Positions 1-64,000 of a stretch of DNA of 64,000 nucleotides are shown here, piece after piece (position 1 is the first letter of the stretch; every line of letters begins with the position of its first letter). The notes under the pieces were generated by a model, which worked only from the letters and a program-made list of their open reading frames with translations, was not told the DNA's origin and did no database searches. Source of the DNA: Arenibacter latericius DSM 15913 (lineage in GTDB: Bacteria; Bacteroidota; Bacteroidia; Flavobacteriales; Flavobacteriaceae). The stretch is from assembly GCF_000424985.1 (NCBI RefSeq), contig NZ_AUKX01000033.1, positions 1-64,000 on the forward strand, given 5' to 3'. Position numbers and translations under genes: made by a program.

Positions 1-235
1 GCCTGGAGGACCGCATGCGGTTCATATAACCGTAGATATAGAGTTTCAATAAATCTGCCGGATTGTATGGCGGTCTTCCCTGGGCGGGCAATGGATCAAA
101 GCCCAATTCTCGCAGATCCATGCTTTCCACAAACTGATCGATAAAACGTACTGAATTGTCCTGCGGAACCATGTCGTCCAAACAAGTGCTGTAAAGTGTT
201 AACTGCTCCCGGTCTTGTCCTTGTTGATATTCCAT
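1..235 (-). CDS. IS1182-like transposase, N-terminal part (cut by window edge)
   Basis: Reading the minus strand from the ATG at 235-233 gives about 78 residues with no stop before the window edge. They begin MEYQQGQDREQLTLYS and contain DDMVPQDNSVRFIDQF, then GRPPYNPADLLKLYIYGYMN. This matches the N-terminal domain (DUF772-like) of IS1182/IS5-type DDE transposases, where 'YNPADLLKLYIYGY' is the conserved block. The catalytic DDE part would lie to the left of the window. The gene points away from the neighbouring IS110 element, so two unrelated insertion sequences sit side by side at this edge of the island. The family is fairly certain; whether the copy is intact cannot be seen. Confidence 0.8.
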   Translation of the reverse strand, partial: MEYQQGQDREQLTLYSTCLDDMVPQDNSVRFIDQFVESMDLRELGFDPLPAQGRPPYNPADLLKLYIYGYMNRMRSSR

Positions 236-300
236 ACCTTAAGTTACAAAAAACCGAGGTTGGATCTGAAGATGATGCAACGGGTTTTCAACAAGGTTAT

Positions 301-494
301 TAAGTTTTGAGACAGTCTGACGGTCTCGTATAACCGTCAGTTACGGGTTAATAATATGCGTTAATTTTCGGTTTAGCACAGACCTTAGCAATTCCGCGTG
401 GATTCGGACGTAGTCGAATCCGCCGTAATTGCGGTTAGCATCTATGTAAAAGCAGTAAGTCGAGTATCTTTAAGATGAACTAAAAATTAAAGAT
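301..494 (+). ncRNA. Structured 5' leader of IS110 element, candidate bridge RNA
   Basis: Three stem-loops can be read directly. (1) CTGACGGT at 317-324 pairs with ACCGTCAG at 333-340 around an 8-nt loop. (2) A long interrupted hairpin spans 382-435: GCAATT (388-393) pairs with AATTGC (427-432), and GGATTCG (400-406) pairs with CGAATCC (415-421), with unpaired bases between the stems and an 8-nt apex. ACC/GGT pairs may extend the base. (3) ATCTTTAA at 466-473 pairs with TTAAAGAT at 487-494, ending one base before the transposase ATG. Family knowledge: IS110-group elements encode a bridge RNA of roughly 150-200 nt between the left end and the recombinase gene, with stems carrying internal guide loops. 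Placement and shape fit; transcription and guide pairing are not shown. Confidence 0.42.
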
Positions 495-1550
495 ATGAAC
501 ACTCAAATTACTGCCACACCTAAGTTATTCATTGGTATCGACATACACAAGCGTAGTTGGAAAGTACATTGTGCGACTGATCTTTCATCCGGCAAGACTT
601 TTAGCATGCAGCCTCATGCGGAATTGCTTTTGGAATATGTAACCAAACATTATCCAGCTTATGAAGTGTCTACCGCCTATGAGGCAGGCTGCTGCGGGTA
701 CCACGCACATCGTTGCTTTGTAAGTTACGGTTGGCGCTCATTGGTAGTCAATCCAGCCGATATTTTCAGAAAGGGCAAGGAGCGTCACACTAAGACAGAC
801 CGAATAGACGCGCAGCTTATAGCGCGTGAATTAAAAGATGACAGACTGAGTAGTATATGTGTGCCAGATAAATGTAGAGAGCAATTACGTAGTTTGTTTC
901 GTCGTAGGAATGATTTGGTAAAGGATATGCGTCAGATCAAGAGCTATATCAAAATGCAGTTGTTGTATTATGGTATTAGCATACCACAGGATCTTGATAA
1001 CGACCATTGGAGCCATAAGTTTAGGGATTGGGTTGATAGTCTGGATTTTGAGTATGATACTGGCAATGAAGTTTTGCGAAGCCGTATGCGCAGCTTTCGG
1101 TTTATTGATCAGGAGTTTCGTGATGTTTCTACATTATTGCGTCGATATACTAAAATACATTTCAAGAAAGATTATATGCTTTTACGAAGTATTCCTGGGA
1201 TAGGTCCAATAGTTGCCAGTGGTATTTTGAGTGAATTGGGAGACCTACGCCGTTTTAAGAATATTAAACATTTGGCCGGATATGTAGGTCTGGCGCCGGG
1301 CATTTACCAAAGTGGTGATACCGTCCGCCATACCGGTGTGAGTATGCGTGCTCACCGCTTAATACGAAGTTATTTCATAGAAGCTTCTTGGCAGGCTATT
1401 CGAACAGATCCCGTGATGCAGGGCTATTACCGCAAGCATCATGGAAAAAATGTGAAGAGTGTCATTGTAAAGGTAGCTAGGAAACTATTAAGTAGAACAT
1501 TAGCTGTAATAAAGACGGAGACCCCTTATGTGATAGGGGTATTGGAATAA
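495..1550 (+). CDS. IS110-family transposase (DEDD recombinase)
   Basis: This 351-residue protein has the two-domain layout of IS110 recombinases. The N-terminal RuvC-like DEDD domain shows D16 (FIGIDIHKRSW), E63 (YEAGCCGYH), and D102/D105 (KTDRIDAQ). A central helical coiled region follows. The C-terminal Tnp20 domain begins near 231 with RSIPGIGPIVASGILSELGD and carries the conserved GYVGLAPGIYQSG, where S273 is the likely nucleophile. Length is normal for the family and no frameshift is seen, so it may be active. IS110 enzymes recombine without classical inverted repeats and are guided by an element-encoded RNA. The ATG at 495 is adjacent to a hairpin (466-494) that could restrict translation. 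Codon use and GC content differ little from neighbours. Confidence 0.95.
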   Translation: MNTQITATPKLFIGIDIHKRSWKVHCATDLSSGKTFSMQPHAELLLEYVTKHYPAYEVSTAYEAGCCGYHAHRCFVSYGWRSLVVNPADIFRKGKERHTKTDRIDAQLIARELKDDRLSSICVPDKCREQLRSLFRRRNDLVKDMRQIKSYIKMQLLYYGISIPQDLDNDHWSHKFRDWVDSLDFEYDTGNEVLRSRMRSFRFIDQEFRDVSTLLRRYTKIHFKKDYMLLRSIPGIGPIVASGILSELGDLRRFKNIKHLAGYVGLAPGIYQSGDTVRHTGVSMRAHRLIRSYFIEASWQAIRTDPVMQGYYRKHHGKNVKSVIVKVARKLLSRTLAVIKTETPYVIGVLE

Positions 1551-1903
1551 AATTAAGAGGATGAACGGTAATACAATAACTAAGCTCACCAAGAATAGTA
1601 GATTTGCTTGGATCACAAAACAATGTAGGTGGACATTACCCATGTATCACATCGGTTAGCAAGTGACCAGGCTTATTATAACTTATAATCATACAGATGC
1701 TGGTGACCACTTCTGCTAAGACGAGGATCACATATAGGATGCCGAGCAAGTTATATGGTATTGAATTTTAAATGATGCACAGCCTCATTCATAATTCAAT
1801 ACGCTTAAAACTAATATTATGAGATAGTTAAAGGATAAAATATTAACTTTAGAGAACTGGACTAGTGCTTTTCATAGGATACATTGTTAGCTGTAGTACT
1901 TTT
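1551..1903 (+). other. Non-coding stretch after IS110 transposase, several hairpins
   Basis: No open frame is convincing here. Structure is abundant. AGC-AAGTG-ACCAG at 1658-1670 pairs with CTGGT (1700-1704), CACTT (1708-1712) and GCT (1715-1717), leaving bulges GAC and CT. Inside its loop, ATTATA (1675-1680) pairs with TATAAT (1684-1689). Further on, GTATTGAATT (1758-1767) pairs perfectly with AATTCAATAC (1793-1802) and encloses AATGA/TCATT (1771-1775, 1785-1789). In the IS1111 subgroup the guide RNA lies downstream of the recombinase, so this side is an alternative location for it. The last hairpin could instead be the element end or a terminator. Confidence 0.4.
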
Positions 1904-3145
1904 TTAATCAGGTAAATGAAACGCTAAAACTCCTAAATTAATTTCTCTGTTTCTATCTCCATTAAGGTGAAAGATATAATTCCACCAAGTCTCACCATTT
2001 TGTTTTTCAGTCCGAACATAATTCGGGTGAGTTTCTGTTATTTCCGAAATCGTTGAAATCACATTACTCATATCTTTGTTTTTTACAAATATTACTACTG
2101 AAGTTTTAGAATTGCGAAATGTTAGATAACCTAACAATTGGTCAATAGTCTCAAGATAAAGTTTTTGTCCACCCCAAAACTTGCATTCAGCAACGAAAAC
2201 TACATCACTATCATATCGAATTAGAATATCTGTTTTTCCTGTTTTATTGAATGTTTCTCCACTTGCACTTCCAAGTTCGAAATTTGGGTCAAGAAACAAT
2301 AATATATGGTCTCTTAAATCTTCTTCACCTTTTCCCGAATAAGTTGATGTCATTCTTTCAAAGTTCTTTCCTACATCGTAAATTATTTTTAAGATTTCCT
2401 CGTAATTTTCAATTGATAAAGTAGGTTCTGGTTTAAACCCTTTTTCATATACTTTTGGTTCAATTCGGATTTTCTTCCTTAACTCGGGTTTGGGTACAAC
2501 AAAAGTTTCTGCAACATTTTCCTTTTTCTTAAGTGGTACACCAAGAGAAGAAAGCAAATCATTTTTTGAGAGTAGTTTTTGTTTTCGCTCCTTTATTTTT
2601 CCTAAAGCAAAATCCAAAATTTCATTGTTGAAATTTTGGCAATCTTTCTTCACAATGTTGTAGTCGGATAAGATATAGCGTTTGCTATCCTCAAATGACC
2701 TTTTAATTTTTTCAGGGTCGTTATTAAAATTTATTATTTCAGTAGTTATACTGTTCTCGGTAACACCAACTTCTATACTACCTGAAACAGAAAAGGAACT
2801 TTCTCCTTGATTCGCTAATATGTAAATATCGCCAGTGTAAGGAATGTGATAAACTATAACATCACGTTTGTATTTTTTACCGCTATAAACGTCAAAACTG
2901 CCAGGAAATCTTTCAGCTGGTATATCTTTTTCGTAGCTCTCAACATATACATTTTCAAAATCTAATTCCGGAAAGTCAATAAGATGGTCTTGAATTAAAA
3001 ATTCAGCAAACTCGACTTCGCTAACATTTAAAATGTAATCTTCTGATTTTTGATTTATTTGGCTTTCAATCGTACGAGCAGAATTTCCAAAAACATTCTT
3101 TAGACTACCTTCTCTATATAATTTTATTCTATTTCCTCGATACAT
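1904..3145 (-). CDS. Predicted PD-(D/E)xK nuclease-like protein, function unknown
   Basis: This is a 413-residue soluble protein with no signal peptide or membrane segment. The C-terminal part (about 270-380) contains GKTDILIRY with D306, then VVFVAECKFW with E320 and K322, which is the D...ExK core of the PD-(D/E)xK restriction-endonuclease fold. It is followed by a conserved Q336 (DQLLGYLTFRNS) and a VVIFVKN strand. Acidic residues E274/E275 lie in the preceding helix. The first 230 residues match nothing I recognise. The gene stands alone, flanked by the IS110 element and by a 300-base gap before the conjugation-type genes. Such orphan nucleases on islands are often anti-phage or anti-plasmid effectors (compare Shedu/DUF4263-type or Mrr-like proteins), but the specific family is not established. 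The start ATG at 3145 is followed by a long open frame. Confidence 0.7.
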   Translation of the reverse strand: MYRGNRIKLYREGSLKNVFGNSARTIESQINQKSEDYILNVSEVEFAEFLIQDHLIDFPELDFENVYVESYEKDIPAERFPGSFDVYSGKKYKRDVIVYHIPYTGDIYILANQGESSFSVSGSIEVGVTENSITTEIINFNNDPEKIKRSFEDSKRYILSDYNIVKKDCQNFNNEILDFALGKIKERKQKLLSKNDLLSSLGVPLKKKENVAETFVVPKPELRKKIRIEPKVYEKGFKPEPTLSIENYEEILKIIYDVGKNFERMTSTYSGKGEEDLRDHILLFLDPNFELGSASGETFNKTGKTDILIRYDSDVVFVAECKFWGGQKLYLETIDQLLGYLTFRNSKTSVVIFVKNKDMSNVISTISEITETHPNYVRTEKQNGETWWNYIFHLNGDRNREINLGVLAFHLPD

Positions 3146-3453
3146 TTTTTTTGTATTAAAGCTAACGTAGGTGTATAGTGTGAATTGGTTATATATCTAT
3201 TTTAGGATCCACCAATGTAAGACTTTATTTACTGTTTTGGAAGTGGTTTTACAAAGTGGTAGTCGTCCTGTTGGTAAAATTCGATGAAGTAGTAGGATTA
3301 ATCGATGGGTAATGGGAAACCTTAAGCCTGATTATCGGAAAAATGAAGAGATAACACAATTAGCTCCTCATTCTTCAAGTGAGGATGGTTTGCAGTAGGG
3401 GAGAAGACTCACGACTTTACATTGGAAGAGACTATCTTAGAGGTGGTTCCAAT
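3146..3453. other. Intergenic region between nuclease-like gene and HTH gene
   Basis: About 300 bases without a credible gene. The short plus-strand frame that begins here runs into the opposite strand of the HTH gene and has no protein-like features. No clear terminator or promoter with the TAnnTTTG pattern was found. Confidence 0.4.
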
Positions 3454-3852
3454 TTAAATCTTCTTTTTAAACTCGGTAAGAGCACTTACAATAGCGGCTT
3501 CCATTTCCTTGTATTCCTCTTGTACATCGGCTTGGTATACCACGTTTTCGCCAATATTGGTCTTTGGGATAAACTCGTTGTCCTCAGAAAGAATCCATGC
3601 CGGATTATACCCAAGGGAATAGTAGTATAAAATCAATTTAATGGTTGTTAAGGATATGGCCCCTCGTTCTACATTGACCAAGGTATTGTAGTCCATATCG
3701 AAACGCTCGGTTATCGCTTTAATGGAAAATGCGCTTGTACGTCGGTTACCGGTATCTTTTTGTATCAGCTCCTCCCGTATCAATTTTAAGCGTTCACTGA
3801 TATAATTAAAATCCTCGGTAGGGGCTTTCATCAACTCGTAAATGTCTTTCAT
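3454..3852 (-). CDS. Small XRE-like helix-turn-helix protein
   Basis: This 132-residue protein contains a helix-turn-helix of Cro/C1 type around residues 40-75: FSIKAITERF, then DMDYNTLVNVERG and SLTTIKLILYYYSLG. The spacing matches XRE domains in which the recognition helix is followed by an 'ERG' turn. A charged C-terminal helix (EEYKEMEAAIVSALTEF) may serve dimerisation. It lies 11 bases downstream of the coupling-protein gene on the same strand, so it is probably the last gene of that operon. It is likely a transcriptional regulator of the mobile element. Its target is unknown. Confidence 0.65.
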   Translation of the reverse strand: MKDIYELMKAPTEDFNYISERLKLIREELIQKDTGNRRTSAFSIKAITERFDMDYNTLVNVERGAISLTTIKLILYYYSLGYNPAWILSEDNEFIPKTNIGENVVYQADVQEEYKEMEAAIVSALTEFKKKI

Positions 3853-3863
3853 GTTTTGAATGA

Positions 3864-6392
3864 TTAGTTTTCTATGTCCATTATTGTTGGAAAGCTAGAA
3901 TACAAGCTGTCCAAATCCCTTTCCTTACTATTGGTAGGCTCGATACAGTCCGATTCCACTAGCGTTTCAAAGTTAGTGATTTCATATTGTTTACGATAAG
4001 CATCTGCCAATGCCTTTTTGGGCCTGCTATGAAAATCGGTAATAAAACCCCTGGCGATAATGTCGTTCTCCTTTAGAGACTTTTCTATTTCACCGCCTAT
4101 CTTATTTTTGTCAAATACCGCTAACTTCGGTTTTTTTCCTGTGGCGCGATGATACTCACGTTCCACCAGGGTATTAATATTTTGGATTACTTTCATGAAA
4201 TTTTCCTCCAAAACCCTGTTTTTCTCTTGCTCTCTGAACATCCGATCTATCAAACTCGTAATATATTCTTTTATAGAGTTTCTTGAATCCATATTCTCTC
4301 TTATTAAGCTCTCTACTCTTGGCAGATGATCAAATAGTTTTATTTTCTTTGTCATTAATATAAACTGGGACTGCGTTAAAGAATTTTTATAACGTGTTTT
4401 GGTAAACTCTTCAAGGTAGTTCTCGTAGAATTTTTCGGGATCCCTCTGATGGAAATCGAGATGCGTCACCACCTCAAAAAAATCGAGGTTTTGTAAAATG
4501 CTCATTTTTGAGGCAACCAATTTCTGATGGTGCTTATTTTTAAATTCGGTGTGAGAAGGCAGTTCGTATTTACCCTGGATTTTCTTTGCTTCCATGTTGG
4601 GTTTTAACAATCCACAACATAGTTTTTGTGCTATCGGGTGCTCAAAGGTGTCGGCCACAATACCTGCAAAATGCCCGGTGGACATACTGGTTATCCTGCT
4701 CTTTGGTAACAAAGAGGAAAGGATGGTGCTAAAATTGACCGTAGTATCTTGGTTGGAAACCGCTTTGCTTCTTTTTTCTTGATGGATACGGCCAAAAATC
4801 TCACTGATCCGACGGGCGGTTTCTCCTTTTGCAGCACCACTAAAGACATTGGAGCAGTTGTCAAAAATCACCTCTGCCAATTCCCTGCCGTAATCGGCTA
4901 TTAATTGAGTGATACTCTGTATGCCCAGTACGGTGGCTACGTAGTTGGCCCTTCCCGTATCGATAATCCTACGCAGTCCCATAATGAATACAGTGGGAAG
5001 TTCATCCAAGATCAATCCCATGGGCCTACACCCTGGTTTGTTTACCACCTGAAGTGCTTTGTTAATGTACAGGCCTATGGGAGCAGCATATATTTCAGAA
5101 CGGTCTGGATTGTTTTGGATGCAGACTATTTTTGGGCGTTGGGGATTATTGATGTCCAATTGGAAATCGTTACCGGTCATGATATAATAGATTTCCTTGC
5201 TGGCCAGCATCGAGAGGGAAATCTGGGCACTGGCGGTCTGTCCGGCTAATTGCTGACTTGCTTTTCGCTCCATGGCATCCTTAAAGGGAATCATTAGACT
5301 GCGGACTTCCACCTCCTGCATCATAATTTCCAAGAGGTATTCGATGTTGATGGTAGATAAGGTAATCACATGGGGCAGGGTACAGAGGTATTCTCCTGTT
5401 TCCTCGGATTTCTTTTTTAAATACCAGATCAGCCCGGCTACAAAACTAATGGCGCTTTTGGAGAAAAAATCACCTCGTTTGATCCATTCCCTGTTCAGGT
5501 TCTTCATGATAATGGTAGCGGCATCCGAAGCGTCCGTCTGGTTTTGCATAAGGTAAGGGTCTATAGGATTGCAACGGTGCGATTTCTCAATGTTGTCAAA
5601 GCTCAAGATGTAGAATTCGGGTAGCCTTTGTGATGGGTCTGCTTTGTGGGGTTGCTCTTTTTTCCGGCGCCAATAATTGTAGGCGATTTTACTGAGCGTG
5701 TCCAATTTAAAATCGTAGATCAGCATGGTAAAGTTTTTAGTGATCATCTGCTCAATAATCTCTTCGATCAAGGCAAAGGATTTCCCACTACCTGGGGTGC
5801 CTATGACCAACAAAGCCCGAAACAGGTTTACGAAATTCACCCACCCTTTGCGGAGTTGTCCCCTGTAACGATACTCATAAGGGATGTTTACGGAATGCTC
5901 GGTAGCTATCTTTTCTTCCATTTGCAGGAAGGATTCGTTCTGGTCGTTGAAGGGGTCCTCCTTGGCCTCGTTGGAAAAGCCTGTCACTTGGAATAGGTAA
6001 ACGGTGCCGGTGACCGACCATATAAAACCAAGGCAGTACAATAAAAGGGAGTACCCTAGTAATGTAATATGAACAGGTTTAAAATATGCTGTAATGAACA
6101 GTAGCAGACTCCCGAATGAAAAGTATACCAATCCGGTGACAAGGGAGCTGCTTTCTTTTTTTCTGGGATTATAGAGCAACACGCTTCCCAAAATAATCAG
6201 TAGCAATAAGGCCCTACTGAGAAAAGGTTTTTGCAATGTATTGAAACGTCCTAGAAACTCATGAACCAATTCGGAAAGGGGTGAATCCCATTCCAGGTAT
6301 TGCAGTAATGGGTAGTACGGAATATATCCCAATACTGCGAAGAAACCTACCGATAGTAGCATGGCCGAAAAAGCCAGATTTTGATTGTTCAT
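3864..6392 (-). CDS. Type IV coupling protein, VirD4/TraG-like (Bacteroidota MobC-type)
   Basis: This 842-residue inner-membrane ATPase would pump the relaxosome or DNA into the conjugation channel. Hydrophobic segments occur around residues 8-30, 60-75, 85-103 and 110-135. They are followed by Walker A GTPGSGKS (about 198-205) and Walker B with GLILDELPTVFIMG (about 465), then RRIIDTGRANYVATVLG and a Q-rich 'GIQSITQL' motif typical of VirD4/TraG. The tail (about 600-842) is helical and charged. Upstream on the same strand lie the Toprim-like and DUF3945-like genes; downstream is the HTH gene. No relaxase (MobA/MobB-type) or tra channel genes are visible in the window, so the partner machinery must lie to the left or be lost. 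Family assignment is strong. Confidence 0.88.
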   Translation of the reverse strand: MNNQNLAFSAMLLSVGFFAVLGYIPYYPLLQYLEWDSPLSELVHEFLGRFNTLQKPFLSRALLLLIILGSVLLYNPRKKESSSLVTGLVYFSFGSLLLFITAYFKPVHITLLGYSLLLYCLGFIWSVTGTVYLFQVTGFSNEAKEDPFNDQNESFLQMEEKIATEHSVNIPYEYRYRGQLRKGWVNFVNLFRALLVIGTPGSGKSFALIEEIIEQMITKNFTMLIYDFKLDTLSKIAYNYWRRKKEQPHKADPSQRLPEFYILSFDNIEKSHRCNPIDPYLMQNQTDASDAATIIMKNLNREWIKRGDFFSKSAISFVAGLIWYLKKKSEETGEYLCTLPHVITLSTINIEYLLEIMMQEVEVRSLMIPFKDAMERKASQQLAGQTASAQISLSMLASKEIYYIMTGNDFQLDINNPQRPKIVCIQNNPDRSEIYAAPIGLYINKALQVVNKPGCRPMGLILDELPTVFIMGLRRIIDTGRANYVATVLGIQSITQLIADYGRELAEVIFDNCSNVFSGAAKGETARRISEIFGRIHQEKRSKAVSNQDTTVNFSTILSSLLPKSRITSMSTGHFAGIVADTFEHPIAQKLCCGLLKPNMEAKKIQGKYELPSHTEFKNKHHQKLVASKMSILQNLDFFEVVTHLDFHQRDPEKFYENYLEEFTKTRYKNSLTQSQFILMTKKIKLFDHLPRVESLIRENMDSRNSIKEYITSLIDRMFREQEKNRVLEENFMKVIQNINTLVEREYHRATGKKPKLAVFDKNKIGGEIEKSLKENDIIARGFITDFHSRPKKALADAYRKQYEITNFETLVESDCIEPTNSKERDLDSLYSSFPTIMDIEN

Positions 6393-6493
6393 AATCGGTT
6401 TGTTTTAGTTATGCGTACTCTACTTATTCTATGACTGTATTTTACTTTGGTTAAAAGAAATACCGTGTTCACTGAGGAATTTTAATAAGCTCT

Positions 6494-8080
6494 CTATAAG
6501 CCCCTATTTAAAGAAGGAGCGTCTTGCTCCCTCAATAGGTTGTTCCTTCTAGTGATTTTCTCAACGGACGCCTGCTTAAAATGCCCTTTTATATGTCCGA
6601 AGGGCAGCGTAATGGTATCCCCAGGGCCAAATTGGCAGCTAATGCCGTCCTGGTTGATGGCTACTATAGTCCCAATGCTATCCGGGTTATGGTGTCCAAC
6701 GCTGTATTTTAAAGTTACCTTATCTCCAACCTCCATACTATTGGGCTTACAAGCTTCCCTCTCTTGAAACTTTTTCTTTTGGGAATTCAATAGATCGTCG
6801 TTCCAGTCCTTTCCAATCGATTTGTGGATGGTGATGTGAAAAGGTAAATAGATCGTACTAATGGTTTCGATAAGAGCCTTGAAGGGATGTGTTTCTCCTT
6901 TCTTTATGGGAACGTTCATTACCTTCTGTATGTTGAATTTCCACGAGATTTTATCGTCCGTTTTAATCCATTGGACCCATCCTCCCTGTTCTAAGGCCGT
7001 GGTTGTTTCCGCTAAACTATGTACATGAGTTCTTAATTTATTTCTGCTATCGTCGAAATAGTTAATGGAAAAATTAACATCTCCGCGTCGGAACAGTGCT
7101 TCTGCCTGTAGATCCTGATTATGAAAATTCAATAAACTTGTGAGCAATTTTATATCGAACTCGAATCCCTTACGATCGTTGTCCATGATGGATTTTAGGA
7201 TCGTCTTCTTGGAGCCGAGATAGGGGGCGGTTAGCTGGTTGAAGAAAACGAGTTTTTGAGCGTAGACGTTTCCGCTGAAGGAAACATAAAAGTGTTGAGG
7301 GCTTCCATGGAGTTGATGGTAGGAGAGGAGGTCTACGGCACTTTCCCCAACAACAATCGCAGAGGGATCTTTTATGGGAGCGGAATAAAACAGGAAGTGG
7401 TCCTTGCGGTTAAGAACAAGACGAAACTTTCTAAGCTTATTCTCATTTTTACTTCTATAGGCCTTGTTGAACAATATGTAATTCTGTGGGTTGCCTGCCA
7501 AATCGTATTTTGGAAAGGCGATATTCGCTATTTTACGCCCATTTTTTTTATTGGGATAGGCATTATAGATACGGCCACAAAAGTTCACGCTTTTCAGGGT
7601 AGCCATGGTTATCCCCCTTTGATGCAATAGGTAACTGGGATTTTCCAAAGGGGCAATAGTAAAACTCAGTTCCAAGGGTTTGTTTTTGGAAGTAGTCTGT
7701 CTTTTCTTTAAGGGGATGCTGACTATCTGTGCACTGGAATTCGCAATTTTTAGTCCTTCCCGTACGGCCTCGTAAAAGTTGTTGCTCCGCTTTAAAAGAA
7801 ACTTAAAAAAAAGTCCCTTGTCCAGGGAATCGTTTCGGTTGAAATAGGTCACCGGATCGCGGCCTGTATGCAGTACAATGCGGTCCTTGGAATTCTGGAA
7901 CTCCAGGGAGTTCGCACTTTTCTTGATTAAGGTATAGCCACTTCGATGGAGGAAACCAGAAAAGTGAACCTCAGAATTGATTTTAGAGATCAGTGTTTTA
8001 TAGTGCTGAGGATCGTCTATATAATTGGGCCCGTTCATGGCAATGAAGATAAAGGCCGACCTATCCCGTAGACCGACCAT
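6494..8080 (-). CDS. Toprim/DUF3991-like primase-related protein of mobile element
   Basis: This 528-residue protein is hypothetical by name, but a layout is recognisable. An N-terminal region (about 20-110) resembles DUF3991, a degenerate primase zinc-domain ('FLHRSGYTLIKKSANSLEF', then DRIVLHTGRDP). A middle Toprim-like region follows, with AIVVGESAVDLLSYHQ (E246) and the D-x-D motif MDNDRKGFEFD (D300, D302). The C-terminal 90 residues include a small beta-rich segment (KVTLKYSVGHHNP, then GTIVAINQDGISCQFGPGD). Such proteins occur in Bacteroidota conjugative elements beside coupling proteins and are thought to act in DNA processing. An internal ATG at 8038 (MNGPNYIDDPQ) is an alternative start. 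The next upstream gene ends 22 bases away, so they are co-transcribed. Confidence 0.6.
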   Translation of the reverse strand: MVGLRDRSAFIFIAMNGPNYIDDPQHYKTLISKINSEVHFSGFLHRSGYTLIKKSANSLEFQNSKDRIVLHTGRDPVTYFNRNDSLDKGLFFKFLLKRSNNFYEAVREGLKIANSSAQIVSIPLKKRQTTSKNKPLELSFTIAPLENPSYLLHQRGITMATLKSVNFCGRIYNAYPNKKNGRKIANIAFPKYDLAGNPQNYILFNKAYRSKNENKLRKFRLVLNRKDHFLFYSAPIKDPSAIVVGESAVDLLSYHQLHGSPQHFYVSFSGNVYAQKLVFFNQLTAPYLGSKKTILKSIMDNDRKGFEFDIKLLTSLLNFHNQDLQAEALFRRGDVNFSINYFDDSRNKLRTHVHSLAETTTALEQGGWVQWIKTDDKISWKFNIQKVMNVPIKKGETHPFKALIETISTIYLPFHITIHKSIGKDWNDDLLNSQKKKFQEREACKPNSMEVGDKVTLKYSVGHHNPDSIGTIVAINQDGISCQFGPGDTITLPFGHIKGHFKQASVEKITRRNNLLREQDAPSLNRGL

Positions 8081-8102
8081 TGGTTATATTTGTACTAAGA
8101 AA

Positions 8103-8933
8103 CTACCCCTTGAGGGTATTGTTGAGGGGATCTTTTTGTGGTTCAGCCAGAGCGGATAGTTCAGCCTTTTGCTGTTCCATAGGTTCACAACTGCGATATA
8201 GGAATCGTTGCCCCTTGGCGCTCCATCGTACCTTATAGGTCAACGGTCCTTTTTGTGTTTTCTTTATCGTAATCTTAACCTCTTGGCCCTGGTTTAGTTT
8301 TTCCGCTTGGGAGGCGGTCAGCTGTTGGCCCAGCACATACATATTTGCAGAGACGGTAGACTTAGTGCGAATGTTGTTCAGTTTGGGCTCATAATAGGCC
8401 AGCTTTTGAAAGGTCTGCCCATCCAAGGAACTTCCTGTAAACAGGACGGTCTTCCCCTCTTCCACCATGGCATGGAATTCCTCCTTGGTGAACTGGTACC
8501 GATAGGCAATCGCCTCCTCCCATTTAACTGGTTCGGTGCGTTTTACCTGCACGTCCAATTTTGAGCCATAGGTAGGATGGTAGAGCATTTGCACCATTTT
8601 TACGGATTCTTTTAACTTCCCGTCCTTGACGTAAGTAGTCGTTAATTGGGCTTCCTTTCCCTCTACAATGTTCTCCTGGATGTTGGAAGCTAATTTCTCG
8701 AAGCTTATATAGGCCCCTTCCAAGCGTCTTTTGGCATCGGCCACAGCAAATTGCTGATCCCTGGTTTTTCGGACTTCCACATGAATGCTGTTCTTTGGCA
8801 TTTCGAAGGGTGGATGGTTATGGATCTTTATCTTAAAAGTGGTATCGTCTATGGATACGGCTTCGCCCTTTTGCCATACTTGGTTGACATAGACGAAAAC
8901 TCTTTGAACTGTGTTTTCTACTTGATTCTCCAT
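8103..8933 (-). CDS. DUF3945-like mobile-element protein
   Basis: This 276-residue soluble protein has no catalytic motif I recognise. The segment around 195-245 (MYVLGQQLTASQAEKLNQGQ, then EVKITIKKTQKGPLTYKVRW) resembles DUF3945 repeats found in Bacteroidota conjugative elements, with a G-x-x-LT-xx-Qxxx-L-x-x-G signature. A weaker related stretch may occur near 150-190 (YQFTKEEFHAMVEEGKTVLF). The N-terminus is also beta-rich. It is transcribed with the Toprim-like gene 22 bases downstream. Two 15-bp direct repeats lie within 80 bases upstream of its start. A role in DNA transfer or replication is inferred only from context. Confidence 0.5.
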   Translation of the reverse strand: MENQVENTVQRVFVYVNQVWQKGEAVSIDDTTFKIKIHNHPPFEMPKNSIHVEVRKTRDQQFAVADAKRRLEGAYISFEKLASNIQENIVEGKEAQLTTTYVKDGKLKESVKMVQMLYHPTYGSKLDVQVKRTEPVKWEEAIAYRYQFTKEEFHAMVEEGKTVLFTGSSLDGQTFQKLAYYEPKLNNIRTKSTVSANMYVLGQQLTASQAEKLNQGQEVKITIKKTQKGPLTYKVRWSAKGQRFLYRSCEPMEQQKAELSALAEPQKDPLNNTLKG

Positions 8934-8951
8934 TTTTGAGTGATTTTAATT

Positions 8952-9024
8952 GTTACGGAATTTGAATTTGTTACCTTTGAATAACTTTCAGATCAGGAGT
9001 GATTTGTGAGTTACGGAATTTGAA
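8952..9024. repeat. Pair of 15-bp direct repeats in promoter region
   Basis: GTTACGGAATTTGAA occurs at 8952-8966 and again at 9010-9024, with a start-to-start spacing of 58 bases. Both lie in the 120-base gap upstream of the DUF3945-like gene (minus strand). A related string (TTTGTTACCTTTGAA) lies between them. They may be protein-binding sites controlling this operon or iteron-like sites of the element. Confidence 0.5.
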
Positions 9025-9052
9025 GAAAAGAGGGCGGGAGCGTCCTCTTTTC
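9025..9052 (-). terminator. Hairpin after the 407-residue gene
   Basis: GAAAAGAGG (9025-9033) pairs with CCTCTTTTC (9044-9052), a 9-bp stem just past the stop of the minus-strand gene ending at 9056. The T run on the minus strand is short and interrupted, so termination would be weak. Confidence 0.5.
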
Positions 9053-9055
9053 ATT

Positions 9056-10279
9056 TTAAAGCGCTATTCTGTATTCTTTCAATGGCACCTCCTTCCCTTC
9101 ATTGACCTGGTTGCACGTATTTTCCCATTCGACATACCAATTCGCCGATCGTGGTTTTAGAATGTCGATCGTTTTGTTCAGGTAATATTTGTAATAGGAC
9201 CAGACCAAAACCTTGATTGCGTGCGATTCTATAGGCAATCGCACCCTAATATCACCATTGTCCTTGGAAACCAAAATGCTGAATTTATTGAGCGTGTTTT
9301 GGTCGATGATTTTAGTGTATTCCAGCATTCGCTGGCCCAAGGCCTTGTTATAACGCCTTATATGATCGTATAATCGGGTAAAGGATCTATCACTTCCCAT
9401 GGGGAACCGTACCATAAGCGTACGGTCGGTATGGGTCAGTTGCAGCTTGGAACCCTGTAGATAGGTGAGTAATTGCAGGTCCCGTAAATATCCTTCTATC
9501 TTTCCTTGGCCCGTGAAACTCAAATACAGTTTATCCACCTTTGTAATCCGCTGTATTTGGAAGAGGATATTGGTTGTCTTGTAATTAAGGGTGCCCAAGG
9601 CGAGATAGACCACATTTTCCAATCGGAATTTCTTATGGAAGGCCAGGGCTTCCTTGGGGTTGCTAAATAGAAATAGGCCGTCTATTTTCTTGGGGATATT
9701 GGAATACCATAGGGAGTGCCCTATGGCCGACTCACCAAAAGGGACAACCTCCTTGCCCATATCACGGAAATAGCCGCATACCTCATTCTGTAAGTTGAAC
9801 AGCGGGAACAGTGGATCTCCTTCCTCGCTAAGAAAAATGCGTCCAGTAAAGGGACCGTTTTGCGCTATCTGGAAAAATTGCGTTTTCGATGATTCCTCTA
9901 GGGGTTTGCGATAGGAATGAAAATGGTTGAAATCCATCTCCACCATTTTTAAACCAGAGTTTGGGTTATTGGCTATAAGGAGGGATTCTGTTTGGATCAC
10001 TTCCTCATAGCACTTGGATACCTTGTCCCAAATCAATTCTTCTTTGGCCCCCTCCATTTTTGATACATGGGCCGTAATTAGGTCCGAAGCAGCAAGTTTT
10101 TCCTGAGGCCGTTGTACCGTATAATAGAGATATCCCTTCTCCGTGTGTATGACTATACAATGCTTTCCGCCCTTTTTAAATAGAAGGTAAGTGTCCTCGG
10201 AGCGGAGGAGTTGGAACCCCAAATATTCGAAAAGTTTGGGGAGATGTATGAGATGGATTTTTGTTAGCCAATGGTCCAT
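9056..10279 (-). CDS. DUF3991-like protein, diverged relative of the Toprim-like gene
   Basis: This 407-residue protein opens with a segment (LPKLFEYLGFQLLRSEDTYLLF, shown here only in part as LFEYLGFQLLRSED, then KHCIVIHTEKGYLYYTV) that parallels the N-terminus of the 528-residue neighbour (6494-8080). The middle part (FLFSNPKEALAFHKKF, then LYLSFTGQGKIEGYLRDLQL) resembles a Toprim fold in which the acidic D-x-D is not conserved, so activity is doubtful. No signal peptide is present. It starts 61 bases from the divergent M23 peptidase start. It looks like a duplicated and diverged mobile-element DNA-processing protein. Precise function is unknown. Confidence 0.5.
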   Translation of the reverse strand: MDHWLTKIHLIHLPKLFEYLGFQLLRSEDTYLLFKKGGKHCIVIHTEKGYLYYTVQRPQEKLAASDLITAHVSKMEGAKEELIWDKVSKCYEEVIQTESLLIANNPNSGLKMVEMDFNHFHSYRKPLEESSKTQFFQIAQNGPFTGRIFLSEEGDPLFPLFNLQNEVCGYFRDMGKEVVPFGESAIGHSLWYSNIPKKIDGLFLFSNPKEALAFHKKFRLENVVYLALGTLNYKTTNILFQIQRITKVDKLYLSFTGQGKIEGYLRDLQLLTYLQGSKLQLTHTDRTLMVRFPMGSDRSFTRLYDHIRRYNKALGQRMLEYTKIIDQNTLNKFSILVSKDNGDIRVRLPIESHAIKVLVWSYYKYYLNKTIDILKPRSANWYVEWENTCNQVNEGKEVPLKEYRIAL

Positions 10280-10332
10280 AGATATAAATTAGTTATTAAT
10301 TTGTATATTATTAGTGAATTTGCGTATAAATA

Positions 10333-10340
10333 CAAATATA
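10333..10340 (-). promoter_or_regulatory. Possible -7 box for the 407-residue gene
   Basis: On the minus strand this reads TATATTTG, matching the Bacteroidota -7 consensus TAnnTTTG, about 55 bases ahead of the start at 10279. No clear TTG -33 element is found at the right spacing, so support is partial. Confidence 0.4.
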
Positions 10341-11179
10341 TGAAATTTTTCACTTTCTTTTGGCTTTGGAATAAAAAAATAGGAGGTAAGGAGCTGGAAA
10401 CCAAGATGGTTTTCGGGAAAAAGGGACTATACTATATGGTAGTGTTCATGGTGATCAGTCTTTTCTATATCCTTCAGTATGGCTTGGGTAGATCGGATCA
10501 ACAGTTGGAAAATGCCGTGAAAACAATGGAGTTATATGAAGTACGGTTGAAGATGAACATGAATGATAGCCTGACTACTGGGCAGGAGGCAGTAATGGAG
10601 CGGGAGCGATTGTTGATGGCTATTGAAACGCGCATAGTAGGTTTTCTATATCGAATACCGGATTACTCATACGTAAGCTCACTGGAAACCTACCTAAAGT
10701 ACCGTCCAAATTTGTTAGCGCAATTTCCTGCTGCCGTACCCTTGGGAAAGGGCAACTACTCTATTTCCAGTAACTATGGGATTCGTACTCATCCCATTTC
10801 TCAAAACGAGAAAACCCATTTTGGGATCGATTTATCCGCCCCAGCCGGAACCACCGTACATGCAACGGCGTCCGGTACCATCAAGGAGGTAGTGTATTCC
10901 AAAAAGGGGTACGGTACCCATATTGTTATATGGCATCGCTTTGGCTTTGAGACGCTATATGGACACCTGGAAAAAGTCTTGGTCCATAAAGGAGAGTCAA
11001 TAGCTCAGCACCAGATTATTGGCACGGTGGGAAGTACAGGAAGCTCTACAGGTCCTCATCTACATTATGAAATACTTAAAAACAAAGAGAAGATCGATCC
11101 GCGACCTTCCTTTGATCTAAAAAAGAAAATCTATGATGAGTTGTTCCTTAGCAACTCCGGAACGGAAGGAGTCGAGTAG
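10340..11179 (+). CDS. M23 family metallopeptidase (LytM type), membrane anchored
   Basis: The ATG at 10340 (MKFFTFFWLWNKKIGG) gives 279 residues. An in-frame ATG at 10271 is rejected because it overlaps the divergent gene and adds an unlikely tail. One membrane segment lies near residues 35-50 (YMVVFMVISLFYILQYG), followed by a helical stretch. The LytM domain starts around 145 (SSNYGIRTHPIS) and has the zinc ligands in THFGIDLSAPAG (H, D) and PHLHYEI (HxH). These enzymes cut peptidoglycan cross-bridges from the periplasm or support wall remodelling. In conjugative elements they are thought to open the wall for the transfer channel. It is the only plus-strand gene of the transfer group apart from radC. 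Confidence 0.85.
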   Translation: MKFFTFFWLWNKKIGGKELETKMVFGKKGLYYMVVFMVISLFYILQYGLGRSDQQLENAVKTMELYEVRLKMNMNDSLTTGQEAVMERERLLMAIETRIVGFLYRIPDYSYVSSLETYLKYRPNLLAQFPAAVPLGKGNYSISSNYGIRTHPISQNEKTHFGIDLSAPAGTTVHATASGTIKEVVYSKKGYGTHIVIWHRFGFETLYGHLEKVLVHKGESIAQHQIIGTVGSTGSSTGPHLHYEILKNKEKIDPRPSFDLKKKIYDELFLSNSGTEGVE

Positions 11180-11555
11180 GAGTCTTCCATTAATGGATTC
11201 TTAATATTATAGGCTCCTGGTTCCATAAACTATCGATCCAAGTTTCCAAACTGTTACTGATTGGTTCCAATTAGGCCCCTAATTGTTTTATGGGGACAAA
11301 CTCAATCCCGGTTTTTATTAGCTCGAATATCTTAGTAGGTCGAAGGAATTGCCAAGACCTAATAAGTCAATTTTCATGACCATGCTGCAAGTTAATCAAG
11401 CCGCCTTTGCCCGGTCCATGTAGTATTTGAAAAAATGGGGTATCCCTCCTGTCGGGGGAGCCCACCGCAATTTTTTAAAATCTCCACTTGGACTTATCCG
11501 CACCGCTGCGCTGCTGTTGATTGTGTTGGCCGCATAATCTTAAAAATTTACTATC
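11180..11555. other. Leader region upstream of radC-like gene
   Basis: 376 bases without a firm gene. CTTAGTAGGTC (11331-11341) pairs imperfectly with GACCTAATAAG (11356-11366). A 15-codon frame runs from the ATG at 11376 to the TAG at 11421-11423 (MTMLQVNQAAFARSM). The following stretch up to 11540 is more GC-rich than its surroundings and contains a CCTCC...GGGGG hairpin near 11447-11462. It could be a leader, a regulatory RNA, or the remains of an element boundary. Confidence 0.35.
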
Positions 11556-12017
11556 ATGGAAAAAACTAGAATCGCAACCTTTAAGGATTTTGTTGGAGAA
11601 TTAACGGCTATTTACAAAAGAACCACACTGCCTACGTTTAAGATAACCACTTCCAGTGATGTGAGAACTTTTATTTATCCTTACTTCGAGGATATTATGG
11701 ATGATCACGAGGAGGTGAAGGTCATCCATCTGAACCGAAAAAATCAAGTGGTAAACGTTCACCATCTAACCTCCGGAACCGATAGTGGCTGTCTGATCTC
11801 GGTAAAAGACGTACTCCGGCAAGCAGTCCTGATTAAGACACATAGCATAATTCTTGTTCACAATCATCCCTCTGGGAACCTAAATCCCTCAGAAGCCGAT
11901 AAGCAAATATCAACCAAATTGAGGAATGCTTCTAAACTATTGGATATTCCCACGCTAGATAGTATCATCGTTACCAGGGAAGGATACTACTCCTTTGCGG
12001 ATGAAGGGCTTTTATAG
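11556..12017 (+). CDS. Short RadC/JAB-domain protein of mobile element
   Basis: This 153-residue protein consists of the JAMM/MPN (RadC, DUF2466) domain alone. Its motif is IILVHNHPSGNLNPSEADKQI, read here as HNHPSGNLNPSEAD, with the HxH, S and D zinc-ligand pattern; an upstream Glu (EEVKVIHLN) completes it. It lacks the N-terminal helix-hairpin-helix of chromosomal RadC. Stand-alone RadC domains are common in plasmids, integrative elements and phage-defence islands, where their role is unsettled (the old link to DNA repair is not well supported). It is the last recognisable island gene before the tRNA and ends at its own terminator. Confidence 0.88.
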   Translation: MEKTRIATFKDFVGELTAIYKRTTLPTFKITTSSDVRTFIYPYFEDIMDDHEEVKVIHLNRKNQVVNVHHLTSGTDSGCLISVKDVLRQAVLIKTHSIILVHNHPSGNLNPSEADKQISTKLRNASKLLDIPTLDSIIVTREGYYSFADEGLL

Positions 12018-12028
12018 GCCCTTTTTTT
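12004..12028 (+). terminator. Terminator of the radC-like gene
   Basis: AAGGGC (12004-12009) pairs with GCCCTT (12018-12023), followed by a run of T to 12028. The stem overlaps the stop codon at 12015-12017. Confidence 0.7.
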
Positions 12029-12494
12029 GATTGTTTATGCTCTGATTGTATTCGAAAATGGACTGCACTAATTTCCCAGATGCTTTATCTTCCGTTGGAG
12101 AAACTCAAAGGCTGGTAACTAAAATAGTTCCAATAACGGCCCTGACCTTTTCAGATTCGCCGTTTAATCATATAATTTCTCACCCATAACTTCAAAAATT
12201 ATCGTCTAATCCAACTTTTAGGGATAGGAATAAATTTAAAGAAGAGGCTATTATCCTTTAAAAAAGAGCAAGGAGACACGACGAGACAAGATGAAAATAA
12301 TCAAGTTTTTTAGAAGGGGGGAGCCTAACTGTGATTGTTTCCTAGTAAAATCGACCAACAATAGACTGTTGAAACACGCTAAATAAGTTCAAATTGGGAC
12401 AGTTTTTTGAGTCTGAGAAAGACGACTGTAACTATATAAGTTGTTGGATAATAGGCGAAATAGTGGACAAAATGTTTTACCTATGTTTTACCTA
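12029..12494. other. Island-chromosome junction region without genes
   Basis: No open frame above noise. The last 22 bases hold two exact tandem copies of an 11-mer (12473-12494). An integrase gene, which often flanks such a junction, is not present on this side. Confidence 0.4.
12473..12494. repeat. Tandem 11-bp repeat next to tRNA-Met
   Basis: TGTTTTACCTA occurs twice back to back (12473-12483 and 12484-12494), immediately left of the tRNA terminator. Short direct repeats beside a tRNA integration site are often integrase arm-binding sites; that role is inferred here. Confidence 0.55.
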
Positions 12495-12527
12495 AGAAAA
12501 AAACCCAGAAGATGAATCTCCTGGGTT
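12495..12527 (-). terminator. Terminator downstream of tRNA-Met
   Basis: AACCCAG (12502-12508) pairs with CTGGGTT (12521-12527). On the minus strand the stem is followed by a run of T. It sits 15 bases past the tRNA 3' end. Confidence 0.75.
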
Positions 12528-12542
12528 GCCTGTATTTACTTG

Positions 12543-12616
12543 TAGCGAGATCGGGAATTGAACCCGAGACCTCCGGGTTATGAATCCGACGCTCTAACCG
12601 ACTGAGCTACCTCGCC
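12543..12616 (-). tRNA. tRNA-Met (CAT anticodon)
   Basis: On the minus strand the cloverleaf reads: acceptor GGCGAGG with TCTCGCT, U8-A9, D-arm AGCTC...GAGC, anticodon loop TTCATAA (anticodon CAT), T-arm TCGGG-TTCAATT-CCCGA, discriminator A. CCA is not encoded. The anticodon stem has one A-C mismatch at its top (31/39). The initiator-type C1-A72 mismatch and triple G-C anticodon stem are absent, so it is the elongator form. A lysidine-modified Ile2 tRNA cannot be fully excluded. Its 3' end faces the mobile island, which makes it the likely integration target. Confidence 0.9.
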
Positions 12617-12637
12617 ATTTGTTTTTTTTAACGGGTG

Positions 12638-12668
12638 CAAATATATAGTTTAATTTTTAGTCTTTCAA
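12638..12668 (-). promoter_or_regulatory. Promoter of tRNA-Met
   Basis: On the minus strand a -7 box TATATTTG (12645-12638) fits TAnnTTTG, and a TTG (12668-12666) lies 20 bases further upstream. This is the Bacteroidota primary sigma-factor pattern at the right distance from the tRNA 5' end. Confidence 0.7.
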
Positions 12669-12758
12669 AATTTGAACGCAAAAAAAATTAATATTCTTCT
12701 TTTATTTTTTTATCCTATATAAATATATATATTGACACCCATTAAACACTACATAGTA

Positions 12759-13142
12759 ATGAACGATAAAGTTAAATTTGAACTCGAATTTGTGATACAG
12801 GCTTCACCTCAGCTTCTGTATCAATATATATCCACTCCCTCAGGGCTTTCGGAGTGGTTCGCCGATAATGTAAACTCTAGAGGAGAGAAGTTCAGTTTTA
12901 TTTGGGACGGTTCCGAAGAGGAGGCGAAATTATTAAAACGTAAAAGCGAAGAATTCGTAAAATTTACGTGGGTAGCCGAGGAAGATGAAAGTTTTTTTGA
13001 ATTGAGAATTCGAGTTGATGAAATAACGAAGGATGTTTCTTTATTTATCACCGATTTTGCAGAAGAAGATGAGGTGTCCGAGTCTAAAATGCTTTGGGAA
13101 AACCAAGTATCTAGTTTAAAACAAGTTTTAGGATCTACTTAG
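12759..13142 (+). CDS. START-like (SRPBCC fold) domain protein
   Basis: The ATG at 12759 gives 127 residues beginning MNDKVKFELEFVIQASP; an in-frame TTG at 12732 is disfavoured because it adds a non-homologous tail. The sequence follows the SRPBCC/AHSA1 pattern: an N-terminal strand, 'SPQLLYQYISTPSGLSEWFAD' (read as YQYISTPSGLSEWF), then FSFIWDGSEEEAKLL, FTWVAEED and a C-terminal long helix (MLWENQVSSLKQVLG). This small protein is conserved in Flavobacteriaceae next to the class IV aminotransferase gene. The fold forms a hydrophobic ligand pocket; the ligand is unknown. Confidence 0.85.
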   Translation: MNDKVKFELEFVIQASPQLLYQYISTPSGLSEWFADNVNSRGEKFSFIWDGSEEEAKLLKRKSEEFVKFTWVAEEDESFFELRIRVDEITKDVSLFITDFAEEDEVSESKMLWENQVSSLKQVLGST

Positions 13143-13161
13143 GCCTTTTGTGAAATAAATG

Positions 13162-13169
13162 TATCTTTG
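13162..13169 (+). promoter_or_regulatory. -7 box ahead of class IV aminotransferase
   Basis: TATCTTTG matches TAnnTTTG. The start codon is only 25 bases beyond it, so the 5' leader would be about 20 nt and consist of the terminator-like hairpin at 13170-13194. Confidence 0.5.
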
Positions 13170-13194
13170 GCCTTGATTTTTCAAGGCTTTTTTT
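13170..13194 (+). terminator. Terminator-like hairpin abutting a start codon
   Basis: GCCTTG (13170-13175) pairs with CAAGGC (13182-13187), followed by seven T and directly by the ATG at 13195. It likely ends the START-like gene transcript. Confidence 0.65.
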
Positions 13195-14040
13195 ATGATT
13201 AATTTTAATGGAGACCTACTTTCCAACGATTCATTTTTTCTAAACCACAATAATAGGGGGCTACGCTATGGGGATGCCCTTTTTGAAACTATAAGGGTGG
13301 TGAATGGCAAACTATTCTTTTGGGAAGATCATTACCTAAGACTAATGGCCTCTATGCGTATTCTACGTATGGAAATACCCATGTCTTTTACTATGGAATA
13401 TTTAGAGGAGCAGATAATGGCATCAGTTACTTCAAATGCTCTAGAAAATACTGCGGCGCGCGTACGACTAACTGTTTTTAGGAATGATGGCGGACTCTAT
13501 TTACCCGATACTAATGATGTCTCTTATCTTATTGAGTCGGCTAAATTAGATGCTCCTTTTTTCGTTCTTAACACAGATCCATACGAAGTGGAACTTTTTA
13601 AAGATTTTTATGTCAACCCAGACATGCTATCTACCTTAAAGACCAATAACAAGCTTATAAATGTTGTAGGGAGTGTTTTTGCAAAGGAAAATGGATACCA
13701 CAACTGTTTGCTTGTAAACAATAATAAAATGGTGGTAGAAGCGCTAAATGGAAATCTATTCTTGGTAAAAGGGAACCGAATTAAAACTCCTTCATTAAAA
13801 GATGGTTGTTTAAATGGGATTATCCGTAAAAAATTAATTGATATTCTGGAGAATCTAGATCAATATGAATTAGAAGAAGCTCCAATTTCACCTTTTGAAC
13901 TTCAAAAAGCAGACGAACTATTTATTACCAATGCGGTGGTAGGGATTCAGCCGATTAGCAAGTATAGGAAAAAGGAATATGCTACTACCGTAGCTATGGA
14001 TCTTTTAGGCAAGTTAAATGCTGCTGCGAGGCTAAACTAG
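13195..14040 (+). CDS. PLP-dependent aminotransferase class IV (PabC/BCAT fold)
   Basis: This 281-residue protein has the class IV fold shared by aminodeoxychorismate lyase, D-amino-acid and branched-chain aminotransferases. Recognisable parts are NNRGLRYGDALFETIRV (residues 19-35), LRILRMEIP-like dimer helix, the PLP lysine K149 in LSTLKTNNKLINVV, and the PLP phosphate-binding EALNGNLFLV and LNGIIRKKL. The short length and the RYGDALFETIR motif favour 4-amino-4-deoxychorismate lyase (folate synthesis), but the substrate cannot be fixed from sequence. It is convergent with the yqgE gene, with 15 bases between stops. Confidence 0.82.
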   Translation: MINFNGDLLSNDSFFLNHNNRGLRYGDALFETIRVVNGKLFFWEDHYLRLMASMRILRMEIPMSFTMEYLEEQIMASVTSNALENTAARVRLTVFRNDGGLYLPDTNDVSYLIESAKLDAPFFVLNTDPYEVELFKDFYVNPDMLSTLKTNNKLINVVGSVFAKENGYHNCLLVNNNKMVVEALNGNLFLVKGNRIKTPSLKDGCLNGIIRKKLIDILENLDQYELEEAPISPFELQKADELFITNAVVGIQPISKYRKKEYATTVAMDLLGKLNAAARLN

Positions 14041-14055
14041 ACAGGGCTAATTAAA

Positions 14056-14616
14056 TCAGTTTAAATTAGGGTTTTCAGGAGAATTGGACCATATAAGATA
14101 ATTGCCACCCAATTCTAACATCTTTTCTTTCCAAAATGCATTTGCAGATTTTTGGATGATGGAGCAGTGGTACACATTATCTACTACAATCCAAGATTTG
14201 GAATTGAGTTCTGCATCTAATTGAAGTGAAGACCAACCAGAATACCCTAAAAAGAAGCGAATGTCATCTTCAGTAATTACCTTATTGTTGATCATTTCTA
14301 CAATGCTGTTAAAATCGCCTCCCCAATAAATACCATCGGAAATTTCAATACTGTTTTCTACCAACTCCGGAACTTTATGAATAAAATAAAGGTTGTCCTG
14401 TTCTACAGGGCCTCCATTGTAGACCTGAAAAGGTACTTCAATCTCGGTTACTAAATCGCTTATAGTGTAGTTTAACGGTTTGTTTAAAATAAAACCAACA
14501 GATCCTTCTTCATTGTGTTCTGCAAGTAATACTATAGATCTGTGAAAGGAAACATCACCAGAAAGAGTTGGCTCGGCAATAAGTAGTTTACCTTTTTTTG
14601 GTTTTTCCGCAATCAT
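14056..14616 (-). CDS. YqgE/AlgH family protein (UPF0301)
   Basis: This 186-residue soluble protein starts with KGKLLIAEPTLSGDVSFHRS, then IVLLAEHNEEGSVGFILNKP, and contains VYNGGPVEQDNLYFIH and IRFFLGYSGWSSLQLDAEL. These are the signature blocks of UPF0301. The family is widespread and conserved; the biochemical role is not settled. It is separated from the HU gene by about 110 bases with the HU terminator in between. Confidence 0.93.
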   Translation of the reverse strand: MIAEKPKKGKLLIAEPTLSGDVSFHRSIVLLAEHNEEGSVGFILNKPLNYTISDLVTEIEVPFQVYNGGPVEQDNLYFIHKVPELVENSIEISDGIYWGGDFNSIVEMINNKVITEDDIRFFLGYSGWSSLQLDAELNSKSWIVVDNVYHCSIIQKSANAFWKEKMLELGGNYLIWSNSPENPNLN

Positions 14617-14675
14617 AATATTCTCTTATATCTTCTAAAGTAATGAATTTAATGTAATTAAAAAGAGTTTTTTAT

Positions 14676-14705
14676 AAAAAAAAAGCACTTCTAATGAGAA
14701 GTGCT
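14676..14705 (-). terminator. Terminator of the HU gene
   Basis: AGCACTTCT (14684-14692) pairs with AGAAGTGCT (14697-14705) around a 4-nt loop. On the minus strand it is followed by nine T. The HU stop codon lies 24 bases upstream. Confidence 0.85.
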
Positions 14706-14728
14706 TTAGACGTATTCTTAATGTGGGA

Positions 14729-15001
14729 CTAGTTTACAGAGTTACTTAAATCTGAACCTGCCTTAAACTTAACAACATTTTTTGCTGCAATTTGAATAGT
14801 TTTACCAGTTGATGGGTTTCTACCTTCTCTTGCATTTCTTTTAGATACAGACCATGATCCGAAACCTACTAAAGATACTCTATCACCTTTCTTAAGAGAT
14901 CCTTCTACATTTCCTAAAAATGACTCTAATGCTTTTTTAGCAGCTGCTTTTGTAATGCCAGCATCGGCTGCCATTGCATCTATTAATTCTGTTTTGTTCA
15001 T
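14729..15001 (-). CDS. HU family DNA-binding protein
   Basis: This 90-residue protein is a typical HU homologue: MNKTELIDAMAADAGITKAA at the N-terminus, the GSLKKGDRVSLVGFGSWSV core, the arm motif RNAREGRNPSTGKTIQI with the DNA-intercalating Pro in 'RNPSTG', and VVKFKAGSDL. It binds and bends DNA non-specifically as a dimer in the nucleoid. It is a single-gene unit with its own promoter (15048-15076) and terminator. Confidence 0.97.
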   Translation of the reverse strand: MNKTELIDAMAADAGITKAAAKKALESFLGNVEGSLKKGDRVSLVGFGSWSVSKRNAREGRNPSTGKTIQIAAKNVVKFKAGSDLSNSVN

Positions 15002-15047
15002 AATTTCAATAAATTAATTGTTATTATTTATATTTTAATACTCCAAC

Positions 15048-15076
15048 AAAATTATACGGATTTGGCAGTAACGCAA
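15048..15076 (-). promoter_or_regulatory. Promoter of the HU gene
   Basis: Minus strand: -7 box TAATTTTG (15055-15048) matches TAnnTTTG, and TTG (15076-15074) lies 18 bases upstream. The start codon follows after a leader of roughly 40 nt. Confidence 0.65.
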
Positions 15077-15179
15077 GTAAAACGGGGGTAAATCGCTAAT
15101 ATTGTTAATAACTTCGGGTCATTGTTGATAACGTTGGGCAAATTAGGCGATTCTCGCTACCGTCAATGTACATAGGGGT

Positions 15180-16130
15180 TTAGCGCATATGGGCGTTTTT
15201 ATCCAATTTTAAGCCGTTTAATACTTCTTTTGTCGTCATCCTACGTTTTCCTGGAAGTTGAATTTCTAGAAGGTTTATGTAGCCTCCCATTACTGCAACC
15301 TTTAACTCGTTTTTAGTGAAGCTTATAGCACCAAACTCCTCTTTGTGTTCTGCTTCTTCTTTAGTTGCTGTATAAATTTTCATGGTTAATTTATCTTCCC
15401 CATTATATAAAGTACTCCAAGCTGTAGGGTAGGGGCTTAATCCCCTTATTTTATTATATACCTTATCTATAGGTTTATCCCAAGCCAATTTACACGTATC
15501 TTTATGTAACTTGTGCGCAAGCTTTAATTGGCCATCGTCTTGCTGTTTCTCTGGGCTTACTTCTCCGGCCATTAGCTTTTCTACAGTTTTAATTACTAGT
15601 TTGGCTCCAAGAACCATTAATCGGTCATGAAGCGAGCCAGCTGTATCCTCTTCGCTAATAGAAGTTTTTTCTTGTAATAAGATTTCGCCTGTATCTATTT
15701 TTTCATCAATAAAAAATGTGGTAGCACCAGTTTCTTGTTCCCCGTTTATAATTGCCCAATTTATTGGCGCCGCTCCACGATAATTGGGGAGTAGGGACGC
15801 GTGTAGGTTAAATGTCCCCATATTAGGTATTGCCCATACAAGCTTTGGAAGCATTCTAAAAGCTACTACAATTTGTAAATCTGGTTTTAGGGCTCTTAGG
15901 TTTTCTAAGAATTCCTCATCTTTTAAATTAGTAGGCTGTAAAAGTGTTAACCCATTGGCGGTAGCATATTTTTTAACAGCAGATTCGTTTAATTTTCTTC
16001 CTCTACCAGCAGGTTTGTCTGGAGCGGTGATTACGCCCACTATGGGAAAACCTTCTTTGTGCAAGGCTTCTAATGTGGCTACTGCAAAATCTGGGGTGCC
16101 CATAAATACGATTCTCGGTTTTTCCATCAT
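15180..16130 (-). CDS. fmt: Methionyl-tRNA formyltransferase
   Basis: This 316-residue enzyme transfers a formyl group from 10-formyltetrahydrofolate to Met on initiator tRNA. N-terminal formyltransferase domain: RIVFMGTPDFAVATLEAL, then the PAGRGRKL loop (41-48) that contacts tRNA, and catalytic N108, H110 in FNLHASLLPNYRGAAPINWA, and D146 in IDTGEI. The C-terminal OB-like domain begins around 205 (CKLAWDKPIDKVYNKIRGL). Length is normal. The first ATG overlaps the recQ stop (ATGA), indicating translational coupling with recQ. Confidence 0.97.
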   Translation of the reverse strand: MMEKPRIVFMGTPDFAVATLEALHKEGFPIVGVITAPDKPAGRGRKLNESAVKKYATANGLTLLQPTNLKDEEFLENLRALKPDLQIVVAFRMLPKLVWAIPNMGTFNLHASLLPNYRGAAPINWAIINGEQETGATTFFIDEKIDTGEILLQEKTSISEEDTAGSLHDRLMVLGAKLVIKTVEKLMAGEVSPEKQQDDGQLKLAHKLHKDTCKLAWDKPIDKVYNKIRGLSPYPTAWSTLYNGEDKLTMKIYTATKEEAEHKEEFGAISFTKNELKVAVMGGYINLLEIQLPGKRRMTTKEVLNGLKLDKNAHMR

Positions 16131-18028
16131 CTGTTTATTTCGTATTGATTTATTGAATTTATTCTAATCTTTCCGTCTTCTAATAATCCCTGTAAGGCTA
16201 TAAGAACGGAGCTGTCCTTATAAGTTAGGATACGGGTTAAATCTCGGGAACTTTGACTATTTATGGATAAGTGCTTTAAAATTTCTTCTTTAATAATGGA
16301 GATAATATGTTGATCTACAGGATTCTTTTGAATACAGACATCACATTTACCACAATTAGGAGTGGTTTTCTCACCAAAATAGGAAAGGATTTGTTTGCTT
16401 CTGCAAACGGTGCTATTATTGGCATACGCCAAGATTTGATTCACATTCTCCGTTTTTACGGCTATAATCTGCTTTATTTTACTAGCAAAAATATTGATGG
16501 TACGTTCGTCTTCCCTAGGAACTAAAAAGGTAATCTCTAAGTCATTGTGTTGTGCATGATACTTAATAATTTCATCCTTCTCCATTTTCTCTAAAATGCG
16601 GATGATATCTTTTTCTGTTTTATTAACTTTTTTAGCGATTAAAAGCACATTTATTTTGGTGTTAAAATCGAACACGCCACCATAAGTACGCAAAATAGTC
16701 TGTATAATAGGAGCCGATACCTGATGCTTATCTATATAATCGAAAATTTCCCTTTTTGATGTAATAAATTGGATAGTAGTTTTCTGAGAAAACGATTCCG
16801 TAAGGGAGATAACCGAATTTTGATCTAATATTCGAAGTCCATTGTAGCTTAGGTTAGCTTTTAATTTATAGGTGTCACAAAAAGAATTAAAGGGTAATTG
16901 GAAGGTTTCTCCACTGCCTTCCCCAAAAGGAATTTGGAAATAATTGTTCAGTTTGTTGTAGAGGAGTTTTATAAAGGTCACATCTGGTAATGCTCCTAAA
17001 AACTGATTGCGTACTTGGGATTTATCCTTTTGGTTTAAAATCATCACGGCTTGAGCTGGCTCCCCATTTCTTCCTGCTCTTCCAGCTTCTTGGAAATAAT
17101 TCTCCATACTATCAGGAATTTGGTAGTGGATTACCAAGCCAACATCGGCCTTATCTATTCCCATCCCAAAGGCGTTTGTGGCTACCATCACTTTTACCTT
17201 GTTTGTTAGCCAATGGTCTAACCGCTCTTCCTTTTCCTTTTTGCTTATTCCACCGTGAAAAAAAGTGGCCGTATGCCCTAATTGGGTTAAATAATTCGCG
17301 ATTTCAACCGTCATTCTTCTATTGCGAACGTAGACAATGACACTAGATTTCGCTTCTCGGCATAATTCTCTTAACCTATAGTTTTTATCTTCATCCCATA
17401 TAACATTAAAGGTAATATTATTTCTTGCAAAGGAGTCTTTTACCTTAAGGGGGGCATTTAGTTTTAGGTTTTCGCAAATATCCTGTATAACCAAATCGGT
17501 TGCAGTAGCAGTTAGCGCTATTACAGGCACATTGGGCACTAGATCCCTAATTACTGAGCATTCTAGATAGGCAGGCCTAAAATCGTTTCCCCACTGCGAT
17601 ATACAGTGAGCCTCATCTATGGCGATAAGGTTTACGTTCATTTGCTGTATGCGATCCCTAATTAGTGTTTGTTGTAAGCGTTCTGGAGAAAGATATAGAA
17701 ACTTATAATTTCCATAAAGGCAGTTGTCTAAAAGCTGGTTCACCTCTTCATGGGAGATTCCACCTGTTAGGGCAATGGCCTTTATCCCTAGGGATTTTAA
17801 TGATTCTACTTGGTTTTTTATCAATGCAACAAGGGGTGAAATTACTATGCAAATTCCGTCATTAGCTAAGGCAGGAACTTGAAAGCAGATCGATTTTCCT
17901 CCACCCGTAGGGAGGAGTGCCATCACATCCTGTCCGCCCAATACCGCATGGATAATTTGCTCCTGTGAATTTTTAAAATCCTGGAATCCCCAATATTTTT
18001 GTAATATCTCCTTGGGTTGCAATTGCAC
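16127..18028 (-). CDS. recQ: ATP-dependent DNA helicase RecQ
   Basis: This 633-residue 3'-5' helicase starts at a GTG whose G is shared with the stop of the upstream NTPase gene. Motif 0 GFQDFKNSQEQII, Walker A LLPTGGGKS (39-46), DEAH at 138-141 (IAIDEAHCISQWG), and motifs IV-VI (ATNAFGMGIDKADV, QEAGRAGRNGEPA) are all present. The zinc-binding domain shows CRSKQILSYFGE followed by CGKCDVC. After the winged-helix region the protein ends without a clear HRDC domain, as in short Bacteroidota RecQ forms. It acts in recombination and fork repair. Confidence 0.95.
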   Translation of the reverse strand: MQLQPKEILQKYWGFQDFKNSQEQIIHAVLGGQDVMALLPTGGGKSICFQVPALANDGICIVISPLVALIKNQVESLKSLGIKAIALTGGISHEEVNQLLDNCLYGNYKFLYLSPERLQQTLIRDRIQQMNVNLIAIDEAHCISQWGNDFRPAYLECSVIRDLVPNVPVIALTATATDLVIQDICENLKLNAPLKVKDSFARNNITFNVIWDEDKNYRLRELCREAKSSVIVYVRNRRMTVEIANYLTQLGHTATFFHGGISKKEKEERLDHWLTNKVKVMVATNAFGMGIDKADVGLVIHYQIPDSMENYFQEAGRAGRNGEPAQAVMILNQKDKSQVRNQFLGALPDVTFIKLLYNKLNNYFQIPFGEGSGETFQLPFNSFCDTYKLKANLSYNGLRILDQNSVISLTESFSQKTTIQFITSKREIFDYIDKHQVSAPIIQTILRTYGGVFDFNTKINVLLIAKKVNKTEKDIIRILEKMEKDEIIKYHAQHNDLEITFLVPREDERTINIFASKIKQIIAVKTENVNQILAYANNSTVCRSKQILSYFGEKTTPNCGKCDVCIQKNPVDQHIISIIKEEILKHLSINSQSSRDLTRILTYKDSSVLIALQGLLEDGKIRINSINQYEINR

Positions 18029-18570
18029 TAGATAGTATTTAAGCTATTTAATATAAAAGTAACTCTTTCATCTACACTTCCCTTGGGGACTTCAATAATG
18101 TTGTATCCATATTCCTTATAGGTTTTTTCTAAAAATGAATGGATACGGACGGCTTCTTCATAGCTTTCATACCGCTCATTGTCCGAAGCGTGAATCTCTT
18201 TCCAAGGTGGAAGTAAAAAAACATGGTCATATCTTGGCGTTTTACATTGCTCTACAAAATGAGGTCCGTAAGCTTGACCGAAACAATCCATATAAGCAAT
18301 GACATCTGGGAGGCCACGATCAAAGAAAATTAAGGGCTCGTCAATTTTTTCTGAAGCATAAAATTGTTTTGCTCTCCCTTCCATAATACGTTCACTAAAT
18401 AGTAAGGGATCCGTTTTAAACAATTGTGGAATTCCCTCTTCCCTAGCTTTTAAGGTAATTTCTCTGGAAATTTCTTCGTAGCAAAAATGACCAAGTGCTT
18501 CTATTTTATTAATGATAGAAGTCTTGCCAGTGCTAGGTCCACCTGTGATGACAATTTTTTTAGAATTCAA
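18028..18570 (-). CDS. AAA_28-like P-loop NTPase
   Basis: The open frame extends to 18735, but the added part overlaps the divergent DUF493 gene and its promoter and is not protein-like for this family, so a TTG start at 18570 (180 residues) is preferred. Walker A is VITGGPSTGKTSIINKI at the N-terminus. A Walker-B-like IFFDRGLPDVIAYMD follows, with the R-rich lid (EGRAKQFYAS). This is the AAA_28 group of small NTPases or kinases, usually of unknown substrate. It is the first gene of an operon with recQ and fmt; its stop TAG overlaps the recQ GTG by one base. The start codon is uncertain. Confidence 0.7.
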   Translation of the reverse strand: MNSKKIVITGGPSTGKTSIINKIEALGHFCYEEISREITLKAREEGIPQLFKTDPLLFSERIMEGRAKQFYASEKIDEPLIFFDRGLPDVIAYMDCFGQAYGPHFVEQCKTPRYDHVFLLPPWKEIHASDNERYESYEEAVRIHSFLEKTYKEYGYNIIEVPKGSVDERVTFILNSLNTI

Positions 18571-18665
18571 ATAATGAAATTTAGTGTTTCGAAAAATATA
18601 TGAGAAAATAGTCCTGCAAAGAAAGGAAATACCCCAAAGATTAAAAAATTGACAAGGATACTTTA

Positions 18666-18673
18666 TATATTTG
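18666..18673 (+). promoter_or_regulatory. -7 box of the DUF493 gene
   Basis: TATATTTG matches TAnnTTTG and lies 9 bases before the ATG at 18682. A TTG at 18649-18651 is 14 bases upstream, which is shorter than the usual spacing. The leader would be almost absent. Confidence 0.4.
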
Positions 18674-18681
18674 CCAAAAAA

Positions 18682-18975
18682 ATGGGCATGGATCAAGATA
18701 AATCGAAGGAATTTTATAGTCGACTTAAAGAGCAATTATCAACCGTAAGTAAGTGGCCATCTGACTACTTGTATAAGTTTATAGTTCCTACTAATGAGTT
18801 AAAGATTAAGGAGATAGAGAATTGCTTCAATAATACAGGGGCCGTAATAGAATCTAGAACTTCTAAGAATGGTAAATATACCAGTTTGTCCATCACGGTT
18901 AATTTGAAAAACCCAGACGAAGTTATTAAATTATATAAGGAAGTAGGGAAGGTAGAAGGGGTAATATCGCTATAA
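18682..18975 (+). CDS. DUF493 family protein
   Basis: The ATG at 18682 (MGMDQDKSKEFYSRLKEQL) gives 98 residues; a second ATG at 18688 is almost as likely. A TTG at 18649 is rejected because it lies in the promoter. The sequence has the ferredoxin-like pattern of DUF493/YbeD: WPSDYLYKFIVPTNELKIKE, then TSKNGKYTSLSITVNLKNPDEV and a final YKEVGKVEGVISL, resembling ACT-like regulatory folds. YbeD of E. coli is similar; function is unknown. Confidence 0.85.
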   Translation: MGMDQDKSKEFYSRLKEQLSTVSKWPSDYLYKFIVPTNELKIKEIENCFNNTGAVIESRTSKNGKYTSLSITVNLKNPDEVIKLYKEVGKVEGVISL

Positions 18976-19067
18976 AATAGCATATCTAGCATAATTTTAT
19001 TAATTTGCAACCGTTATTAAGAATACTTCTCTTATCATAACATAAATCATAGCAAAAACATTTCAAT

Positions 19068-19721
19068 TTGAATTTAGTAGAAAACTTAGAATATAATACT
19101 GAGCGCTCAAAGCTTATTATTCCCGAATATGGTCGTCATTTTCAAAAAATGGTAGACTATGCGGTTACCATAGAGGACGATGAAGAGAGAAATAAGGTGG
19201 CAAATGCTATTGTTAGCGTAATGGGTAATATTCAGCCACACTTACGTGATGTTCCAGATTTTCATCACAAATTATGGGATCAGCTGTTCATAATGTCAGA
19301 TTTTAAACTGAACGTAGAATCTCCGTTTCCAATTACTTCCAAGGAAGTATTGCAAAAAAGACCAGAACCTTTAGAATATCCGCAAAACTTTCCAAAATAT
19401 AGGTTTTATGGTAACAATATTAAAAGAATGATAGATGTTGCTGTAAAATGGGAGAAAGGCGATAAGCGTGCGGGTTTAGAGTACGCTATAGCCAATCACA
19501 TGAAGAAGTGCTACCTTAATTGGAATAAGGATACAGTGGACGATAAAGTTATTTTTAAGCACTTATATGAGCTTAGCAACGGGGAGATTGATCTTGCTAC
19601 TGACGGTGAAAACCTAACTGATAGCGGTCAGTTTTTAAAAAATCGCGTAGCTAAGACCCCAAGAAACTCTTCGTCAAAAAAATCTCAAAGAAATCATTCT
19701 CGCGGTAAAAAGCGTTACTAA
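19068..19721 (+). CDS. DUF4290 domain protein
   Basis: This 217-residue protein starts with TTG at 19068, giving NLVENLEYNTERSKLIIPEY; no ATG is available near the conserved N-terminus, so the rare start is well supported. The conserved block NTERSKLIIPEYGRHFQKMV identifies DUF4290, a Bacteroidota-specific family. The C-terminal 25 residues are basic and Ser/Lys-rich (RNSSSKKSQRNHSRGKKRY), suggesting nucleic-acid or ribosome contact. murA begins 15 bases after its stop, so they form an operon. Function is unknown. Confidence 0.88.
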   Translation: MNLVENLEYNTERSKLIIPEYGRHFQKMVDYAVTIEDDEERNKVANAIVSVMGNIQPHLRDVPDFHHKLWDQLFIMSDFKLNVESPFPITSKEVLQKRPEPLEYPQNFPKYRFYGNNIKRMIDVAVKWEKGDKRAGLEYAIANHMKKCYLNWNKDTVDDKVIFKHLYELSNGEIDLATDGENLTDSGQFLKNRVAKTPRNSSSKKSQRNHSRGKKRY

Positions 19722-19736
19722 TATTTTCCACCTTTT

Positions 19737-21044
19737 ATGGGAACATTTAAAATAGAGGGCGGTCACCAATTACATGGTGAGATAACGCCACAAGGGGCAA
19801 AGAATGAAGCCCTTCAGATACTTTGTGCTGTATTACTTACCCCAGAAGAAGTATCCATAACCAACATTCCAGATATTGTAGATGTCAATAAACTGATCTC
19901 CTTATTAAAGGATTTGGGAGTAAAAGTCCAGAAAAAAGGTCAGGGGGCTTATAATTTTAAGGCCGATGATATCAATCTGGATTACCTTCAATCTGCTCAG
20001 TTTAAAGAAGATGGTCGTGGATTGCGTGGTTCAATAATGTTGGTAGGACCCTTATTGGCTCGGTTTGGGAAAGGTTATATCCCAAAACCAGGAGGCGATA
20101 AAATTGGTCGTAGACGATTAGATACTCATTTTGAAGGCTTTATTAAATTGGGAGCCAAATTTAGGTACAATAAAGAAGAACATTTTTACGGGGTAGAAGC
20201 AGATCGTTTGCAAGGAACCTATATGTTATTAGATGAAGCTTCCGTAACAGGAACTGCTAATATTGTAATGGCAGCTACGCTAGCAGAAGGTAAGACTACT
20301 ATCTATAATGCCGCCTGTGAGCCTTATTTGCAGCAGTTGTGTAAGATGCTCAATAGAATGGGGGCGAAGATTAGTGGTGTAGGATCTAACTTGCTAGAAA
20401 TAGAAGGAGTAGAATCTTTAGGAGGTACGCAACACCGAATGCTTCCAGATATGATTGAAATTGGTAGTTGGATAGGGTTAGCAGCCATGACCAAAAGTGA
20501 GTTGACTATTAAAAATGTAAGCTGGGACGATTTAGGGCAAATCCCTACTGTTTTTAGAAAACTAGGTGTACAGCTAGAGCGTAGGGGAGATGATATTTTT
20601 ATCCCTGAGCATAAAGATGGTTATAAAATTCAAAATTATATAGACGGATCTATTTTAACGGTATCGGATGCTCCTTGGCCAGGGATGACTCCAGATTTGT
20701 TAAGTATTATCCTTGTGATGGCTACCCAAGCGAAAGGGGAGGTCTTAATTCACCAGAAAATGTTTGAAAGTCGACTTTTCTTTGTAGATAAGTTAATAGA
20801 TATGGGCGCTAAGATTATTCTTTGCGACCCGCACAGAGCTACTGTAATTGGGCACAATTTTAAGTCGAACTTAAAGGCGACCACTATGGTTTCTCCGGAT
20901 ATACGTGCGGGAGTTTCCCTGCTTATAGCCGCTCTGTCTGCTAAAGGTACTTCTACCATTCACAATATTGAGCAAATTGACAGAGGTTATGAGAATATAG
21001 ACACCCGTTTAAGAGCTATAGGAGCTAAAATAACTAGAGTATAA
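19737..21044 (+). CDS. murA: UDP-N-acetylglucosamine 1-carboxyvinyltransferase, Asp-type active site
   Basis: This 435-residue cytoplasmic enzyme carries out the first committed step of peptidoglycan synthesis, adding enolpyruvate from PEP to UDP-GlcNAc. Catalytic K22 lies in QGAKNEALQIL. The active-site loop reads KPGGDKIGRRRLDTHFEGF, so residue 121 is Asp where E. coli MurA has Cys115. Family knowledge: Asp at this site (as in mycobacteria and chlamydia) keeps activity but prevents alkylation by fosfomycin. The second half includes LPDMIEIGSWIGLAAM and DIRAGVSLLIAALSAKG. Length is normal. It is co-transcribed with the DUF4290 gene and ends at a strong terminator. Confidence 0.97.
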   Translation: MGTFKIEGGHQLHGEITPQGAKNEALQILCAVLLTPEEVSITNIPDIVDVNKLISLLKDLGVKVQKKGQGAYNFKADDINLDYLQSAQFKEDGRGLRGSIMLVGPLLARFGKGYIPKPGGDKIGRRRLDTHFEGFIKLGAKFRYNKEEHFYGVEADRLQGTYMLLDEASVTGTANIVMAATLAEGKTTIYNAACEPYLQQLCKMLNRMGAKISGVGSNLLEIEGVESLGGTQHRMLPDMIEIGSWIGLAAMTKSELTIKNVSWDDLGQIPTVFRKLGVQLERRGDDIFIPEHKDGYKIQNYIDGSILTVSDAPWPGMTPDLLSIILVMATQAKGEVLIHQKMFESRLFFVDKLIDMGAKIILCDPHRATVIGHNFKSNLKATTMVSPDIRAGVSLLIAALSAKGTSTIHNIEQIDRGYENIDTRLRAIGAKITRV

Positions 21045-21094
21045 GAATGTCTATGAGGAGAGAGATTTATCTTCTTTAGAGGTTATTAAAACGT

Positions 21095-21135
21095 AAAAAA
21101 AACTCCCGTGAAGATGATTCACGGGAGTTTTTTTT
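21095..21135 (+). terminator. Bidirectional terminator between murA and susD
   Basis: ACTCCCGTGAA (21102-21112) pairs with TTCACGGGAGT (21118-21128), flanked by runs of A on the left and T on the right. It can serve both the plus-strand murA unit and the minus-strand susD unit. Confidence 0.9.
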
Positions 21136-21155
21136 ATGATGAGTGACAACGGTTA

Positions 21156-22652
21156 TTATTCGGCAGTATTCCACCAAAGTGGCGTAGTTAACCGGATATA
21201 GGGATTGTTATCGGGCATATTAACATAGTTCCTATCTTCTTCGTTATACTCGTACATCATGGCTTGAATCCAGTCATCGTCATTAGGAAAAATATCCAAA
21301 TTTACGTTTTCAGGTCTTTGCAAGCCATGATAAATAGCTTCACTATAGTCCATTCTTCTCATATCTACCCATGTCTCAGGGTTTAAAACATTGGCAATAT
21401 ATTTCTGAACAAAAATATGGGATAGCCCCAAATTATCTTCTCCTATCTCTACGTCCAACATCGTCATATAGTCCAAGATCTGATTAGAGGGCACCATTAG
21501 CTTTTCAAAATCAGCTCTTACTCCTTCCTTAAAATCTGCATAGGCACCGGCCTTGTCTCCTTTTCTAAACTTAGCTTCAGCAGAAATAAACTTAACCTCG
21601 CTATAGGTAATCATGTAGGTGGGAGAGCTTGCACTGGTATAAAAGCCACCATTACCTAGGGAGTAATCGTCTGCAGGGTTCCCTGCAAGACCGCGACCAA
21701 TAACTACCCCATGGTAACCACCATTAACGGCTTCTGGAACAATAATTTCTAATCTAGGATCTTGAAAAGGAGTACTTAGGTTGAGTGGATTTTTTAACAA
21801 ATTCACAAAGAAATCTGAAAAGAAATCAAACCTAGAGGAGCCATATCCGTTGGCGCTAAAGGGTTGATTGTCATTTTCTGCTTCACCACCTCCATAGTTT
21901 TTCTGAGCGTTTAATTCATTAGAATTTATAGCATTGTTGCAGGCTTCAATGATAGCATCTGGATTATACGCCATATCACCAGAAGATTTCTTGCTTAGAT
22001 GATTTAGATATCTCGCTTTAAGGGAATACGCAAATTTTTTCCAGTTTTCCTGATTGCCGCCATAAAGTACGTCACCATTTTCTTGGTTAAGAGTAATTGT
22101 GCTACTTTCATCCAAGTGCATTATTGCTTCGTCTAATAACTGGAAAATGGTTTTATAAGCTTCTTGTTGTGTTACAAATTTAGGCGTAATGTTCATGGAA
22201 GACTCTCCGTCATAAGTGTCTCCAATTACTATATCGCCATATTGATCAGTAGTCATTCCCAAAATATAAGCTTTTAGGATTTTTCCAACAGCTACAAAAT
22301 TCGGGGATTCATGTTTTTTACCTAGAACAATTAAATCTGCTGTATTAGGCAGGGCATAAACATAGGCATTTTGCCAAAGGAAATACCTTCCTGTTGTAAA
22401 GGTATTGCTCCAAGTTTCAGAATCGTAATTAGCAACGTTCTGTGCTCCATACTGTACAACTCCCAATACTTCGCGCATCCCGCGATACTGTGCAGTTCCC
22501 GTAGTATTTTCAATTGCGCCCTGAATTCGGTACTGAGGGGCTAGTGATGTGGTTGTAGGGGCTGTTTCAGAACCATTCACATCAAAATAATCATCTGAAC
22601 AGGAGGTGCTCGCTATAAGCACCGTTAACCATAAATATTTAACTATTTTCAT
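21156..22652 (-). CDS. SusD/RagB-like surface lipoprotein (SusD-like_2 type)
   Basis: This 498-residue protein has a lipoprotein signal (LTVLIASTSCSDD, Cys18). The body shows the TPR-rich SusD layout: an early YRIQGAIENTTGTAQYRGMR, the middle WKKFAYSLKARYLNHLSKKS helix pair, and YSEVKFISAEAKFRKGDKAGA with a C-terminal ETWVDMRRMDY block. These match the SusD-like_2 group. It lies 11 bases after its SusC partner and would cap the pore to bind an oligosaccharide or peptide. The substrate is unknown and no enzyme gene is attached. No sialate operator was found upstream of this pair. Confidence 0.92.
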   Translation of the reverse strand: MKIVKYLWLTVLIASTSCSDDYFDVNGSETAPTTTSLAPQYRIQGAIENTTGTAQYRGMREVLGVVQYGAQNVANYDSETWSNTFTTGRYFLWQNAYVYALPNTADLIVLGKKHESPNFVAVGKILKAYILGMTTDQYGDIVIGDTYDGESSMNITPKFVTQQEAYKTIFQLLDEAIMHLDESSTITLNQENGDVLYGGNQENWKKFAYSLKARYLNHLSKKSSGDMAYNPDAIIEACNNAINSNELNAQKNYGGGEAENDNQPFSANGYGSSRFDFFSDFFVNLLKNPLNLSTPFQDPRLEIIVPEAVNGGYHGVVIGRGLAGNPADDYSLGNGGFYTSASSPTYMITYSEVKFISAEAKFRKGDKAGAYADFKEGVRADFEKLMVPSNQILDYMTMLDVEIGEDNLGLSHIFVQKYIANVLNPETWVDMRRMDYSEAIYHGLQRPENVNLDIFPNDDDWIQAMMYEYNEEDRNYVNMPDNNPYIRLTTPLWWNTAE

Positions 22653-22663
22653 CTTTGTCTTTT

Positions 22664-25600
22664 TTAGAAAGTAAATTTTAATCCTAGATCGAATCCTCTT
22701 GTACTTGGAGTTCCCAAGTTGTCTATGTACATAGATCCTGCTCCAGATATGCCGGCACCAAAAGTGTTAATTTCAGGATCAATTCCACTATAGTCGGATA
22801 TGGTAAATAAATTTCTACCGGTTGCATAAACTTGTAGTGAATTAATTGAAATTCTTTCTAGTATATTTTTAGGGAAATTATAGGATAGCGTAACATACCT
22901 TAATCGGGCAAATGATCCATCTTCTATAAAATTCTCTGAATTAGCGGAATAGTAATTTTGAAAATAATTTTGATTCTTTAAAATAGGAACCTGATTTGGA
23001 TTTCTATCTACTGTAACCCCAGTAATAGTTGTAGTCTGACCCCTATCTAGTGTATTAGTGCTAAGCCCATAATAAGCTAAAGCAGATTCGGTAGCATTGT
23101 AAATATTTTGTCCCTGAACGATATCTAGCAAAAACGATAATTTTAAGTTTTTGTAACCTACACTATTGGTAATTCCTAAGGACCAGTCTGGCAGCCTATT
23201 TACATTAGTATAGGTATCATCGGTTAGGATAGGGTAGCCGTTAGAGTTTACTACTACCTCTCCATTGTCATTTAGTTGTGGACGTTTCCCTCGTAGTCCA
23301 AATAAAGAGCCATCCAAGATAGCGGCACCTGCTGCAGAATTTCGGAAAGTCCAAGAGTCAGAAAGGTATACTTCACTTAAAAATCCGGGAAGATCTAACA
23401 CTTTGCTTTTATTCATGCCGAAGTTGAAATCCATTCCCCAAGAAAATCCATTGTTAGAATCCATAATTCTAGTAGTAAGTAAGGCTTCAACTCCAGAGTT
23501 TTCAATGGTTCCACCATTAAGGGTGGCGTAGAAAGTCCCTGTTGTAGGAGGGACGCGGATATCTCTTAGAATTTGATTCTCTGATTTATTTTTGTAATAA
23601 CTTAGGTCTAATGACATCCTATTCCCTAAAAACCTCATATCAGCACCTATCTCCAAACTGTTGGTAAATTCTGGCGCTAGATTTGGATTACCTACATTTA
23701 CACCGTTCCATGTGTATGCAGAACTTGCTAGACCATTAATGTTGGTACCCAGTGAGCTTTCTAAAGCCCCAATAGGCGCATCTTTACCTACCCGAGCCCA
23801 TGTGGCCCTAAGTTTTAGGTAGTTTAACCCATTGTCCGTTTTAAGATTATCGATTAAATCTGTGAGGACTGCAGAAGTACCTACAGACGGATAGAAGAAA
23901 GACCTTTTGTCTTTCGGAAGGGTAGAAGACCAGTCATTTCTTCCAGTTGCCGTTAGAAATATGGCATCTTTCCATGCAAATTGAAGTTCTCCAAAAACAC
24001 CTACGATTCGTTTTTTGGTAATTATCTCATTTATTTGCTGATTTTCAATAAGGATATTTCCTATACTATATATCCCAGGTGCTTGAAAACCACGTCCGCT
24101 ACTATAGGTAGTTCTAACATCTAGCTCTTCTACCGAGTTTCCAGCCATAGCGTCTATAGTGAAATCTGTGGATACCTCTTTGTTATACCGCAATATAAAA
24201 TTGGAGGTAAGGCTACTGTGGTCTTTTTCAAATTGACTTATACTGCCTTTGTCCTGATTTTCGATTAAAGAACCGTCGCCGATTACTTTCTTATTAAATT
24301 CGGAATAGGTATCAATCCCTAACTTGTAGGACAGGTTAAAGTCCTCCAAAAACTTGTAATTAAGGCTAATTACCCCTAGAAGTCGTTTTACCTGATCTGT
24401 ATTTGGGCTATTATTAATACTCCAATATGGATTATCGAATTGCTGATCTAGGAAAAATTGCTTCTGAGAGCCATCTGCATTGCTATAATCTTTGGCGTTT
24501 ACGTTGGAAGGATAGGCAAGCAAACTTCTAAAGCTTCCTCCGGTTGCATTTCCTTGTCTAGTACTTGCTGTTTGAGTGTCAATATAATTACCAGACACTC
24601 CTAAGGTTAGATTTTTTCTTATATTGGAATTTAAATTCACTTTAAAAGAGGTCTTATCATAACTGGTACTCTCGATAACTCCTTCTTGGGAAATGTCTCC
24701 AATAGAGAAATACATATTCCCCTTTTCGTTTCCATTAGAGTAACTTACATTGTGGTTTTGTGTAATAGCGGTTTGGTAGATATCCTTTAAGTTATTGAAA
24801 AGCGGTGAACCTGAAGCGATTGGCTCTCCCCAAGAGAATTCGGATTCTGGATCATAGGTAAAGGAACTGTCTGTACCTATTTGCATGCCTTGACCATATG
24901 TAGTTTGTACTTCCGGGGTTCCCAACACATTATCTGCGGAAATGGATCCCGAGTATGATACTTTGCTAACTCCGGCTTTTCCTTTTTTAGTAGTGATGAT
25001 AACGGCTCCTTCAGATGCCTGAATTCCGTATAGTGCAGCGGCAGTGGGCCCCTTAAGTACTGAGATACTTTCAATATCCTCAGGATTAATATCAGATGCA
25101 CGGTTGGTACTAGCTACAATTAAACTAGAACTAGTGGAATTATCTATTGGAATACCATCTACTACAAAAAGAGGTTGGTTGTTTCCGGTTATAGAAGTAC
25201 CTCCACGGATTAGGATTACAGAGGAAGCTCCAGGAGCACCTCCAGAATTTACTACCGTAACTCCAGAGATTTTTCCCTGAAGACCATTAACCATATTGTT
25301 TTGGTTCCCTTCCAATAATTGTTCCGCATTAATGGCTTGTACGGCATTGGTAAGAGATTTCTTTTTACTTTCATTACCAAAAGCGGTAACCACTACTTCA
25401 TCTAAACTAGTGGTATCTTCTTTTAAGGTAACATTTAAAGTGGTTTGTGACCCTACGGAAATTGTTCGGGGTTGCATTCCTAGATAGGAGAATAATAGAT
25501 TATCACCTTCTTTTGCGTTAATGGTGTAAAACCCATCAAAATCCGTAGTGGTTCCTGTAGTGGTTCCTACAACCAGTACAGTGACTCCTGGTAAGGGGAC

Positions 25601-25693
25601 ACCGCTATCGTCGGTAACCTTACCTTTTATGCTTTGTCCATGTCCAACGATGGAGCATAGCATAATACATGCAAGCATTAATTTTAATTTCAT
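22664..25693 (-). CDS. SusC/RagA-family TonB-linked outer-membrane protein
   Basis: This 1009-residue protein has a signal peptide (MLACIMLCSIVGHGQ), a CarboxypepD-like domain (GKVTDDSGVPLPGVTVLVVG), a TonB-box region LDEVVVTAFGNESKK, a plug (LRGG-type ILIRGGTSITGNNQPLFVVDG) and a 22-strand barrel ending in GLKFTF. It forms the active transport channel with the adjacent SusD-like lipoprotein. The order susC-susD on the minus strand is standard. No clear TAnnTTTG box or regulator is found in its 5' region, so its substrate and control are unknown. Confidence 0.95.
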   Translation of the reverse strand: MKLKLMLACIMLCSIVGHGQSIKGKVTDDSGVPLPGVTVLVVGTTTGTTTDFDGFYTINAKEGDNLLFSYLGMQPRTISVGSQTTLNVTLKEDTTSLDEVVVTAFGNESKKKSLTNAVQAINAEQLLEGNQNNMVNGLQGKISGVTVVNSGGAPGASSVILIRGGTSITGNNQPLFVVDGIPIDNSTSSSLIVASTNRASDINPEDIESISVLKGPTAAALYGIQASEGAVIITTKKGKAGVSKVSYSGSISADNVLGTPEVQTTYGQGMQIGTDSSFTYDPESEFSWGEPIASGSPLFNNLKDIYQTAITQNHNVSYSNGNEKGNMYFSIGDISQEGVIESTSYDKTSFKVNLNSNIRKNLTLGVSGNYIDTQTASTRQGNATGGSFRSLLAYPSNVNAKDYSNADGSQKQFFLDQQFDNPYWSINNSPNTDQVKRLLGVISLNYKFLEDFNLSYKLGIDTYSEFNKKVIGDGSLIENQDKGSISQFEKDHSSLTSNFILRYNKEVSTDFTIDAMAGNSVEELDVRTTYSSGRGFQAPGIYSIGNILIENQQINEIITKKRIVGVFGELQFAWKDAIFLTATGRNDWSSTLPKDKRSFFYPSVGTSAVLTDLIDNLKTDNGLNYLKLRATWARVGKDAPIGALESSLGTNINGLASSAYTWNGVNVGNPNLAPEFTNSLEIGADMRFLGNRMSLDLSYYKNKSENQILRDIRVPPTTGTFYATLNGGTIENSGVEALLTTRIMDSNNGFSWGMDFNFGMNKSKVLDLPGFLSEVYLSDSWTFRNSAAGAAILDGSLFGLRGKRPQLNDNGEVVVNSNGYPILTDDTYTNVNRLPDWSLGITNSVGYKNLKLSFLLDIVQGQNIYNATESALAYYGLSTNTLDRGQTTTITGVTVDRNPNQVPILKNQNYFQNYYSANSENFIEDGSFARLRYVTLSYNFPKNILERISINSLQVYATGRNLFTISDYSGIDPEINTFGAGISGAGSMYIDNLGTPSTRGFDLGLKFTF

Positions 25694-26114
25694 AATTGGT
25701 TTAGTTGATTTATTTAATACAAGTATATTAAAATTTGTCCATACGATTCACTTAGAACAAGTAGTAAATTTTATTGAAATTAAATGCGAATGTGCTGGTG
25801 TTGATGGTAAAGTTCTGGTTTTCAGGATGGTTATGTCTTCAATAAAAGAGTGTTAGGTGGTATGGTATTAGATTAAGTGGCTGATAATAAAGTTAAAAGG
25901 AGAGAGAGTAGGTTTAGGAGCGTTCTAATATGAGGAAGGGCAGTATAAGTTTGTTTCTTTAACTGCAGTAGAAATCACGCTTAAAGTTGATTACTCAATA
26001 ATTTATCAGGGTGATCATACTAATCCGTTCTGGGCCTCCTATTCCGGTGTGGACGTGATTACCCAAGGTAGTTGCTATAAATGCGCGGGTTGCGTTGACT
26101 AAGAGAAGTATTAA
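25694..26114. other. Intergenic region with possible coding remnant
   Basis: About 420 bases between two SusC/SusD pairs. On the plus strand a frame without an ATG stays open from 25929 to the TAA at 26100-26102 and reads protein-like (for example TNPFWASYSGVDVITQG, then SCYKCAGCVD). This may be the 3' remnant of a lost gene. Nothing else is evident. Confidence 0.3.
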
Positions 26115-26147
26115 ACAAAAAAAAGGAGGGGTTGATTCCCCTCCTTT
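26115..26147 (-). terminator. Terminator of the second SusC/SusD operon
   Basis: AAAGGAGGGG (26122-26131) pairs with CCCCTCCTTT (26138-26147). On the minus strand the stem is followed by a T run. It lies about 40 bases past the susD stop. Confidence 0.88.
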
Positions 26148-26186
26148 AATTAAAAAAAACAACTAAACTAATTAACTAATACTAAC

Positions 26187-27692
26187 TTAATTATACCCAG
26201 GCGTTTGTTCCAACAATGGGTTTCTTCCGATCATATCCGTGGTAATAGGCAATACCATTTTGTATTCATCCCCAGGGCTTAAGAATTCAATATTGTCCAG
26301 TACATAATTGGTACCAGCCCTTCTTAGGTCCCACCATCTTTTACCTTCTCCAATAAACTCTTTATAGCGCTCATTAAGTATGGCATTGGTATTGTCTGTC
26401 TCGGAACCGTTGGTATAACCGTGGGTAAGAACATCATAATTATCCCCGTAGGCTCTCTCACGAATTTCGTTTATTTCGCCTGATGGATCTTCGCCCAAAA
26501 GGTTTTTGGCTTCAGCCAAAAGCAACAACACATCTGCATATCTATAAATTGGCACGTCATTCTCAAAGATTCTTTCGGAACCAACGATAGGACCAAGAAA
26601 TTTATTGAATACAGAGCCAAAATAGGCAGACTCGTCATAGGTAGGATATCCCGTTCCCCCGTTGTCGTCCGTGTATAACCTAATAAAAGTGGCATCCTTA
26701 CGGCTATCGTCATTGTCATCCAATAAAAGGATGGTTTTTTCGGACTGCCCGTAACGGTTGGCGCCATCGATTACAAAAGTTTCCATGGAATCCCCGTTAT
26801 CATTAAAAGTAGGGTTGATTTCCGTACTTCTACCGGTATGGCTATTGTAAAAGTTTTCAGCTTCGTCTTGCTTATAATCCAGAGCAAAAATAAACTCGAT
26901 GTTATCTTCATTGTCAACTCCCCATAAATCTTCAATACTAGGAGCTAAGTCCACACCAAGTGAGGCAATCTGCTCCAAAGCAGTTTTAGCCTCTGTAAAA
27001 TCGGCATTGCCGCCACCAAGTAAGTTTCCGGACCAGATGTAAACATCACCTTTAAGGGCCAAGGTTGCCGCTTTGGACCAATAGGACCTACTGCCCTCAA
27101 AAAAACTGTTGTCAGATCCAAAAGCACTCAAAGAGGCTGTTATGTCCGACTTGATCAAGTCCATTACCGCACTTTGTGGAGATCTTTCCCTAGCTAAGGA
27201 CGCAGGATCTACAACACCTAATGGTTCCAATGTAATTGGAACATCGCCCCATGTCTTCAATAAAGTGTAGTAATACAAGGCACGTAATCCGTAAGCTTGA
27301 CCTAACATATGGGTTTTGTCACCTTCATTAATGAAATCAATATTGGGTACATTTACCAAGAAATCGTTCAATCTATGGATTCTGGTATATAATCCTGCCC
27401 AACCTCCAAAAGGGGCCGTCGCTACCGTAATATCCGATCTGATCAAAGACTCGTTAAAAGGTGATTCAAAAGCTCTTCCGCCCCATATATCACTTCTAAT
27501 TTCTCCCAATAACCATAGGTTTTGGGCGGAAGATCTTAAGTTTCCGTACAAGCCCGAATGGGCGGTTCTTGCTCCAACTTCTGAATCCCAGAAACCTTGT
27601 GCCGTTAATTCACTGGGACTGGTCAGCTCCAATTCGCTCTCACATGCCCCTAAGGCAAATGAAACTATTAATATGTATATGTATTTTTTCAT
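26187..27692 (-). CDS. SusD/RagB-like lipoprotein, probable sialate uptake
   Basis: This 501-residue protein has a lipoprotein signal (IVSFALGACESE, Cys17), then the RagB/SusD pattern: SPSELTAQGFWDSEVGARTA, the TPR segment MLGQAYGLRALYYYTLLKTW, and the C-terminal SusD block IPIYRYADVLLLLAEAKNLL-like (VPIYRYADVLLLLAEAKN) and NERYKEFIGEGKRWWDLRR. It follows its SusC by 11 bases. Because the operon's promoter region carries the same operator as nanA and the epimerase, it is predicted to bind sialic acid or a sialo-oligosaccharide, like NanU of Tannerella and Bacteroides. That assignment is by context only. Confidence 0.92.
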   Translation of the reverse strand: MKKYIYILIVSFALGACESELELTSPSELTAQGFWDSEVGARTAHSGLYGNLRSSAQNLWLLGEIRSDIWGGRAFESPFNESLIRSDITVATAPFGGWAGLYTRIHRLNDFLVNVPNIDFINEGDKTHMLGQAYGLRALYYYTLLKTWGDVPITLEPLGVVDPASLARERSPQSAVMDLIKSDITASLSAFGSDNSFFEGSRSYWSKAATLALKGDVYIWSGNLLGGGNADFTEAKTALEQIASLGVDLAPSIEDLWGVDNEDNIEFIFALDYKQDEAENFYNSHTGRSTEINPTFNDNGDSMETFVIDGANRYGQSEKTILLLDDNDDSRKDATFIRLYTDDNGGTGYPTYDESAYFGSVFNKFLGPIVGSERIFENDVPIYRYADVLLLLAEAKNLLGEDPSGEINEIRERAYGDNYDVLTHGYTNGSETDNTNAILNERYKEFIGEGKRWWDLRRAGTNYVLDNIEFLSPGDEYKMVLPITTDMIGRNPLLEQTPGYN

Positions 27693-27703
27693 TTTATTAA
27701 AAT

Positions 27704-30700
27704 TTAAAATGTTAAGTTAAGTCCAATTGTAACAGTTCTTGGTACTGGGAAGGCTCCATATTGTATACCTCCTACTTCTGGAGTTTCCCCAGTATAGCTC
27801 TTAAAGTAATGTAGGTTGCTTCCTGTAACAAAAATGTTCAGTCTTTTAATAACATCCTTAAAATATTCTGAAGGAACGTCATAACTTAGGGTTACCTCCC
27901 TTAAAGCGAAGTAATCCCCCTTCTCCCAGAACTGGGCATTTCCAGCGTTTAATAAACTGGAACTATCGTCATATTCTCGTCCTTCACCACCTCTCCAAAC
28001 ATTCTTTGTTCCGTTTACAAATACAAAACGTGGCCATTCGGTGTCTGTATTATTGGGTGTCCAAGAATCCAACACTTCTGTTGGTTGGTTTAGGTTACCC
28101 TGTGTTTGACCATAACCTTTGTTTCTAATATGGTTCCATATTAAATGTCCTGTCGCAAAATCCGTTTTTACAAACAGGTTGAAGTTCTTGTACCTTAAAC
28201 TAGTTGTTAAACCCCCAAGAAAATCCGGGGTAATTCGTCCAATAGCCTTTCGGTCCAGGCTATTGATAACGCCATCGCCATTTTGGTCCTTCCATTTTAC
28301 ATCTCCGGCAAAGTGCTTAAACTTGTCCCCAGGTAAAAAGGTATCCTCAATGCCTGCATCTGCATCTGCATCTGCTTGATCGGTATAAATACGTTCTTGT
28401 TCATAGGCAAAAACAAGGTCGTTCCCTACGCGTTGTCCTTCCTGTAGACCCCCAACCCATTCTTCTTGACCAGTTTTTGCATTCCAGATCAATTGTCCGT
28501 TCTGCCTATTTAAATCATTGGCATTTTCAGGAAGCTTTATCACATAATTCTTATTGGAAGTAATGGTTGCCCCAACATTCCAAGTCAAATCTTCGTTCTT
28601 GATAATATCGCCGTTCAGCTGCAATTCAAAACCTTTGTTCCTTATTGTACCGTTGTTGGTCAATATACTGCTAAACCCAGTATAATAAGGTAAGGTAAGA
28701 TCGGCTAACTTGTCTTTAATGTCCCTTGAGTAGACATCGGTTATTATTGTAAGTCGGTCATTAAAGAACGAGATATCCAGACCGGCATTAAGGGTGGTCG
28801 ATTTTTCCCACTTTAGGTCCAATGTAGGCAATAGGGAGTTTGCATAACCAGTTTGTCCACTATAAATACCTTGACTACCATAAGCGCCAAAAACCCCATA
28901 ATTAACAGGTACATTAAAACCTCGTATGTCCTGTGTACCTCCCAAAACTTCCTCATTACCATTGACACCATAGCTCAATCTTGGTTTTATCCTAGAAATG
29001 GTATTGCTGATTTCAGAATCAGAAAAGAAACTCTCATTATGCAAGTTCCAACCAAGGGATACACCTGGAAAAAAACCGGTTTTATTGTTCCCCAATCTGG
29101 ACGACCCGTCATTTCTAAAGGTAAAGCTAAATAAATATTTATAGTCAAAATCGTATAATAATCTACCAAATGCGGATGAAATTACATACTCAGTTTCAAA
29201 GCTAAAAGGAACACCATCGGCTTCTGCGCCTTCGCTCAAGGTAGGAATTAAATCTGAAGGAGAATTTCTTGTTCCCGCAAAAGTAGTGTAGAAATTATTT
29301 TTAAAATACTCCGCACCGATCAGTGCATTGAAATTATGTTTATCAAAACGCTTTGTATAATTTAGGGTTCCGGTCAATTGATTTCTCAAAGTCCTTTCTA
29401 AACTCACTGAAGCCTCCCTAGTAGTTCTTAATGGGCCTGTAGTACTTCCCGTCCTATACGCTTTATTGAAGCTTTCGTCATGATTGTTAATGGTGAAATG
29501 GCTTCCATTTACGGCGAGGATTAAATTATCCAATATATTCCAGTCTAATCCAACAGATGCAGATAAACGCTGCTCTAGATTTTTTCTGATAAACTTATCT
29601 TGGAAGTAAAGAGGGTTACCAAATCCTTGGTTTTGTCCAACAGTATAAGTGTTAGAGAAGGTACCGTCAGGATTATTGTCATAAGTTCTAGAAGTAGGTG
29701 CTTGACTTTGGAATCTTCTAAATACAGTATCATCACCTCCTAAAGGACTCCTACTTAAATTAGAATGAGAGTATAGTACATTAGAGTTGACTTTTATTTT
29801 GTCTGAAATTCTATAAGATCCAGAAAATTTACCAGAATACCTTTTAAATCCAGAGCCTAATGCCAATCCATCGTTATCTAAGTATCCTAAACCTAAATAG
29901 TAAGATCCTTTTTCGTTACCTCCGTCAAAAGATAGGTAATGATCTTTAGAGGCACTTGTTTGATAAATACGATCGCCAACAGTTTTGTTATCGTAAAACA
30001 ATATTTGTTGAGATGGGTTTAAAACATCTGGTATAGCATTCCATCCAGGCTGGTTTAATAAATACTGGTTGTCTGCGTTTAGCAATTGTGTGGTAAATGG
30101 GGAGTCAATAGTGTTTCCTCCAGTACCCATTGCGTTGGCTCCATCCAAAAATGCGCCAAAAGATCCAGGATTGTTAATTGCTTCTCTGTACCAAGCAATT
30201 GATTGTCTGTTGTAGTTAATGAAATCTGCTGCACCAATATACTTTTGGTCGTTTCTTTCCTCGTTCATACTATACTTATACTTATAGTTGATAGAGGATT
30301 TTCCAACTTTACCTGTTTTAGTGGTAACCAAGATAACGCCATTAGCAGATCTTGCACCATATATTGCTGTCGCTGCAGCATCTTTTAAAACTTCAATAGA
30401 CTCAATATCGTCCGAGTTTAAGGCGTAAAACGATCCGGGAATTCCGTCAATTAATACTAAAGGTGAACCTGTCCCATCAAAATTAGTTCCTCCACGTAAG
30501 ACGATTTGCGGAGTAGAACCAGGCTGACCAGTGGTATTTGTAACCCTTAAACCTGCGATAGTTCCTTGTAATGCTGTAGCGGCATTAGACCTAGTGGAGC
30601 TCTCTAAAATTTTGGTGTCTAATTTAGAAACCGAAGTGGTTAAGGTGGCCCTAGTTTGCGAACCGTAACCGGTTACAACAACCTCGTCTAATAAGGCTGA

Positions 30701-31003
30701 GTCTTCCTGTAGTACAACATCTATGGTGTTTTGGATGCCTACTGGAATACTTTGAGTTGTAAATCCAATATAGCTAAACACCAAAATAGCACCCTCGCTA
30801 GCTTGAATGCTGTAATTTCCGTCAAAGTCTGACTGAGTACCTGTTGTGGTGCCCTTGACTAAGACGTTAGCCCCAGGTAGAGGCTGCCCACTGCCATCGG
30901 AAATAGTTCCGCTGACTGTTTTTTCCTGTGCATACAAACCGCCCATAAATAGAAAGGCAGATAGTGCGAGCACATACTTCAAAAGTTTGTTTTTGTGTAT
31001 CAT
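27704..31003 (-). CDS. SusC/RagA-family TonB-linked transporter, probable sialate uptake
   Basis: This 1099-residue outer-membrane receptor has a signal peptide (YVLALSAFLFMGGLYAQE), a CarboxypepD-like domain (GTISDGSGQPLPGANVLVKG), TonB-box region LDEVVVTGYGSQTRA, a plug (IVLRGGTNFDGTGSP) and a barrel ending IGLNLTF. An EF-hand-like DQNGDGVINSLDRKAIG, usual in SusC proteins, occurs near the C-terminus, and an in-frame GCATCT-type hexamer repeat (28355-28375) encodes an Asp-Ala run. The gene diverges from nanA across 333 bases, and a 15-bp operator (31015-31029) lies 11 bases before its start. This links it to the nan regulon (NanO-like role), which is inferred. Confidence 0.95.
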   Translation of the reverse strand: MIHKNKLLKYVLALSAFLFMGGLYAQEKTVSGTISDGSGQPLPGANVLVKGTTTGTQSDFDGNYSIQASEGAILVFSYIGFTTQSIPVGIQNTIDVVLQEDSALLDEVVVTGYGSQTRATLTTSVSKLDTKILESSTRSNAATALQGTIAGLRVTNTTGQPGSTPQIVLRGGTNFDGTGSPLVLIDGIPGSFYALNSDDIESIEVLKDAAATAIYGARSANGVILVTTKTGKVGKSSINYKYKYSMNEERNDQKYIGAADFINYNRQSIAWYREAINNPGSFGAFLDGANAMGTGGNTIDSPFTTQLLNADNQYLLNQPGWNAIPDVLNPSQQILFYDNKTVGDRIYQTSASKDHYLSFDGGNEKGSYYLGLGYLDNDGLALGSGFKRYSGKFSGSYRISDKIKVNSNVLYSHSNLSRSPLGGDDTVFRRFQSQAPTSRTYDNNPDGTFSNTYTVGQNQGFGNPLYFQDKFIRKNLEQRLSASVGLDWNILDNLILAVNGSHFTINNHDESFNKAYRTGSTTGPLRTTREASVSLERTLRNQLTGTLNYTKRFDKHNFNALIGAEYFKNNFYTTFAGTRNSPSDLIPTLSEGAEADGVPFSFETEYVISSAFGRLLYDFDYKYLFSFTFRNDGSSRLGNNKTGFFPGVSLGWNLHNESFFSDSEISNTISRIKPRLSYGVNGNEEVLGGTQDIRGFNVPVNYGVFGAYGSQGIYSGQTGYANSLLPTLDLKWEKSTTLNAGLDISFFNDRLTIITDVYSRDIKDKLADLTLPYYTGFSSILTNNGTIRNKGFELQLNGDIIKNEDLTWNVGATITSNKNYVIKLPENANDLNRQNGQLIWNAKTGQEEWVGGLQEGQRVGNDLVFAYEQERIYTDQADADADAGIEDTFLPGDKFKHFAGDVKWKDQNGDGVINSLDRKAIGRITPDFLGGLTTSLRYKNFNLFVKTDFATGHLIWNHIRNKGYGQTQGNLNQPTEVLDSWTPNNTDTEWPRFVFVNGTKNVWRGGEGREYDDSSSLLNAGNAQFWEKGDYFALREVTLSYDVPSEYFKDVIKRLNIFVTGSNLHYFKSYTGETPEVGGIQYGAFPVPRTVTIGLNLTF

Positions 31004-31014
31004 TTTGTTAGTTC

Positions 31015-31029
31015 TTATGTATTACATAA
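31015..31029. promoter_or_regulatory. Operator copy 1 (susC side)
   Basis: TTATGT-ATT-ACATAA is a perfect 6+6 inverted repeat with a 3-base centre. It lies in the leader of the minus-strand susC gene, 11 bases upstream of its ATG. Three further copies precede nanA, the epimerase and the mutarotase-symporter. Binding by the FCD-GntR regulator at 39262-39981 is predicted. Confidence 0.72.
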
Positions 31030-31275
31030 TGCAATAATATCGAAAATATAAACATTAACAAAACTTTTTGATTTATTTCTAAGGGGTGAATTTTGAGATT
31101 TAAGGGGTAATTATTAGTCAAGTTTGTTAATATCTTATTTTAGTTAGTTGTTTTTTAATATTACTTTAATCTAATCTCAGATTGAGAATAATCTGGTTTA
31201 GCATTGTATCATTGGGGATTGTTGGGTTTAGAGGTTTTGGGATAAATAATTTCTATATTTCCGAAATAATATATA

Positions 31276-31306
31276 TTGTACAGCTCAAAATCTTTAATTA
31301 AGTTTG
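31276..31306 (+). promoter_or_regulatory. Promoter of the nanA operon
   Basis: TTG (31276-31278) and TAAGTTTG (31299-31306) match the Bacteroidota -33/-7 consensus with a 20-base gap. The operator at 31309-31323 begins 3 bases beyond the -7 box and would cover the transcription start, implying repression. Confidence 0.72.
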
Positions 31307-31308
31307 TA

Positions 31309-31323
31309 TTATGTATAACATAA
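31309..31323. promoter_or_regulatory. Operator copy 2 (nanA)
   Basis: TTATGT-ATA-ACATAA, a perfect inverted repeat directly downstream of the nanA -7 box. It is embedded in a longer string shared with the epimerase promoter (GTATTATGTATAACATAA, 31306-31323). Confidence 0.78.
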
Positions 31324-31336
31324 TTGAAAAATAGAT

Positions 31337-32239
31337 ATGAAAGGACTTATAGCAGCGACCTATGCACCAATGCACCAGGATTCTTCGCTTAATTTGGGGA
31401 TTATTCCACAGTATGCGGAATTCTTAATTGGTAATGGGGTTAAAGGCGCATTTATAAACGGATCTACAGGGGACTTCGCTTCACTGTCCGTTGCTGAAAG
31501 GAAAGAAATTACCACGGCATGGGGTGAAATTAAATCGACTGATCTTTTTGTTATAGATCATGTAGGGCATACCAGTTTAAAAGAAGCAAAGGAATTAGCT
31601 AAACACGCTGCAGATAAGGTAGATGGTATTGCTGCTCTTGCACCTTATTACTTTAGATTGTCTGATATTAATAAGTTGGTAGAATATTGTAAAGAGATAG
31701 CCGCTTGCGCTCCTAATATTCCTTTCTATTACTACCATATTCCTGTGCTAACAGGAGCAAATTTCAATATGGCAGAATTCTTAGAACTCGCTACCCCACA
31801 GATTCCAAACCTTGCCGGCATTAAGTTTACTAACAATAATCTTATAGATTATAAGTATTCCAAAGAATTTAACAATGGCTCTGCTAATATCCTTTTTGGG
31901 TTCGATGAAATATTGCTTTCTAGCTTGCCTTTTGGTGCAGATGGATGGGTAGGTAGTACTTATAATCATTTGGCGCCATTATACTTAGCTGTTATTGAAG
32001 CTTTTAATAACAACGATCATGAGTTGGCCGCAGATCTTCAACAGAAATCCATGAAATTTGTGGATACATTAAATGCTAAAGGCGGATTTAACGGTGCTGC
32101 AAAATCGTTTATGAAAGCATTAGGTCTAGATCTTGGTCCAAGTAGATTTCCACATGTTACGCTTACCGATTCACAGATAGAGGAGGCAAAGGCTGAATTA
32201 GATGCATTGGGAGTTACGTCTTATTTAGGTAAGATTTAA
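31337..32239 (+). CDS. nanA: N-acetylneuraminate lyase
   Basis: This 300-residue class I aldolase of the DHDPS/NAL family cleaves N-acetylneuraminate to ManNAc and pyruvate in the cytoplasm. It shows the GxxGE-type loop as FINGSTGDFASLS (residues 40-51), the catalytic Tyr in PFYYYHIPVLTG (near 132-133) and the Schiff-base K163 in NLAGIKFTNNN; the IKFTN context is the sialate-lyase form rather than the DHDPS form. It leads an operon of six genes on the plus strand that encode esterases, a hexosaminidase, a creatininase-like enzyme and sialidase, and shares an operator with the rest of the regulon. A strong promoter precedes it. Confidence 0.93.
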   Translation: MKGLIAATYAPMHQDSSLNLGIIPQYAEFLIGNGVKGAFINGSTGDFASLSVAERKEITTAWGEIKSTDLFVIDHVGHTSLKEAKELAKHAADKVDGIAALAPYYFRLSDINKLVEYCKEIAACAPNIPFYYYHIPVLTGANFNMAEFLELATPQIPNLAGIKFTNNNLIDYKYSKEFNNGSANILFGFDEILLSSLPFGADGWVGSTYNHLAPLYLAVIEAFNNNDHELAADLQQKSMKFVDTLNAKGGFNGAAKSFMKALGLDLGPSRFPHVTLTDSQIEEAKAELDALGVTSYLGKI

Positions 32240-32285
32240 AGGGATACAAGCCTTAAGCGAGTTTATTGTTCGCTCCCTGTGGAAG

Positions 32286-34379
32286 ATGAATTGTTTTAAC
32301 AGTATTAAATTGAGATATTTTTATTTGCTTACAATTTTACTTACTTTTTCTATGCAGGGACAAAAAATAAAAGTCGCCTGCGTAGGGAATAGTGTTACCT
32401 ATGGTACCCGGGTAGCAGAAAGGGAGCGAAACGCTTATCCTGTGCAATTACAGGAATTGCTTGGTGATAATTATGAAGTGGCCAATTTTGGTTATCCAGG
32501 AGCAACGGCACTTAAAAATGGGCATAAGCCCTATTGGGATAATCCTATTTTTAAGGAGTCTAAGTCCTTTCAGCCCAACCTAGTTATTATTCATCTTGGT
32601 CTTAATGATCAGGGGAATAATAATTGGCCAGCGCATAAGGAGGAATTTGTCTCTGATTATCTAGACCTAATTCAAGAATACAGAAACCTTCCTTCTTCTC
32701 CTGAAATTATTATCTGTAAAATGTCCCCTTCCTTTTCCGGTCATCATTGGTTTGAAGAAGGGATGCGCGAAAATTACCAGGAAATTCAAGCTAAAATCGA
32801 CACAATAAGAGAACTAGCAGGTGTTGATGTGATAGATTTACAAGAACCTTTGTATCGCTTCCCCGAATATTATGCAGATGATCTTCATCCCGCCAAGGAA
32901 GGAGCTACAATTATCGCTAATAAAATAGTTCGTTTTATAAGCGGGAATTACGGTGGATTAAAGCTTCCCTTGCTATATGGGGAAAATATGGTTTTCCAAA
33001 GAAATGTACCCTTGGTTATTAATGGTACGGCCAACGCTTTGGACAACATAACGGTACGTTTTAACGGTGAGACAATACGAACAAAAGTATCCCCGCACGG
33101 ACAATGGGAGGTGGCATATCCTGCTAAAGAGGCTGGCGGACCTTATAAGCTTTCTATAAAGTCTAAGAAATCGGGAGAGATTAGTATATCTAAAGTCTAT
33201 ATAGGCGAAGTGTGGCTAGCTTCCGGTCAGTCCAATATGGGTTTTAAAGTAAAAGATGAGCAAAACGCGACTTCTATCTTAAAAGATTCCCTAAATGCGA
33301 ATGTTTTCCTTTTTTCAATGGATCCTAAGGCGCATACCAGTAATCATACCTTTACAAAAGAAGAGTTGCAAAACAGTAATGCAGCAAATTATTTTGAGCC
33401 TTCTGGTTGGAGTAATAAGCCTGGTGCTATTATGGGAAATTTTTCTGCTATAGCTTATTCCTTTGCATATAACCTTCAAAAAGAACTAAATATACCCATA
33501 GGAATTGTAAATAACGCGGTAGGTGGTTCTACCACCCAGAGTTGGATTAGTAGGGAAGCTATGGAAACAACACACCAAACCATTAGTTTGCTAAATGATA
33601 CCCATCTAAATCCCTTGGTACAGCTATGGGTGTCCGAGCGAAAAGCAAAAAATTTAGCTAGCATGAAGGACTTTGGAATAAAAGCCAGACACCCTTTTGA
33701 TCCTACTATGTTGTTTGATGCGGGTATTTACCCTATTAAGGACTATGCTATAAAAGGTGTAATCTGGTATCAGGGGGAATCCAATGCAGAGCGAGAGGAG
33801 TTGCATTCTAAATTGTTTAAAATGTTGGTTTCCGATTGGCGTAATCATTGGAATAATCCAGACCTGGCATTTAACTTTGTACAGTTGAGTAGTATAAACA
33901 GGCCTAATTGGGGGGTGTTTAGGGATTCTCAACGGAGATTGTTGTCCATTCCCAATACAGGAATGGCCGTATCTTTAGATGTGGGGCATCCTACGGATGT
34001 GCATCCCAAAGAGAAGTGGGTATTAGGTAAACGCTTGTCTAATATCGCTTTAGCAAAGAATTATGGCTTTAATATTCCGCATTCAGGACCTTTATTAGAT
34101 TATGTGAATGTAAATAATAGCGTTTTGGAAATTCATTTTTCCCATGCAGACGGTTTAAGAACCAATGATGGGAAGGCTGTTCGGGATATAGAAATTGCTG
34201 GTGCCGATCAAGTATTTGTAAAGGCAGAGAGCCAAATTAATAATAATGTTTTAGAGGTGTGGAATAAGAGCGTTGAGAAACCAAGATATGTTAGGTATGG
34301 ATATAGTTCCTATACTGATGGGAATTTGATTAATAAACATGGTCTCCCTGCGTCTACTTTCTCCAATTTGGTAGATTAG
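32286..34379 (+). CDS. Two-domain sialate O-acetylesterase
   Basis: This 697-residue secreted protein has a signal peptide (YLLTILLTFSMQGQ) and two esterase domains. The first (about 28-218) is an SGNH/GDSL hydrolase: VACVGNSVTYG with S36, HLGLNDQG, and the Asp-x-x-His pair ADDLHPAKEG ending at H200. The second (about 230-690) is a sialate O-acetylesterase (SASA, PF03629) domain with EVWLASGQSNMGF (S315), IGIVNNAVGGS, and GVIWYQGESNA. It would remove O-acetyl groups from sialic acids so that sialidase and lyase can act. The fusion may target different positions or both free and bound sialates. It is 46 bases downstream of nanA, in the same operon. Confidence 0.88.
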   Translation: MNCFNSIKLRYFYLLTILLTFSMQGQKIKVACVGNSVTYGTRVAERERNAYPVQLQELLGDNYEVANFGYPGATALKNGHKPYWDNPIFKESKSFQPNLVIIHLGLNDQGNNNWPAHKEEFVSDYLDLIQEYRNLPSSPEIIICKMSPSFSGHHWFEEGMRENYQEIQAKIDTIRELAGVDVIDLQEPLYRFPEYYADDLHPAKEGATIIANKIVRFISGNYGGLKLPLLYGENMVFQRNVPLVINGTANALDNITVRFNGETIRTKVSPHGQWEVAYPAKEAGGPYKLSIKSKKSGEISISKVYIGEVWLASGQSNMGFKVKDEQNATSILKDSLNANVFLFSMDPKAHTSNHTFTKEELQNSNAANYFEPSGWSNKPGAIMGNFSAIAYSFAYNLQKELNIPIGIVNNAVGGSTTQSWISREAMETTHQTISLLNDTHLNPLVQLWVSERKAKNLASMKDFGIKARHPFDPTMLFDAGIYPIKDYAIKGVIWYQGESNAEREELHSKLFKMLVSDWRNHWNNPDLAFNFVQLSSINRPNWGVFRDSQRRLLSIPNTGMAVSLDVGHPTDVHPKEKWVLGKRLSNIALAKNYGFNIPHSGPLLDYVNVNNSVLEIHFSHADGLRTNDGKAVRDIEIAGADQVFVKAESQINNNVLEVWNKSVEKPRYVRYGYSSYTDGNLINKHGLPASTFSNLVD

Positions 34380-34424
34380 TAAATCCCAAATAATCCTTAT
34401 CTTTTAATTAACCTTAAAAAATTC

Positions 34425-36476
34425 ATGGAAACTATTTTTAATAATACATTTACTAAAAGCGTATATAAAGGACTAACGGTCTTGGTTGTAGCACTATTTT
34501 CTTTAAGTGTTAATGCGCAGATAGAATTTAATAAACTAGCTAAGAAATACCCTATAATTCCGACCCCGCAGGAAGTGGAGTATGGGAATAATGAAAGAGC
34601 TTTTAAATCCATTAGCATTATTAGGAACGATTTTGAAAACCTAGATTTGTCGCCACAAAAGGTGGTGGATTATGATGGAATCTGGGTGGAATCTAAAGGG
34701 ATGCGAATCCAATTAATAAAGGATGACCAACAACCTAATGAGGAAGGGTATTCTTTAAAAATTGATAAGAACATAACTATTACAGCACCTACCGTAAAGG
34801 GTGCTTATAATGGGCTTCAGACGTTAAGACAACTGATAAGAAGTAAAGGGAGAAGGTTTACCCTGCCTCAGGTAGATATAAAAGACTGGCCAGCCTTTAA
34901 GATCCGAGGTTTTATGCACGATACTGGACGTAATTTTCAAAGTATAGAACAACTAAAAGAGCAAATAGATATCCTTGCTCAATATAAATACAATGTTTTT
35001 CATTGGCATTTAACCGATGATCCAGGATGGCGTTTGGAAAGTAAATTATATCCAGAATTAAAAGCAGATAAATCTTTTAGCAGACACGTAGGGAAATACT
35101 ATACTCAAGAAGATTTCAAGGAAATATTGGCCTACTGTAAAGAGCGTCAAATAACCTTAATCCCTGAATTCGATATTCCAGGGCATACCAATGCCTTTAG
35201 AAAGGCTTTTGGGATTAAAACTATGAAGGAAGAAAGGGTGCTTCCTATTCTTATCGATCTTTTTGATGAGCTGATGGGGCTTGCCGATGCTGAAGAAATG
35301 CCATACATCCATATAGGGACCGATGAAGTAAGAAATGCGCCTGAATATGTGGAGGACGAGATGATTCTTACTCTAATGAATCACATAAAAAGTAAAGGGC
35401 GTGAGCTAATAGTTTGGAAGGAAGGTATTGTAATTGAAGAAGATTCAACCTCTATAAATCAACTTTGGGCACAGCATAATGTGCGTGAGGGACACCGATT
35501 TATTGATTCTAGAGCTAATTATATTAACCATTTGGATCCTTTTGCTGGGATGGCACGACTGTTTTTTCAGCAACCCTGTAGACAACCAGCTGGAGATTCA
35601 TTGGCTTTGGGAGGTATACTTTGTGCCTGGCCAGACAATAATGTGGCAGAGGAACGTGATATTTTAAAACAGAATCCAATTTATCCTTCTATAGTCTTTT
35701 ATTCAGATGCTATATGGAAGGGGAGAGAGAAAAATTATCCTGAGTACTGGGCTAAACTCCCCCCAAAAGGAACAGAGGAGTTTAATAGGTTTAAGCATTT
35801 TGAAGACAAAGTGGTAGTGCATAGGGATTTGTTTTTTAAGGGTAAAGAATTTCCTTATGTAAGGCAAACTGATGCTTCATGGAAGGTTGTAGGTCCTTTT
35901 GATCATAAGGGTGATCTTACAACTTCTTTTCCAGTTGAAAAGGAGCTAGCACCTTCTTATTTGGTGGATGGTAATGAGTATTCGTGGGACGATAGTCCTG
36001 TTGGAGGAACCATACATTTAAAGCATTTTTTCGGTTTCCCAGCAATCACAAACGCTAAAGATGGCACCTACTATGCTTATACTAAAATTTACTCCCCAGA
36101 AACTAGGGAACAGGCATTTTGGGTAGGATTCTATGGGTGGTCTAGATCTGGAGGTAGAAGGGGAGGACCCGCACCTAGTCTTGGACAGTGGCATATTACC
36201 GAGCCAAAAATTTGGGTGAACAATAAGGAAATCTTGCCCCCAGTTTGGAAACAGCCGGCATTGGCAGTAGCTACGGATGAGATTCCATTCGTAGACGAAG
36301 ATTATTTTTATAGAGAGCCCACTATGATAAAATTGAATAAGGGGTGGAATACTATACTATTGAAAGTTCCACATGGAGGTGGTTCCTGGAAATGGATGTA
36401 CACCGTAATGCCAATAGTCATTGACGGTAATGATGTTAGGGAAGTTACCGATTTAAAGTTTGATGCCTCCTTTTAA
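34425..36476 (+). CDS. Beta-N-acetylhexosaminidase, GH20
   Basis: This 683-residue protein has an N-terminal signal segment (LTVLVVALFSLSVNAQ), a GH20 N-terminal alpha/beta domain (about 40-155), and a TIM barrel beginning IRGFMHDTGRNFQ, with VFHWHLTDDPGWRLE and the catalytic Asp-Glu pair D300-E301 in IHIGTDEVRN. The 'GTDEV' form replaces the commoner 'GGDEV'. About 170 residues after the barrel (from about 490) form a beta-rich extra domain with no family I recognise. It would remove terminal GlcNAc or GalNAc from glycans after desialylation, in the periplasm or at the surface. It lies 45 bases after the esterase gene. Confidence 0.9.
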   Translation: METIFNNTFTKSVYKGLTVLVVALFSLSVNAQIEFNKLAKKYPIIPTPQEVEYGNNERAFKSISIIRNDFENLDLSPQKVVDYDGIWVESKGMRIQLIKDDQQPNEEGYSLKIDKNITITAPTVKGAYNGLQTLRQLIRSKGRRFTLPQVDIKDWPAFKIRGFMHDTGRNFQSIEQLKEQIDILAQYKYNVFHWHLTDDPGWRLESKLYPELKADKSFSRHVGKYYTQEDFKEILAYCKERQITLIPEFDIPGHTNAFRKAFGIKTMKEERVLPILIDLFDELMGLADAEEMPYIHIGTDEVRNAPEYVEDEMILTLMNHIKSKGRELIVWKEGIVIEEDSTSINQLWAQHNVREGHRFIDSRANYINHLDPFAGMARLFFQQPCRQPAGDSLALGGILCAWPDNNVAEERDILKQNPIYPSIVFYSDAIWKGREKNYPEYWAKLPPKGTEEFNRFKHFEDKVVVHRDLFFKGKEFPYVRQTDASWKVVGPFDHKGDLTTSFPVEKELAPSYLVDGNEYSWDDSPVGGTIHLKHFFGFPAITNAKDGTYYAYTKIYSPETREQAFWVGFYGWSRSGGRRGGPAPSLGQWHITEPKIWVNNKEILPPVWKQPALAVATDEIPFVDEDYFYREPTMIKLNKGWNTILLKVPHGGGSWKWMYTVMPIVIDGNDVREVTDLKFDASF

Positions 36477-36489
36477 TTGATAAAAGCGT

Positions 36490-37143
36490 ATGAAACCATT
36501 GTATTTTTTTATTGGATTTATATTAATGGCCTTAAGTGCAGAAGCACAGTCATTCTCTGACCATTATTATAAGCGGAAAGCACAATTTGAAGCGGAACCT
36601 GATACCCAGGGGGAAATAATCTTTCTAGGGAACAGTATTACCGAAGGTGGAGATTGGAGGGCACTATTTCCCAATAAAAATGTGGTGAATAGAGGAATAA
36701 GTGGCGATGTAACCGTGGGTATTCTCAACCGGTTATCCGAGGTAACCTCTTCCCAACCAAAAAAATTATTTCTTCTAATTGGGACTAATGATCTTGCTAG
36801 GGGGAAGACAGAATCTTATGTAGTAGATCATGTGGCATCCATTTTGCAGGAAATAAAAAGTGAATCGGGAAATACGGAATTGTTTTTGCAAAGTATCCTT
36901 CCTGTAAATCCTACAGTAGGTGATAAATTCATGGGTCATAAAAAGAATCAGGAATTGATAGTCTCCGTGAATAGCGTGTTAAAAGACCTTTCCAAGAGGA
37001 TGAATGTAAAATTTATTGATCTCCATAAAAAGTTTAGGAACTCAAAAGGAGAATTAAAAGCGAGATATACCCATGATGGATTGCATTTGAATGAGAATGG
37101 TTATCAGAAATGGAAGAAGGTCTTAAAGCCTTATCTAAAATAA
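36490..37143 (+). CDS. SGNH/GDSL hydrolase, probable sugar esterase
   Basis: This 217-residue secreted enzyme has a signal peptide (YFFIGFILMALSAEAQ). Block I is IIFLGNSITEGGDW with S49; block II GISGDVTVGIL; block III LLIGTNDLARGK with the oxyanion Asn; block V THDGLHLNENGYQKW with the catalytic Asp and His. This matches small SGNH esterases of the acetylhydrolase or sialate esterase type. It starts 13 bases after the hexosaminidase gene, so it probably removes O-acetyl groups from the same glycans. It is distinct from the N-terminal domain of the 697-residue esterase. Confidence 0.86.
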   Translation: MKPLYFFIGFILMALSAEAQSFSDHYYKRKAQFEAEPDTQGEIIFLGNSITEGGDWRALFPNKNVVNRGISGDVTVGILNRLSEVTSSQPKKLFLLIGTNDLARGKTESYVVDHVASILQEIKSESGNTELFLQSILPVNPTVGDKFMGHKKNQELIVSVNSVLKDLSKRMNVKFIDLHKKFRNSKGELKARYTHDGLHLNENGYQKWKKVLKPYLK

Positions 37144-37232
37144 ATTGGAGATATAGTGCTCAATTTTAAGGTATAGATTGTGTAACAACGGGTGAATCTG
37201 TACATTAAGGATCATTTTAAATAGAATAAACT

Positions 37233-38009
37233 ATGAAGAAGCAAAATATCAGACCTTACGTATTGGCAGAAAATAATTGGAAATCGGTAAAAGAAACCGA
37301 TTACCAGGTAGCTGTGTTACCATGGGGTGCAACGGAAGCCCATAATTATCATTTACCATATGCAACAGATAATATTTTAGCTGAAAATGTTGCGTTGGAA
37401 GCCGCAAAACAAGCTTGGGAAAATGGTGCGAAGGTGGTGGTGTTACCAACTATACCTTTTGGGGTGAATACTGGGCAGATGGATGTTAAGCTTTGTATGA
37501 ATATGAGTCCTAGTACGGAATATGCGGTTTTAAGGGATGTGGTACAGGTTTTGGACGCACAGAACATAGATAAACTAGTTATTGTAAATGGGCATGGTGG
37601 AAATAACTTTAAACAATTTATAAGAGAATTAAGTTTAGAGTTTCCAAAAGTGTTTGTCTGCGCTTTAAACTGGTGGAATAACACGGATCCGAAACCTTAT
37701 TTTGATGAACCAGGAGATCACGCTGGGGAATTGGAAACTTCCGTAGTTATGCATTTAACTCCACAATGGGTTTTAGATTTAAAAGAAGCTGGATCTGGAG
37801 CAGCCAAAACCTTTAGAATAAAAGGTTTAAAAGAAGGTTGGGTGTCCTCGCAACGTAGGTGGACACAAGTAACGGAGGATACCGGTGTTGGAAATCCGGA
37901 ATTGTCCACTGCCGAAAAAGGAAAGAATTTTTTCGAGGTTTCTGTTAAGAATATAGGAGAGTTTTTGGAGTCTCTTTCTAAAGCGGACGTTAATGATATG
38001 TACAAATAA
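37233..38009 (+). CDS. Creatininase-family amidohydrolase of unknown substrate
   Basis: This 258-residue soluble protein, without signal peptide, belongs to the creatininase fold (creatinine amidohydrolase, FAPy hydrolase, MftE-like). Metal-ligand motifs are visible: WGATEAHNYHLPYATDN (E35, H37, D46), VNGHGGNNFKQF and GDHAGELETSVVMHL. The fold opens cyclic or linear amides using two metal ions. Nothing in known sialate pathways needs this activity, yet the gene is embedded between an SGNH esterase and the sialidase in the nan operon. It could act on an N-acyl variant or a lactam of sialic acid, or on an amino-sugar amide. That is inference. Confidence 0.82.
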   Translation: MKKQNIRPYVLAENNWKSVKETDYQVAVLPWGATEAHNYHLPYATDNILAENVALEAAKQAWENGAKVVVLPTIPFGVNTGQMDVKLCMNMSPSTEYAVLRDVVQVLDAQNIDKLVIVNGHGGNNFKQFIRELSLEFPKVFVCALNWWNNTDPKPYFDEPGDHAGELETSVVMHLTPQWVLDLKEAGSGAAKTFRIKGLKEGWVSSQRRWTQVTEDTGVGNPELSTAEKGKNFFEVSVKNIGEFLESLSKADVNDMYK

Positions 38010-38068
38010 CAAATCATAAACACTTAAATAAGAGAATAGTAGAATAATTATAATTTAATAAACGTAAA

Positions 38069-39205
38069 ATGAAAAAAGTATTTTTTGGGCTGTTACTTGG
38101 TACCAGCATGATCTTATCAGGACAAACGGAGAAGCATAAAATTGCCGATGGAGTAAAGGTTTATCAAGACCTATTTAATGCTGACGAGGTAGATGGAGTA
38201 GCCTGTTTTAGAATTCCTGCGATTATTACCGCCCCTAATGGAGATCTTATTGCCGCTATTGATGAACGGGTCCCTGGTTGTGGCGACCTTAAATTTAGTA
38301 AAGACATCAATATTGTAATTAGAAGGAGTAGTGATAATGGGAAGACTTGGAGTGATATAGAAACTGTAGTGGACTTGCCATACGGACAGTCGGCTTCCGA
38401 TCCATCGCTTATAGTGGACCGCGATACCAAGGAAATTTTTATGTTCTATAACTATATGGACTTGGATAAGGAAAAGGATGTTTACTATTTCCAAGTTGTT
38501 AAAAGTTCTGATAATGGAAAAACTTGGACAAAGCCAGAGGATATTACTAGTCAGATTGCCAAAGAAGAATGGCATAAAGATTTTAAGTTTATTACCTCAG
38601 GACGTGGAATCCAGACTAGAGACGGGAAGTTATTGCATACTATGGTGAACCTAAATAGCGGACTTCATTTGTTTGCAAGTGATGATCACGGAAAATCTTG
38701 GTATTTAATAGACACGCCTATACAGCCTGCAGATGAGTCAAAAGTAATTGAACTTGCTGATGGTACTTGGATGATTAATGCTCGTGTAAATGGTGCAGGA
38801 ATGCGTTATGTGCATCGTTCAACTGATGAGGGTAAAACATGGACTACTGCAGAAGAACCAGAACTTATAGATCCTGGTTGTAACGCTAGTATAATAAGGT
38901 ATACTGCTATTGAAGACGGCTATAAGAAAAACAGATTGCTTTTTTCTAATGCAAAAATGGAAAAAGGAAGAATGAATATGACTGTTCGTGTGAGTTATGA
39001 TGAAGGAAAAACTTGGACAGAAGGGAAAACGATCTACTCAGGTGGTTCCGCGTATTCTTCTTTGACAGTGCTAAAAAATGGAGATATAGGATTGTTTTTT
39101 GAGCAAGATGGGTATACTAAGAATCCATATGTGAGCTTCTCCTTAAAATGGTTAACAGATGGTGATGATAAGTATAAGAAGCCTTCTAAGAGAAGGAGAA
39201 AATAA
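38069..39205 (+). CDS. Exo-alpha-sialidase, GH33
   Basis: This 378-residue secreted enzyme has a signal peptide (FFGLLLGTSMILSGQ). The sialidase FRIP motif is at 47-50 (CFRIPAIITAPNG), with the arginine that binds the sialate carboxylate. Five Asp boxes (S-x-D-x-G-x-T/S-W) are present: SSDNGKTW twice, SDDHGKSW, STDEGKTW and SYDEGKTW. QSASDPSL and the GGSAYSSL tyrosine region are as expected for a six-blade GH33 propeller. No extra carbohydrate-binding module is seen. It releases terminal sialic acid and is the last gene of the nanA operon, ending at a bidirectional terminator. Confidence 0.94.
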   Translation: MKKVFFGLLLGTSMILSGQTEKHKIADGVKVYQDLFNADEVDGVACFRIPAIITAPNGDLIAAIDERVPGCGDLKFSKDINIVIRRSSDNGKTWSDIETVVDLPYGQSASDPSLIVDRDTKEIFMFYNYMDLDKEKDVYYFQVVKSSDNGKTWTKPEDITSQIAKEEWHKDFKFITSGRGIQTRDGKLLHTMVNLNSGLHLFASDDHGKSWYLIDTPIQPADESKVIELADGTWMINARVNGAGMRYVHRSTDEGKTWTTAEEPELIDPGCNASIIRYTAIEDGYKKNRLLFSNAKMEKGRMNMTVRVSYDEGKTWTEGKTIYSGGSAYSSLTVLKNGDIGLFFEQDGYTKNPYVSFSLKWLTDGDDKYKKPSKRRRK

Positions 39206-39240
39206 TTTTAAAATTATTAACTTCATTCAATAAAGAGTAA

Positions 39241-39270
39241 AAAAATAGCGGGCATTGCCCGCTATTTTTT
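39241..39270. terminator. Bidirectional terminator between sialidase and regulator
   Basis: AAAAATAGCGGGC (39241-39253) pairs with GCCCGCTATTTTT (39257-39269) around a 3-nt loop. It serves the sialidase on the plus strand and overlaps the stop codon (39264-39262) of the minus-strand regulator gene. Confidence 0.88.
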
Positions 39271-39981
39271 ATTGTTTTTAAATATTCTATCGAAATGAGG
39301 TTCTAAATGCCTTCTCATAGCAACCCTAAAGGTTTCTGGGGTGCCTACTTTTAAATTATCCAATAACATTCTATGGGTAACAAACTGACCGCTAGAATAT
39401 TGATAATCTTTTAGATTGGTTTCACTCTGGTGAACAAACTCGAATACGGGGAGTAATAAATCTTGGAACTTTTTGAGGGTGGTGTTGTTAGACATTTCAT
39501 AGAGTTTCCCGTGAAATGCTATCTCCTTATCTAAAGAAAACATGCTCTTATTATAACTAGTCTCCTCTTCCAAGACTACAATTTTTTCTAAATCCTCTAT
39601 ATCCTTTTGGGTTTTATGCTCAAAAAGAAAATCGGCCATCCCCATTTCCATTATAAGTCGGAATTCAAATAAATTTTTCAGTGTGCCTGAAGCCAAAAGA
39701 GTGGGGTCTAACATGCGCTCAAAATTATGCATAATATCAGGGTTGGTGATAATCATTCCCCTGTGTTTCTTAGACTCAATTATCCCTAATGTACGCAAGC
39801 GTAGAATAGCCTCTCTTACTACAGTGCGACTAACCCCTAATGATTGGGCGAATTCCATTTCCTTAGGTATAGCATCACCCGCTTTTAAATTGTTTTCCTT
39901 AATAAACTGTAATAAACGCGCTTCTACTTTATCTGCAAGAGATAAGGTTTCTAAGGGTTCTATTTTTGAAAAATTATTCAT
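39262..39981 (-). CDS. FadR/FCD-family GntR regulator, likely controls the nan regulon
   Basis: This 239-residue protein has an N-terminal winged helix of GntR type (EFAQSLGVSRTVVREAILRL, then IESKKHRGMIIT) and a C-terminal FCD all-helical sensor domain (about 95-235) with the usual metal-site residues: EFRLIMEMGMADFLFEH, DKEIAFHGKLYEMSNN and HRMLLDN. FCD regulators such as NanR bind sialate or a downstream metabolite and lose DNA affinity. It is encoded inside the locus, divergent from the epimerase gene. The 15-bp inverted repeat found four times in the locus has the short palindrome shape expected of this family, so it is the prime candidate to bind it. Confidence 0.88.
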   Translation of the reverse strand: MNNFSKIEPLETLSLADKVEARLLQFIKENNLKAGDAIPKEMEFAQSLGVSRTVVREAILRLRTLGIIESKKHRGMIITNPDIMHNFERMLDPTLLASGTLKNLFEFRLIMEMGMADFLFEHKTQKDIEDLEKIVVLEEETSYNKSMFSLDKEIAFHGKLYEMSNNTTLKKFQDLLLPVFEFVHQSETNLKDYQYSSGQFVTHRMLLDNLKVGTPETFRVAMRRHLEPHFDRIFKNNKK

Positions 39982-40034
39982 AATATTGGTTGGTTTATTT
40001 TCATGACCAGCAAAGATTTCAATACTTCAAGGTG

Positions 40035-40042
40035 CAAAAATA
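40035..40042 (-). promoter_or_regulatory. -7 box of the regulator gene
   Basis: On the minus strand this reads TATTTTTG (TAnnTTTG), 53 bases ahead of the regulator start. No TTG is seen at the expected -33 position, so only one element is supported. Confidence 0.42.
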
Positions 40043-40126
40043 GCATTGTAATTGAATTATACTCCTTAAGTCAGTCTATTCTCAACTATTTCTAGAATAG
40101 AACACAACTAATATAAGAATATTTTT

Positions 40127-40134
40127 TAGATTTG
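40127..40134 (+). promoter_or_regulatory. -7 box of the epimerase gene
   Basis: TAGATTTG matches TAnnTTTG and lies 2 bases before operator copy 3, the same arrangement as at nanA. A -33 TTG is not evident. Confidence 0.6.
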
Positions 40135-40136
40135 TA

Positions 40137-40151
40137 TTATGTATAACATAA
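40137..40151. promoter_or_regulatory. Operator copy 3 (epimerase)
   Basis: TTATGT-ATA-ACATAA, identical to the nanA copy, 7 bases ahead of the epimerase ATG and just downstream of the -7 box. A bound repressor would block both initiation and the ribosome site. Confidence 0.78.
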
Positions 40152-40158
40152 GTTGATA

Positions 40159-41325
40159 ATGAAAAATTCTACTCTTTATAAAAATACCCTATTAAACGAT
40201 GTAATTCCGTTTTGGGAAAAACATTCCCTTGATTTGGAGCATGGAGGCTATTTCACCTGCTTGGATCAAACGGGGGAAGTGTTTGATACTGATAAGTTTA
40301 TATGGCTTCAAGGGCGACAGGCTTGGACGTTCTCGATGCTGTATAACCAAGTGGAGAAAAATCCAAAGTGGTTAGAAATTGCAAAATCGGGAATCGATTT
40401 TCTTAGGAAGCACGGTATGGACAAAGATGGAAACTTCTATTTCTCCGTAACCAAGGAGGGTAAGCCATTAGTGCAGCCTTATAATATTTTTTCAGATTGT
40501 TTTGCTGCAATGGCATTTAGTCAATATGCAAAGGCGACAGGTGATGAGGTGGTAAGAGAGTTAGCTAAACAGACTTACTATAATATCTTAAAGAAAAAGG
40601 ACAATTCTAAGGGGATTTATGAGAAGAATACGGATGTAAGACCTTTAAAAGGATTCTCTTTGCCGATGATTCTCTCTAATTTGGTCTTAGAGTTAGAAGA
40701 TGTTCTGGACAATGATGAAATAGAAAGAACCATAAACTTCAGTGTAAACGAAGTAATGGATGTCTTTTTGCAAAAAGATTCCGGTATTATATATGAATTT
40801 GTAAATCCAGATGGTTCTCTTAGTGATAGCTTTAACGGTCGGTTATTAAATCCTGGCCATGGTATTGAAGCTATGTGGTTCATGATAGATATAGGAGCTA
40901 GGAGAAACGATACGGAACTAATTGATAAGGCTACAAAGGTTATATTAAATATACTTGATTACAGTTGGGATGAGGAACATGGCGGAATTTTCTACTTTTT
41001 AGACGCTATGGGAAAACCACCGCAGCAGTTGGAATGGGATCAGAAACTATGGTGGGTTCATTTAGAAACCTTAGTGGCATTAGCAAAAGCTTATGAACAC
41101 ACCGGGAACAAGGAAATAGGAGAGTGGTACCAAAAAGTACATGACTATGCATGGACTCACTTTTCAGATCCAGATAACGGTGAATGGTTTGGATACCTCA
41201 ATAGGGAAGGAAAACCTTTACTGACCTTAAAAGGAGGGAAGTGGAAAGGATGTTTCCATGTACCAAGAGCTATGTTCCAATGTTGGAAGAGCTTTGAAAA
41301 CATAGAAGCAAAAGATAGTGAATAG
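40159..41325 (+). CDS. N-acylglucosamine 2-epimerase (AGE/RnBP family)
   Basis: The ATG at 40159 ([14 protein letters not shown]) gives 388 residues; an upstream TTG at 40153 overlaps the operator region and is disfavoured. The (alpha/alpha)6-barrel signature is clear: [55 protein letters not shown] with a catalytic His, and [18 protein letters not shown] with the second. It interconverts ManNAc and GlcNAc in the cytoplasm, the step after NanA, replacing the NanE/NanK route of enterobacteria. It is a monocistronic unit with its own operator and a good terminator. Confidence 0.92.
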
Positions 41326-41408
41326 GATTTAGTACATAGTATTGAGATTTGAGTGTTTATAGACCGATTGCTCGTACTTAACTTAGTTAGATCAATAAAT
41401 AATAAAGT

Positions 41409-41447
41409 AAGGCTTCTCCTTTAAGATCAAGGAGGAGCCTTTTTTTT
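41409..41447 (+). terminator. Terminator of the epimerase gene
   Basis: AAGGCTTCTCCTT (41409-41421) pairs with AAGGAGGAGCCTT (41429-41441), one wobble, followed by a T run to 41447. Confidence 0.88.
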
Positions 41448-42031
41448 GTAAAAACAAAACGGAGGGATTGTTTTATAGTATTAAGTACAAGGTAGTTAGG
41501 ATTAAGATTAGAATTTAGTAGTGAGAATTGAGTATTGAGTCCCTTATTAAGTTAAAGATCTCTTATCAAAAGAATTGGCTTGATCAGCGAACTCATGCTA
41601 GGACTTTATCATGCTTTTCGGAAGCGGACAATTTTTTTAAAATCTAAAAAATGGGGATTAATAGTAATTCAGAAATATGGCTTTATCCAAAGTCCTCCCT
41701 AGGCAAAGTGTTGATGGTTAAGTAGTTGGGTTTGCTTAGTGCCAATCTAAAACACCTTAACTTTGAAATATTATTTTTTAAGATTAAATAGTATGCGTTT
41801 CACTGGGCTTACTGCTAAAATAATTTATTGAATTAAAATTCTTGGCTATCGCTAAGGCTGGCTCCTCTAAGCCAAGGTATACCATACTAAGGAAGGGATG
41901 AATTAATTACCTTTTTTGCTATCTAAAATCTACTTTCCAATAGGGTTTTAACTATATTTTTTAAAGTATATTTCTGCTTTATTTTCTAACATATTTACAA
42001 AATGGACTATCTTAAAAATAAAATCCGCTTT

Positions 42032-42046
42032 ATATGTTATACATAA
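42032..42046. promoter_or_regulatory. Operator copy 4 (mutarotase-symporter)
   Basis: ATATGT-TAT-ACATAA matches the reverse complement of the nanA copy with one mismatch in one half. It lies 52 bases upstream of the ATG at 42099. The -7 box is not clear here; a TATCTTGT at 42059 is a weak candidate. Confidence 0.65.
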
Positions 42047-42098
42047 TACTTGATTTTATTATCTTGTGGCTTTTAAAGTATTGAAAAACTGTTACCTA

Positions 42099-44711
42099 AT
42101 GAATATTCGTAAAGTTGTCTCTCTCTTAGTTTTGATTATTTTAATTTCTACTGGTCTATATGGGCAAGAAGAATCCAAAATAAAGCTGTCTAACCTACCA
42201 ACCTTACCAGCTGTTGAAGCAGGTAGTAAATCCTTAGGATTTGCAGGGATGATGGGCGGTGTTCATAATGGTGTGGTTATCGTTGCTGGGGGTGCTAATT
42301 TCCCAACAGGGCTACCGTGGGAAGGAGGAGCAAAGGTATGGTACAATTCTATCTATATTTTAGAGAACGATAGCTGGAGATTATCCTCTGAAACGCTCCC
42401 CTCACCTTTAGGATATGGGGCTTCTGTTTCTACTGATAAGGGAGTTTTAATTATTGGAGGAGATAATCAAGACCAAGTTAGCAGTAGCGTTTCTTTGTTA
42501 TCCTATAATCAATCTAAAAGTGACATTGAAATAACATCCTATCCAGATTTACCCGAACCCTTGGCCTATACTTCTGCTGTTTTGGAAGGCGATTATGTCT
42601 ATGTTGCAGGGGGGATGAATGCTGAAAAAAGCAGCAATTCCTTTTATCGTTTAAATTTAACGGAGAAAAAATCCTGGGAGAAATTGGAGGACTTCCCAGG
42701 AGAGCCACGCGCTCTTCAGGCCATGGTGGTGCAAGAAACCTCACACTCTAGAAACATTTTTTTAATAGGAGGTAGAAACCAGTCAAAAGGGAAAATATCT
42801 ACTCCTCTTACGGAATACCTTTCCTACGACCTCAATAAAAAACATTGGATTAATAAGGGAGATCTAAAAGTTAATGGCACGCCTAGGGTAATAATGGGAG
42901 CAGTAGCAGAGCCAATGGGGTCTATGCATGTGTTACTTTATGGAGGGTCTGATGACCTCTTGTTTACCCAATTAGAAACGTTAGGACAACAGATCAGTCA
43001 AGCTAATAATGATAGTATTGCCAAAAAGTTAATAGAAACAAGAGATCAGATATTAAATACTCACCCTGGTTTTAGTAATGAGGTTCTAGCATTTAATTCC
43101 ATTACAGATAAATGGTACGTGTATGATACGCTAAATGTAAAGCTACCCGTTACTACCTTAGGTATTAAAAAGGATAATGACTTTCTAATTGTGTCCGGAG
43201 AAATTTCTCCAGGTATTAGAACCCCTGAGGTGTATAGCCTAAGTGTGGATGAGCCTGCTCATACCTTTGGCGCCCTAAACTATATGGTCTTGGCACTGTA
43301 TCTTTTAATTTCGTTATTGATAGGAGTGTATTTTGCAAGAAAACAGAAATCTACGGATGATTATTTTGTGGGTGGTGGGCGAATTCCATGGTGGGCCTCT
43401 GGACTTAGTGTCTTTGGAACTTTATTAAGTGCCATTACTTTTATGGCCATCCCGGCGAAAGCATTTATAACGGATTGGTCGTTCTTTCTGTTAAATATTG
43501 CAGCAATTGCCATTACTCCATTGATCGCATTCTTGTTCATTCCATTTTTCAATAGAATGCATATATCAACGGCCTATGAATATTTGGAAAATCGCTTCAA
43601 TTATTTGGCTAGGGCTATTGGTAGTATTTCCTTTATTTTATTCCAATTAGGGAGAATAGGGATTGTGCTATTGTTGCCTTCTTTAGCAATTTCAATTGTT
43701 ACCGGTATCTCTGTTGAGACGTGTATCCTATTAATGGGACTCTTATGTGTGCTTTATACTGCATTCGGTGGAATAGAGGCTGTAATTTGGACTGATGTGC
43801 TACAAGTTGTAGTATTAATGGGAGGAAGTATTGTGGCAATAGTCTGGATTCTTTTGCATACAGATACCCCAGTAAATGAAATGATTGCATATGCATCTGA
43901 AAAGGAAAAGTTTCATATTATAAACTTCGATTTTAATTTTACCGATTCTACTTTTTGGGTAGTGTTTATCGGAGGCTTGGCTTCGGCCATGGTTACTCAA
44001 GGAACAGATCAGACTATTGTGCAGCGGTATTTAACGAGTTCAAGTATAAAAGACTCTCAAAAAACCCTATATACCAATGCCTTGTTAACGCTTCCTGCTA
44101 CAATTATATTTTTCGGTATCGGTACACTACTTTATATATTTTATACAGAAATGCCAGAAAGACTCTCTCCTGCAATTTCTAATAACGACTCCCTATTTCC
44201 ATGGTATATAGTAAAGGAGCTGCCTGTAGGGGTGTCTGGCTTATTGATAGCCGGAATTTTTTCTGCTGCTATGTCTAGTATTAGTAGTAGTTTAAATTCG
44301 GTTTCCACCGCTTTTTGTAATGACCTTTACAAGCGTTATGATCCTAAATTAAGTGACATTGGTATGTTAAAAATTGCACGTATCGTCACCGTCTTTGTAG
44401 GAATTTTTGGAGTGCTTTTAGCGTTATGGATGGCTAACTCTAATATAAAATCGCTTTGGGATCAATTTTACAGGTTCCTAGGACTGTTTACTGGTGGTTT
44501 AGGAGGAATGTTCCTATTGGGGATGTTAACTAAACGTGCCAACAGTACAGGCACCTTGTTGGGATTGGTAGTTAGTGGTATTTTGTTATGGTATATAAGT
44601 GTGTATACTTCCATTAACTTTTTAATGTATTCATTTATAGGAGTGGCTTCTTGTTTCGGTTTCGGTTATGTGTTTAGTTTATTTTTTAAAGACAAAAAAT
44701 CACAGGGATAA
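42099..44711 (+). CDS. Sialate mutarotase (kelch) fused to SSS sodium symporter
   Basis: The ATG at 42099 (MNIRKVVSLLVLIILISTG) gives 870 residues with a signal peptide; a GTG at 42066 is disfavoured. Residues about 25-395 form a kelch propeller of the cyclically permuted mutarotase family (NanM-like): LPTLPAVEAGSKSLGFAGMM, YVAGGMNAEKSSNSFYRL, IFLIGGRNQSKG. Residues about 400-870 are a sodium:solute symporter with some 13 membrane segments, including GGRIPWWASGLSVFGTLLSA, TAYEYLENRFN and FSAAMSSISSSLNSVSTAF, where the Ser pair marks the sodium site. The propeller would sit in the periplasm and feed the transporter. It carries operator copy 4 and is convergent with the sensor gene, one base apart. 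Confidence 0.92.
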   Translation: MNIRKVVSLLVLIILISTGLYGQEESKIKLSNLPTLPAVEAGSKSLGFAGMMGGVHNGVVIVAGGANFPTGLPWEGGAKVWYNSIYILENDSWRLSSETLPSPLGYGASVSTDKGVLIIGGDNQDQVSSSVSLLSYNQSKSDIEITSYPDLPEPLAYTSAVLEGDYVYVAGGMNAEKSSNSFYRLNLTEKKSWEKLEDFPGEPRALQAMVVQETSHSRNIFLIGGRNQSKGKISTPLTEYLSYDLNKKHWINKGDLKVNGTPRVIMGAVAEPMGSMHVLLYGGSDDLLFTQLETLGQQISQANNDSIAKKLIETRDQILNTHPGFSNEVLAFNSITDKWYVYDTLNVKLPVTTLGIKKDNDFLIVSGEISPGIRTPEVYSLSVDEPAHTFGALNYMVLALYLLISLLIGVYFARKQKSTDDYFVGGGRIPWWASGLSVFGTLLSAITFMAIPAKAFITDWSFFLLNIAAIAITPLIAFLFIPFFNRMHISTAYEYLENRFNYLARAIGSISFILFQLGRIGIVLLLPSLAISIVTGISVETCILLMGLLCVLYTAFGGIEAVIWTDVLQVVVLMGGSIVAIVWILLHTDTPVNEMIAYASEKEKFHIINFDFNFTDSTFWVVFIGGLASAMVTQGTDQTIVQRYLTSSSIKDSQKTLYTNALLTLPATIIFFGIGTLLYIFYTEMPERLSPAISNNDSLFPWYIVKELPVGVSGLLIAGIFSAAMSSISSSLNSVSTAFCNDLYKRYDPKLSDIGMLKIARIVTVFVGIFGVLLALWMANSNIKSLWDQFYRFLGLFTGGLGGMFLLGMLTKRANSTGTLLGLVVSGILLWYISVYTSINFLMYSFIGVASCFGFGYVFSLFFKDKKSQG

Positions 44712-44712
44712 A

Positions 44713-47697
44713 TTAGGTTAGTTTATTGAAAAAATCCTCATAACTTTCGTTTACTGAGATATTCAATTTTTTCCGCAATCGGTGGCGCGCCACCTTTACA
44801 GAACTTAAAGAAATTCCGAAAAGAGTTGCAATGTGCTGAGAATTAAAATTTAATTTAATCAAAGCACAAAGCCGTATTTCACGATCGGTAAGCTGTGGAC
44901 AATAATTTTTTAGGTCTTTAATAAAGGTGGTGTGAATCTGATTGAAAAGATTATAGAAGTTTTCCCAATCTTCGTCCAACATTAAGCTATCATCAATAAG
45001 GGCGACAATCTTTTCTAGATTCCGCTTTTTGGGAGTAGTCTCTTTGGTTTCTTTCAGTAGGTTACTCTTTATCTCTGTTAACAAGTGGTTTTTATGAACG
45101 GTTCTAAGGGTGTAGTTAGTTAGTTCCTCGGTTTTAAAGTTTAGCTCTTCTATTAGTTTCTTTTGGGTTAATTCTTGGTTGTCCTTTTCGGCCTGTAAAA
45201 GGGCTATCTCACTTTGATGAACCTTTTCCTGCTGACTTTTTACTTCTTCGGTCTTAGATGCTACCAATAATTCTAATCTTTCCTGTTGTTTCTTTATGGT
45301 GGATAATCTCAGTTTAATGAACAATAGTATTAAAAGTATTCCAGTTAAAATGCTTAGAACTCTAACCCAACTTTTTTGCCAAAATGTAGGGAGTACGGTT
45401 ATGTTAATGGAGGCAAGTGAATAATCATTGTTATCGATATTTTCGGCAGAATTTACCATTAGGGTATAGTCCCCAGGCTTTAAATTAGAAAAGGTGAGTG
45501 CTTGTTGATTTCCAACTATTTGCCAATCGTTATTTAAGCCTTTCAGTTTATAGGCGTAGATATTTTTTTTAGGATTCCAATAATCAGAACTTGAGTAATT
45601 GATAGATAGTATATTATCACTAGGAGTTAAGGTTATATGATTGTTATTTCTAGAATCAATAATTAAATCTCTTTTGCCATCCTCGCCTAGAATAGTTCCA
45701 GAGGTGAAAAATACTTTAGAAGTCCCTGTATTATTTTCATTAAGCTCAGATGCTTTAAAATAGGAGAGCCCTAGTCGGCCTCCCATTAATATATGATTGC
45801 TTTTGGTTAAAATGGCACTTCCTCCTCTATAGGAGTGAACACCATATCGTAAACCAAAGTTTTCTACGCTTCCGTCTGGTTTAATTTTGCTAAGTCCTAA
45901 ATTGGTGCTGCACCATATATTTTTGTCACGGTCTAAGAAAATATTCCCAATAATGTTGGCTTCCAAACCTTTTTCTTCACCTATTCGTTTAAATTTATTA
46001 TTTGTTCTATCGTACTTATTTAGGCCGTGGCCATAGGTGCCTATTAATAGGGAAAGGTCCTCGTCTTCTGTAATAGACCTAATACGATTACTGCTAAGAG
46101 AATGTGGTGTAGTTTTATCGGATGTAAAAGACAATACCGTATCAGATTTAATAACATTTAAACCTAAGTTGGTTCCTACCCACATATCTCCCTTTATGTC
46201 ATTATAAAGAGCGGTAATAAAATTTGCGTTCAGATTGTTAGTATTATCTGTAGTTATTGTCCGAATAATTTTTAAATCCGAATTATAGACATTAATGCCC
46301 GAATTTGTACCTACCCATACTTCTCCATTCTTGTTTTTTTCAATGGCAAATATGGCCTTGGCTTCATATCGATCTTCTGCATTTAGAAATCTATTATTCT
46401 TAGTATCGAAAATATTTAAACCTCCCTGGTAAGTTCCAATCCATATTCTTTCCTCATTGTCTTCAAATAGTGATATTATATTGTTTCCGCTTAAATCATC
46501 ATTTTTATCAGGGTTATCTATGAAAACCGTGACCTCTCCGTTTTGTGGGTTATAACGTCTTAAGCCATTCCTTCCAGCAGTTATCCAAATATCCCCGCTA
46601 CTGGCTTCCAGGAGTTGAGATCCCTGTTCATCTATTTGATTAAAGGCTAATTTAGAAGGGGGAACATGACTTATGGTGGTATGATTTTTAAAGTAGCTAG
46701 CACCACCATGCACAGTGCCAACCCATATTATATTATTAGATCCCTGATGGATACTTAAAATAGAGTTGTCCGCTATGGGGTAGTTAGTATAGGTGTTCTG
46801 CTTAAAAGAATAAAACTTATTTTCATCTTGTCGGTATAGGTTTAACCCACCCCCATCAGTACCTATCCATAGATTATTGTCTTTATCTACTAATAAATCC
46901 AAGATAAAATTATTTGAAATACTGTTTAATCTGGTATTTTTAGAAGTAGTATAATGCACAGATGTACTATCTTTATTATTGTACTTAAATAATCCGTTGC
47001 CATTAGTCCCTATCCATAAGTGGCCTTCCTGATCTTCGGATATGGCGTTAATATAGGTGTCGTTATTTTGCAGATTAATCTGGATAAATTTTGATTCTTG
47101 ATATTTAAATAATTCCCCATGACTAGTACTTATCCAAATAGTGCCATTTCCATCCTGGATAATATCGGTTCCATTACTAGGGCTATTATTAGCCTCTCCT
47201 ATAGGGATTTTGAGAATATTTGTTTCCTTATTGGAGTTAGGTCTTAGTGTTATAATTTCACTACTAGCATTAGTACACCATAGACTACCATCATTGGACT
47301 CCATTAGACTAATAATATATCCATTAAGGCTGTTATTTATAAATTGATCTAAATTGGTATACCTTTTAAAATAGTCCTTTTCTACATCAAAATAGAACAG
47401 TCCACTAGAAGTAGCGGCCCATATTATACCTGTATTATCTTGAATTATATCATTTACTTGGTCATTTTCATCCGGTAGAAGGTAGGATTTAGATTTTTGA
47501 CCGTCATATTTGTCGATACCTAATGGAGTCACAAACCAAATAAAACCTTCTTTGTCTTGGATAATATTATTTATTCTATTATCCGAAATGCCGTCTTCGA
47601 AAGTGATTTTTTGAAACTGAATTATTCGGTCTTGAGTATAACCGTTAAAACTTAGGAAAACTATTATAAAAGTGACTGTTAACTTAATTCTGTCCAT
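44713..47697 (-). CDS. Reg_prop/Y_Y_Y sensor with LuxR-like HTH (no kinase)
   Basis: This 994-residue protein has a signal segment (LTVTFIIVFLSFNGYTQD) and two seven-blade propellers made of Reg_prop repeats such as DKEGFIWFVTPLGIDKYDG, EGHLWIGTNGNGLFKYN and NNLWIGTDGGGLNLY. Then come a Y_Y_Y domain (YAYKLKGLNNDWQ, LKPGDYTLMVNSAEN), a membrane segment near 782-800 (VLSILTGILLILLFIKL), a coiled coil (about 803-860) and a C-terminal HTH (about 930-985: LTDREIRLCALIKLNFNSQ, GISLSSVKVARHRLRKKL). It lacks the kinase and receiver of hybrid two-component systems, so it would signal directly through the membrane to DNA. It is divergent from the third SusC/SusD pair, which it probably controls. Confidence 0.9.
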   Translation of the reverse strand: MDRIKLTVTFIIVFLSFNGYTQDRIIQFQKITFEDGISDNRINNIIQDKEGFIWFVTPLGIDKYDGQKSKSYLLPDENDQVNDIIQDNTGIIWAATSSGLFYFDVEKDYFKRYTNLDQFINNSLNGYIISLMESNDGSLWCTNASSEIITLRPNSNKETNILKIPIGEANNSPSNGTDIIQDGNGTIWISTSHGELFKYQESKFIQINLQNNDTYINAISEDQEGHLWIGTNGNGLFKYNNKDSTSVHYTTSKNTRLNSISNNFILDLLVDKDNNLWIGTDGGGLNLYRQDENKFYSFKQNTYTNYPIADNSILSIHQGSNNIIWVGTVHGGASYFKNHTTISHVPPSKLAFNQIDEQGSQLLEASSGDIWITAGRNGLRRYNPQNGEVTVFIDNPDKNDDLSGNNIISLFEDNEERIWIGTYQGGLNIFDTKNNRFLNAEDRYEAKAIFAIEKNKNGEVWVGTNSGINVYNSDLKIIRTITTDNTNNLNANFITALYNDIKGDMWVGTNLGLNVIKSDTVLSFTSDKTTPHSLSSNRIRSITEDEDLSLLIGTYGHGLNKYDRTNNKFKRIGEEKGLEANIIGNIFLDRDKNIWCSTNLGLSKIKPDGSVENFGLRYGVHSYRGGSAILTKSNHILMGGRLGLSYFKASELNENNTGTSKVFFTSGTILGEDGKRDLIIDSRNNNHITLTPSDNILSINYSSSDYWNPKKNIYAYKLKGLNNDWQIVGNQQALTFSNLKPGDYTLMVNSAENIDNNDYSLASINITVLPTFWQKSWVRVLSILTGILLILLFIKLRLSTIKKQQERLELLVASKTEEVKSQQEKVHQSEIALLQAEKDNQELTQKKLIEELNFKTEELTNYTLRTVHKNHLLTEIKSNLLKETKETTPKKRNLEKIVALIDDSLMLDEDWENFYNLFNQIHTTFIKDLKNYCPQLTDREIRLCALIKLNFNSQHIATLFGISLSSVKVARHRLRKKLNISVNESYEDFFNKLT

Positions 47698-47871
47698 AGG
47701 GTTGTTACTCTTCGTTTAGGGTAAATATATGTAATATGCTATTAAATCTATGGTTTACAAGGAATTTATGTTGAAGAATGTTATTAAATTATTAATTAAA
47801 TGTAACCTTTTTGTAATCCTATGTAACCTAAATTTATACCTATATTATCTTAATTTTCTGTTAATATAATT

Positions 47872-47879
47872 TAGTTTCG
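47872..47879 (+). promoter_or_regulatory. Possible -7 box of the third susC
   Basis: TAGTTTCG differs by one base from TAnnTTTG and lies 68 bases ahead of the ATG at 47947. A -33 element is not clear, as expected for an activator-dependent promoter. Confidence 0.35.
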
Positions 47880-47946
47880 CATGTTATATGTAGACTTGGA
47901 TTAAATATTCACTAAGTCTTCTAATTAATTAACCAAAACAATTCAA

Positions 47947-50900
47947 ATGAAAAAAATTGCAATTTTTTGCTGCTTGCTAATGGTGCAGATGCACTTATTT
48001 GCACAGCAGCCCGCGATTACCGTAAAGGGTACGGTTTCTGATGCGGAAACAGGAGAGCTCGTTCCGGGCGCCAGTGTAATTGAAAAAGGCACGGGTAACG
48101 GGGTGGTAACCGATTTTGATGGTGAATTCGAAATCAAGGTACCAAGTAACGCTACTTTAGAAGTTAGTTATTTGGGGTATGGTTCTACGGCTGTTAAAGT
48201 AAACGGACAAACTCAGTTACAAATTAGACTTGAGTCGCAAGCAGAAGAGCTTGGAGAGGTGGTATTAGTAGGGTATGGTACACAGAAAAAGGAAAACCTA
48301 ACCGGATCGGTAAGTACTATTGCAGGGGAGCAATTAGAAAGTCGCCCTGTTAATAATGTAATGCAGGCGTTACAAGGTGCCGCACCTGGTCTTTTATTAA
48401 CTGTTGGGAATTCTGGTGGTGAGCCGGGAGCTAATATGAATATGAGCATTCGTGGAGTAGGTAACCTTCAAGGTACTGGATCTCCGTTGGTAATTGTTGA
48501 TGACATTCCTTTAGACAATCCATCAGATTTAAACAACATTAACCCAGATGACATAGAGAGTGTTTCTGTTCTTAAGGATGCAGCTTCATCTGCAATATAT
48601 GGTTCAAGAGCGGCTTTTGGGGTGATAATTGTTAAAACTAAAAGTGGTGAGGCAATGGATGGGAATAGGTTTACCTATTCTAATAATTTTATTTATTCTT
48701 CTCCTTTAAATACTCCTAATATGATGAACTCTTTGGAGTTCGCTAATTACTTTAATCTTGCCGCTACAAATGGTGGTAGTGGTGCGGTTTTTTCGGATGA
48801 AGTTATGGACCGTATTAAGGCATATTTAGCTGATCCAGAAAATACTCCGGTAACTGTTCCTAATCCAGATGGTACCCGTTGGCAACAGTATACGGGATCT
48901 AATGCCAATACAGATTGGTTTAAAGAAATGTATAAAGGAATTGTATTCCGTCAACAACATAACCTTAGTTTTTCTGGAAAACAGAAGGGAATTAACTATA
49001 ATGTTTCAGGATCTATTTTAGATGCTCCAGGAATTATGAATTATGGAGATGATTCCTATATGCGTTATACCTTTAACTCAAAAGTTTCTAGTAAAATTAA
49101 TGAATGGTTAACTTTTGATGCTAACCTAAGGTTATCTCGTGCTGAGACTGAGCGTCCAAGCTACGACAGAGGTTTATATTTGCATAATATCGCTAGAAGA
49201 TGGCCTACCAATGGAGTAGTTATGCCTAATGGTAGTTATAGTGATGGTTCAGAAATTCCTTTTCTATTACAAGGTGGTCGTTATAAAAATATAAATCAAA
49301 GTTTGGATGGATCTATAAGCTTGATAATAGAGCCTATAAAGGATTTAAAAATTAAGCCAAGTTTACTATATACTTCTAATAACTATAGCTATGGTAATCA
49401 TAATGCTAAAGTATCTGTTTTGGAACCAGATGGTGAAGAAAGATTTATAAGAAGTAACAATGGGTTTTCTAGGTATGCTAGTGAGAGAACATATTTGTCT
49501 CCTAACTTGGTAGTTTCCTATGATAAATCCATAAACAACGCACATAATTTTGCAGCTTTAGCTGGATACCAACAGGAGGATACTAAATATACCAGCTTAT
49601 ATGGATCCAAAAATGATCTTATTACTGATGGTGTGCCTTCTATCTCTACTGCGGTAGGTGAGGACAATGTTAACGATTCTGCGGGTTCATTTGCTACTCA
49701 AGGGTATTTTGGTAGATTTACCTATAACTATAAGGAAAAATATCTTTTTGAAGTGAATGGTCGTTATGACGCCTCTTCACGTTTTGCTTCGGATAGTCGT
49801 TGGGACTTCTTTCCATCTATCTCTGCAGGATATAACATGGCTAAGGAAAACTTCTGGGGAATAGATCAGATTAGTATGTTTAAGTTCAGATATTCCACAG
49901 GTAGTATAGGTAACCAGAACGTTCCTAATTATCTATATATTGGTCGTATGCCTATTAGAACTAATTTATGGTGGTTGGGCAATAATGGAAGACCTAATTA
50001 TACCTTAACCCCAGGTATTATAAGTCCTAATATTACATGGGAAACAGTGTCTACAGATAACTATGCTTTGGATATAGCTGCACTTAATAATCGTTTGCAG
50101 TTCTCGTTCGAATACTTTATAAGAACGACAAAAGATATGTTTGGTCCTGCAGAACGCTTACCAGCAGTGCTAGGTACCAATGCACCACAATCTAACAATG
50201 CAAACCTAGAGACTAAAGGTTTTGATTTTAACGTATCATGGAAAGACATGATAGGGGATGTGAACTATAATGTAGGGTTAGTGCTTTCGGATGCAGTAAC
50301 TACGGTAACGGAGTATTCAAACCCAAACAACTTATTGAATACCTACAGAACTGGCCAAAAATTAGGAGAAATCTGGGGCTTTGAGACAGTAGGATTGTAT
50401 CAGAATCAGGCTGAAATAGATAATGGACCAGATCAAACTCCTGTTTATGGTGGTGTGTGGTTCCCTGGAGATGTACAATATAAAGACATCAACGGAGATG
50501 GAAAGATAGATTATGGCGATTCTACTACTGATAAACCTGGTGATAGAAAAATAATAGGAAATTCAACCCCTAGATATAGCTTTGGATTTAATGCAGGACT
50601 GGATTATAAAGGGTTCGATTTTTCTATGCTATGGCAAGGAGTTGCTAAGAGAGATGTGTGGACAGGTGATGCCTATACTTTTGGAGCAGTTGGTAATTTA
50701 TGGCAGTCTGCAGGGATGAAAGAGCATCTTGATTATTGGTCAGAAGATAATCCTGGTGGATTTTTCCCTAGACCTACTTTCCGTTCTACCTGGAGAAACC
50801 AGCAAGTACAAACTAGATATTTACAGAATGCTGCCTATTTGCGTTTGAAGAATATAAGCTTAGGATATAATTTCCAATCTGATATTCTTGAGTCTCTTGG

Positions 50901-51060
50901 GTTACAAAAACTTAGAATCTTCGTAACTGGCGAGAATCTAATTACAATATCAGATATATCAGGAATATTTGATCCTGAAGCTACCGGTGGATACTGGGGT
51001 AACGGAAAAATTTATCCGCTACAAAAATCCTTGTCGATGGGATTGAACGTACAATTTTAA
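47947..51060 (+). CDS. SusC/RagA-family TonB-linked outer-membrane transporter
   Basis: This 1037-residue protein has a signal peptide (IFCCLLMVQMHLFAQQ), a CarboxypepD-like domain (VKGTVSDAETGELVPGASV), TonB-box region LGEVVLVGYGTQKKENL, a plug with MSIRGVGNLQGTGSPLVIVD, and a barrel ending MGLNVQF. An EF-hand-like DINGDGKIDYGDSTT is present. It pairs with the SusD-like gene 12 bases downstream. A divergent Reg_prop sensor lies upstream and a sulfatase downstream, suggesting import of a sulfated glycan. No full sialate operator is present upstream. Confidence 0.95.
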   Translation: MKKIAIFCCLLMVQMHLFAQQPAITVKGTVSDAETGELVPGASVIEKGTGNGVVTDFDGEFEIKVPSNATLEVSYLGYGSTAVKVNGQTQLQIRLESQAEELGEVVLVGYGTQKKENLTGSVSTIAGEQLESRPVNNVMQALQGAAPGLLLTVGNSGGEPGANMNMSIRGVGNLQGTGSPLVIVDDIPLDNPSDLNNINPDDIESVSVLKDAASSAIYGSRAAFGVIIVKTKSGEAMDGNRFTYSNNFIYSSPLNTPNMMNSLEFANYFNLAATNGGSGAVFSDEVMDRIKAYLADPENTPVTVPNPDGTRWQQYTGSNANTDWFKEMYKGIVFRQQHNLSFSGKQKGINYNVSGSILDAPGIMNYGDDSYMRYTFNSKVSSKINEWLTFDANLRLSRAETERPSYDRGLYLHNIARRWPTNGVVMPNGSYSDGSEIPFLLQGGRYKNINQSLDGSISLIIEPIKDLKIKPSLLYTSNNYSYGNHNAKVSVLEPDGEERFIRSNNGFSRYASERTYLSPNLVVSYDKSINNAHNFAALAGYQQEDTKYTSLYGSKNDLITDGVPSISTAVGEDNVNDSAGSFATQGYFGRFTYNYKEKYLFEVNGRYDASSRFASDSRWDFFPSISAGYNMAKENFWGIDQISMFKFRYSTGSIGNQNVPNYLYIGRMPIRTNLWWLGNNGRPNYTLTPGIISPNITWETVSTDNYALDIAALNNRLQFSFEYFIRTTKDMFGPAERLPAVLGTNAPQSNNANLETKGFDFNVSWKDMIGDVNYNVGLVLSDAVTTVTEYSNPNNLLNTYRTGQKLGEIWGFETVGLYQNQAEIDNGPDQTPVYGGVWFPGDVQYKDINGDGKIDYGDSTTDKPGDRKIIGNSTPRYSFGFNAGLDYKGFDFSMLWQGVAKRDVWTGDAYTFGAVGNLWQSAGMKEHLDYWSEDNPGGFFPRPTFRSTWRNQQVQTRYLQNAAYLRLKNISLGYNFQSDILESLGLQKLRIFVTGENLITISDISGIFDPEATGGYWGNGKIYPLQKSLSMGLNVQF

Positions 51061-51072
51061 ATATAAATTAAG

Positions 51073-52812
51073 ATGAAAAATATTAGATACATTACATTTT
51101 TGCTGCTTGGGATTTTTGCGATGTCCTGTAGCGATGATTTGTTAGATAAGCTTCCGGAAGATGAAATCTCTCCAGAACAATATTGGAAAACACCTAATGA
51201 CCTGGCGTTATTTCTAAATCAATTTTACACTACATTCCCGGTGCATAGTGGGTGGAATGGTGGAATCTTCGAATTTGACAATAACAGTGATAACCTGGCA
51301 AATGTTAGCATCAATACTAGATTTGTTGGTAGCAACAACACTGCGCCTACTTCCGATGGTACCTGGAATGGAAATTACAGCAATATTAGGAATGTAAACT
51401 ATTACCTAGAAAATAGTGCAACCGCTGAAGGTCCAGAAGACCTTATTAACGCTTACAACGGTGAAGCTTACTTTTTTAGAGCAATGTTTTACTTTGAGCT
51501 ATTACAAAAATTTGGAGGAGTACCTTATATAGATAAAGTGTTAAATACTGATTCTCCAGAATTGATGTCAGCTAGAATTCCAAGAAATGAATTGGCCACC
51601 AAAATTATAGAGGATCTAGATAGGGCTATAACTGGTTTAAAACCTAAAGCATCCACTGAAGCCTTTAGAGTGCACAGAGGAATGGCTTTGGCCTTAAAAT
51701 CTAATGTTGCTCTTTATGAAGGGACTTGGGAGAAATACCATGAAGGAACTCCATTTGGAGCTCCTACCAATGAAAGTACCAAGTTTTTGCAATGGGCTGC
51801 AGATGCTGCTGAAACTTTAATAAATGAAGGTAACTATACGCTTTACAACAACGGAGAAGAAAACACCTATTGGAGTCTTTTCAACAAGGTAGATTATTCT
51901 GGTGTTTCTGAAGTAATGTTCTGGAAACAATACGATACTTCTGAAGGGGTAGACCATAGAGTAGGTCACTATATTCCGCAAAATGGTGCAGGAACTGGTG
52001 TTACAAAATCCTTGGTAGATTCTTACTTAAGCATAGACGGACTGCCAATTGAAGTTAGTCTTTTGTACGATTCTAGTCAAGAAAGTAGCCTTTCTGATAT
52101 CGTTGTGAATAGAGATCCTAGGCTAGCCCAAACCATTTGTACACCGGGAGATCTTATTACGGAAAGAGCCGGTAATCCAGATATATACTTTGAATATCCA
52201 ACATTTAGAGAAAATAATGAGGTAGTTTCTACAACTGGATATCAAATTTATAAAGGAGGTAGCACAGACGAAGGACAAAGAACAGAAAGTACTATTGGAG
52301 CTATTATCTACCGATATGCAGAAGTACTTTTAAACTATGCAGAAGCTAAAGCAGAACTAGGAACTTTAACTCAAGCAGATTTAGACAAAACCATCAACTT
52401 GCTAAGAGCCCGTGTTGGAATGCCTTCACTAACTCTTACACCTGTTGCTGACCCTAATAAAGCATTTCCTGAGCTAAGCGATCTTATTAATGAGATAAGA
52501 AGAGAGCGTAGAGTGGAAATGGCTTTGGAAGGAAAGCGTTTTGATGATCTTATGCGTTGGAAAGCGGACCACCTTATTATAGGTAAAAGACACCAAGGTT
52601 TTAAAATTGTTGGAAGTGATATGGAAACTGAATTTGCAGATTTGTTAGGTAGTTCTATCCTTGTTAATGACGAAGGTTACATTGATCCATACATTAATGC
52701 ATTACCTACTGGTTTTGGTTTTAATCCTAATAGGGACTATTTATCAGCTATCCCGTCGGAGCAAATTGTACTAACTGGTGGTGCTGTAACACAAAATCCA
52801 GGTTGGGAATAG
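51073..52812 (+). CDS. SusD/RagB-like surface lipoprotein
   Basis: This 579-residue protein has a lipoprotein signal (FLLLGIFAMSCSDD, Cys19), then LPEDEISPEQYWKTPNDLAL, the TPR block YNGEAYFFRAMFYFELLQKFGG, and the C-terminal SusD block IGAIIYRYAEVLLNYAEAKA, ending with LINEIRRERRVEMALEGKRF, FDDLMRWK and a final AVTQNPGWE. All are RagB/SusD hallmarks. It forms the lid of the SusC channel encoded just upstream. It would bind a glycan whose identity is not set by sequence. A strong terminator follows. Confidence 0.94.
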   Translation: MKNIRYITFLLLGIFAMSCSDDLLDKLPEDEISPEQYWKTPNDLALFLNQFYTTFPVHSGWNGGIFEFDNNSDNLANVSINTRFVGSNNTAPTSDGTWNGNYSNIRNVNYYLENSATAEGPEDLINAYNGEAYFFRAMFYFELLQKFGGVPYIDKVLNTDSPELMSARIPRNELATKIIEDLDRAITGLKPKASTEAFRVHRGMALALKSNVALYEGTWEKYHEGTPFGAPTNESTKFLQWAADAAETLINEGNYTLYNNGEENTYWSLFNKVDYSGVSEVMFWKQYDTSEGVDHRVGHYIPQNGAGTGVTKSLVDSYLSIDGLPIEVSLLYDSSQESSLSDIVVNRDPRLAQTICTPGDLITERAGNPDIYFEYPTFRENNEVVSTTGYQIYKGGSTDEGQRTESTIGAIIYRYAEVLLNYAEAKAELGTLTQADLDKTINLLRARVGMPSLTLTPVADPNKAFPELSDLINEIRRERRVEMALEGKRFDDLMRWKADHLIIGKRHQGFKIVGSDMETEFADLLGSSILVNDEGYIDPYINALPTGFGFNPNRDYLSAIPSEQIVLTGGAVTQNPGWE

Positions 52813-52855
52813 AGAAGGTTCTATAACCGCAAAATTATATTAGTTGTTAGTTGAG

Positions 52856-52892
52856 AATCCCGCTAGAAATTTTGTCTAGCGGGATTTTTTTT
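52856..52892 (+). terminator. Terminator of the third susC/susD operon
   Basis: AATCCCGCTAG (52856-52866) pairs with CTAGCGGGATT (52876-52886) followed by eight T. Confidence 0.92.
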
Positions 52893-53013
52893 AGTTAAAT
52901 ATTAACCAATCTAGGAGAACTAACACCTTTTTTAGTTTTTAATTATTGCCATAAATAAAATCCTTTGATAGATCTGTAATAACTCAGCTATAATTTTATA
53001 ACCAACAAAGGTG

Positions 53014-53047
53014 TTTGTGTGGTATTTATGAAATCATGTTATATTTG
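53014..53047 (+). promoter_or_regulatory. Promoter of the first sulfatase gene
   Basis: TTTG (53014-53017) and TATATTTG (53040-53047) match the Bacteroidota consensus with a 22-base gap. The leader to the ATG at 53123 would be about 70 nt. Confidence 0.65.
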
Positions 53048-53122
53048 AGACATTTTAAAAATAAGCACTTGTTTTCTATGTTTATATTGCGTGTGGAATT
53101 TATTTAATTTATTATTTTAATT

Positions 53123-54718
53123 ATGAAGTATTTGTATGTTCTTAGTTTGTTGATGCTTTTTAGCTCATGTTCCGAAAAAGAACAAGAGAAAAAGACAAAG
53201 CCAAACATTATTTTTATCATGTCCGATGATCACGCTTATCAAGCCATTAGCGCTTATAGTGATAAGCTGATTCAAACTCCCAACATAGACAGGATTGCGA
53301 ATGAAGGTATGCTCTTTACCAATGCGAGTGTTACAAACTCTATTTGTGCACCTTCTAGAGCTGTGATCCTTACTGGGAAACACAGTCACCTAAATGGGAA
53401 GATAGATAACCTTAGTAAGTTTGATACTACCAATGTTACGTTCCCGCAAATTCTGCAAAAGGCCGGTTACCAAACAGCCATGTTTGGGAAACTTCATTTT
53501 GGTAATAATCCAAAAGGTTTTGATGAATTTAAAATTTTACCTGGACAAGGTAGTTACTACAACCCAAGATTTATTACACAGAAAGGAGATACCATTATAA
53601 ATGGATATGTTACGGACATTACAACCGATTTAGCCTTAGACTGGATGGAACATCGCAGGATTCCAGAAAAGCCATTCTTATTAATGTACCTACACAAAGC
53701 TCCTCATAGAGCCTGGTACCCAGATGAAAAGCATTATAAGGAATTCACTCAAAAAACGTTCCCCTTGCCAGAAACGTTGTTTGATGATTATGAGGGTAGG
53801 GTAGCAGCAAAAACTGCAGAAATGAATATTTTAGATCATATGCACTTGTCTTATGATAATAAGATAGAAGAAGATGTTTTAAAACGTCTAGATGTTAATT
53901 CTAGAATGAATAGGAATGAAGTATACCGAATGACTCCAGAGCAACGCAGTAGTTGGGATAGCGTGTATGGTCCCATTAACGAAGATTTTGAAAAACGTTA
54001 TCCTTCTATGGATGATAAAGAGTTGATGGAGTGGAAATATCAGCGTTATCTTCAGGATTACTTAGGTACTATAGCCTCCGTTGATGATAATGTAGGGCGC
54101 TTATTAACCTATTTAGATGAGAATAACCTTTCGGAAAATACGGCAGTAGTCTATACTTCAGATCAAGGGTTTTACCTTGGAGAGCACGGTTGGTTTGATA
54201 AGCGTTTTATGTACGATGAATCTTTCAAAACACCACTCTTAATAAAATGGCCTAATAAAATAACCCCTGGAACTACAGAAGATGAAATGGTTCAAAATCT
54301 AGATTTTGCTCAAACCTTTTTGGAAATGGCAGGAGTAAATGCACCAGAAGACATGCAAGGTGAAAGTTTAGTGCCTCTTTTAACAGGTAAGAAAGAACTT
54401 TGGGATAGGGATGCTGTTTATTATCACTATTATGAATACCCTGCAGAACATGCGGTAAAAAGACATTACGGTATTGCTACCAAAGAATTTAAGATTATTC
54501 ATTTCTACCACGATGTAGACGTGTGGGAATTGTATGATCGACTTAATGACCCTCAAGAAATGAACAATGTATATAATGATCCTAAATATGCAGATGTGGT
54601 AGCTGAGATGAAACAAAAGTTGAAAGAAATCCGTGAAAAATATAAGGATTCGGAGGATTTAGATAATCACTATATCCAGTTGTATCAAAATAAGAACCAC
54701 AATAATTTGGAGGATTAA
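53123..54718 (+). CDS. Family S1 sulfatase lipoprotein
   Basis: This 531-residue enzyme has a lipoprotein signal (SLLMLFSSCSEK, Cys16). The sulfatase metal motif NIIFIMSDDHAYQAIS is at 28-43, and the formylglycine site is SICAPSRAVILTGKH with C75 in the C-x-P-x-R motif, so it needs a formylglycine-generating enzyme, which is not encoded in the window. YTSDQGFYLGEHGWFDKRFM and KTPLLIKWP are typical of S1 exo-sulfatases that include GlcNAc-6-sulfate and related hydrolases. It would desulfate glycans taken up by or presented to the SusC/SusD pair just upstream. Substrate is not determinable. Confidence 0.93.
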   Translation: MKYLYVLSLLMLFSSCSEKEQEKKTKPNIIFIMSDDHAYQAISAYSDKLIQTPNIDRIANEGMLFTNASVTNSICAPSRAVILTGKHSHLNGKIDNLSKFDTTNVTFPQILQKAGYQTAMFGKLHFGNNPKGFDEFKILPGQGSYYNPRFITQKGDTIINGYVTDITTDLALDWMEHRRIPEKPFLLMYLHKAPHRAWYPDEKHYKEFTQKTFPLPETLFDDYEGRVAAKTAEMNILDHMHLSYDNKIEEDVLKRLDVNSRMNRNEVYRMTPEQRSSWDSVYGPINEDFEKRYPSMDDKELMEWKYQRYLQDYLGTIASVDDNVGRLLTYLDENNLSENTAVVYTSDQGFYLGEHGWFDKRFMYDESFKTPLLIKWPNKITPGTTEDEMVQNLDFAQTFLEMAGVNAPEDMQGESLVPLLTGKKELWDRDAVYYHYYEYPAEHAVKRHYGIATKEFKIIHFYHDVDVWELYDRLNDPQEMNNVYNDPKYADVVAEMKQKLKEIREKYKDSEDLDNHYIQLYQNKNHNNLED

Positions 54719-55022
54719 GGTTATGATTCTCATAGAAATGGATATTGCTATAAATTTGGATTATTCATTTAATTGAATCCATACGCTTAATAAAAATAAT
54801 AGCCCTGTGTAAGTATAATAAACTTCACAGGGCTATTTGTTTTATTAGAAATGCTAGTCTCGTAGAATCTAGTCTATATCTTCTGATTAGAATGAGATTT
54901 TAATCTAATTTATTTTCAGTGAATCTTGTTTTTGAATAAATCCTATTAACCACGGCTATAACCCTTATAAGTCAAGTCTGTATCTACGACTAGTTTATGT
55001 TTATTATGGGAACCTCTTATTA
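54719..55022. other. Gap between sulfatase and nhaA
   Basis: 304 bases between convergent genes. The only clear structure is a long hairpin at 54798-54837. No gene is seen. Confidence 0.6.
54798..54837. terminator. Hairpin terminator after the sulfatase gene
   Basis: AATAGCCCTGTG (54798-54809) pairs with CACAGGGCTATT (54826-54837), and the stem continues inward through AAG/CTT with a mismatch. It is flanked by A-rich DNA on the left and T-rich DNA on the right, so it may act in both directions. Confidence 0.78.
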
Positions 55023-56321
55023 TCACCTTTTCGATCCAGTAAATCTTAAAACCAGATAACCTACAATTCCAGATACCCCAGAACCGACCATGATCCCCAC
55101 TTTTGCAGAATCAATAATTAATTGATTATCAGCAAAAGCCAAATTCGCGATAAAAATGGACATGGTAAATCCAACCCCAGCCAAAATAGCTACTCCCATG
55201 ATTCGCTTAAAGGAAATATTGTCTGGTAAAATAGCAAGTTTCAATTTTATCCCAATCCAAGAGAACAAGGTTACTCCTACCAATTTACCTATAAATAGGG
55301 CAATTGCGATATGAAACAATAAAGCGGTATCCATTTTCATGTCCGTACCCACGGCTACCCCTGCATTAGCCAAAGCAAAAACCGGCATAATGAAATAGGC
55401 CACCCATCCGTGCAATTTATGCTCAGATCGTTGTAATGGCGATTTAAATTTGTTACCTAAAGCTTCTAACTCATCCATTTTTACGATTTGTTCACTAGAA
55501 AGGACTGGAAGATAATCTCGTTCAGTTTTAGCAAATCCCTCTGAAATTTCAGAAAGCCGCGTCATAAAAGAATCCATATCAATCGTTTGTCTTAATGGTA
55601 CTGTAAATGCTAGTAAGACTCCAGCGATTGTAGGATGTATACCAGATTTAAAGAATAGAACCCAAATCACAATCCCAAGAATAATCATTAGGTATTTGGA
55701 ATATAAATTGCGATAAGACAAAAAGAAGAGTAGTCCTAAGAGTGCAAATGCATAAAAAAGAAGCATCCAATCTATCCCTGTACTATAGAAAAGGGCAATT
55801 ACAATTACTGCACCTAAATCGTCCACAATAGCAAATGCTGTTAAAAATATTTTTAAACTTAAGGGAACTCTGTTGCCTAAAACCTGTAAAATAGCCAGAG
55901 AAAATGCAATATCTGTGGCCATGGGGATTCCCCATCCAGCATGTGTTTCTGGAGAATCGTTTAAAAGAAGAAACAAACTCATAGGGATCAACATTCCACC
56001 TACGGCCGCAAACATAGGCAGAGCCGCTTTACGCAAACTGTTTAGCTCCCCGATTAAAAGTTCCCGTTTAATTTCTAATCCAATTAAAAAGAAGAAGAAA
56101 ACCATTAAGGCATCATTTACCCAATAGTGTAATGGCAAAGTAAATTCAAAGGTTTCTGAGCTTATTCCCAAATGATAATGCCATAAAGCTTGATAAGATT
56201 CGGCATAACTAGAGTTTGCCCATATCATTGCAATTATAGTAGCGGTGAATAATAAAATGCCACTAAAGCTTTCTATTTTTGAGAAATTCAGTAAAGGAAT
56301 GAGTATTCTTCTCTTTATCAT
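55023..56321 (-). CDS. nhaA: Na+/H+ antiporter NhaA
   Basis: This 432-residue inner-membrane protein exports sodium in exchange for protons. The ion-binding aspartates are visible as D167-D168 in TAFAIVDDLGAVIVIALF, with ATDIAFSLAILQVLGNRVP (D137) before them. GLEIKRELLIGELNSLRKA at 81-99 and the C-terminal GVGFTMSIFIANLAF are family hallmarks. About 12 membrane segments are expected. It is a single-gene unit with a good promoter. It fits a marine, sodium-rich lifestyle and could restore the sodium gradient used by the SSS symporter, but that link is inference. Confidence 0.95.
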   Translation of the reverse strand: MIKRRILIPLLNFSKIESFSGILLFTATIIAMIWANSSYAESYQALWHYHLGISSETFEFTLPLHYWVNDALMVFFFFLIGLEIKRELLIGELNSLRKAALPMFAAVGGMLIPMSLFLLLNDSPETHAGWGIPMATDIAFSLAILQVLGNRVPLSLKIFLTAFAIVDDLGAVIVIALFYSTGIDWMLLFYAFALLGLLFFLSYRNLYSKYLMIILGIVIWVLFFKSGIHPTIAGVLLAFTVPLRQTIDMDSFMTRLSEISEGFAKTERDYLPVLSSEQIVKMDELEALGNKFKSPLQRSEHKLHGWVAYFIMPVFALANAGVAVGTDMKMDTALLFHIAIALFIGKLVGVTLFSWIGIKLKLAILPDNISFKRIMGVAILAGVGFTMSIFIANLAFADNQLIIDSAKVGIMVGSGVSGIVGYLVLRFTGSKR

Positions 56322-56348
56322 GATTTAGATTTAGTGTATTGTTACAAT

Positions 56349-56377
56349 CAAAAATAGTAATATTCTTAATAAATCAA
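56349..56377 (-). promoter_or_regulatory. Promoter of nhaA
   Basis: Minus strand: -7 box TATTTTTG (56356-56349) and TTG (56377-56375), 18 bases apart. The start codon at 56321 follows after about 20 nt of leader. Confidence 0.62.
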
Positions 56378-56501
56378 TTAGGTGGTAGTATTTATTTTTA
56401 ACTATTAAAAATCTCTAATTTCATCCCTTGCACTAGTTATTTCCTAAACTTATCCCATCAAAGTTTCCGCTACTTTTCACCTATTCTATTAGTAATATCT
56501 A

Positions 56502-58106
56502 TTAATTCTGATTGTATTTTAAAACCCAATCGGCAAAGATGTTATTGAGCGTTAAGACTGTATCTTTATGTTTTTCTTGTAGATTGTAGATTTCCGTAGG
56601 ATCATTTTCCATATCATACAATTCCCAAATATCATTTTTAGCGTTGCGGACAATTTTCCAGTTATTTAATCGTAAAGCCTGACTATTTCTCCATTCCCAA
56701 AATAAGGGGTCTTCTCGTTTCGTTTCCGGATTTTTAAAAACAGGAAGAAGACTTTTGCCTCGAAGAGGCGTAATTTCCTCCCCGTTAAAATTCTTTGGAT
56801 AAGTAGCACCCGATATTTCAATAAAGGTAGCCATGAAGTCTATAAAATGGCCTGGATAGTTTGTAAAAGTGTTGGGCTGTATTTCTTTTGGCCAATAGGC
56901 GATAAGCGGACTGTTAATTCCGCCTTCATAATTATAATTCTTGTAAAATCTAAAGGGAGTATTAGATACATTGGCCCAATCCTTTTTAAGGGAAGTCCAT
57001 CTTGCTATAGATCCTCGAGGGGCATTATCATCATCATTATTTAATTCTACTACCTCTGCAGAGGCCCCATTGTCTGATACAAATAGAATTATAGTGTTAT
57101 CACTAGCGTTAATTTCTTCCAATTTTCTTAAAAGTCGACCTATATTCTGATCTATTCTATCTATCATAGCAGCATAAACCTCCATAACGGAAGCCTCATA
57201 CTCTTGTTCTGTTGGGGAAAGGCTATCCCAATTCTTATAAGTGGGTTTAGAGAGAGTTACATTTTCGTCTAACAAACCAATGGACCTCTGCTTTTTAAAC
57301 CTTTCTTTTCTAATATGGTCATAGCCGAGATCGTACTTTCCTTTATATTTTACTATATCATCTGGCCAAGCCATTAGTGGATCGTGTGGCGCGGTATAGG
57401 AGAGGTATAAAAAGAAAGGGTTGCTTTTATTTTCTTCCAAGTAATCCAAGGCATAATTGGTAAAATAATCTGTGGAGTAAAAATCCCGTTCTTTTGGGGT
57501 GTAAGGGATATAAATAATACTATCTATTCCCCATTTCCTATCAATTCTTTTTTGTGCCGGCTTAGGTTCTCCCTCCCTTTGTAATCCTGGATTAAAATGG
57601 TTAAATGCCCCGTCTATTAATCCATAAAAACGTTGAAACCCTCTGTCATATGGATTTTCAATGCCATGGTGTTTTCCAGAAAAATAGGTGGCATATCCGG
57701 CCTCTTGTAGCACCTCTCCTAAGGTTACCACATTGCGTAAGGGATTGGTATGTGTCTGGTCATATCCAGAATCATGAGCATACACACCGGTTAACAATGC
57801 CGCTCTAGAGGGGAAACATTTTCCTGCATTGTAGAAATTTCTAAATCGCATTCCCTTTTGGGCAAGCTGATCCAAATTGGGAGTGTTTATTTCTCCTCCG
57901 TAGCATCCCAAGTCGGACCAACCCATATCATCAACAGAAATCACGATAATATTGGGTCTTGCAGGCTCGTTTTCATTGGTGCAACTTAAAAAGTTTAAGC
58001 TAAGAAGTAATACGTATATAATTGATCTATGATGGTTGAAAAAAGATGCCATATTAGGGAATTTATTCAGTTTATTCATGGACTTGTTATTAGATTTTAA
58101 AGTCAA
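56502..58106 (-). CDS. Family S1 sulfatase lipoprotein (second copy type)
   Basis: This 534-residue enzyme has its lipobox at LLLSLNFLSCTNE (Cys42 if the first ATG at 58106 is used). In-frame ATGs at 58079 and 58052 would give a more usual signal-peptide length, so the start is uncertain. Metal motif: PNIIVISVDDMGWSDLGCYG. Formylglycine site: NAGKCFPSRAALLTG with C97 in C-x-P-S-R. FVSDNGASAEVVELN and the EWRNSQALRLNNWKIVRNA tail match arylsulfatase-type S1 enzymes. It differs clearly from the sulfatase at 53123-54718, so the two likely act on different sulfate esters. It is divergent from the PQQ dehydrogenase gene. Confidence 0.92.
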   Translation of the reverse strand: MTLKSNNKSMNKLNKFPNMASFFNHHRSIIYVLLLSLNFLSCTNENEPARPNIIVISVDDMGWSDLGCYGGEINTPNLDQLAQKGMRFRNFYNAGKCFPSRAALLTGVYAHDSGYDQTHTNPLRNVVTLGEVLQEAGYATYFSGKHHGIENPYDRGFQRFYGLIDGAFNHFNPGLQREGEPKPAQKRIDRKWGIDSIIYIPYTPKERDFYSTDYFTNYALDYLEENKSNPFFLYLSYTAPHDPLMAWPDDIVKYKGKYDLGYDHIRKERFKKQRSIGLLDENVTLSKPTYKNWDSLSPTEQEYEASVMEVYAAMIDRIDQNIGRLLRKLEEINASDNTIILFVSDNGASAEVVELNNDDDNAPRGSIARWTSLKKDWANVSNTPFRFYKNYNYEGGINSPLIAYWPKEIQPNTFTNYPGHFIDFMATFIEISGATYPKNFNGEEITPLRGKSLLPVFKNPETKREDPLFWEWRNSQALRLNNWKIVRNAKNDIWELYDMENDPTEIYNLQEKHKDTVLTLNNIFADWVLKYNQN

Positions 58107-58308
58107 TTAGTATTTTTTAAAGATATATAATCAATTATATAGAAAGGTAATGCATAGTAACATTCAATTAGATTGAAATCCACGATTACCCAATGGCGTA
58201 ACTAATTTACTGTCTATTAGAATTTAATTAGGGATAGTTATTATGCATTATAATGTTGCGGGTAAAGAACAATGAATATATATTTAGGAATCTAAATGTT
58301 TACCAAAT

Positions 58309-60480
58309 ATGAACATCAATAAAGTTTCTTTTTTAACTATATCGATTTTAATAACCATTTCTCTAATTCATTCTTCTTGTACTAATAAAACCACTTATAC
58401 CAGCTGGAAAGTTACAGGGGGTAGTAAGGAGAATATAAAATTCTCCCGCCTTAATCAAATCGACACCTCTAATGTAAATCAACTTGAAGTTGCTTGGGTG
58501 TATCATTCGGAAGGTAAAGATTCCACCAAATATGGACCAATGGAATGCAACCCCATCATCGTTAATGATGTTTTGTACGGGGTTTCTCCAAAATTAAAAT
58601 TGTTTGCTGTGAAGGCTGATACGGGTAAGGAGAAATGGACATTTGATCCTGCCGACTCCCTTCAGAATAAAAAATGGCATCGATCTAGTGTAAATATGAA
58701 TAGAGGGGTATCTTACTGGGAAGAAGGAGAAGATAAACGGATAATATATAGTGTAGGACCAATTGTATTGGCTGTAGATGCTATTACTGGAAAATTGGTA
58801 AATAGTTTTGGAGATCAGGGTGGAGTAGACTTGAGAATTGGTCTGGGGCGAGATGAGTCCAAAATGTTTATAGCACCTACTTCTCCTATGATGATATATA
58901 ATGGTTTATTCTTTGTAGGTGGACTGGTAGGAGAAGAAACACCGGGTCATATCCGAGCCTATGATGTGGTTACGGGAGAGCAGAAATGGATCTTCCATAC
59001 CATTCCGCAACCTGGAGAGCCGGGACATGAAACCTGGGAAGACAGTACAGCTTATAAACGAATGGGATCTACTAATAGCTGGTCTGGTTTTAGTATGGAT
59101 GAAAAGAATGGACTATTATTCTGCGGAACCGGTAGCCCTACAAACGATTTTTATGGCGGGGACCGATGGGGGAGTGGCCTATATGGCAATAGTATTCTTG
59201 CACTGGATGCGATGACAGGTAAGTTAAAATGGCATTTCCAAACCGTTCACCATGATGTATGGGATATGGACCTATCTAGTCCCCCTATGCTGATTACCGT
59301 AGAGCATAAAGGGAAGATGGTTGATGCTGTAGCACAATCTACTAAAACAGGACATATCTTTCTTTTTGAAAGAACTACAGGTAAACCCCTTTTTCCAATT
59401 GAAGAAAGGTCTGTTATCACGCAAAATGCAGTAGAAGGAGAGAAACTTTGGCCTACACAGCCTTTCCCAGAAGTGCCAAAACCCTTTGCAAGACAAGTTT
59501 TAACAGAAAACGACCTAAATACGTTGGTGCCCGATTCATCCTATCAAGATATTTTAAAAAGGTTCCGCTCTTATAGATCTGAAGGTATCTACACCCCACC
59601 TACTGTGGAGGGAACTATTGTTTTTCCTGGATATGATGGGGGCGGAGAATGGGGCGGACCTGCCTATGATCCAGAAACACAAATTTTATATGTAAATGCC
59701 AATGAAATGGCTTGGGTATTAAATCTTGTAGAAATGGATAGCGCTAAAGATAAGGAATTGACTAATATGGAAGCTGGTGCTATTTTATATTCCAATAATT
59801 GTATGGCTTGCCATGGTCCCGAAAAACTAGGTGGTGGAGATGTTCCAACCCTTGTAGGTGCCAATCAGAAATATACCCTTCCCAAATTTTCTGAGTTAGT
59901 AACAACGGGACGAAGAATGATGCCTGGATTCGCACAACTAACCGATGTGGAAAAGGAGGCAATTGGAGCATATGTTCTAGATTTAAAGGACAGACAGGAT
60001 GAGCCCTTTACTGGGAATCTTAAAAGTGTAAACAAGAATTATAAAACTAAACGCCCTGCCTACAGTTTTACGGGATATAATAAATTTTTAACTAAGGAAG
60101 GATATCCTGCTATTAGTCCGCCATGGGGAACACTAAACGCCATAAATATGAAAACTGGAGAGTATGAGTGGAAGATACCCTTGGGAGAGTTTGAAGAACT
60201 AAAACAGCAAGGGCATCCACCTACTGGAAGAGAGAACTATGGGGGGCCTGTGGTTACCGCAGGTGGACTATTATTTATAGCAGCTTCTGCTGATGGTAAG
60301 TTTCGGGCTATAAATAAAAGGACAGGAGAGATTTTATTGGAAACCGAGCTTCCTGCTCCAGGGGTAGCTACGCCGGCAACCTACTCGGTAAATGGGAAGC
60401 AGTATGTGGTAATTGCATGTGGCGGTGGAAAATGGGGCGGTAAAGCTGGCGATGCCTATGTGGCTTTTGCTTTGCCGTAA
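58309..60480 (+). CDS. PQQ-dependent dehydrogenase with inserted cytochrome c domain
   Basis: This 723-residue protein has a lipoprotein-like signal (TISLIHSSCTNK). It forms an eight-blade quinoprotein propeller with tryptophan-docking repeats such as FAVKADTGKEKWTF, AYDVVTGEQKWIFH, LALDAMTGKLKWHFQ, and the DVWDMDLSSPPML block. Between blades, near residues 490-570, it has a haem c site: C498-M-A-C501-H502 (NNCMACHGPEKLGG) with a probable axial Met in RRMMPGF. The family includes quinohaemoprotein alcohol and sugar dehydrogenases; the glucose/polyol type is likeliest from the sequence but not proven. Oxidation would occur in the periplasm with electrons passed through the haem. PQQ biosynthesis genes are not in the window. 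Confidence 0.9.
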   Translation: MNINKVSFLTISILITISLIHSSCTNKTTYTSWKVTGGSKENIKFSRLNQIDTSNVNQLEVAWVYHSEGKDSTKYGPMECNPIIVNDVLYGVSPKLKLFAVKADTGKEKWTFDPADSLQNKKWHRSSVNMNRGVSYWEEGEDKRIIYSVGPIVLAVDAITGKLVNSFGDQGGVDLRIGLGRDESKMFIAPTSPMMIYNGLFFVGGLVGEETPGHIRAYDVVTGEQKWIFHTIPQPGEPGHETWEDSTAYKRMGSTNSWSGFSMDEKNGLLFCGTGSPTNDFYGGDRWGSGLYGNSILALDAMTGKLKWHFQTVHHDVWDMDLSSPPMLITVEHKGKMVDAVAQSTKTGHIFLFERTTGKPLFPIEERSVITQNAVEGEKLWPTQPFPEVPKPFARQVLTENDLNTLVPDSSYQDILKRFRSYRSEGIYTPPTVEGTIVFPGYDGGGEWGGPAYDPETQILYVNANEMAWVLNLVEMDSAKDKELTNMEAGAILYSNNCMACHGPEKLGGGDVPTLVGANQKYTLPKFSELVTTGRRMMPGFAQLTDVEKEAIGAYVLDLKDRQDEPFTGNLKSVNKNYKTKRPAYSFTGYNKFLTKEGYPAISPPWGTLNAINMKTGEYEWKIPLGEFEELKQQGHPPTGRENYGGPVVTAGGLLFIAASADGKFRAINKRTGEILLETELPAPGVATPATYSVNGKQYVVIACGGGKWGGKAGDAYVAFALP

Positions 60481-60807
60481 AGATTGGTAAAGTAAAATTA
60501 ATCCCTTATTCCCCATAATTTAGGCTTATCCAACAAAAGTTATTCCTCGTTCTAGGAGCTATTAAATGAAAGGTTTCCCGATTTCCTGTTTTGGAAAACT
60601 TAACTATGCGTGTAAACTTATTTTAACAGTCACTGGTAAAAGAAAAATTATAGAATTAAAAAATTCTTCGACTCCCATGCCCCCAAAATCGCGAATAACC
60701 TTACTTTTGAATTATGGTTATTGAGATTATGATAATTAATTTCTTTTTTCTGAAATATAATTATAATTCTGAAAGCCTATTGTGAGAATAGAATACATAA
60801 TAAGATA
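60481..60807. other. Gap between dehydrogenase and aminotransferase-like gene
   Basis: 327 bases. A TACTTTTG at 60702-60709 matches the -7 consensus, but lies about 100 bases before the next start and lacks a -33 partner. No terminator was found for the dehydrogenase gene. Confidence 0.4.
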
Positions 60808-62313
60808 ATGAAGCAAGAGTCTAGTAGTACTGCAACAAAAGCATCAGCAAGTTTAGAAAATCACTTTCAACAGTTTAGACCTAATATAATTGGGAATTCC
60901 CATGTTTTTGAATCTTTGAACGGGAAACAAGAACTGTTATATGCAGATTGGATTGCTAGCGGCCGACTTTATGCACCTATAGAAGAAATTATGTGCAAAA
61001 AGATAGGACCAATGGTAGCTAATACCCATTCGTTTTCTAGTGAAACAGGAAAAGCGTCTACCTATGCATATAAGCACGCAAGAGAACTTATAAAAAAGCA
61101 TGTAAATGCAAACGAAAATGATGTACTAGTAACTTGTGGTACGGGTATGACGGGTGTTCTAGCGAGATTACAGCGCATTATGGGACTTCGGTGGCCAGAT
61201 GTAGTTAAAAATAAAATTTCGTTGTCTGAGGAAGAAAGACCAGTGGTGTTTATTACCCATATGGAACATCACTCCAATCATGTGCCGTGGATGGAAACTA
61301 TAGCAGATGTGGTAATTCTGCCTTCCGATGAAAACCTATTGGTAGATCCAAAGCAGTTGAGCTTGGAGTTAGATAAATACAAGGATCGGCCCCTTAAAAT
61401 TGGATCCTTTACAGCATGTTCTAATGTTACAGGGATAATTACTCCTTATGAAGAACTTGCAAAAATTATGCATCAGAATGGGGGATATTGTTTTGTGGAT
61501 TTTGCGGCCTCGGCTCCTTATGTAAGAATGGATATGCATCCAGCAGATCCAGAAGCGCAACTAGATGCTATATTTTTTTCTCCTCATAAATTTTTGGGCG
61601 GACCTGGAACCTGTGGGGTGTTAGTTTTTAATAAACAACTATACAATACACAGGTTCCCGATGTGCCTGGTGGGGGAAATGTAAAATGGACCGATCCATG
61701 GGGAGGATTTGCTTATAGTGATGATATTGAAACTAAAGAAGATGGAGGAACCCCAGGCTTTCTTCAGGTGATGCGTACCGCTCTTACCATAGGTTTGAAA
61801 GAGAAAATGGATGTAGATAAGATGAGGGAACGTGAAGAGGAACTTTTAAAACTTTGTTTTAATATGCTCCAAGACATTCCTGGACTCTACATTTTGGGCT
61901 GTAAAGACCAAAAGCGGATTGGTTGTGTATCTTTCGGAATTCAAAACATTCATTATAACTTAATAGTAAGATTGCTTAACGATCATTTTGGAATTCAGGT
62001 TCGCGGTGGTTGGTCTTGTGCTAGTACTTATGGACATCATTTATTTAATATTGATCAGGATGATTCTAAAAGCATGACACAAGCAATTTATAATCAGAAT
62101 TTAACCAACAAACCCGGATGGGTACGGATCTCCCTACATCCGGTAATGACAGATGAGGAAGTGATTAGAATTTGTAATGCTATAGCATTGGTTGCACAAA
62201 ATATTGAGCATTGGAGTTCTCCTTACGTATATAATAACTCGAATAACGAATACGAATGCGAAGAGGGAGATTGTAGAATTATAGAAGAGGTTAAAGGATG
62301 GTTTAAAATATAA
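60808..62313 (+). CDS. Class V aminotransferase-fold PLP enzyme (cysteine desulfurase-like)
   Basis: This 501-residue soluble enzyme is longer than SufS or IscS (about 400). PLP site: FFSPHKFLGGPGTCGVLVF with K261 as the Schiff-base lysine; the co-factor Asp/Gln region CFVDFAASAPYVRMDMHP lies upstream, and THMEHHSNHVPWMETIADVV matches the class V His-stacking block. A loop with GGWSCASTYGHHLF resembles the active Cys region of desulfurases (RGGWSCA), so a sulfur-transfer or lyase activity is possible. The C-terminus is Cys- and acid-rich (NEYECEEGDCRII). Substrate is unknown; no Suf/Isc genes are adjacent. Confidence 0.83.
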   Translation: MKQESSSTATKASASLENHFQQFRPNIIGNSHVFESLNGKQELLYADWIASGRLYAPIEEIMCKKIGPMVANTHSFSSETGKASTYAYKHARELIKKHVNANENDVLVTCGTGMTGVLARLQRIMGLRWPDVVKNKISLSEEERPVVFITHMEHHSNHVPWMETIADVVILPSDENLLVDPKQLSLELDKYKDRPLKIGSFTACSNVTGIITPYEELAKIMHQNGGYCFVDFAASAPYVRMDMHPADPEAQLDAIFFSPHKFLGGPGTCGVLVFNKQLYNTQVPDVPGGGNVKWTDPWGGFAYSDDIETKEDGGTPGFLQVMRTALTIGLKEKMDVDKMREREEELLKLCFNMLQDIPGLYILGCKDQKRIGCVSFGIQNIHYNLIVRLLNDHFGIQVRGGWSCASTYGHHLFNIDQDDSKSMTQAIYNQNLTNKPGWVRISLHPVMTDEEVIRICNAIALVAQNIEHWSSPYVYNNSNNEYECEEGDCRIIEEVKGWFKI

Positions 62314-62321
62314 AATGAGTA

Positions 62322-62348
62322 TCGGGGGAATACTTATAGTTTCCCCGG
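62322..62348. terminator. Weak hairpin between convergent genes
   Basis: CGGGGGAA (62323-62330) pairs imperfectly with TTTCCCCG (62340-62347), with the MFS stop codon in the loop. It has no long T run, so its role as terminator is uncertain. Confidence 0.35.
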
Positions 62349-63533
62349 TTTTCCTGCTCCTATTCCCATATATATTTTAAGGAAGACGACAATTAAAAGG
62401 AGAGTTAGGGAGTAAGTCCACCCTCCGGTAAAATCGAATAAACTTCCAAATACTAAAGGACCTGAGGCGGCTACTAGGTAGCCAATAGATTGTGCCATTC
62501 CCGATAATTCTGTTGCAGTGTCCGAATTCTTCGATCTAAGGACTATAAAAAGTAGCGCTAGTCCAAAAGAACCCCCAAGAACAAACCCAATTAAGGAAAC
62601 CCATAGTGAAATAAACCCAAGAGAAGGAAGTAATAATCCTAATATTCCTATACTCTCTACAAGCATTAATATAATTACAATAAATCGCTGATCATTGATT
62701 TTTCCGGCCCACAGAGGAATAATAACTGAACCAAGAATCCCCGTTGCCTGTGATAGCGAAAGCATCCACCCTGCATAATCAGCATCATACTCTCGACTTT
62801 GGACAATAGCGGGTAGCCATGCAAGAATTACATAAAAGGTAAAGGATTGCAAGCCCATAAAAAAGGCAATCTTCCATGCTTTTGGTGCCTTCCCTAATGT
62901 TTTCATAGCCGCTTTATAATTGCGCTTTTGATCCGATATACTAATCCGAGATAGTTGAGGAATCCATACTAGAAAACCTATAAAAGCCAATATAGCCCAT
63001 ACAGCTAAGGAACCCCTCCAGCCTAAATTGGTATTATCTGCCAGAGGAACACTAATTCCTGCAGCTAAGGAGGCTCCAATAGCCATTACGCTAGAATAAA
63101 GGCTGGTGATAAAACCGGAGTTTGATGAGAAATTCCGTTTCGTAAGACTAGGTAGTAAAACATTGCCAAAAGCAATGGCAATACCAAAGAGTAGCGTTCC
63201 TAAATACAGCGGAAATATGCCCTCTAAAGATCTAACACCTATCCCAATAGTCATTAAGAGTAGCGCACCGAATAAAGTTCTAGCAATTCCAAAACGTTTA
63301 GTAAATAATGGGGTTAGAGAAGAAAATACCCCAAAAGCAATTAAAGGCAGGGTGGTCAATAATCCCAACATAGAATTAGAAAGTCCCGTTGCAATCCTAA
63401 TATGATTTACTAAAGGGCCAACACTAGCCAGGGCAGGCCTAAGGTTTATAGCAATGAATAGTATGCCTAATATTAATAGGATGTCGTTGGTGCTATATCT
63501 TTTCTTTTCTAACGAGGGTTTCTTATATGACAT
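62334..63533 (-). CDS. MFS transporter, CynX/NimT family
   Basis: This 399-residue protein has about 12 membrane segments. Blocks such as NDILLILGILFIAINLRPAL, SVGPLVNHIRIATGLSNSML, LLTTLPLIAFGVFSSLTP and GTLLFGIAIAFGNVLLPSL fit the cyanate/nitroimidazole-type (CynX/NimT) MFS carriers. It probably exports or imports a small anion or drug-like molecule. It is convergent with the class V enzyme gene 20 bases away and separate from the sialate locus; substrate is unknown. Confidence 0.88.
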   Translation of the reverse strand: MSYKKPSLEKKRYSTNDILLILGILFIAINLRPALASVGPLVNHIRIATGLSNSMLGLLTTLPLIAFGVFSSLTPLFTKRFGIARTLFGALLLMTIGIGVRSLEGIFPLYLGTLLFGIAIAFGNVLLPSLTKRNFSSNSGFITSLYSSVMAIGASLAAGISVPLADNTNLGWRGSLAVWAILAFIGFLVWIPQLSRISISDQKRNYKAAMKTLGKAPKAWKIAFFMGLQSFTFYVILAWLPAIVQSREYDADYAGWMLSLSQATGILGSVIIPLWAGKINDQRFIVIILMLVESIGILGLLLPSLGFISLWVSLIGFVLGGSFGLALLFIVLRSKNSDTATELSGMAQSIGYLVAASGPLVFGSLFDFTGGWTYSLTLLLIVVFLKIYMGIGAGKPGKL

Positions 63534-64000
63534 TAGACTATTTATAAGGTTGTAAGTTAAAGAATACTAAACTACGGAATCGTTAAAGATGATCTTAGTT
63601 GCGTTTAAAATATTTATGCTTGTAAAGTTGAAAAAATGACTCAATCTAGTTAATATTCCTATAAGAGAGCCACTCCAATGGACTTGTATTTCAGAACATA
63701 AATCGATCTTTCTTAAAATTTATCGAAATAAATAGGTTTAGAACGGACTTATTTTAAAATTATATTACGTACCTTAAAGCTAAATATGCCAATAAGGGGT
63801 TATGGAATAATTTAAGTGAATAAGTAAGCACAACGTTAAAGTGAATAATTTTTAAACGTTATAACAATCTTCTCTCAACTTTTCAACAACTATTTATTGC
63901 CATAATATTCTATTGGGTTGGCTTTCCGTTGTATGTAATCACGTGAGTGAAGTTCAAATCTATCCTATTCTTTCCCCACAATAAATCATTTTTGAATCAT
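63534..64000. other. Right-end non-coding stretch
   Basis: About 470 bases at the window edge without a convincing gene, hairpin or promoter. It is AT-rich like other intergenic DNA here. Confidence 0.5.

Follow-up and report, generated by a model that had tools for sequence, protein, structure and literature searches.

A TTATGT-N3-ACATAA palindrome as the probable operator of a NanR-like GntR/FCD regulator in a sialate locus of Arenibacter latericius and other Bacteroidota

Introduction

GntR regulators of the FadR subfamily recognise palindromic operators that usually have a GT-N3-AC core and spacing, summarised as TKGT-N3-ACMA, and none of the FadR-subfamily regulators surveyed came from the Bacteroidetes (PMC4494728). 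The sialate regulator NanR of E. coli, which carries a 32-residue N-terminal extension, has an operator made of (GGTATA)n direct repeats and represses from a position downstream of the polymerase site (PMC8012715). NanR of B. thetaiotaomicron (BT0433) is a ROK family protein with predicted control of sialic acid and GlcNAc use (PMC3878776). The Bacteroidetes pathway of NanL, NanE-II and RokA, with uptake by NanOU, relies on an AGE-type epimerase without prior phosphorylation (PMC10017367).

Here we analyse a 64,000-nt stretch of the genome of A. latericius DSM 15913 (hereafter the window; contig NZ_AUKX01000033.1, positions 1 to 64,000), in which a 15-bp palindrome, TTATGT-N3-ACATAA, occurs in four copies, each ahead of a different unit of one sialate locus. 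We propose, with a probability of about 0.9, that this palindrome is the operator of the adjoining GntR/FCD regulator, which would be a NanR-like repressor, both binding and repression being read from sequence. The same pairing of site and putative repressor is found again in many further Bacteroidota and would make a solid but fairly conventional gene switch. Like PdhR, LldR, GlcC and FadR, the system combines a GntR winged helix-turn-helix (wHTH) and an FCD domain with a palindrome that has a GT-N3-AC core, but the half-site is TTATGT (ATGT, not TKGT, at the core) and the target is a sialate locus. With E. coli NanR it shares the GntR/FCD architecture, sialate target genes, the positions of an Arg/acid/His site and a similar predicted fold, whereas the candidate operator is a palindrome rather than direct repeats and the GntR domain begins at residue 15. 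B. thetaiotaomicron NanR belongs to the same phylum and is also predicted to control sialate use, but it is a ROK protein and the present regulator is of the GntR/FCD type. Because the operator of E. coli NanR consists of direct repeats and the NanR of Bacteroides is of the ROK family, the regulator and operator described here constitute a separate pair, of which we found no earlier description in the openly accessible literature, regulon databases and subscription papers aside. The result is a sialate regulon of environmental Bacteroidota that can be tested and whose operator positions are exactly defined, and in which the operator lets nan genes be recognised; the sialate regulator described in gut Bacteroides is from a different protein family.

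Results and Discussion

On the minus strand the sialate locus has genes for a SusC/RagA TonB-linked outer-membrane transporter (27704..31003; TIGR04056, 769 bits against a cut-off of 368) and a SusD family lipoprotein (26187..27692; PF07980) that is probably in the susC operon. On the plus strand lies nanA, encoding an N-acetylneuraminate lyase (NanA/NanL-like, DHDPS family; 31337..32239, PF00701) whose top NCBIfam matches are N-acetylneuraminate lyase models, with scores under their cut-offs. It is followed on the same strand by genes for a sialate O-acetylesterase with SASA and GDSL domains (32286..34379; PF03629, PF13472), a GH20 beta-hexosaminidase (34425..36476; PF00728), a GDSL esterase (36490..37143; PF13472), a creatininase-family amidohydrolase (37233..38009; PF02633) and a BNR sialidase (38069..39205; PF13088). 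Beyond the regulator gene (39262..39981, minus strand) are two further plus-strand genes, one for an N-acylglucosamine 2-epimerase of the AGE, NanE-II type (40159..41325; NF052547, 658 bits, cut-off 600) and one for a fusion of a cyclically permuted, NanM-like sialate mutarotase with a sodium/solute symporter (42099..44711; PF24996, PF00474), which scores under the cut-off of TIGR03548 and over that of TIGR00813. We prefer ATG 42099 as the start of the fusion; the list of open reading frames has GTG 42066. The locus resembles the NanL, NanE-II and RokA pathway in its lyase, AGE-type epimerase and SusC/SusD proteins, here a candidate uptake pair, and differs from it in having its own GntR/FCD regulator and the mutarotase-symporter fusion.

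The initial annotation had reported four inverted repeats, and all were recovered, three perfect and one with a single mismatch, one per transcription unit. Counting gaps to the preferred start codons, each of which was checked, copy 1 (TTATGT-ATT-ACATAA, 31015..31029) is perfect and lies 11 bp upstream of the minus-strand susC gene, and copy 2 (TTATGT-ATA-ACATAA, 31309..31323) is perfect and lies 13 bp upstream of nanA. Copy 3 (TTATGT-ATA-ACATAA, 40137..40151), again perfect, is in the divergent region that separates the regulator and epimerase genes, 7 bp ahead of the start codon of the latter (ATG 40159), while copy 4 (ATATGT-TAT-ACATAA, 42032..42046) has one mismatch, at an end position, and lies 52 bp upstream of the ATG of the mutarotase-symporter gene. 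Three perfect copies of TTATGTNNNACATAA in the window compare with a shuffle mean of 0.02, and four sites with at most one mismatch compare with a mean of 0.54; none of 100 shuffles reached three or four, respectively. Sites with two mismatches were dropped as a weak excess (14 versus 7.5 in shuffles, with 4/100 shuffles reaching 14). The regions upstream of the four units contain no GGTATA, even as a single copy, other than two overlapping copies at 41876-41883, well away from the site.

The product of 39262-39981 (P0001, 239 aa), which we propose to be the NanR-like repressor, is an FCD-GntR protein, as had been annotated: both its N-terminal GntR winged HTH (PF00392, 59.6 bits, cut-off 27) and its C-terminal FCD domain (PF07729, 46.5 bits, cut-off 24.3) score above their cut-offs, and together with the GT-N3-AC palindrome of the candidate operator they place it in the FadR (FCD) subfamily. 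At an E-value of 0.001 its matches comprise GntR, FCD and two other HTH families only, and not the ROK family. The NanR model NF003011 gives 95.4 bits, below its cut-off of 260, and by this NCBIfam test the regulator and E. coli NanR are not orthologous. Its predicted model, helical in the FCD part, has a mean pLDDT of 84.3 and matches E. coli NanR (6on4_A) in Foldseek at E 2.1e-6, with 21% identity over the structural alignment; since the Foldseek matches are FCD regulators in general, the fold does not single out NanR. Residues R108, E153, H157, H203 and H225, mapped by hand onto R128, D172, H176, H222 and H244 of the E. coli NanR sialic acid/zinc site, are invariant in 48/48 aligned rows. 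Of the E. coli NanR pocket, R128, F168, H176, H222, H244 and L245 are identical in the regulator and D172 is replaced by Glu. Seven sialate contacts of E. coli NanR differ (N165, I200, R203, H214, N215, S218 and Q221), and the inducer could therefore differ as well.

The proposed link between motif and regulator gene is supported by the relatives. Among regulators of at least 43% identity, 84/95 have an intergenic site with at most one mismatch in the fetched locus, against 0/7 of the more distant ones, where the loci are not independent, being related by descent, and "intergenic" takes in the first 60 bases of predicted frames (as in the 75-locus and 150-site counts below). Duplicates L176, L178 and L179 (of L108, L079 and L080) are excluded from these three sets of counts. 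Regulators of 200 aa or less, such as the partial one in L125, were excluded, and the motif counts leave out loci L216-L255 (25-32% matches). Alignment A2 leaves out L195, L214, L197, L199, L201, L202, L204, L206, L207, L208 and L211, and of the four G468 regulator copies two are unmapped, one because it is truncated where the stretch ends and one because it is on another contig. No site was found within reach of 11/95 closer regulators. One of these, L089, is on a short contig, and for another, L098, nanA of the same genome has a one-mismatch site on a different contig. Perfect intergenic copies number 83 over 75 loci, where the reversed pattern has 0 and 29 permuted palindromes average 0.03. 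The nanA locus holds no copy in three genomes that have a nanA homologue without a regulator match. In two of these three NanA is distant (43 and 40%), and in one of the two the match is interrupted by a stop codon.

Across 44 family loci the site stands ahead of SusC in 33/44, the epimerase in 30/44, NanA in 22/44 and the symporter in 14/44, and several of the relatives' symporter sites share the end mismatch of copy 4. With one mismatch allowed anywhere, the GT...AC core is almost invariant in 150 sites (G, T and C in 150/150, A in 148/150), and the two end bases account for 55 deviations versus 13 for the ten inner fixed bases. The repeats are short and adjoin promoter boxes, and might thus be taken for RNA hairpins or promoter parts rather than protein sites. 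We give this reading next to no weight: as RNA the four 15-mers of the window fold at just -1.1 to -1.3 kcal/mol, the sites are missing from nanA loci without a regulator match though the nan genes persist there, and the 29 permuted palindromes together yield just 1 copy.

GntR-type and Crp-type sites are alike, both being short AT-rich palindromes, and the palindrome might accordingly belong to another factor, whether a global Crp-like protein or a second FCD regulator, with the neighbouring regulator being coincidental. This is highly unlikely, as a global regulator would be expected to have more than three perfect sites in a genome and the presence of the site follows the GntR/FCD gene (84/95 versus 0/7). 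Moreover, G302 and G305 each have two regulator copies on separate contigs, and each of these contigs has perfect sites of its own. The sole other FCD regulator found in the A. latericius genome has a different palindrome ahead of its own gene, ACTTGT-ACT-ACAAGT, and different neighbours.

The initial annotation stated that scattering of the motif over the genome, unrelated to sialate genes, would count against its reading. Instead, perfect copies in the 4.48 Mb genome of A. latericius number three, every one in the sialate locus (one copy for the reversed control pattern), and in relatives they cluster round the regulator gene. With one mismatch allowed, the genome has 20 sites versus 25 for the reversed pattern, which is no enrichment, and the evidence consequently lies in the perfect copies and their clustering. 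Sixteen of the 20 listed one-mismatch sites lie outside the sialate locus, and 0/16 deviate at an end base, unlike most variant sites of relatives; of the ten inspected among these 16, eight are within long open frames and two are not. Summed by hand, 28 regulator-bearing genomes contain 50 perfect copies versus 30 of the reversed pattern, and 25 genomes without a regulator match contain 15 versus 23. By hand count, 36 of those 50 copies fall within ~25 kb of a regulator. The signal is this clustering, and counts over whole genomes are by themselves a weak test.

The initial annotation placed the nanA and epimerase sites 2-3 bases after a TAnnTTTG box, and the spacing is exactly 2 bases at both, the probable -7 boxes being TAAGTTTG (31299..31306, plus strand) and TAGATTTG (40127..40134, plus strand). 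Upstream of the nanA box, at a distance of 20 bases, there is a TTG at 31276-31278. The probable -7 box of susC, TATTATTG (31032..31039, minus strand), has one mismatch to TAnnTTTG and also stands 2 bases before the operator, and by eye there is no good -7 box at the mutarotase-symporter site at 42032. An exact box adjoins 45/150 family sites, versus 6/150 on the other side and 46/5000 random intergenic points, and it ends exactly 2 bases before 36/150 sites. With the box ending 2 bases upstream of the operator, the site would cover the transcription start, which fits a repressor and supports the repressor-like placement suggested originally. The exact box is missing beside 105/150 family sites and two of the four window sites, and the start-covering position is therefore supported at some of the sites only.

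These 105 sites, and the site at 42032-42046, which is separated from the start codon by 52 bp and, by eye, lacks a good upstream box, would suit a regulator that binds as an activator, or that represses some units and activates others. We consider such a regulator improbable, because the clear boxes place the operator over the transcription start and because E. coli NanR also represses from downstream of the polymerase site (PMC8012715).

As a repressor, the regulator would bind the palindrome as a dimer, with one winged helix per half-site, and from its position over the transcription start it would block initiation. Four units would be repressed, with operon structure as predicted here: susC-susD, nanA to the sialidase, the epimerase, and the mutarotase-symporter. 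The regulator's own gene may also be affected through the shared divergent region. Sialic acid, which is probably the inducer, would enter the cell, where its carboxylate would probably be held in a metal-containing FCD pocket; the ligand-bound dimer would then come off the DNA, which would induce uptake and cleavage together with the conversion to GlcNAc. ManNAc is probably converted straight to GlcNAc, since the locus has an AGE epimerase (NF052547) and a search of the A. latericius genome found no NanE-type ManNAc-6-P epimerase. On the same grounds ManNAc-6-P, which the initial annotation had put forward as a possible effector, is unlikely to be the inducer.

More distant regulators beside nanA accompany another palindrome, ATTTGT-N3-ACAAAT, and in this sub-branch NanA is retained while the wing of the DNA-binding domain is changed. 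That two operator classes accompany two wing classes hints at the part of the protein that determines the half-site. Most members of the regulator lineage that were examined have sialate loci with TTATGT-N3-ACATAA. We see an even chance that this widespread Bacteroidota FCD lineage underwent separate changes of operator and of target pathway; if it did, the lineage is a natural series with which to separate the recognition code from the sensor code of FCD regulators. A sub-branch comprising L099, L100 and L283 retains the TTATGT-N3-ACATAA site. In L099 and L100 there are no nan genes within reach, and the neighbours in L099 are GH28, symporter, myo-inositol oxygenase, NAGLU and GH43 genes.

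Results and Discussion

Here we report that the palindrome TTATGT-N3-ACATAA, which the initial annotation had proposed as the operator of the neighbouring GntR/FCD regulator (39262-39981, minus strand, 239 aa), is indeed present as described: copies of TTATGTNNNACATAA are perfect at 31015, 31309 and 40137 and carry one mismatch at 42032. Shuffled versions of the window held on average 0.02 perfect copies against the three observed, and 0.54 copies with up to one mismatch against four. Scanning the whole genome (4,478,801 bases, 104 contigs) returned these three copies as the only perfect ones, with a single occurrence of the reversed pattern; at up to one mismatch there was no genome-wide excess (20 sites versus 25 for the reversed pattern).

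Comparison across relatives gives good support to the proposal that the regulator reads this palindrome, and the two very probably form a switch together. Within the genus the regulator was matched in 15 of 18 genomes, 14 of them at ≥70% identity, and by-hand comparison placed a perfect copy within ~15 kb of the regulator in 13 of those 14; the sites in the stretch retrieved from the fourteenth (G304) all have one mismatch. Two genomes of the genus, G305 (loci L103, L109) and G302 (L110, L117), each have two separate loci with their own regulator copy and sites. In the wider family, 29 of 299 genomes encode the regulator (E 1e-20), 30 a NanA homologue (E 1e-60) and 27 both. We pooled these family loci, with up to 20 kb mapped around each regulator, with 40 titled loci (L176-L215, labelled Bacteroidota nearly throughout) and the loci of an even phylum sample of 395 genomes, 16 of which have the regulator (E 1e-40), and grouped them, without the window itself, by the rounded percentage identity of their regulator to that of the window. 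An intergenic site with up to one mismatch was found for 35/36 regulators at ≥60% identity, 35/41 at 50-60% and 14/18 at 43-50%, so that presence of the motif in related loci follows the regulator (84/95 at ≥43% versus none of seven regulators below). The first two sets contain 75 loci whose regulator is ≥45% identical; intergenic regions of 62 of these together hold 83 perfect copies, against an average of 0.03 over 29 palindromes with permuted half-sites and none for the reversed pattern, although the loci are related and such counts are therefore not independent draws.

Placement of the sites is consistent with repression. Among the 44 family loci a site precedes SusC in 33, the epimerase in 30, NanA in 22 and the mutarotase-symporter in 14. 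Many of the more distant titled loci (Pontibacter, Pedobacter, Dyadobacter, Chitinophagaceae and others) carry a single site, located where the regulator and a susC-susD-nanA operon diverge. An exact TAnnTTTG box lies near the site on its upstream side in 45 of 150 cases, versus 6 of 150 on the opposite side and 46 of 5000 random intergenic points, and in 36 of the 150 it ends exactly two bases upstream. The GT...AC core is nearly fixed (G, T and C in 150/150, A in 148/150), with 55 deviations falling on the outermost bases versus 13 on the ten inner fixed columns. Sites also precede an alpha-galactosidase (L124 10041-10055), a phospholipase C-like phosphoesterase (L125 13311-13325, one mismatch) and a sulfatase (L128 9269-9283), which are possible extra regulon members.

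In three genomes of the family sample (G032, G183 and G249) a NanA homologue was matched but the regulator was not; in the 20 kb around nanA neither the regulator (tblastn, E 1e-6) nor a site with up to one mismatch was found. The most telling is G032, but it represents one event: nanA (62% identity), epimerase (76%), sialidase (71%) and symporter (70%) are kept side by side, SusC/SusD have no match in the stretch, and the one perfect copy elsewhere in the genome is more than 1.5 kb from any match to a locus protein. A congener, G258, encodes the regulator, and sites stand ahead of its SusC and epimerase genes. The NanA homologues of G183 and G249 are distant (43 and 40% identity), and the G183 match holds an internal stop codon.

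Operator specificity appears to vary within the regulator family. A single further FCD regulator was detected in the source genome, in a locus with GH32, aldolases, an aminotransferase and a sugar kinase, and it is preceded by a different palindrome, ACTTGT-ACT-ACAAGT. Six of the seven regulators below 43% identity, in five loci, are accompanied by ATTTGT-N3-ACAAAT within ~140 bp of a regulator gene (L101, L102 and L291 have a perfect copy, L118 and L119 a copy with one mismatch). The variant also occurs in 6 of 59 rows in the 43-60% classes; in L279 and L284 it is likewise near the regulator, and L284 lacks the TTATGT site. The distant regulators of these five loci adjoin NanA homologues. Five of the seven distant regulators form one branch of the tree with support 100, its placement being unsure because of long branches. 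Their HTH and wing read SRN and SRTNRGI-like, in place of SRT and SKKHRGM-like. Since L099 and L100 (45-46% identity) combine SRN with an SKKRKGM wing and the TTATGT class, the few cases available point to the wing, rather than the SRN residue, as what goes with operator class, which is a lead.

Within the 20 kb mapped, neither of these two loci includes nan genes: L099 holds GH28, a symporter, myo-inositol oxygenase, NAGLU and GH43, and L100 a GH28 gene as well. Their source genomes, G297 and G144, are the only two regulator-bearing genomes of the family sample without a NanA homologue, and thus the operator can be retained through a change of pathway. L283 clusters with them on the tree (support 99); all three regulators, at 45-47% identity, keep the TTATGT class.

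The switch type itself is already known, and the comparative record is clean and wide. A GT-N3-AC subfamily consensus has been described (PMC4494728); that survey counts no FadR-subfamily regulators from Bacteroidetes and treats NanR, which binds direct repeats, separately. The Bacteroides NanR belongs to the ROK family (PMC3878776), in contrast to the GntR/FCD protein here. Searches of an open-access library brought up no paper that evidently describes a GntR-type NanR, or TTATGT-N3-ACATAA, in Bacteroidota, though subscription papers or regulon databases may contain an earlier prediction; the Flaviramulus ichthyoenteri genome paper (PMC4324048) mentions sialate genes without the word GntR.

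The sensor domain was compared by hand, by aligning the regulator to E. coli NanR and mapping the Neu5Ac/zinc-site residues listed in PMC8012715. R128, H176, H222 and H244 of E. coli NanR correspond to R108, H157, H203 and H225, and D172 to E153, all invariant over 48 aligned rows, whereas R203, N165, I200, H214, N215, S218 and Q221 are replaced by other residues. An AlphaFold2 model (mean pLDDT 84.3) resembles FCD regulators in general, E. coli NanR included (6on4_A, E 2.1e-6). A metal-bound carboxylate is a plausible ligand on these residues, and Neu5Ac would be the obvious one.

Pfam and NCBIfam searches of the window recognised the sialate locus from its gene families: SusC and SusD (minus strand), a NanA-type lyase, an O-acetylesterase, a GH20 hexosaminidase, a GDSL esterase, a creatininase-family amidohydrolase of unassigned role (37233-38009), a sialidase, the GntR/FCD regulator (minus strand), an N-acylglucosamine 2-epimerase scoring above its curated NCBIfam cut-off, and a cyclically permuted, NanM-like sialate mutarotase fused to a sodium/solute symporter in one polypeptide (42099-44711). 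The NanE (ManNAc-6-P epimerase) model matched nothing in the genome, so Neu5Ac is probably converted to ManNAc and then to GlcNAc, as outlined for Bacteroidetes in PMC10017367 and PMC5583593, which makes ManNAc-6-P an unlikely inducer. Frames matching the mutarotase-symporter occur in 69 of 100 mapped loci, and in 39 the frame, like that of the fusion, spans at least 800 aa. The creatininase-family amidohydrolase is a frequent member of mapped sialate loci, and in seven same-genus loci (L111-L117) a site lies in the divergent region between its gene and the regulator. Beyond the sialate locus, 44713-58106 is a second polysaccharide-type locus, with a two-component-regulator propeller and Y_Y_Y protein, a SusC/SusD pair and two sulfatases.
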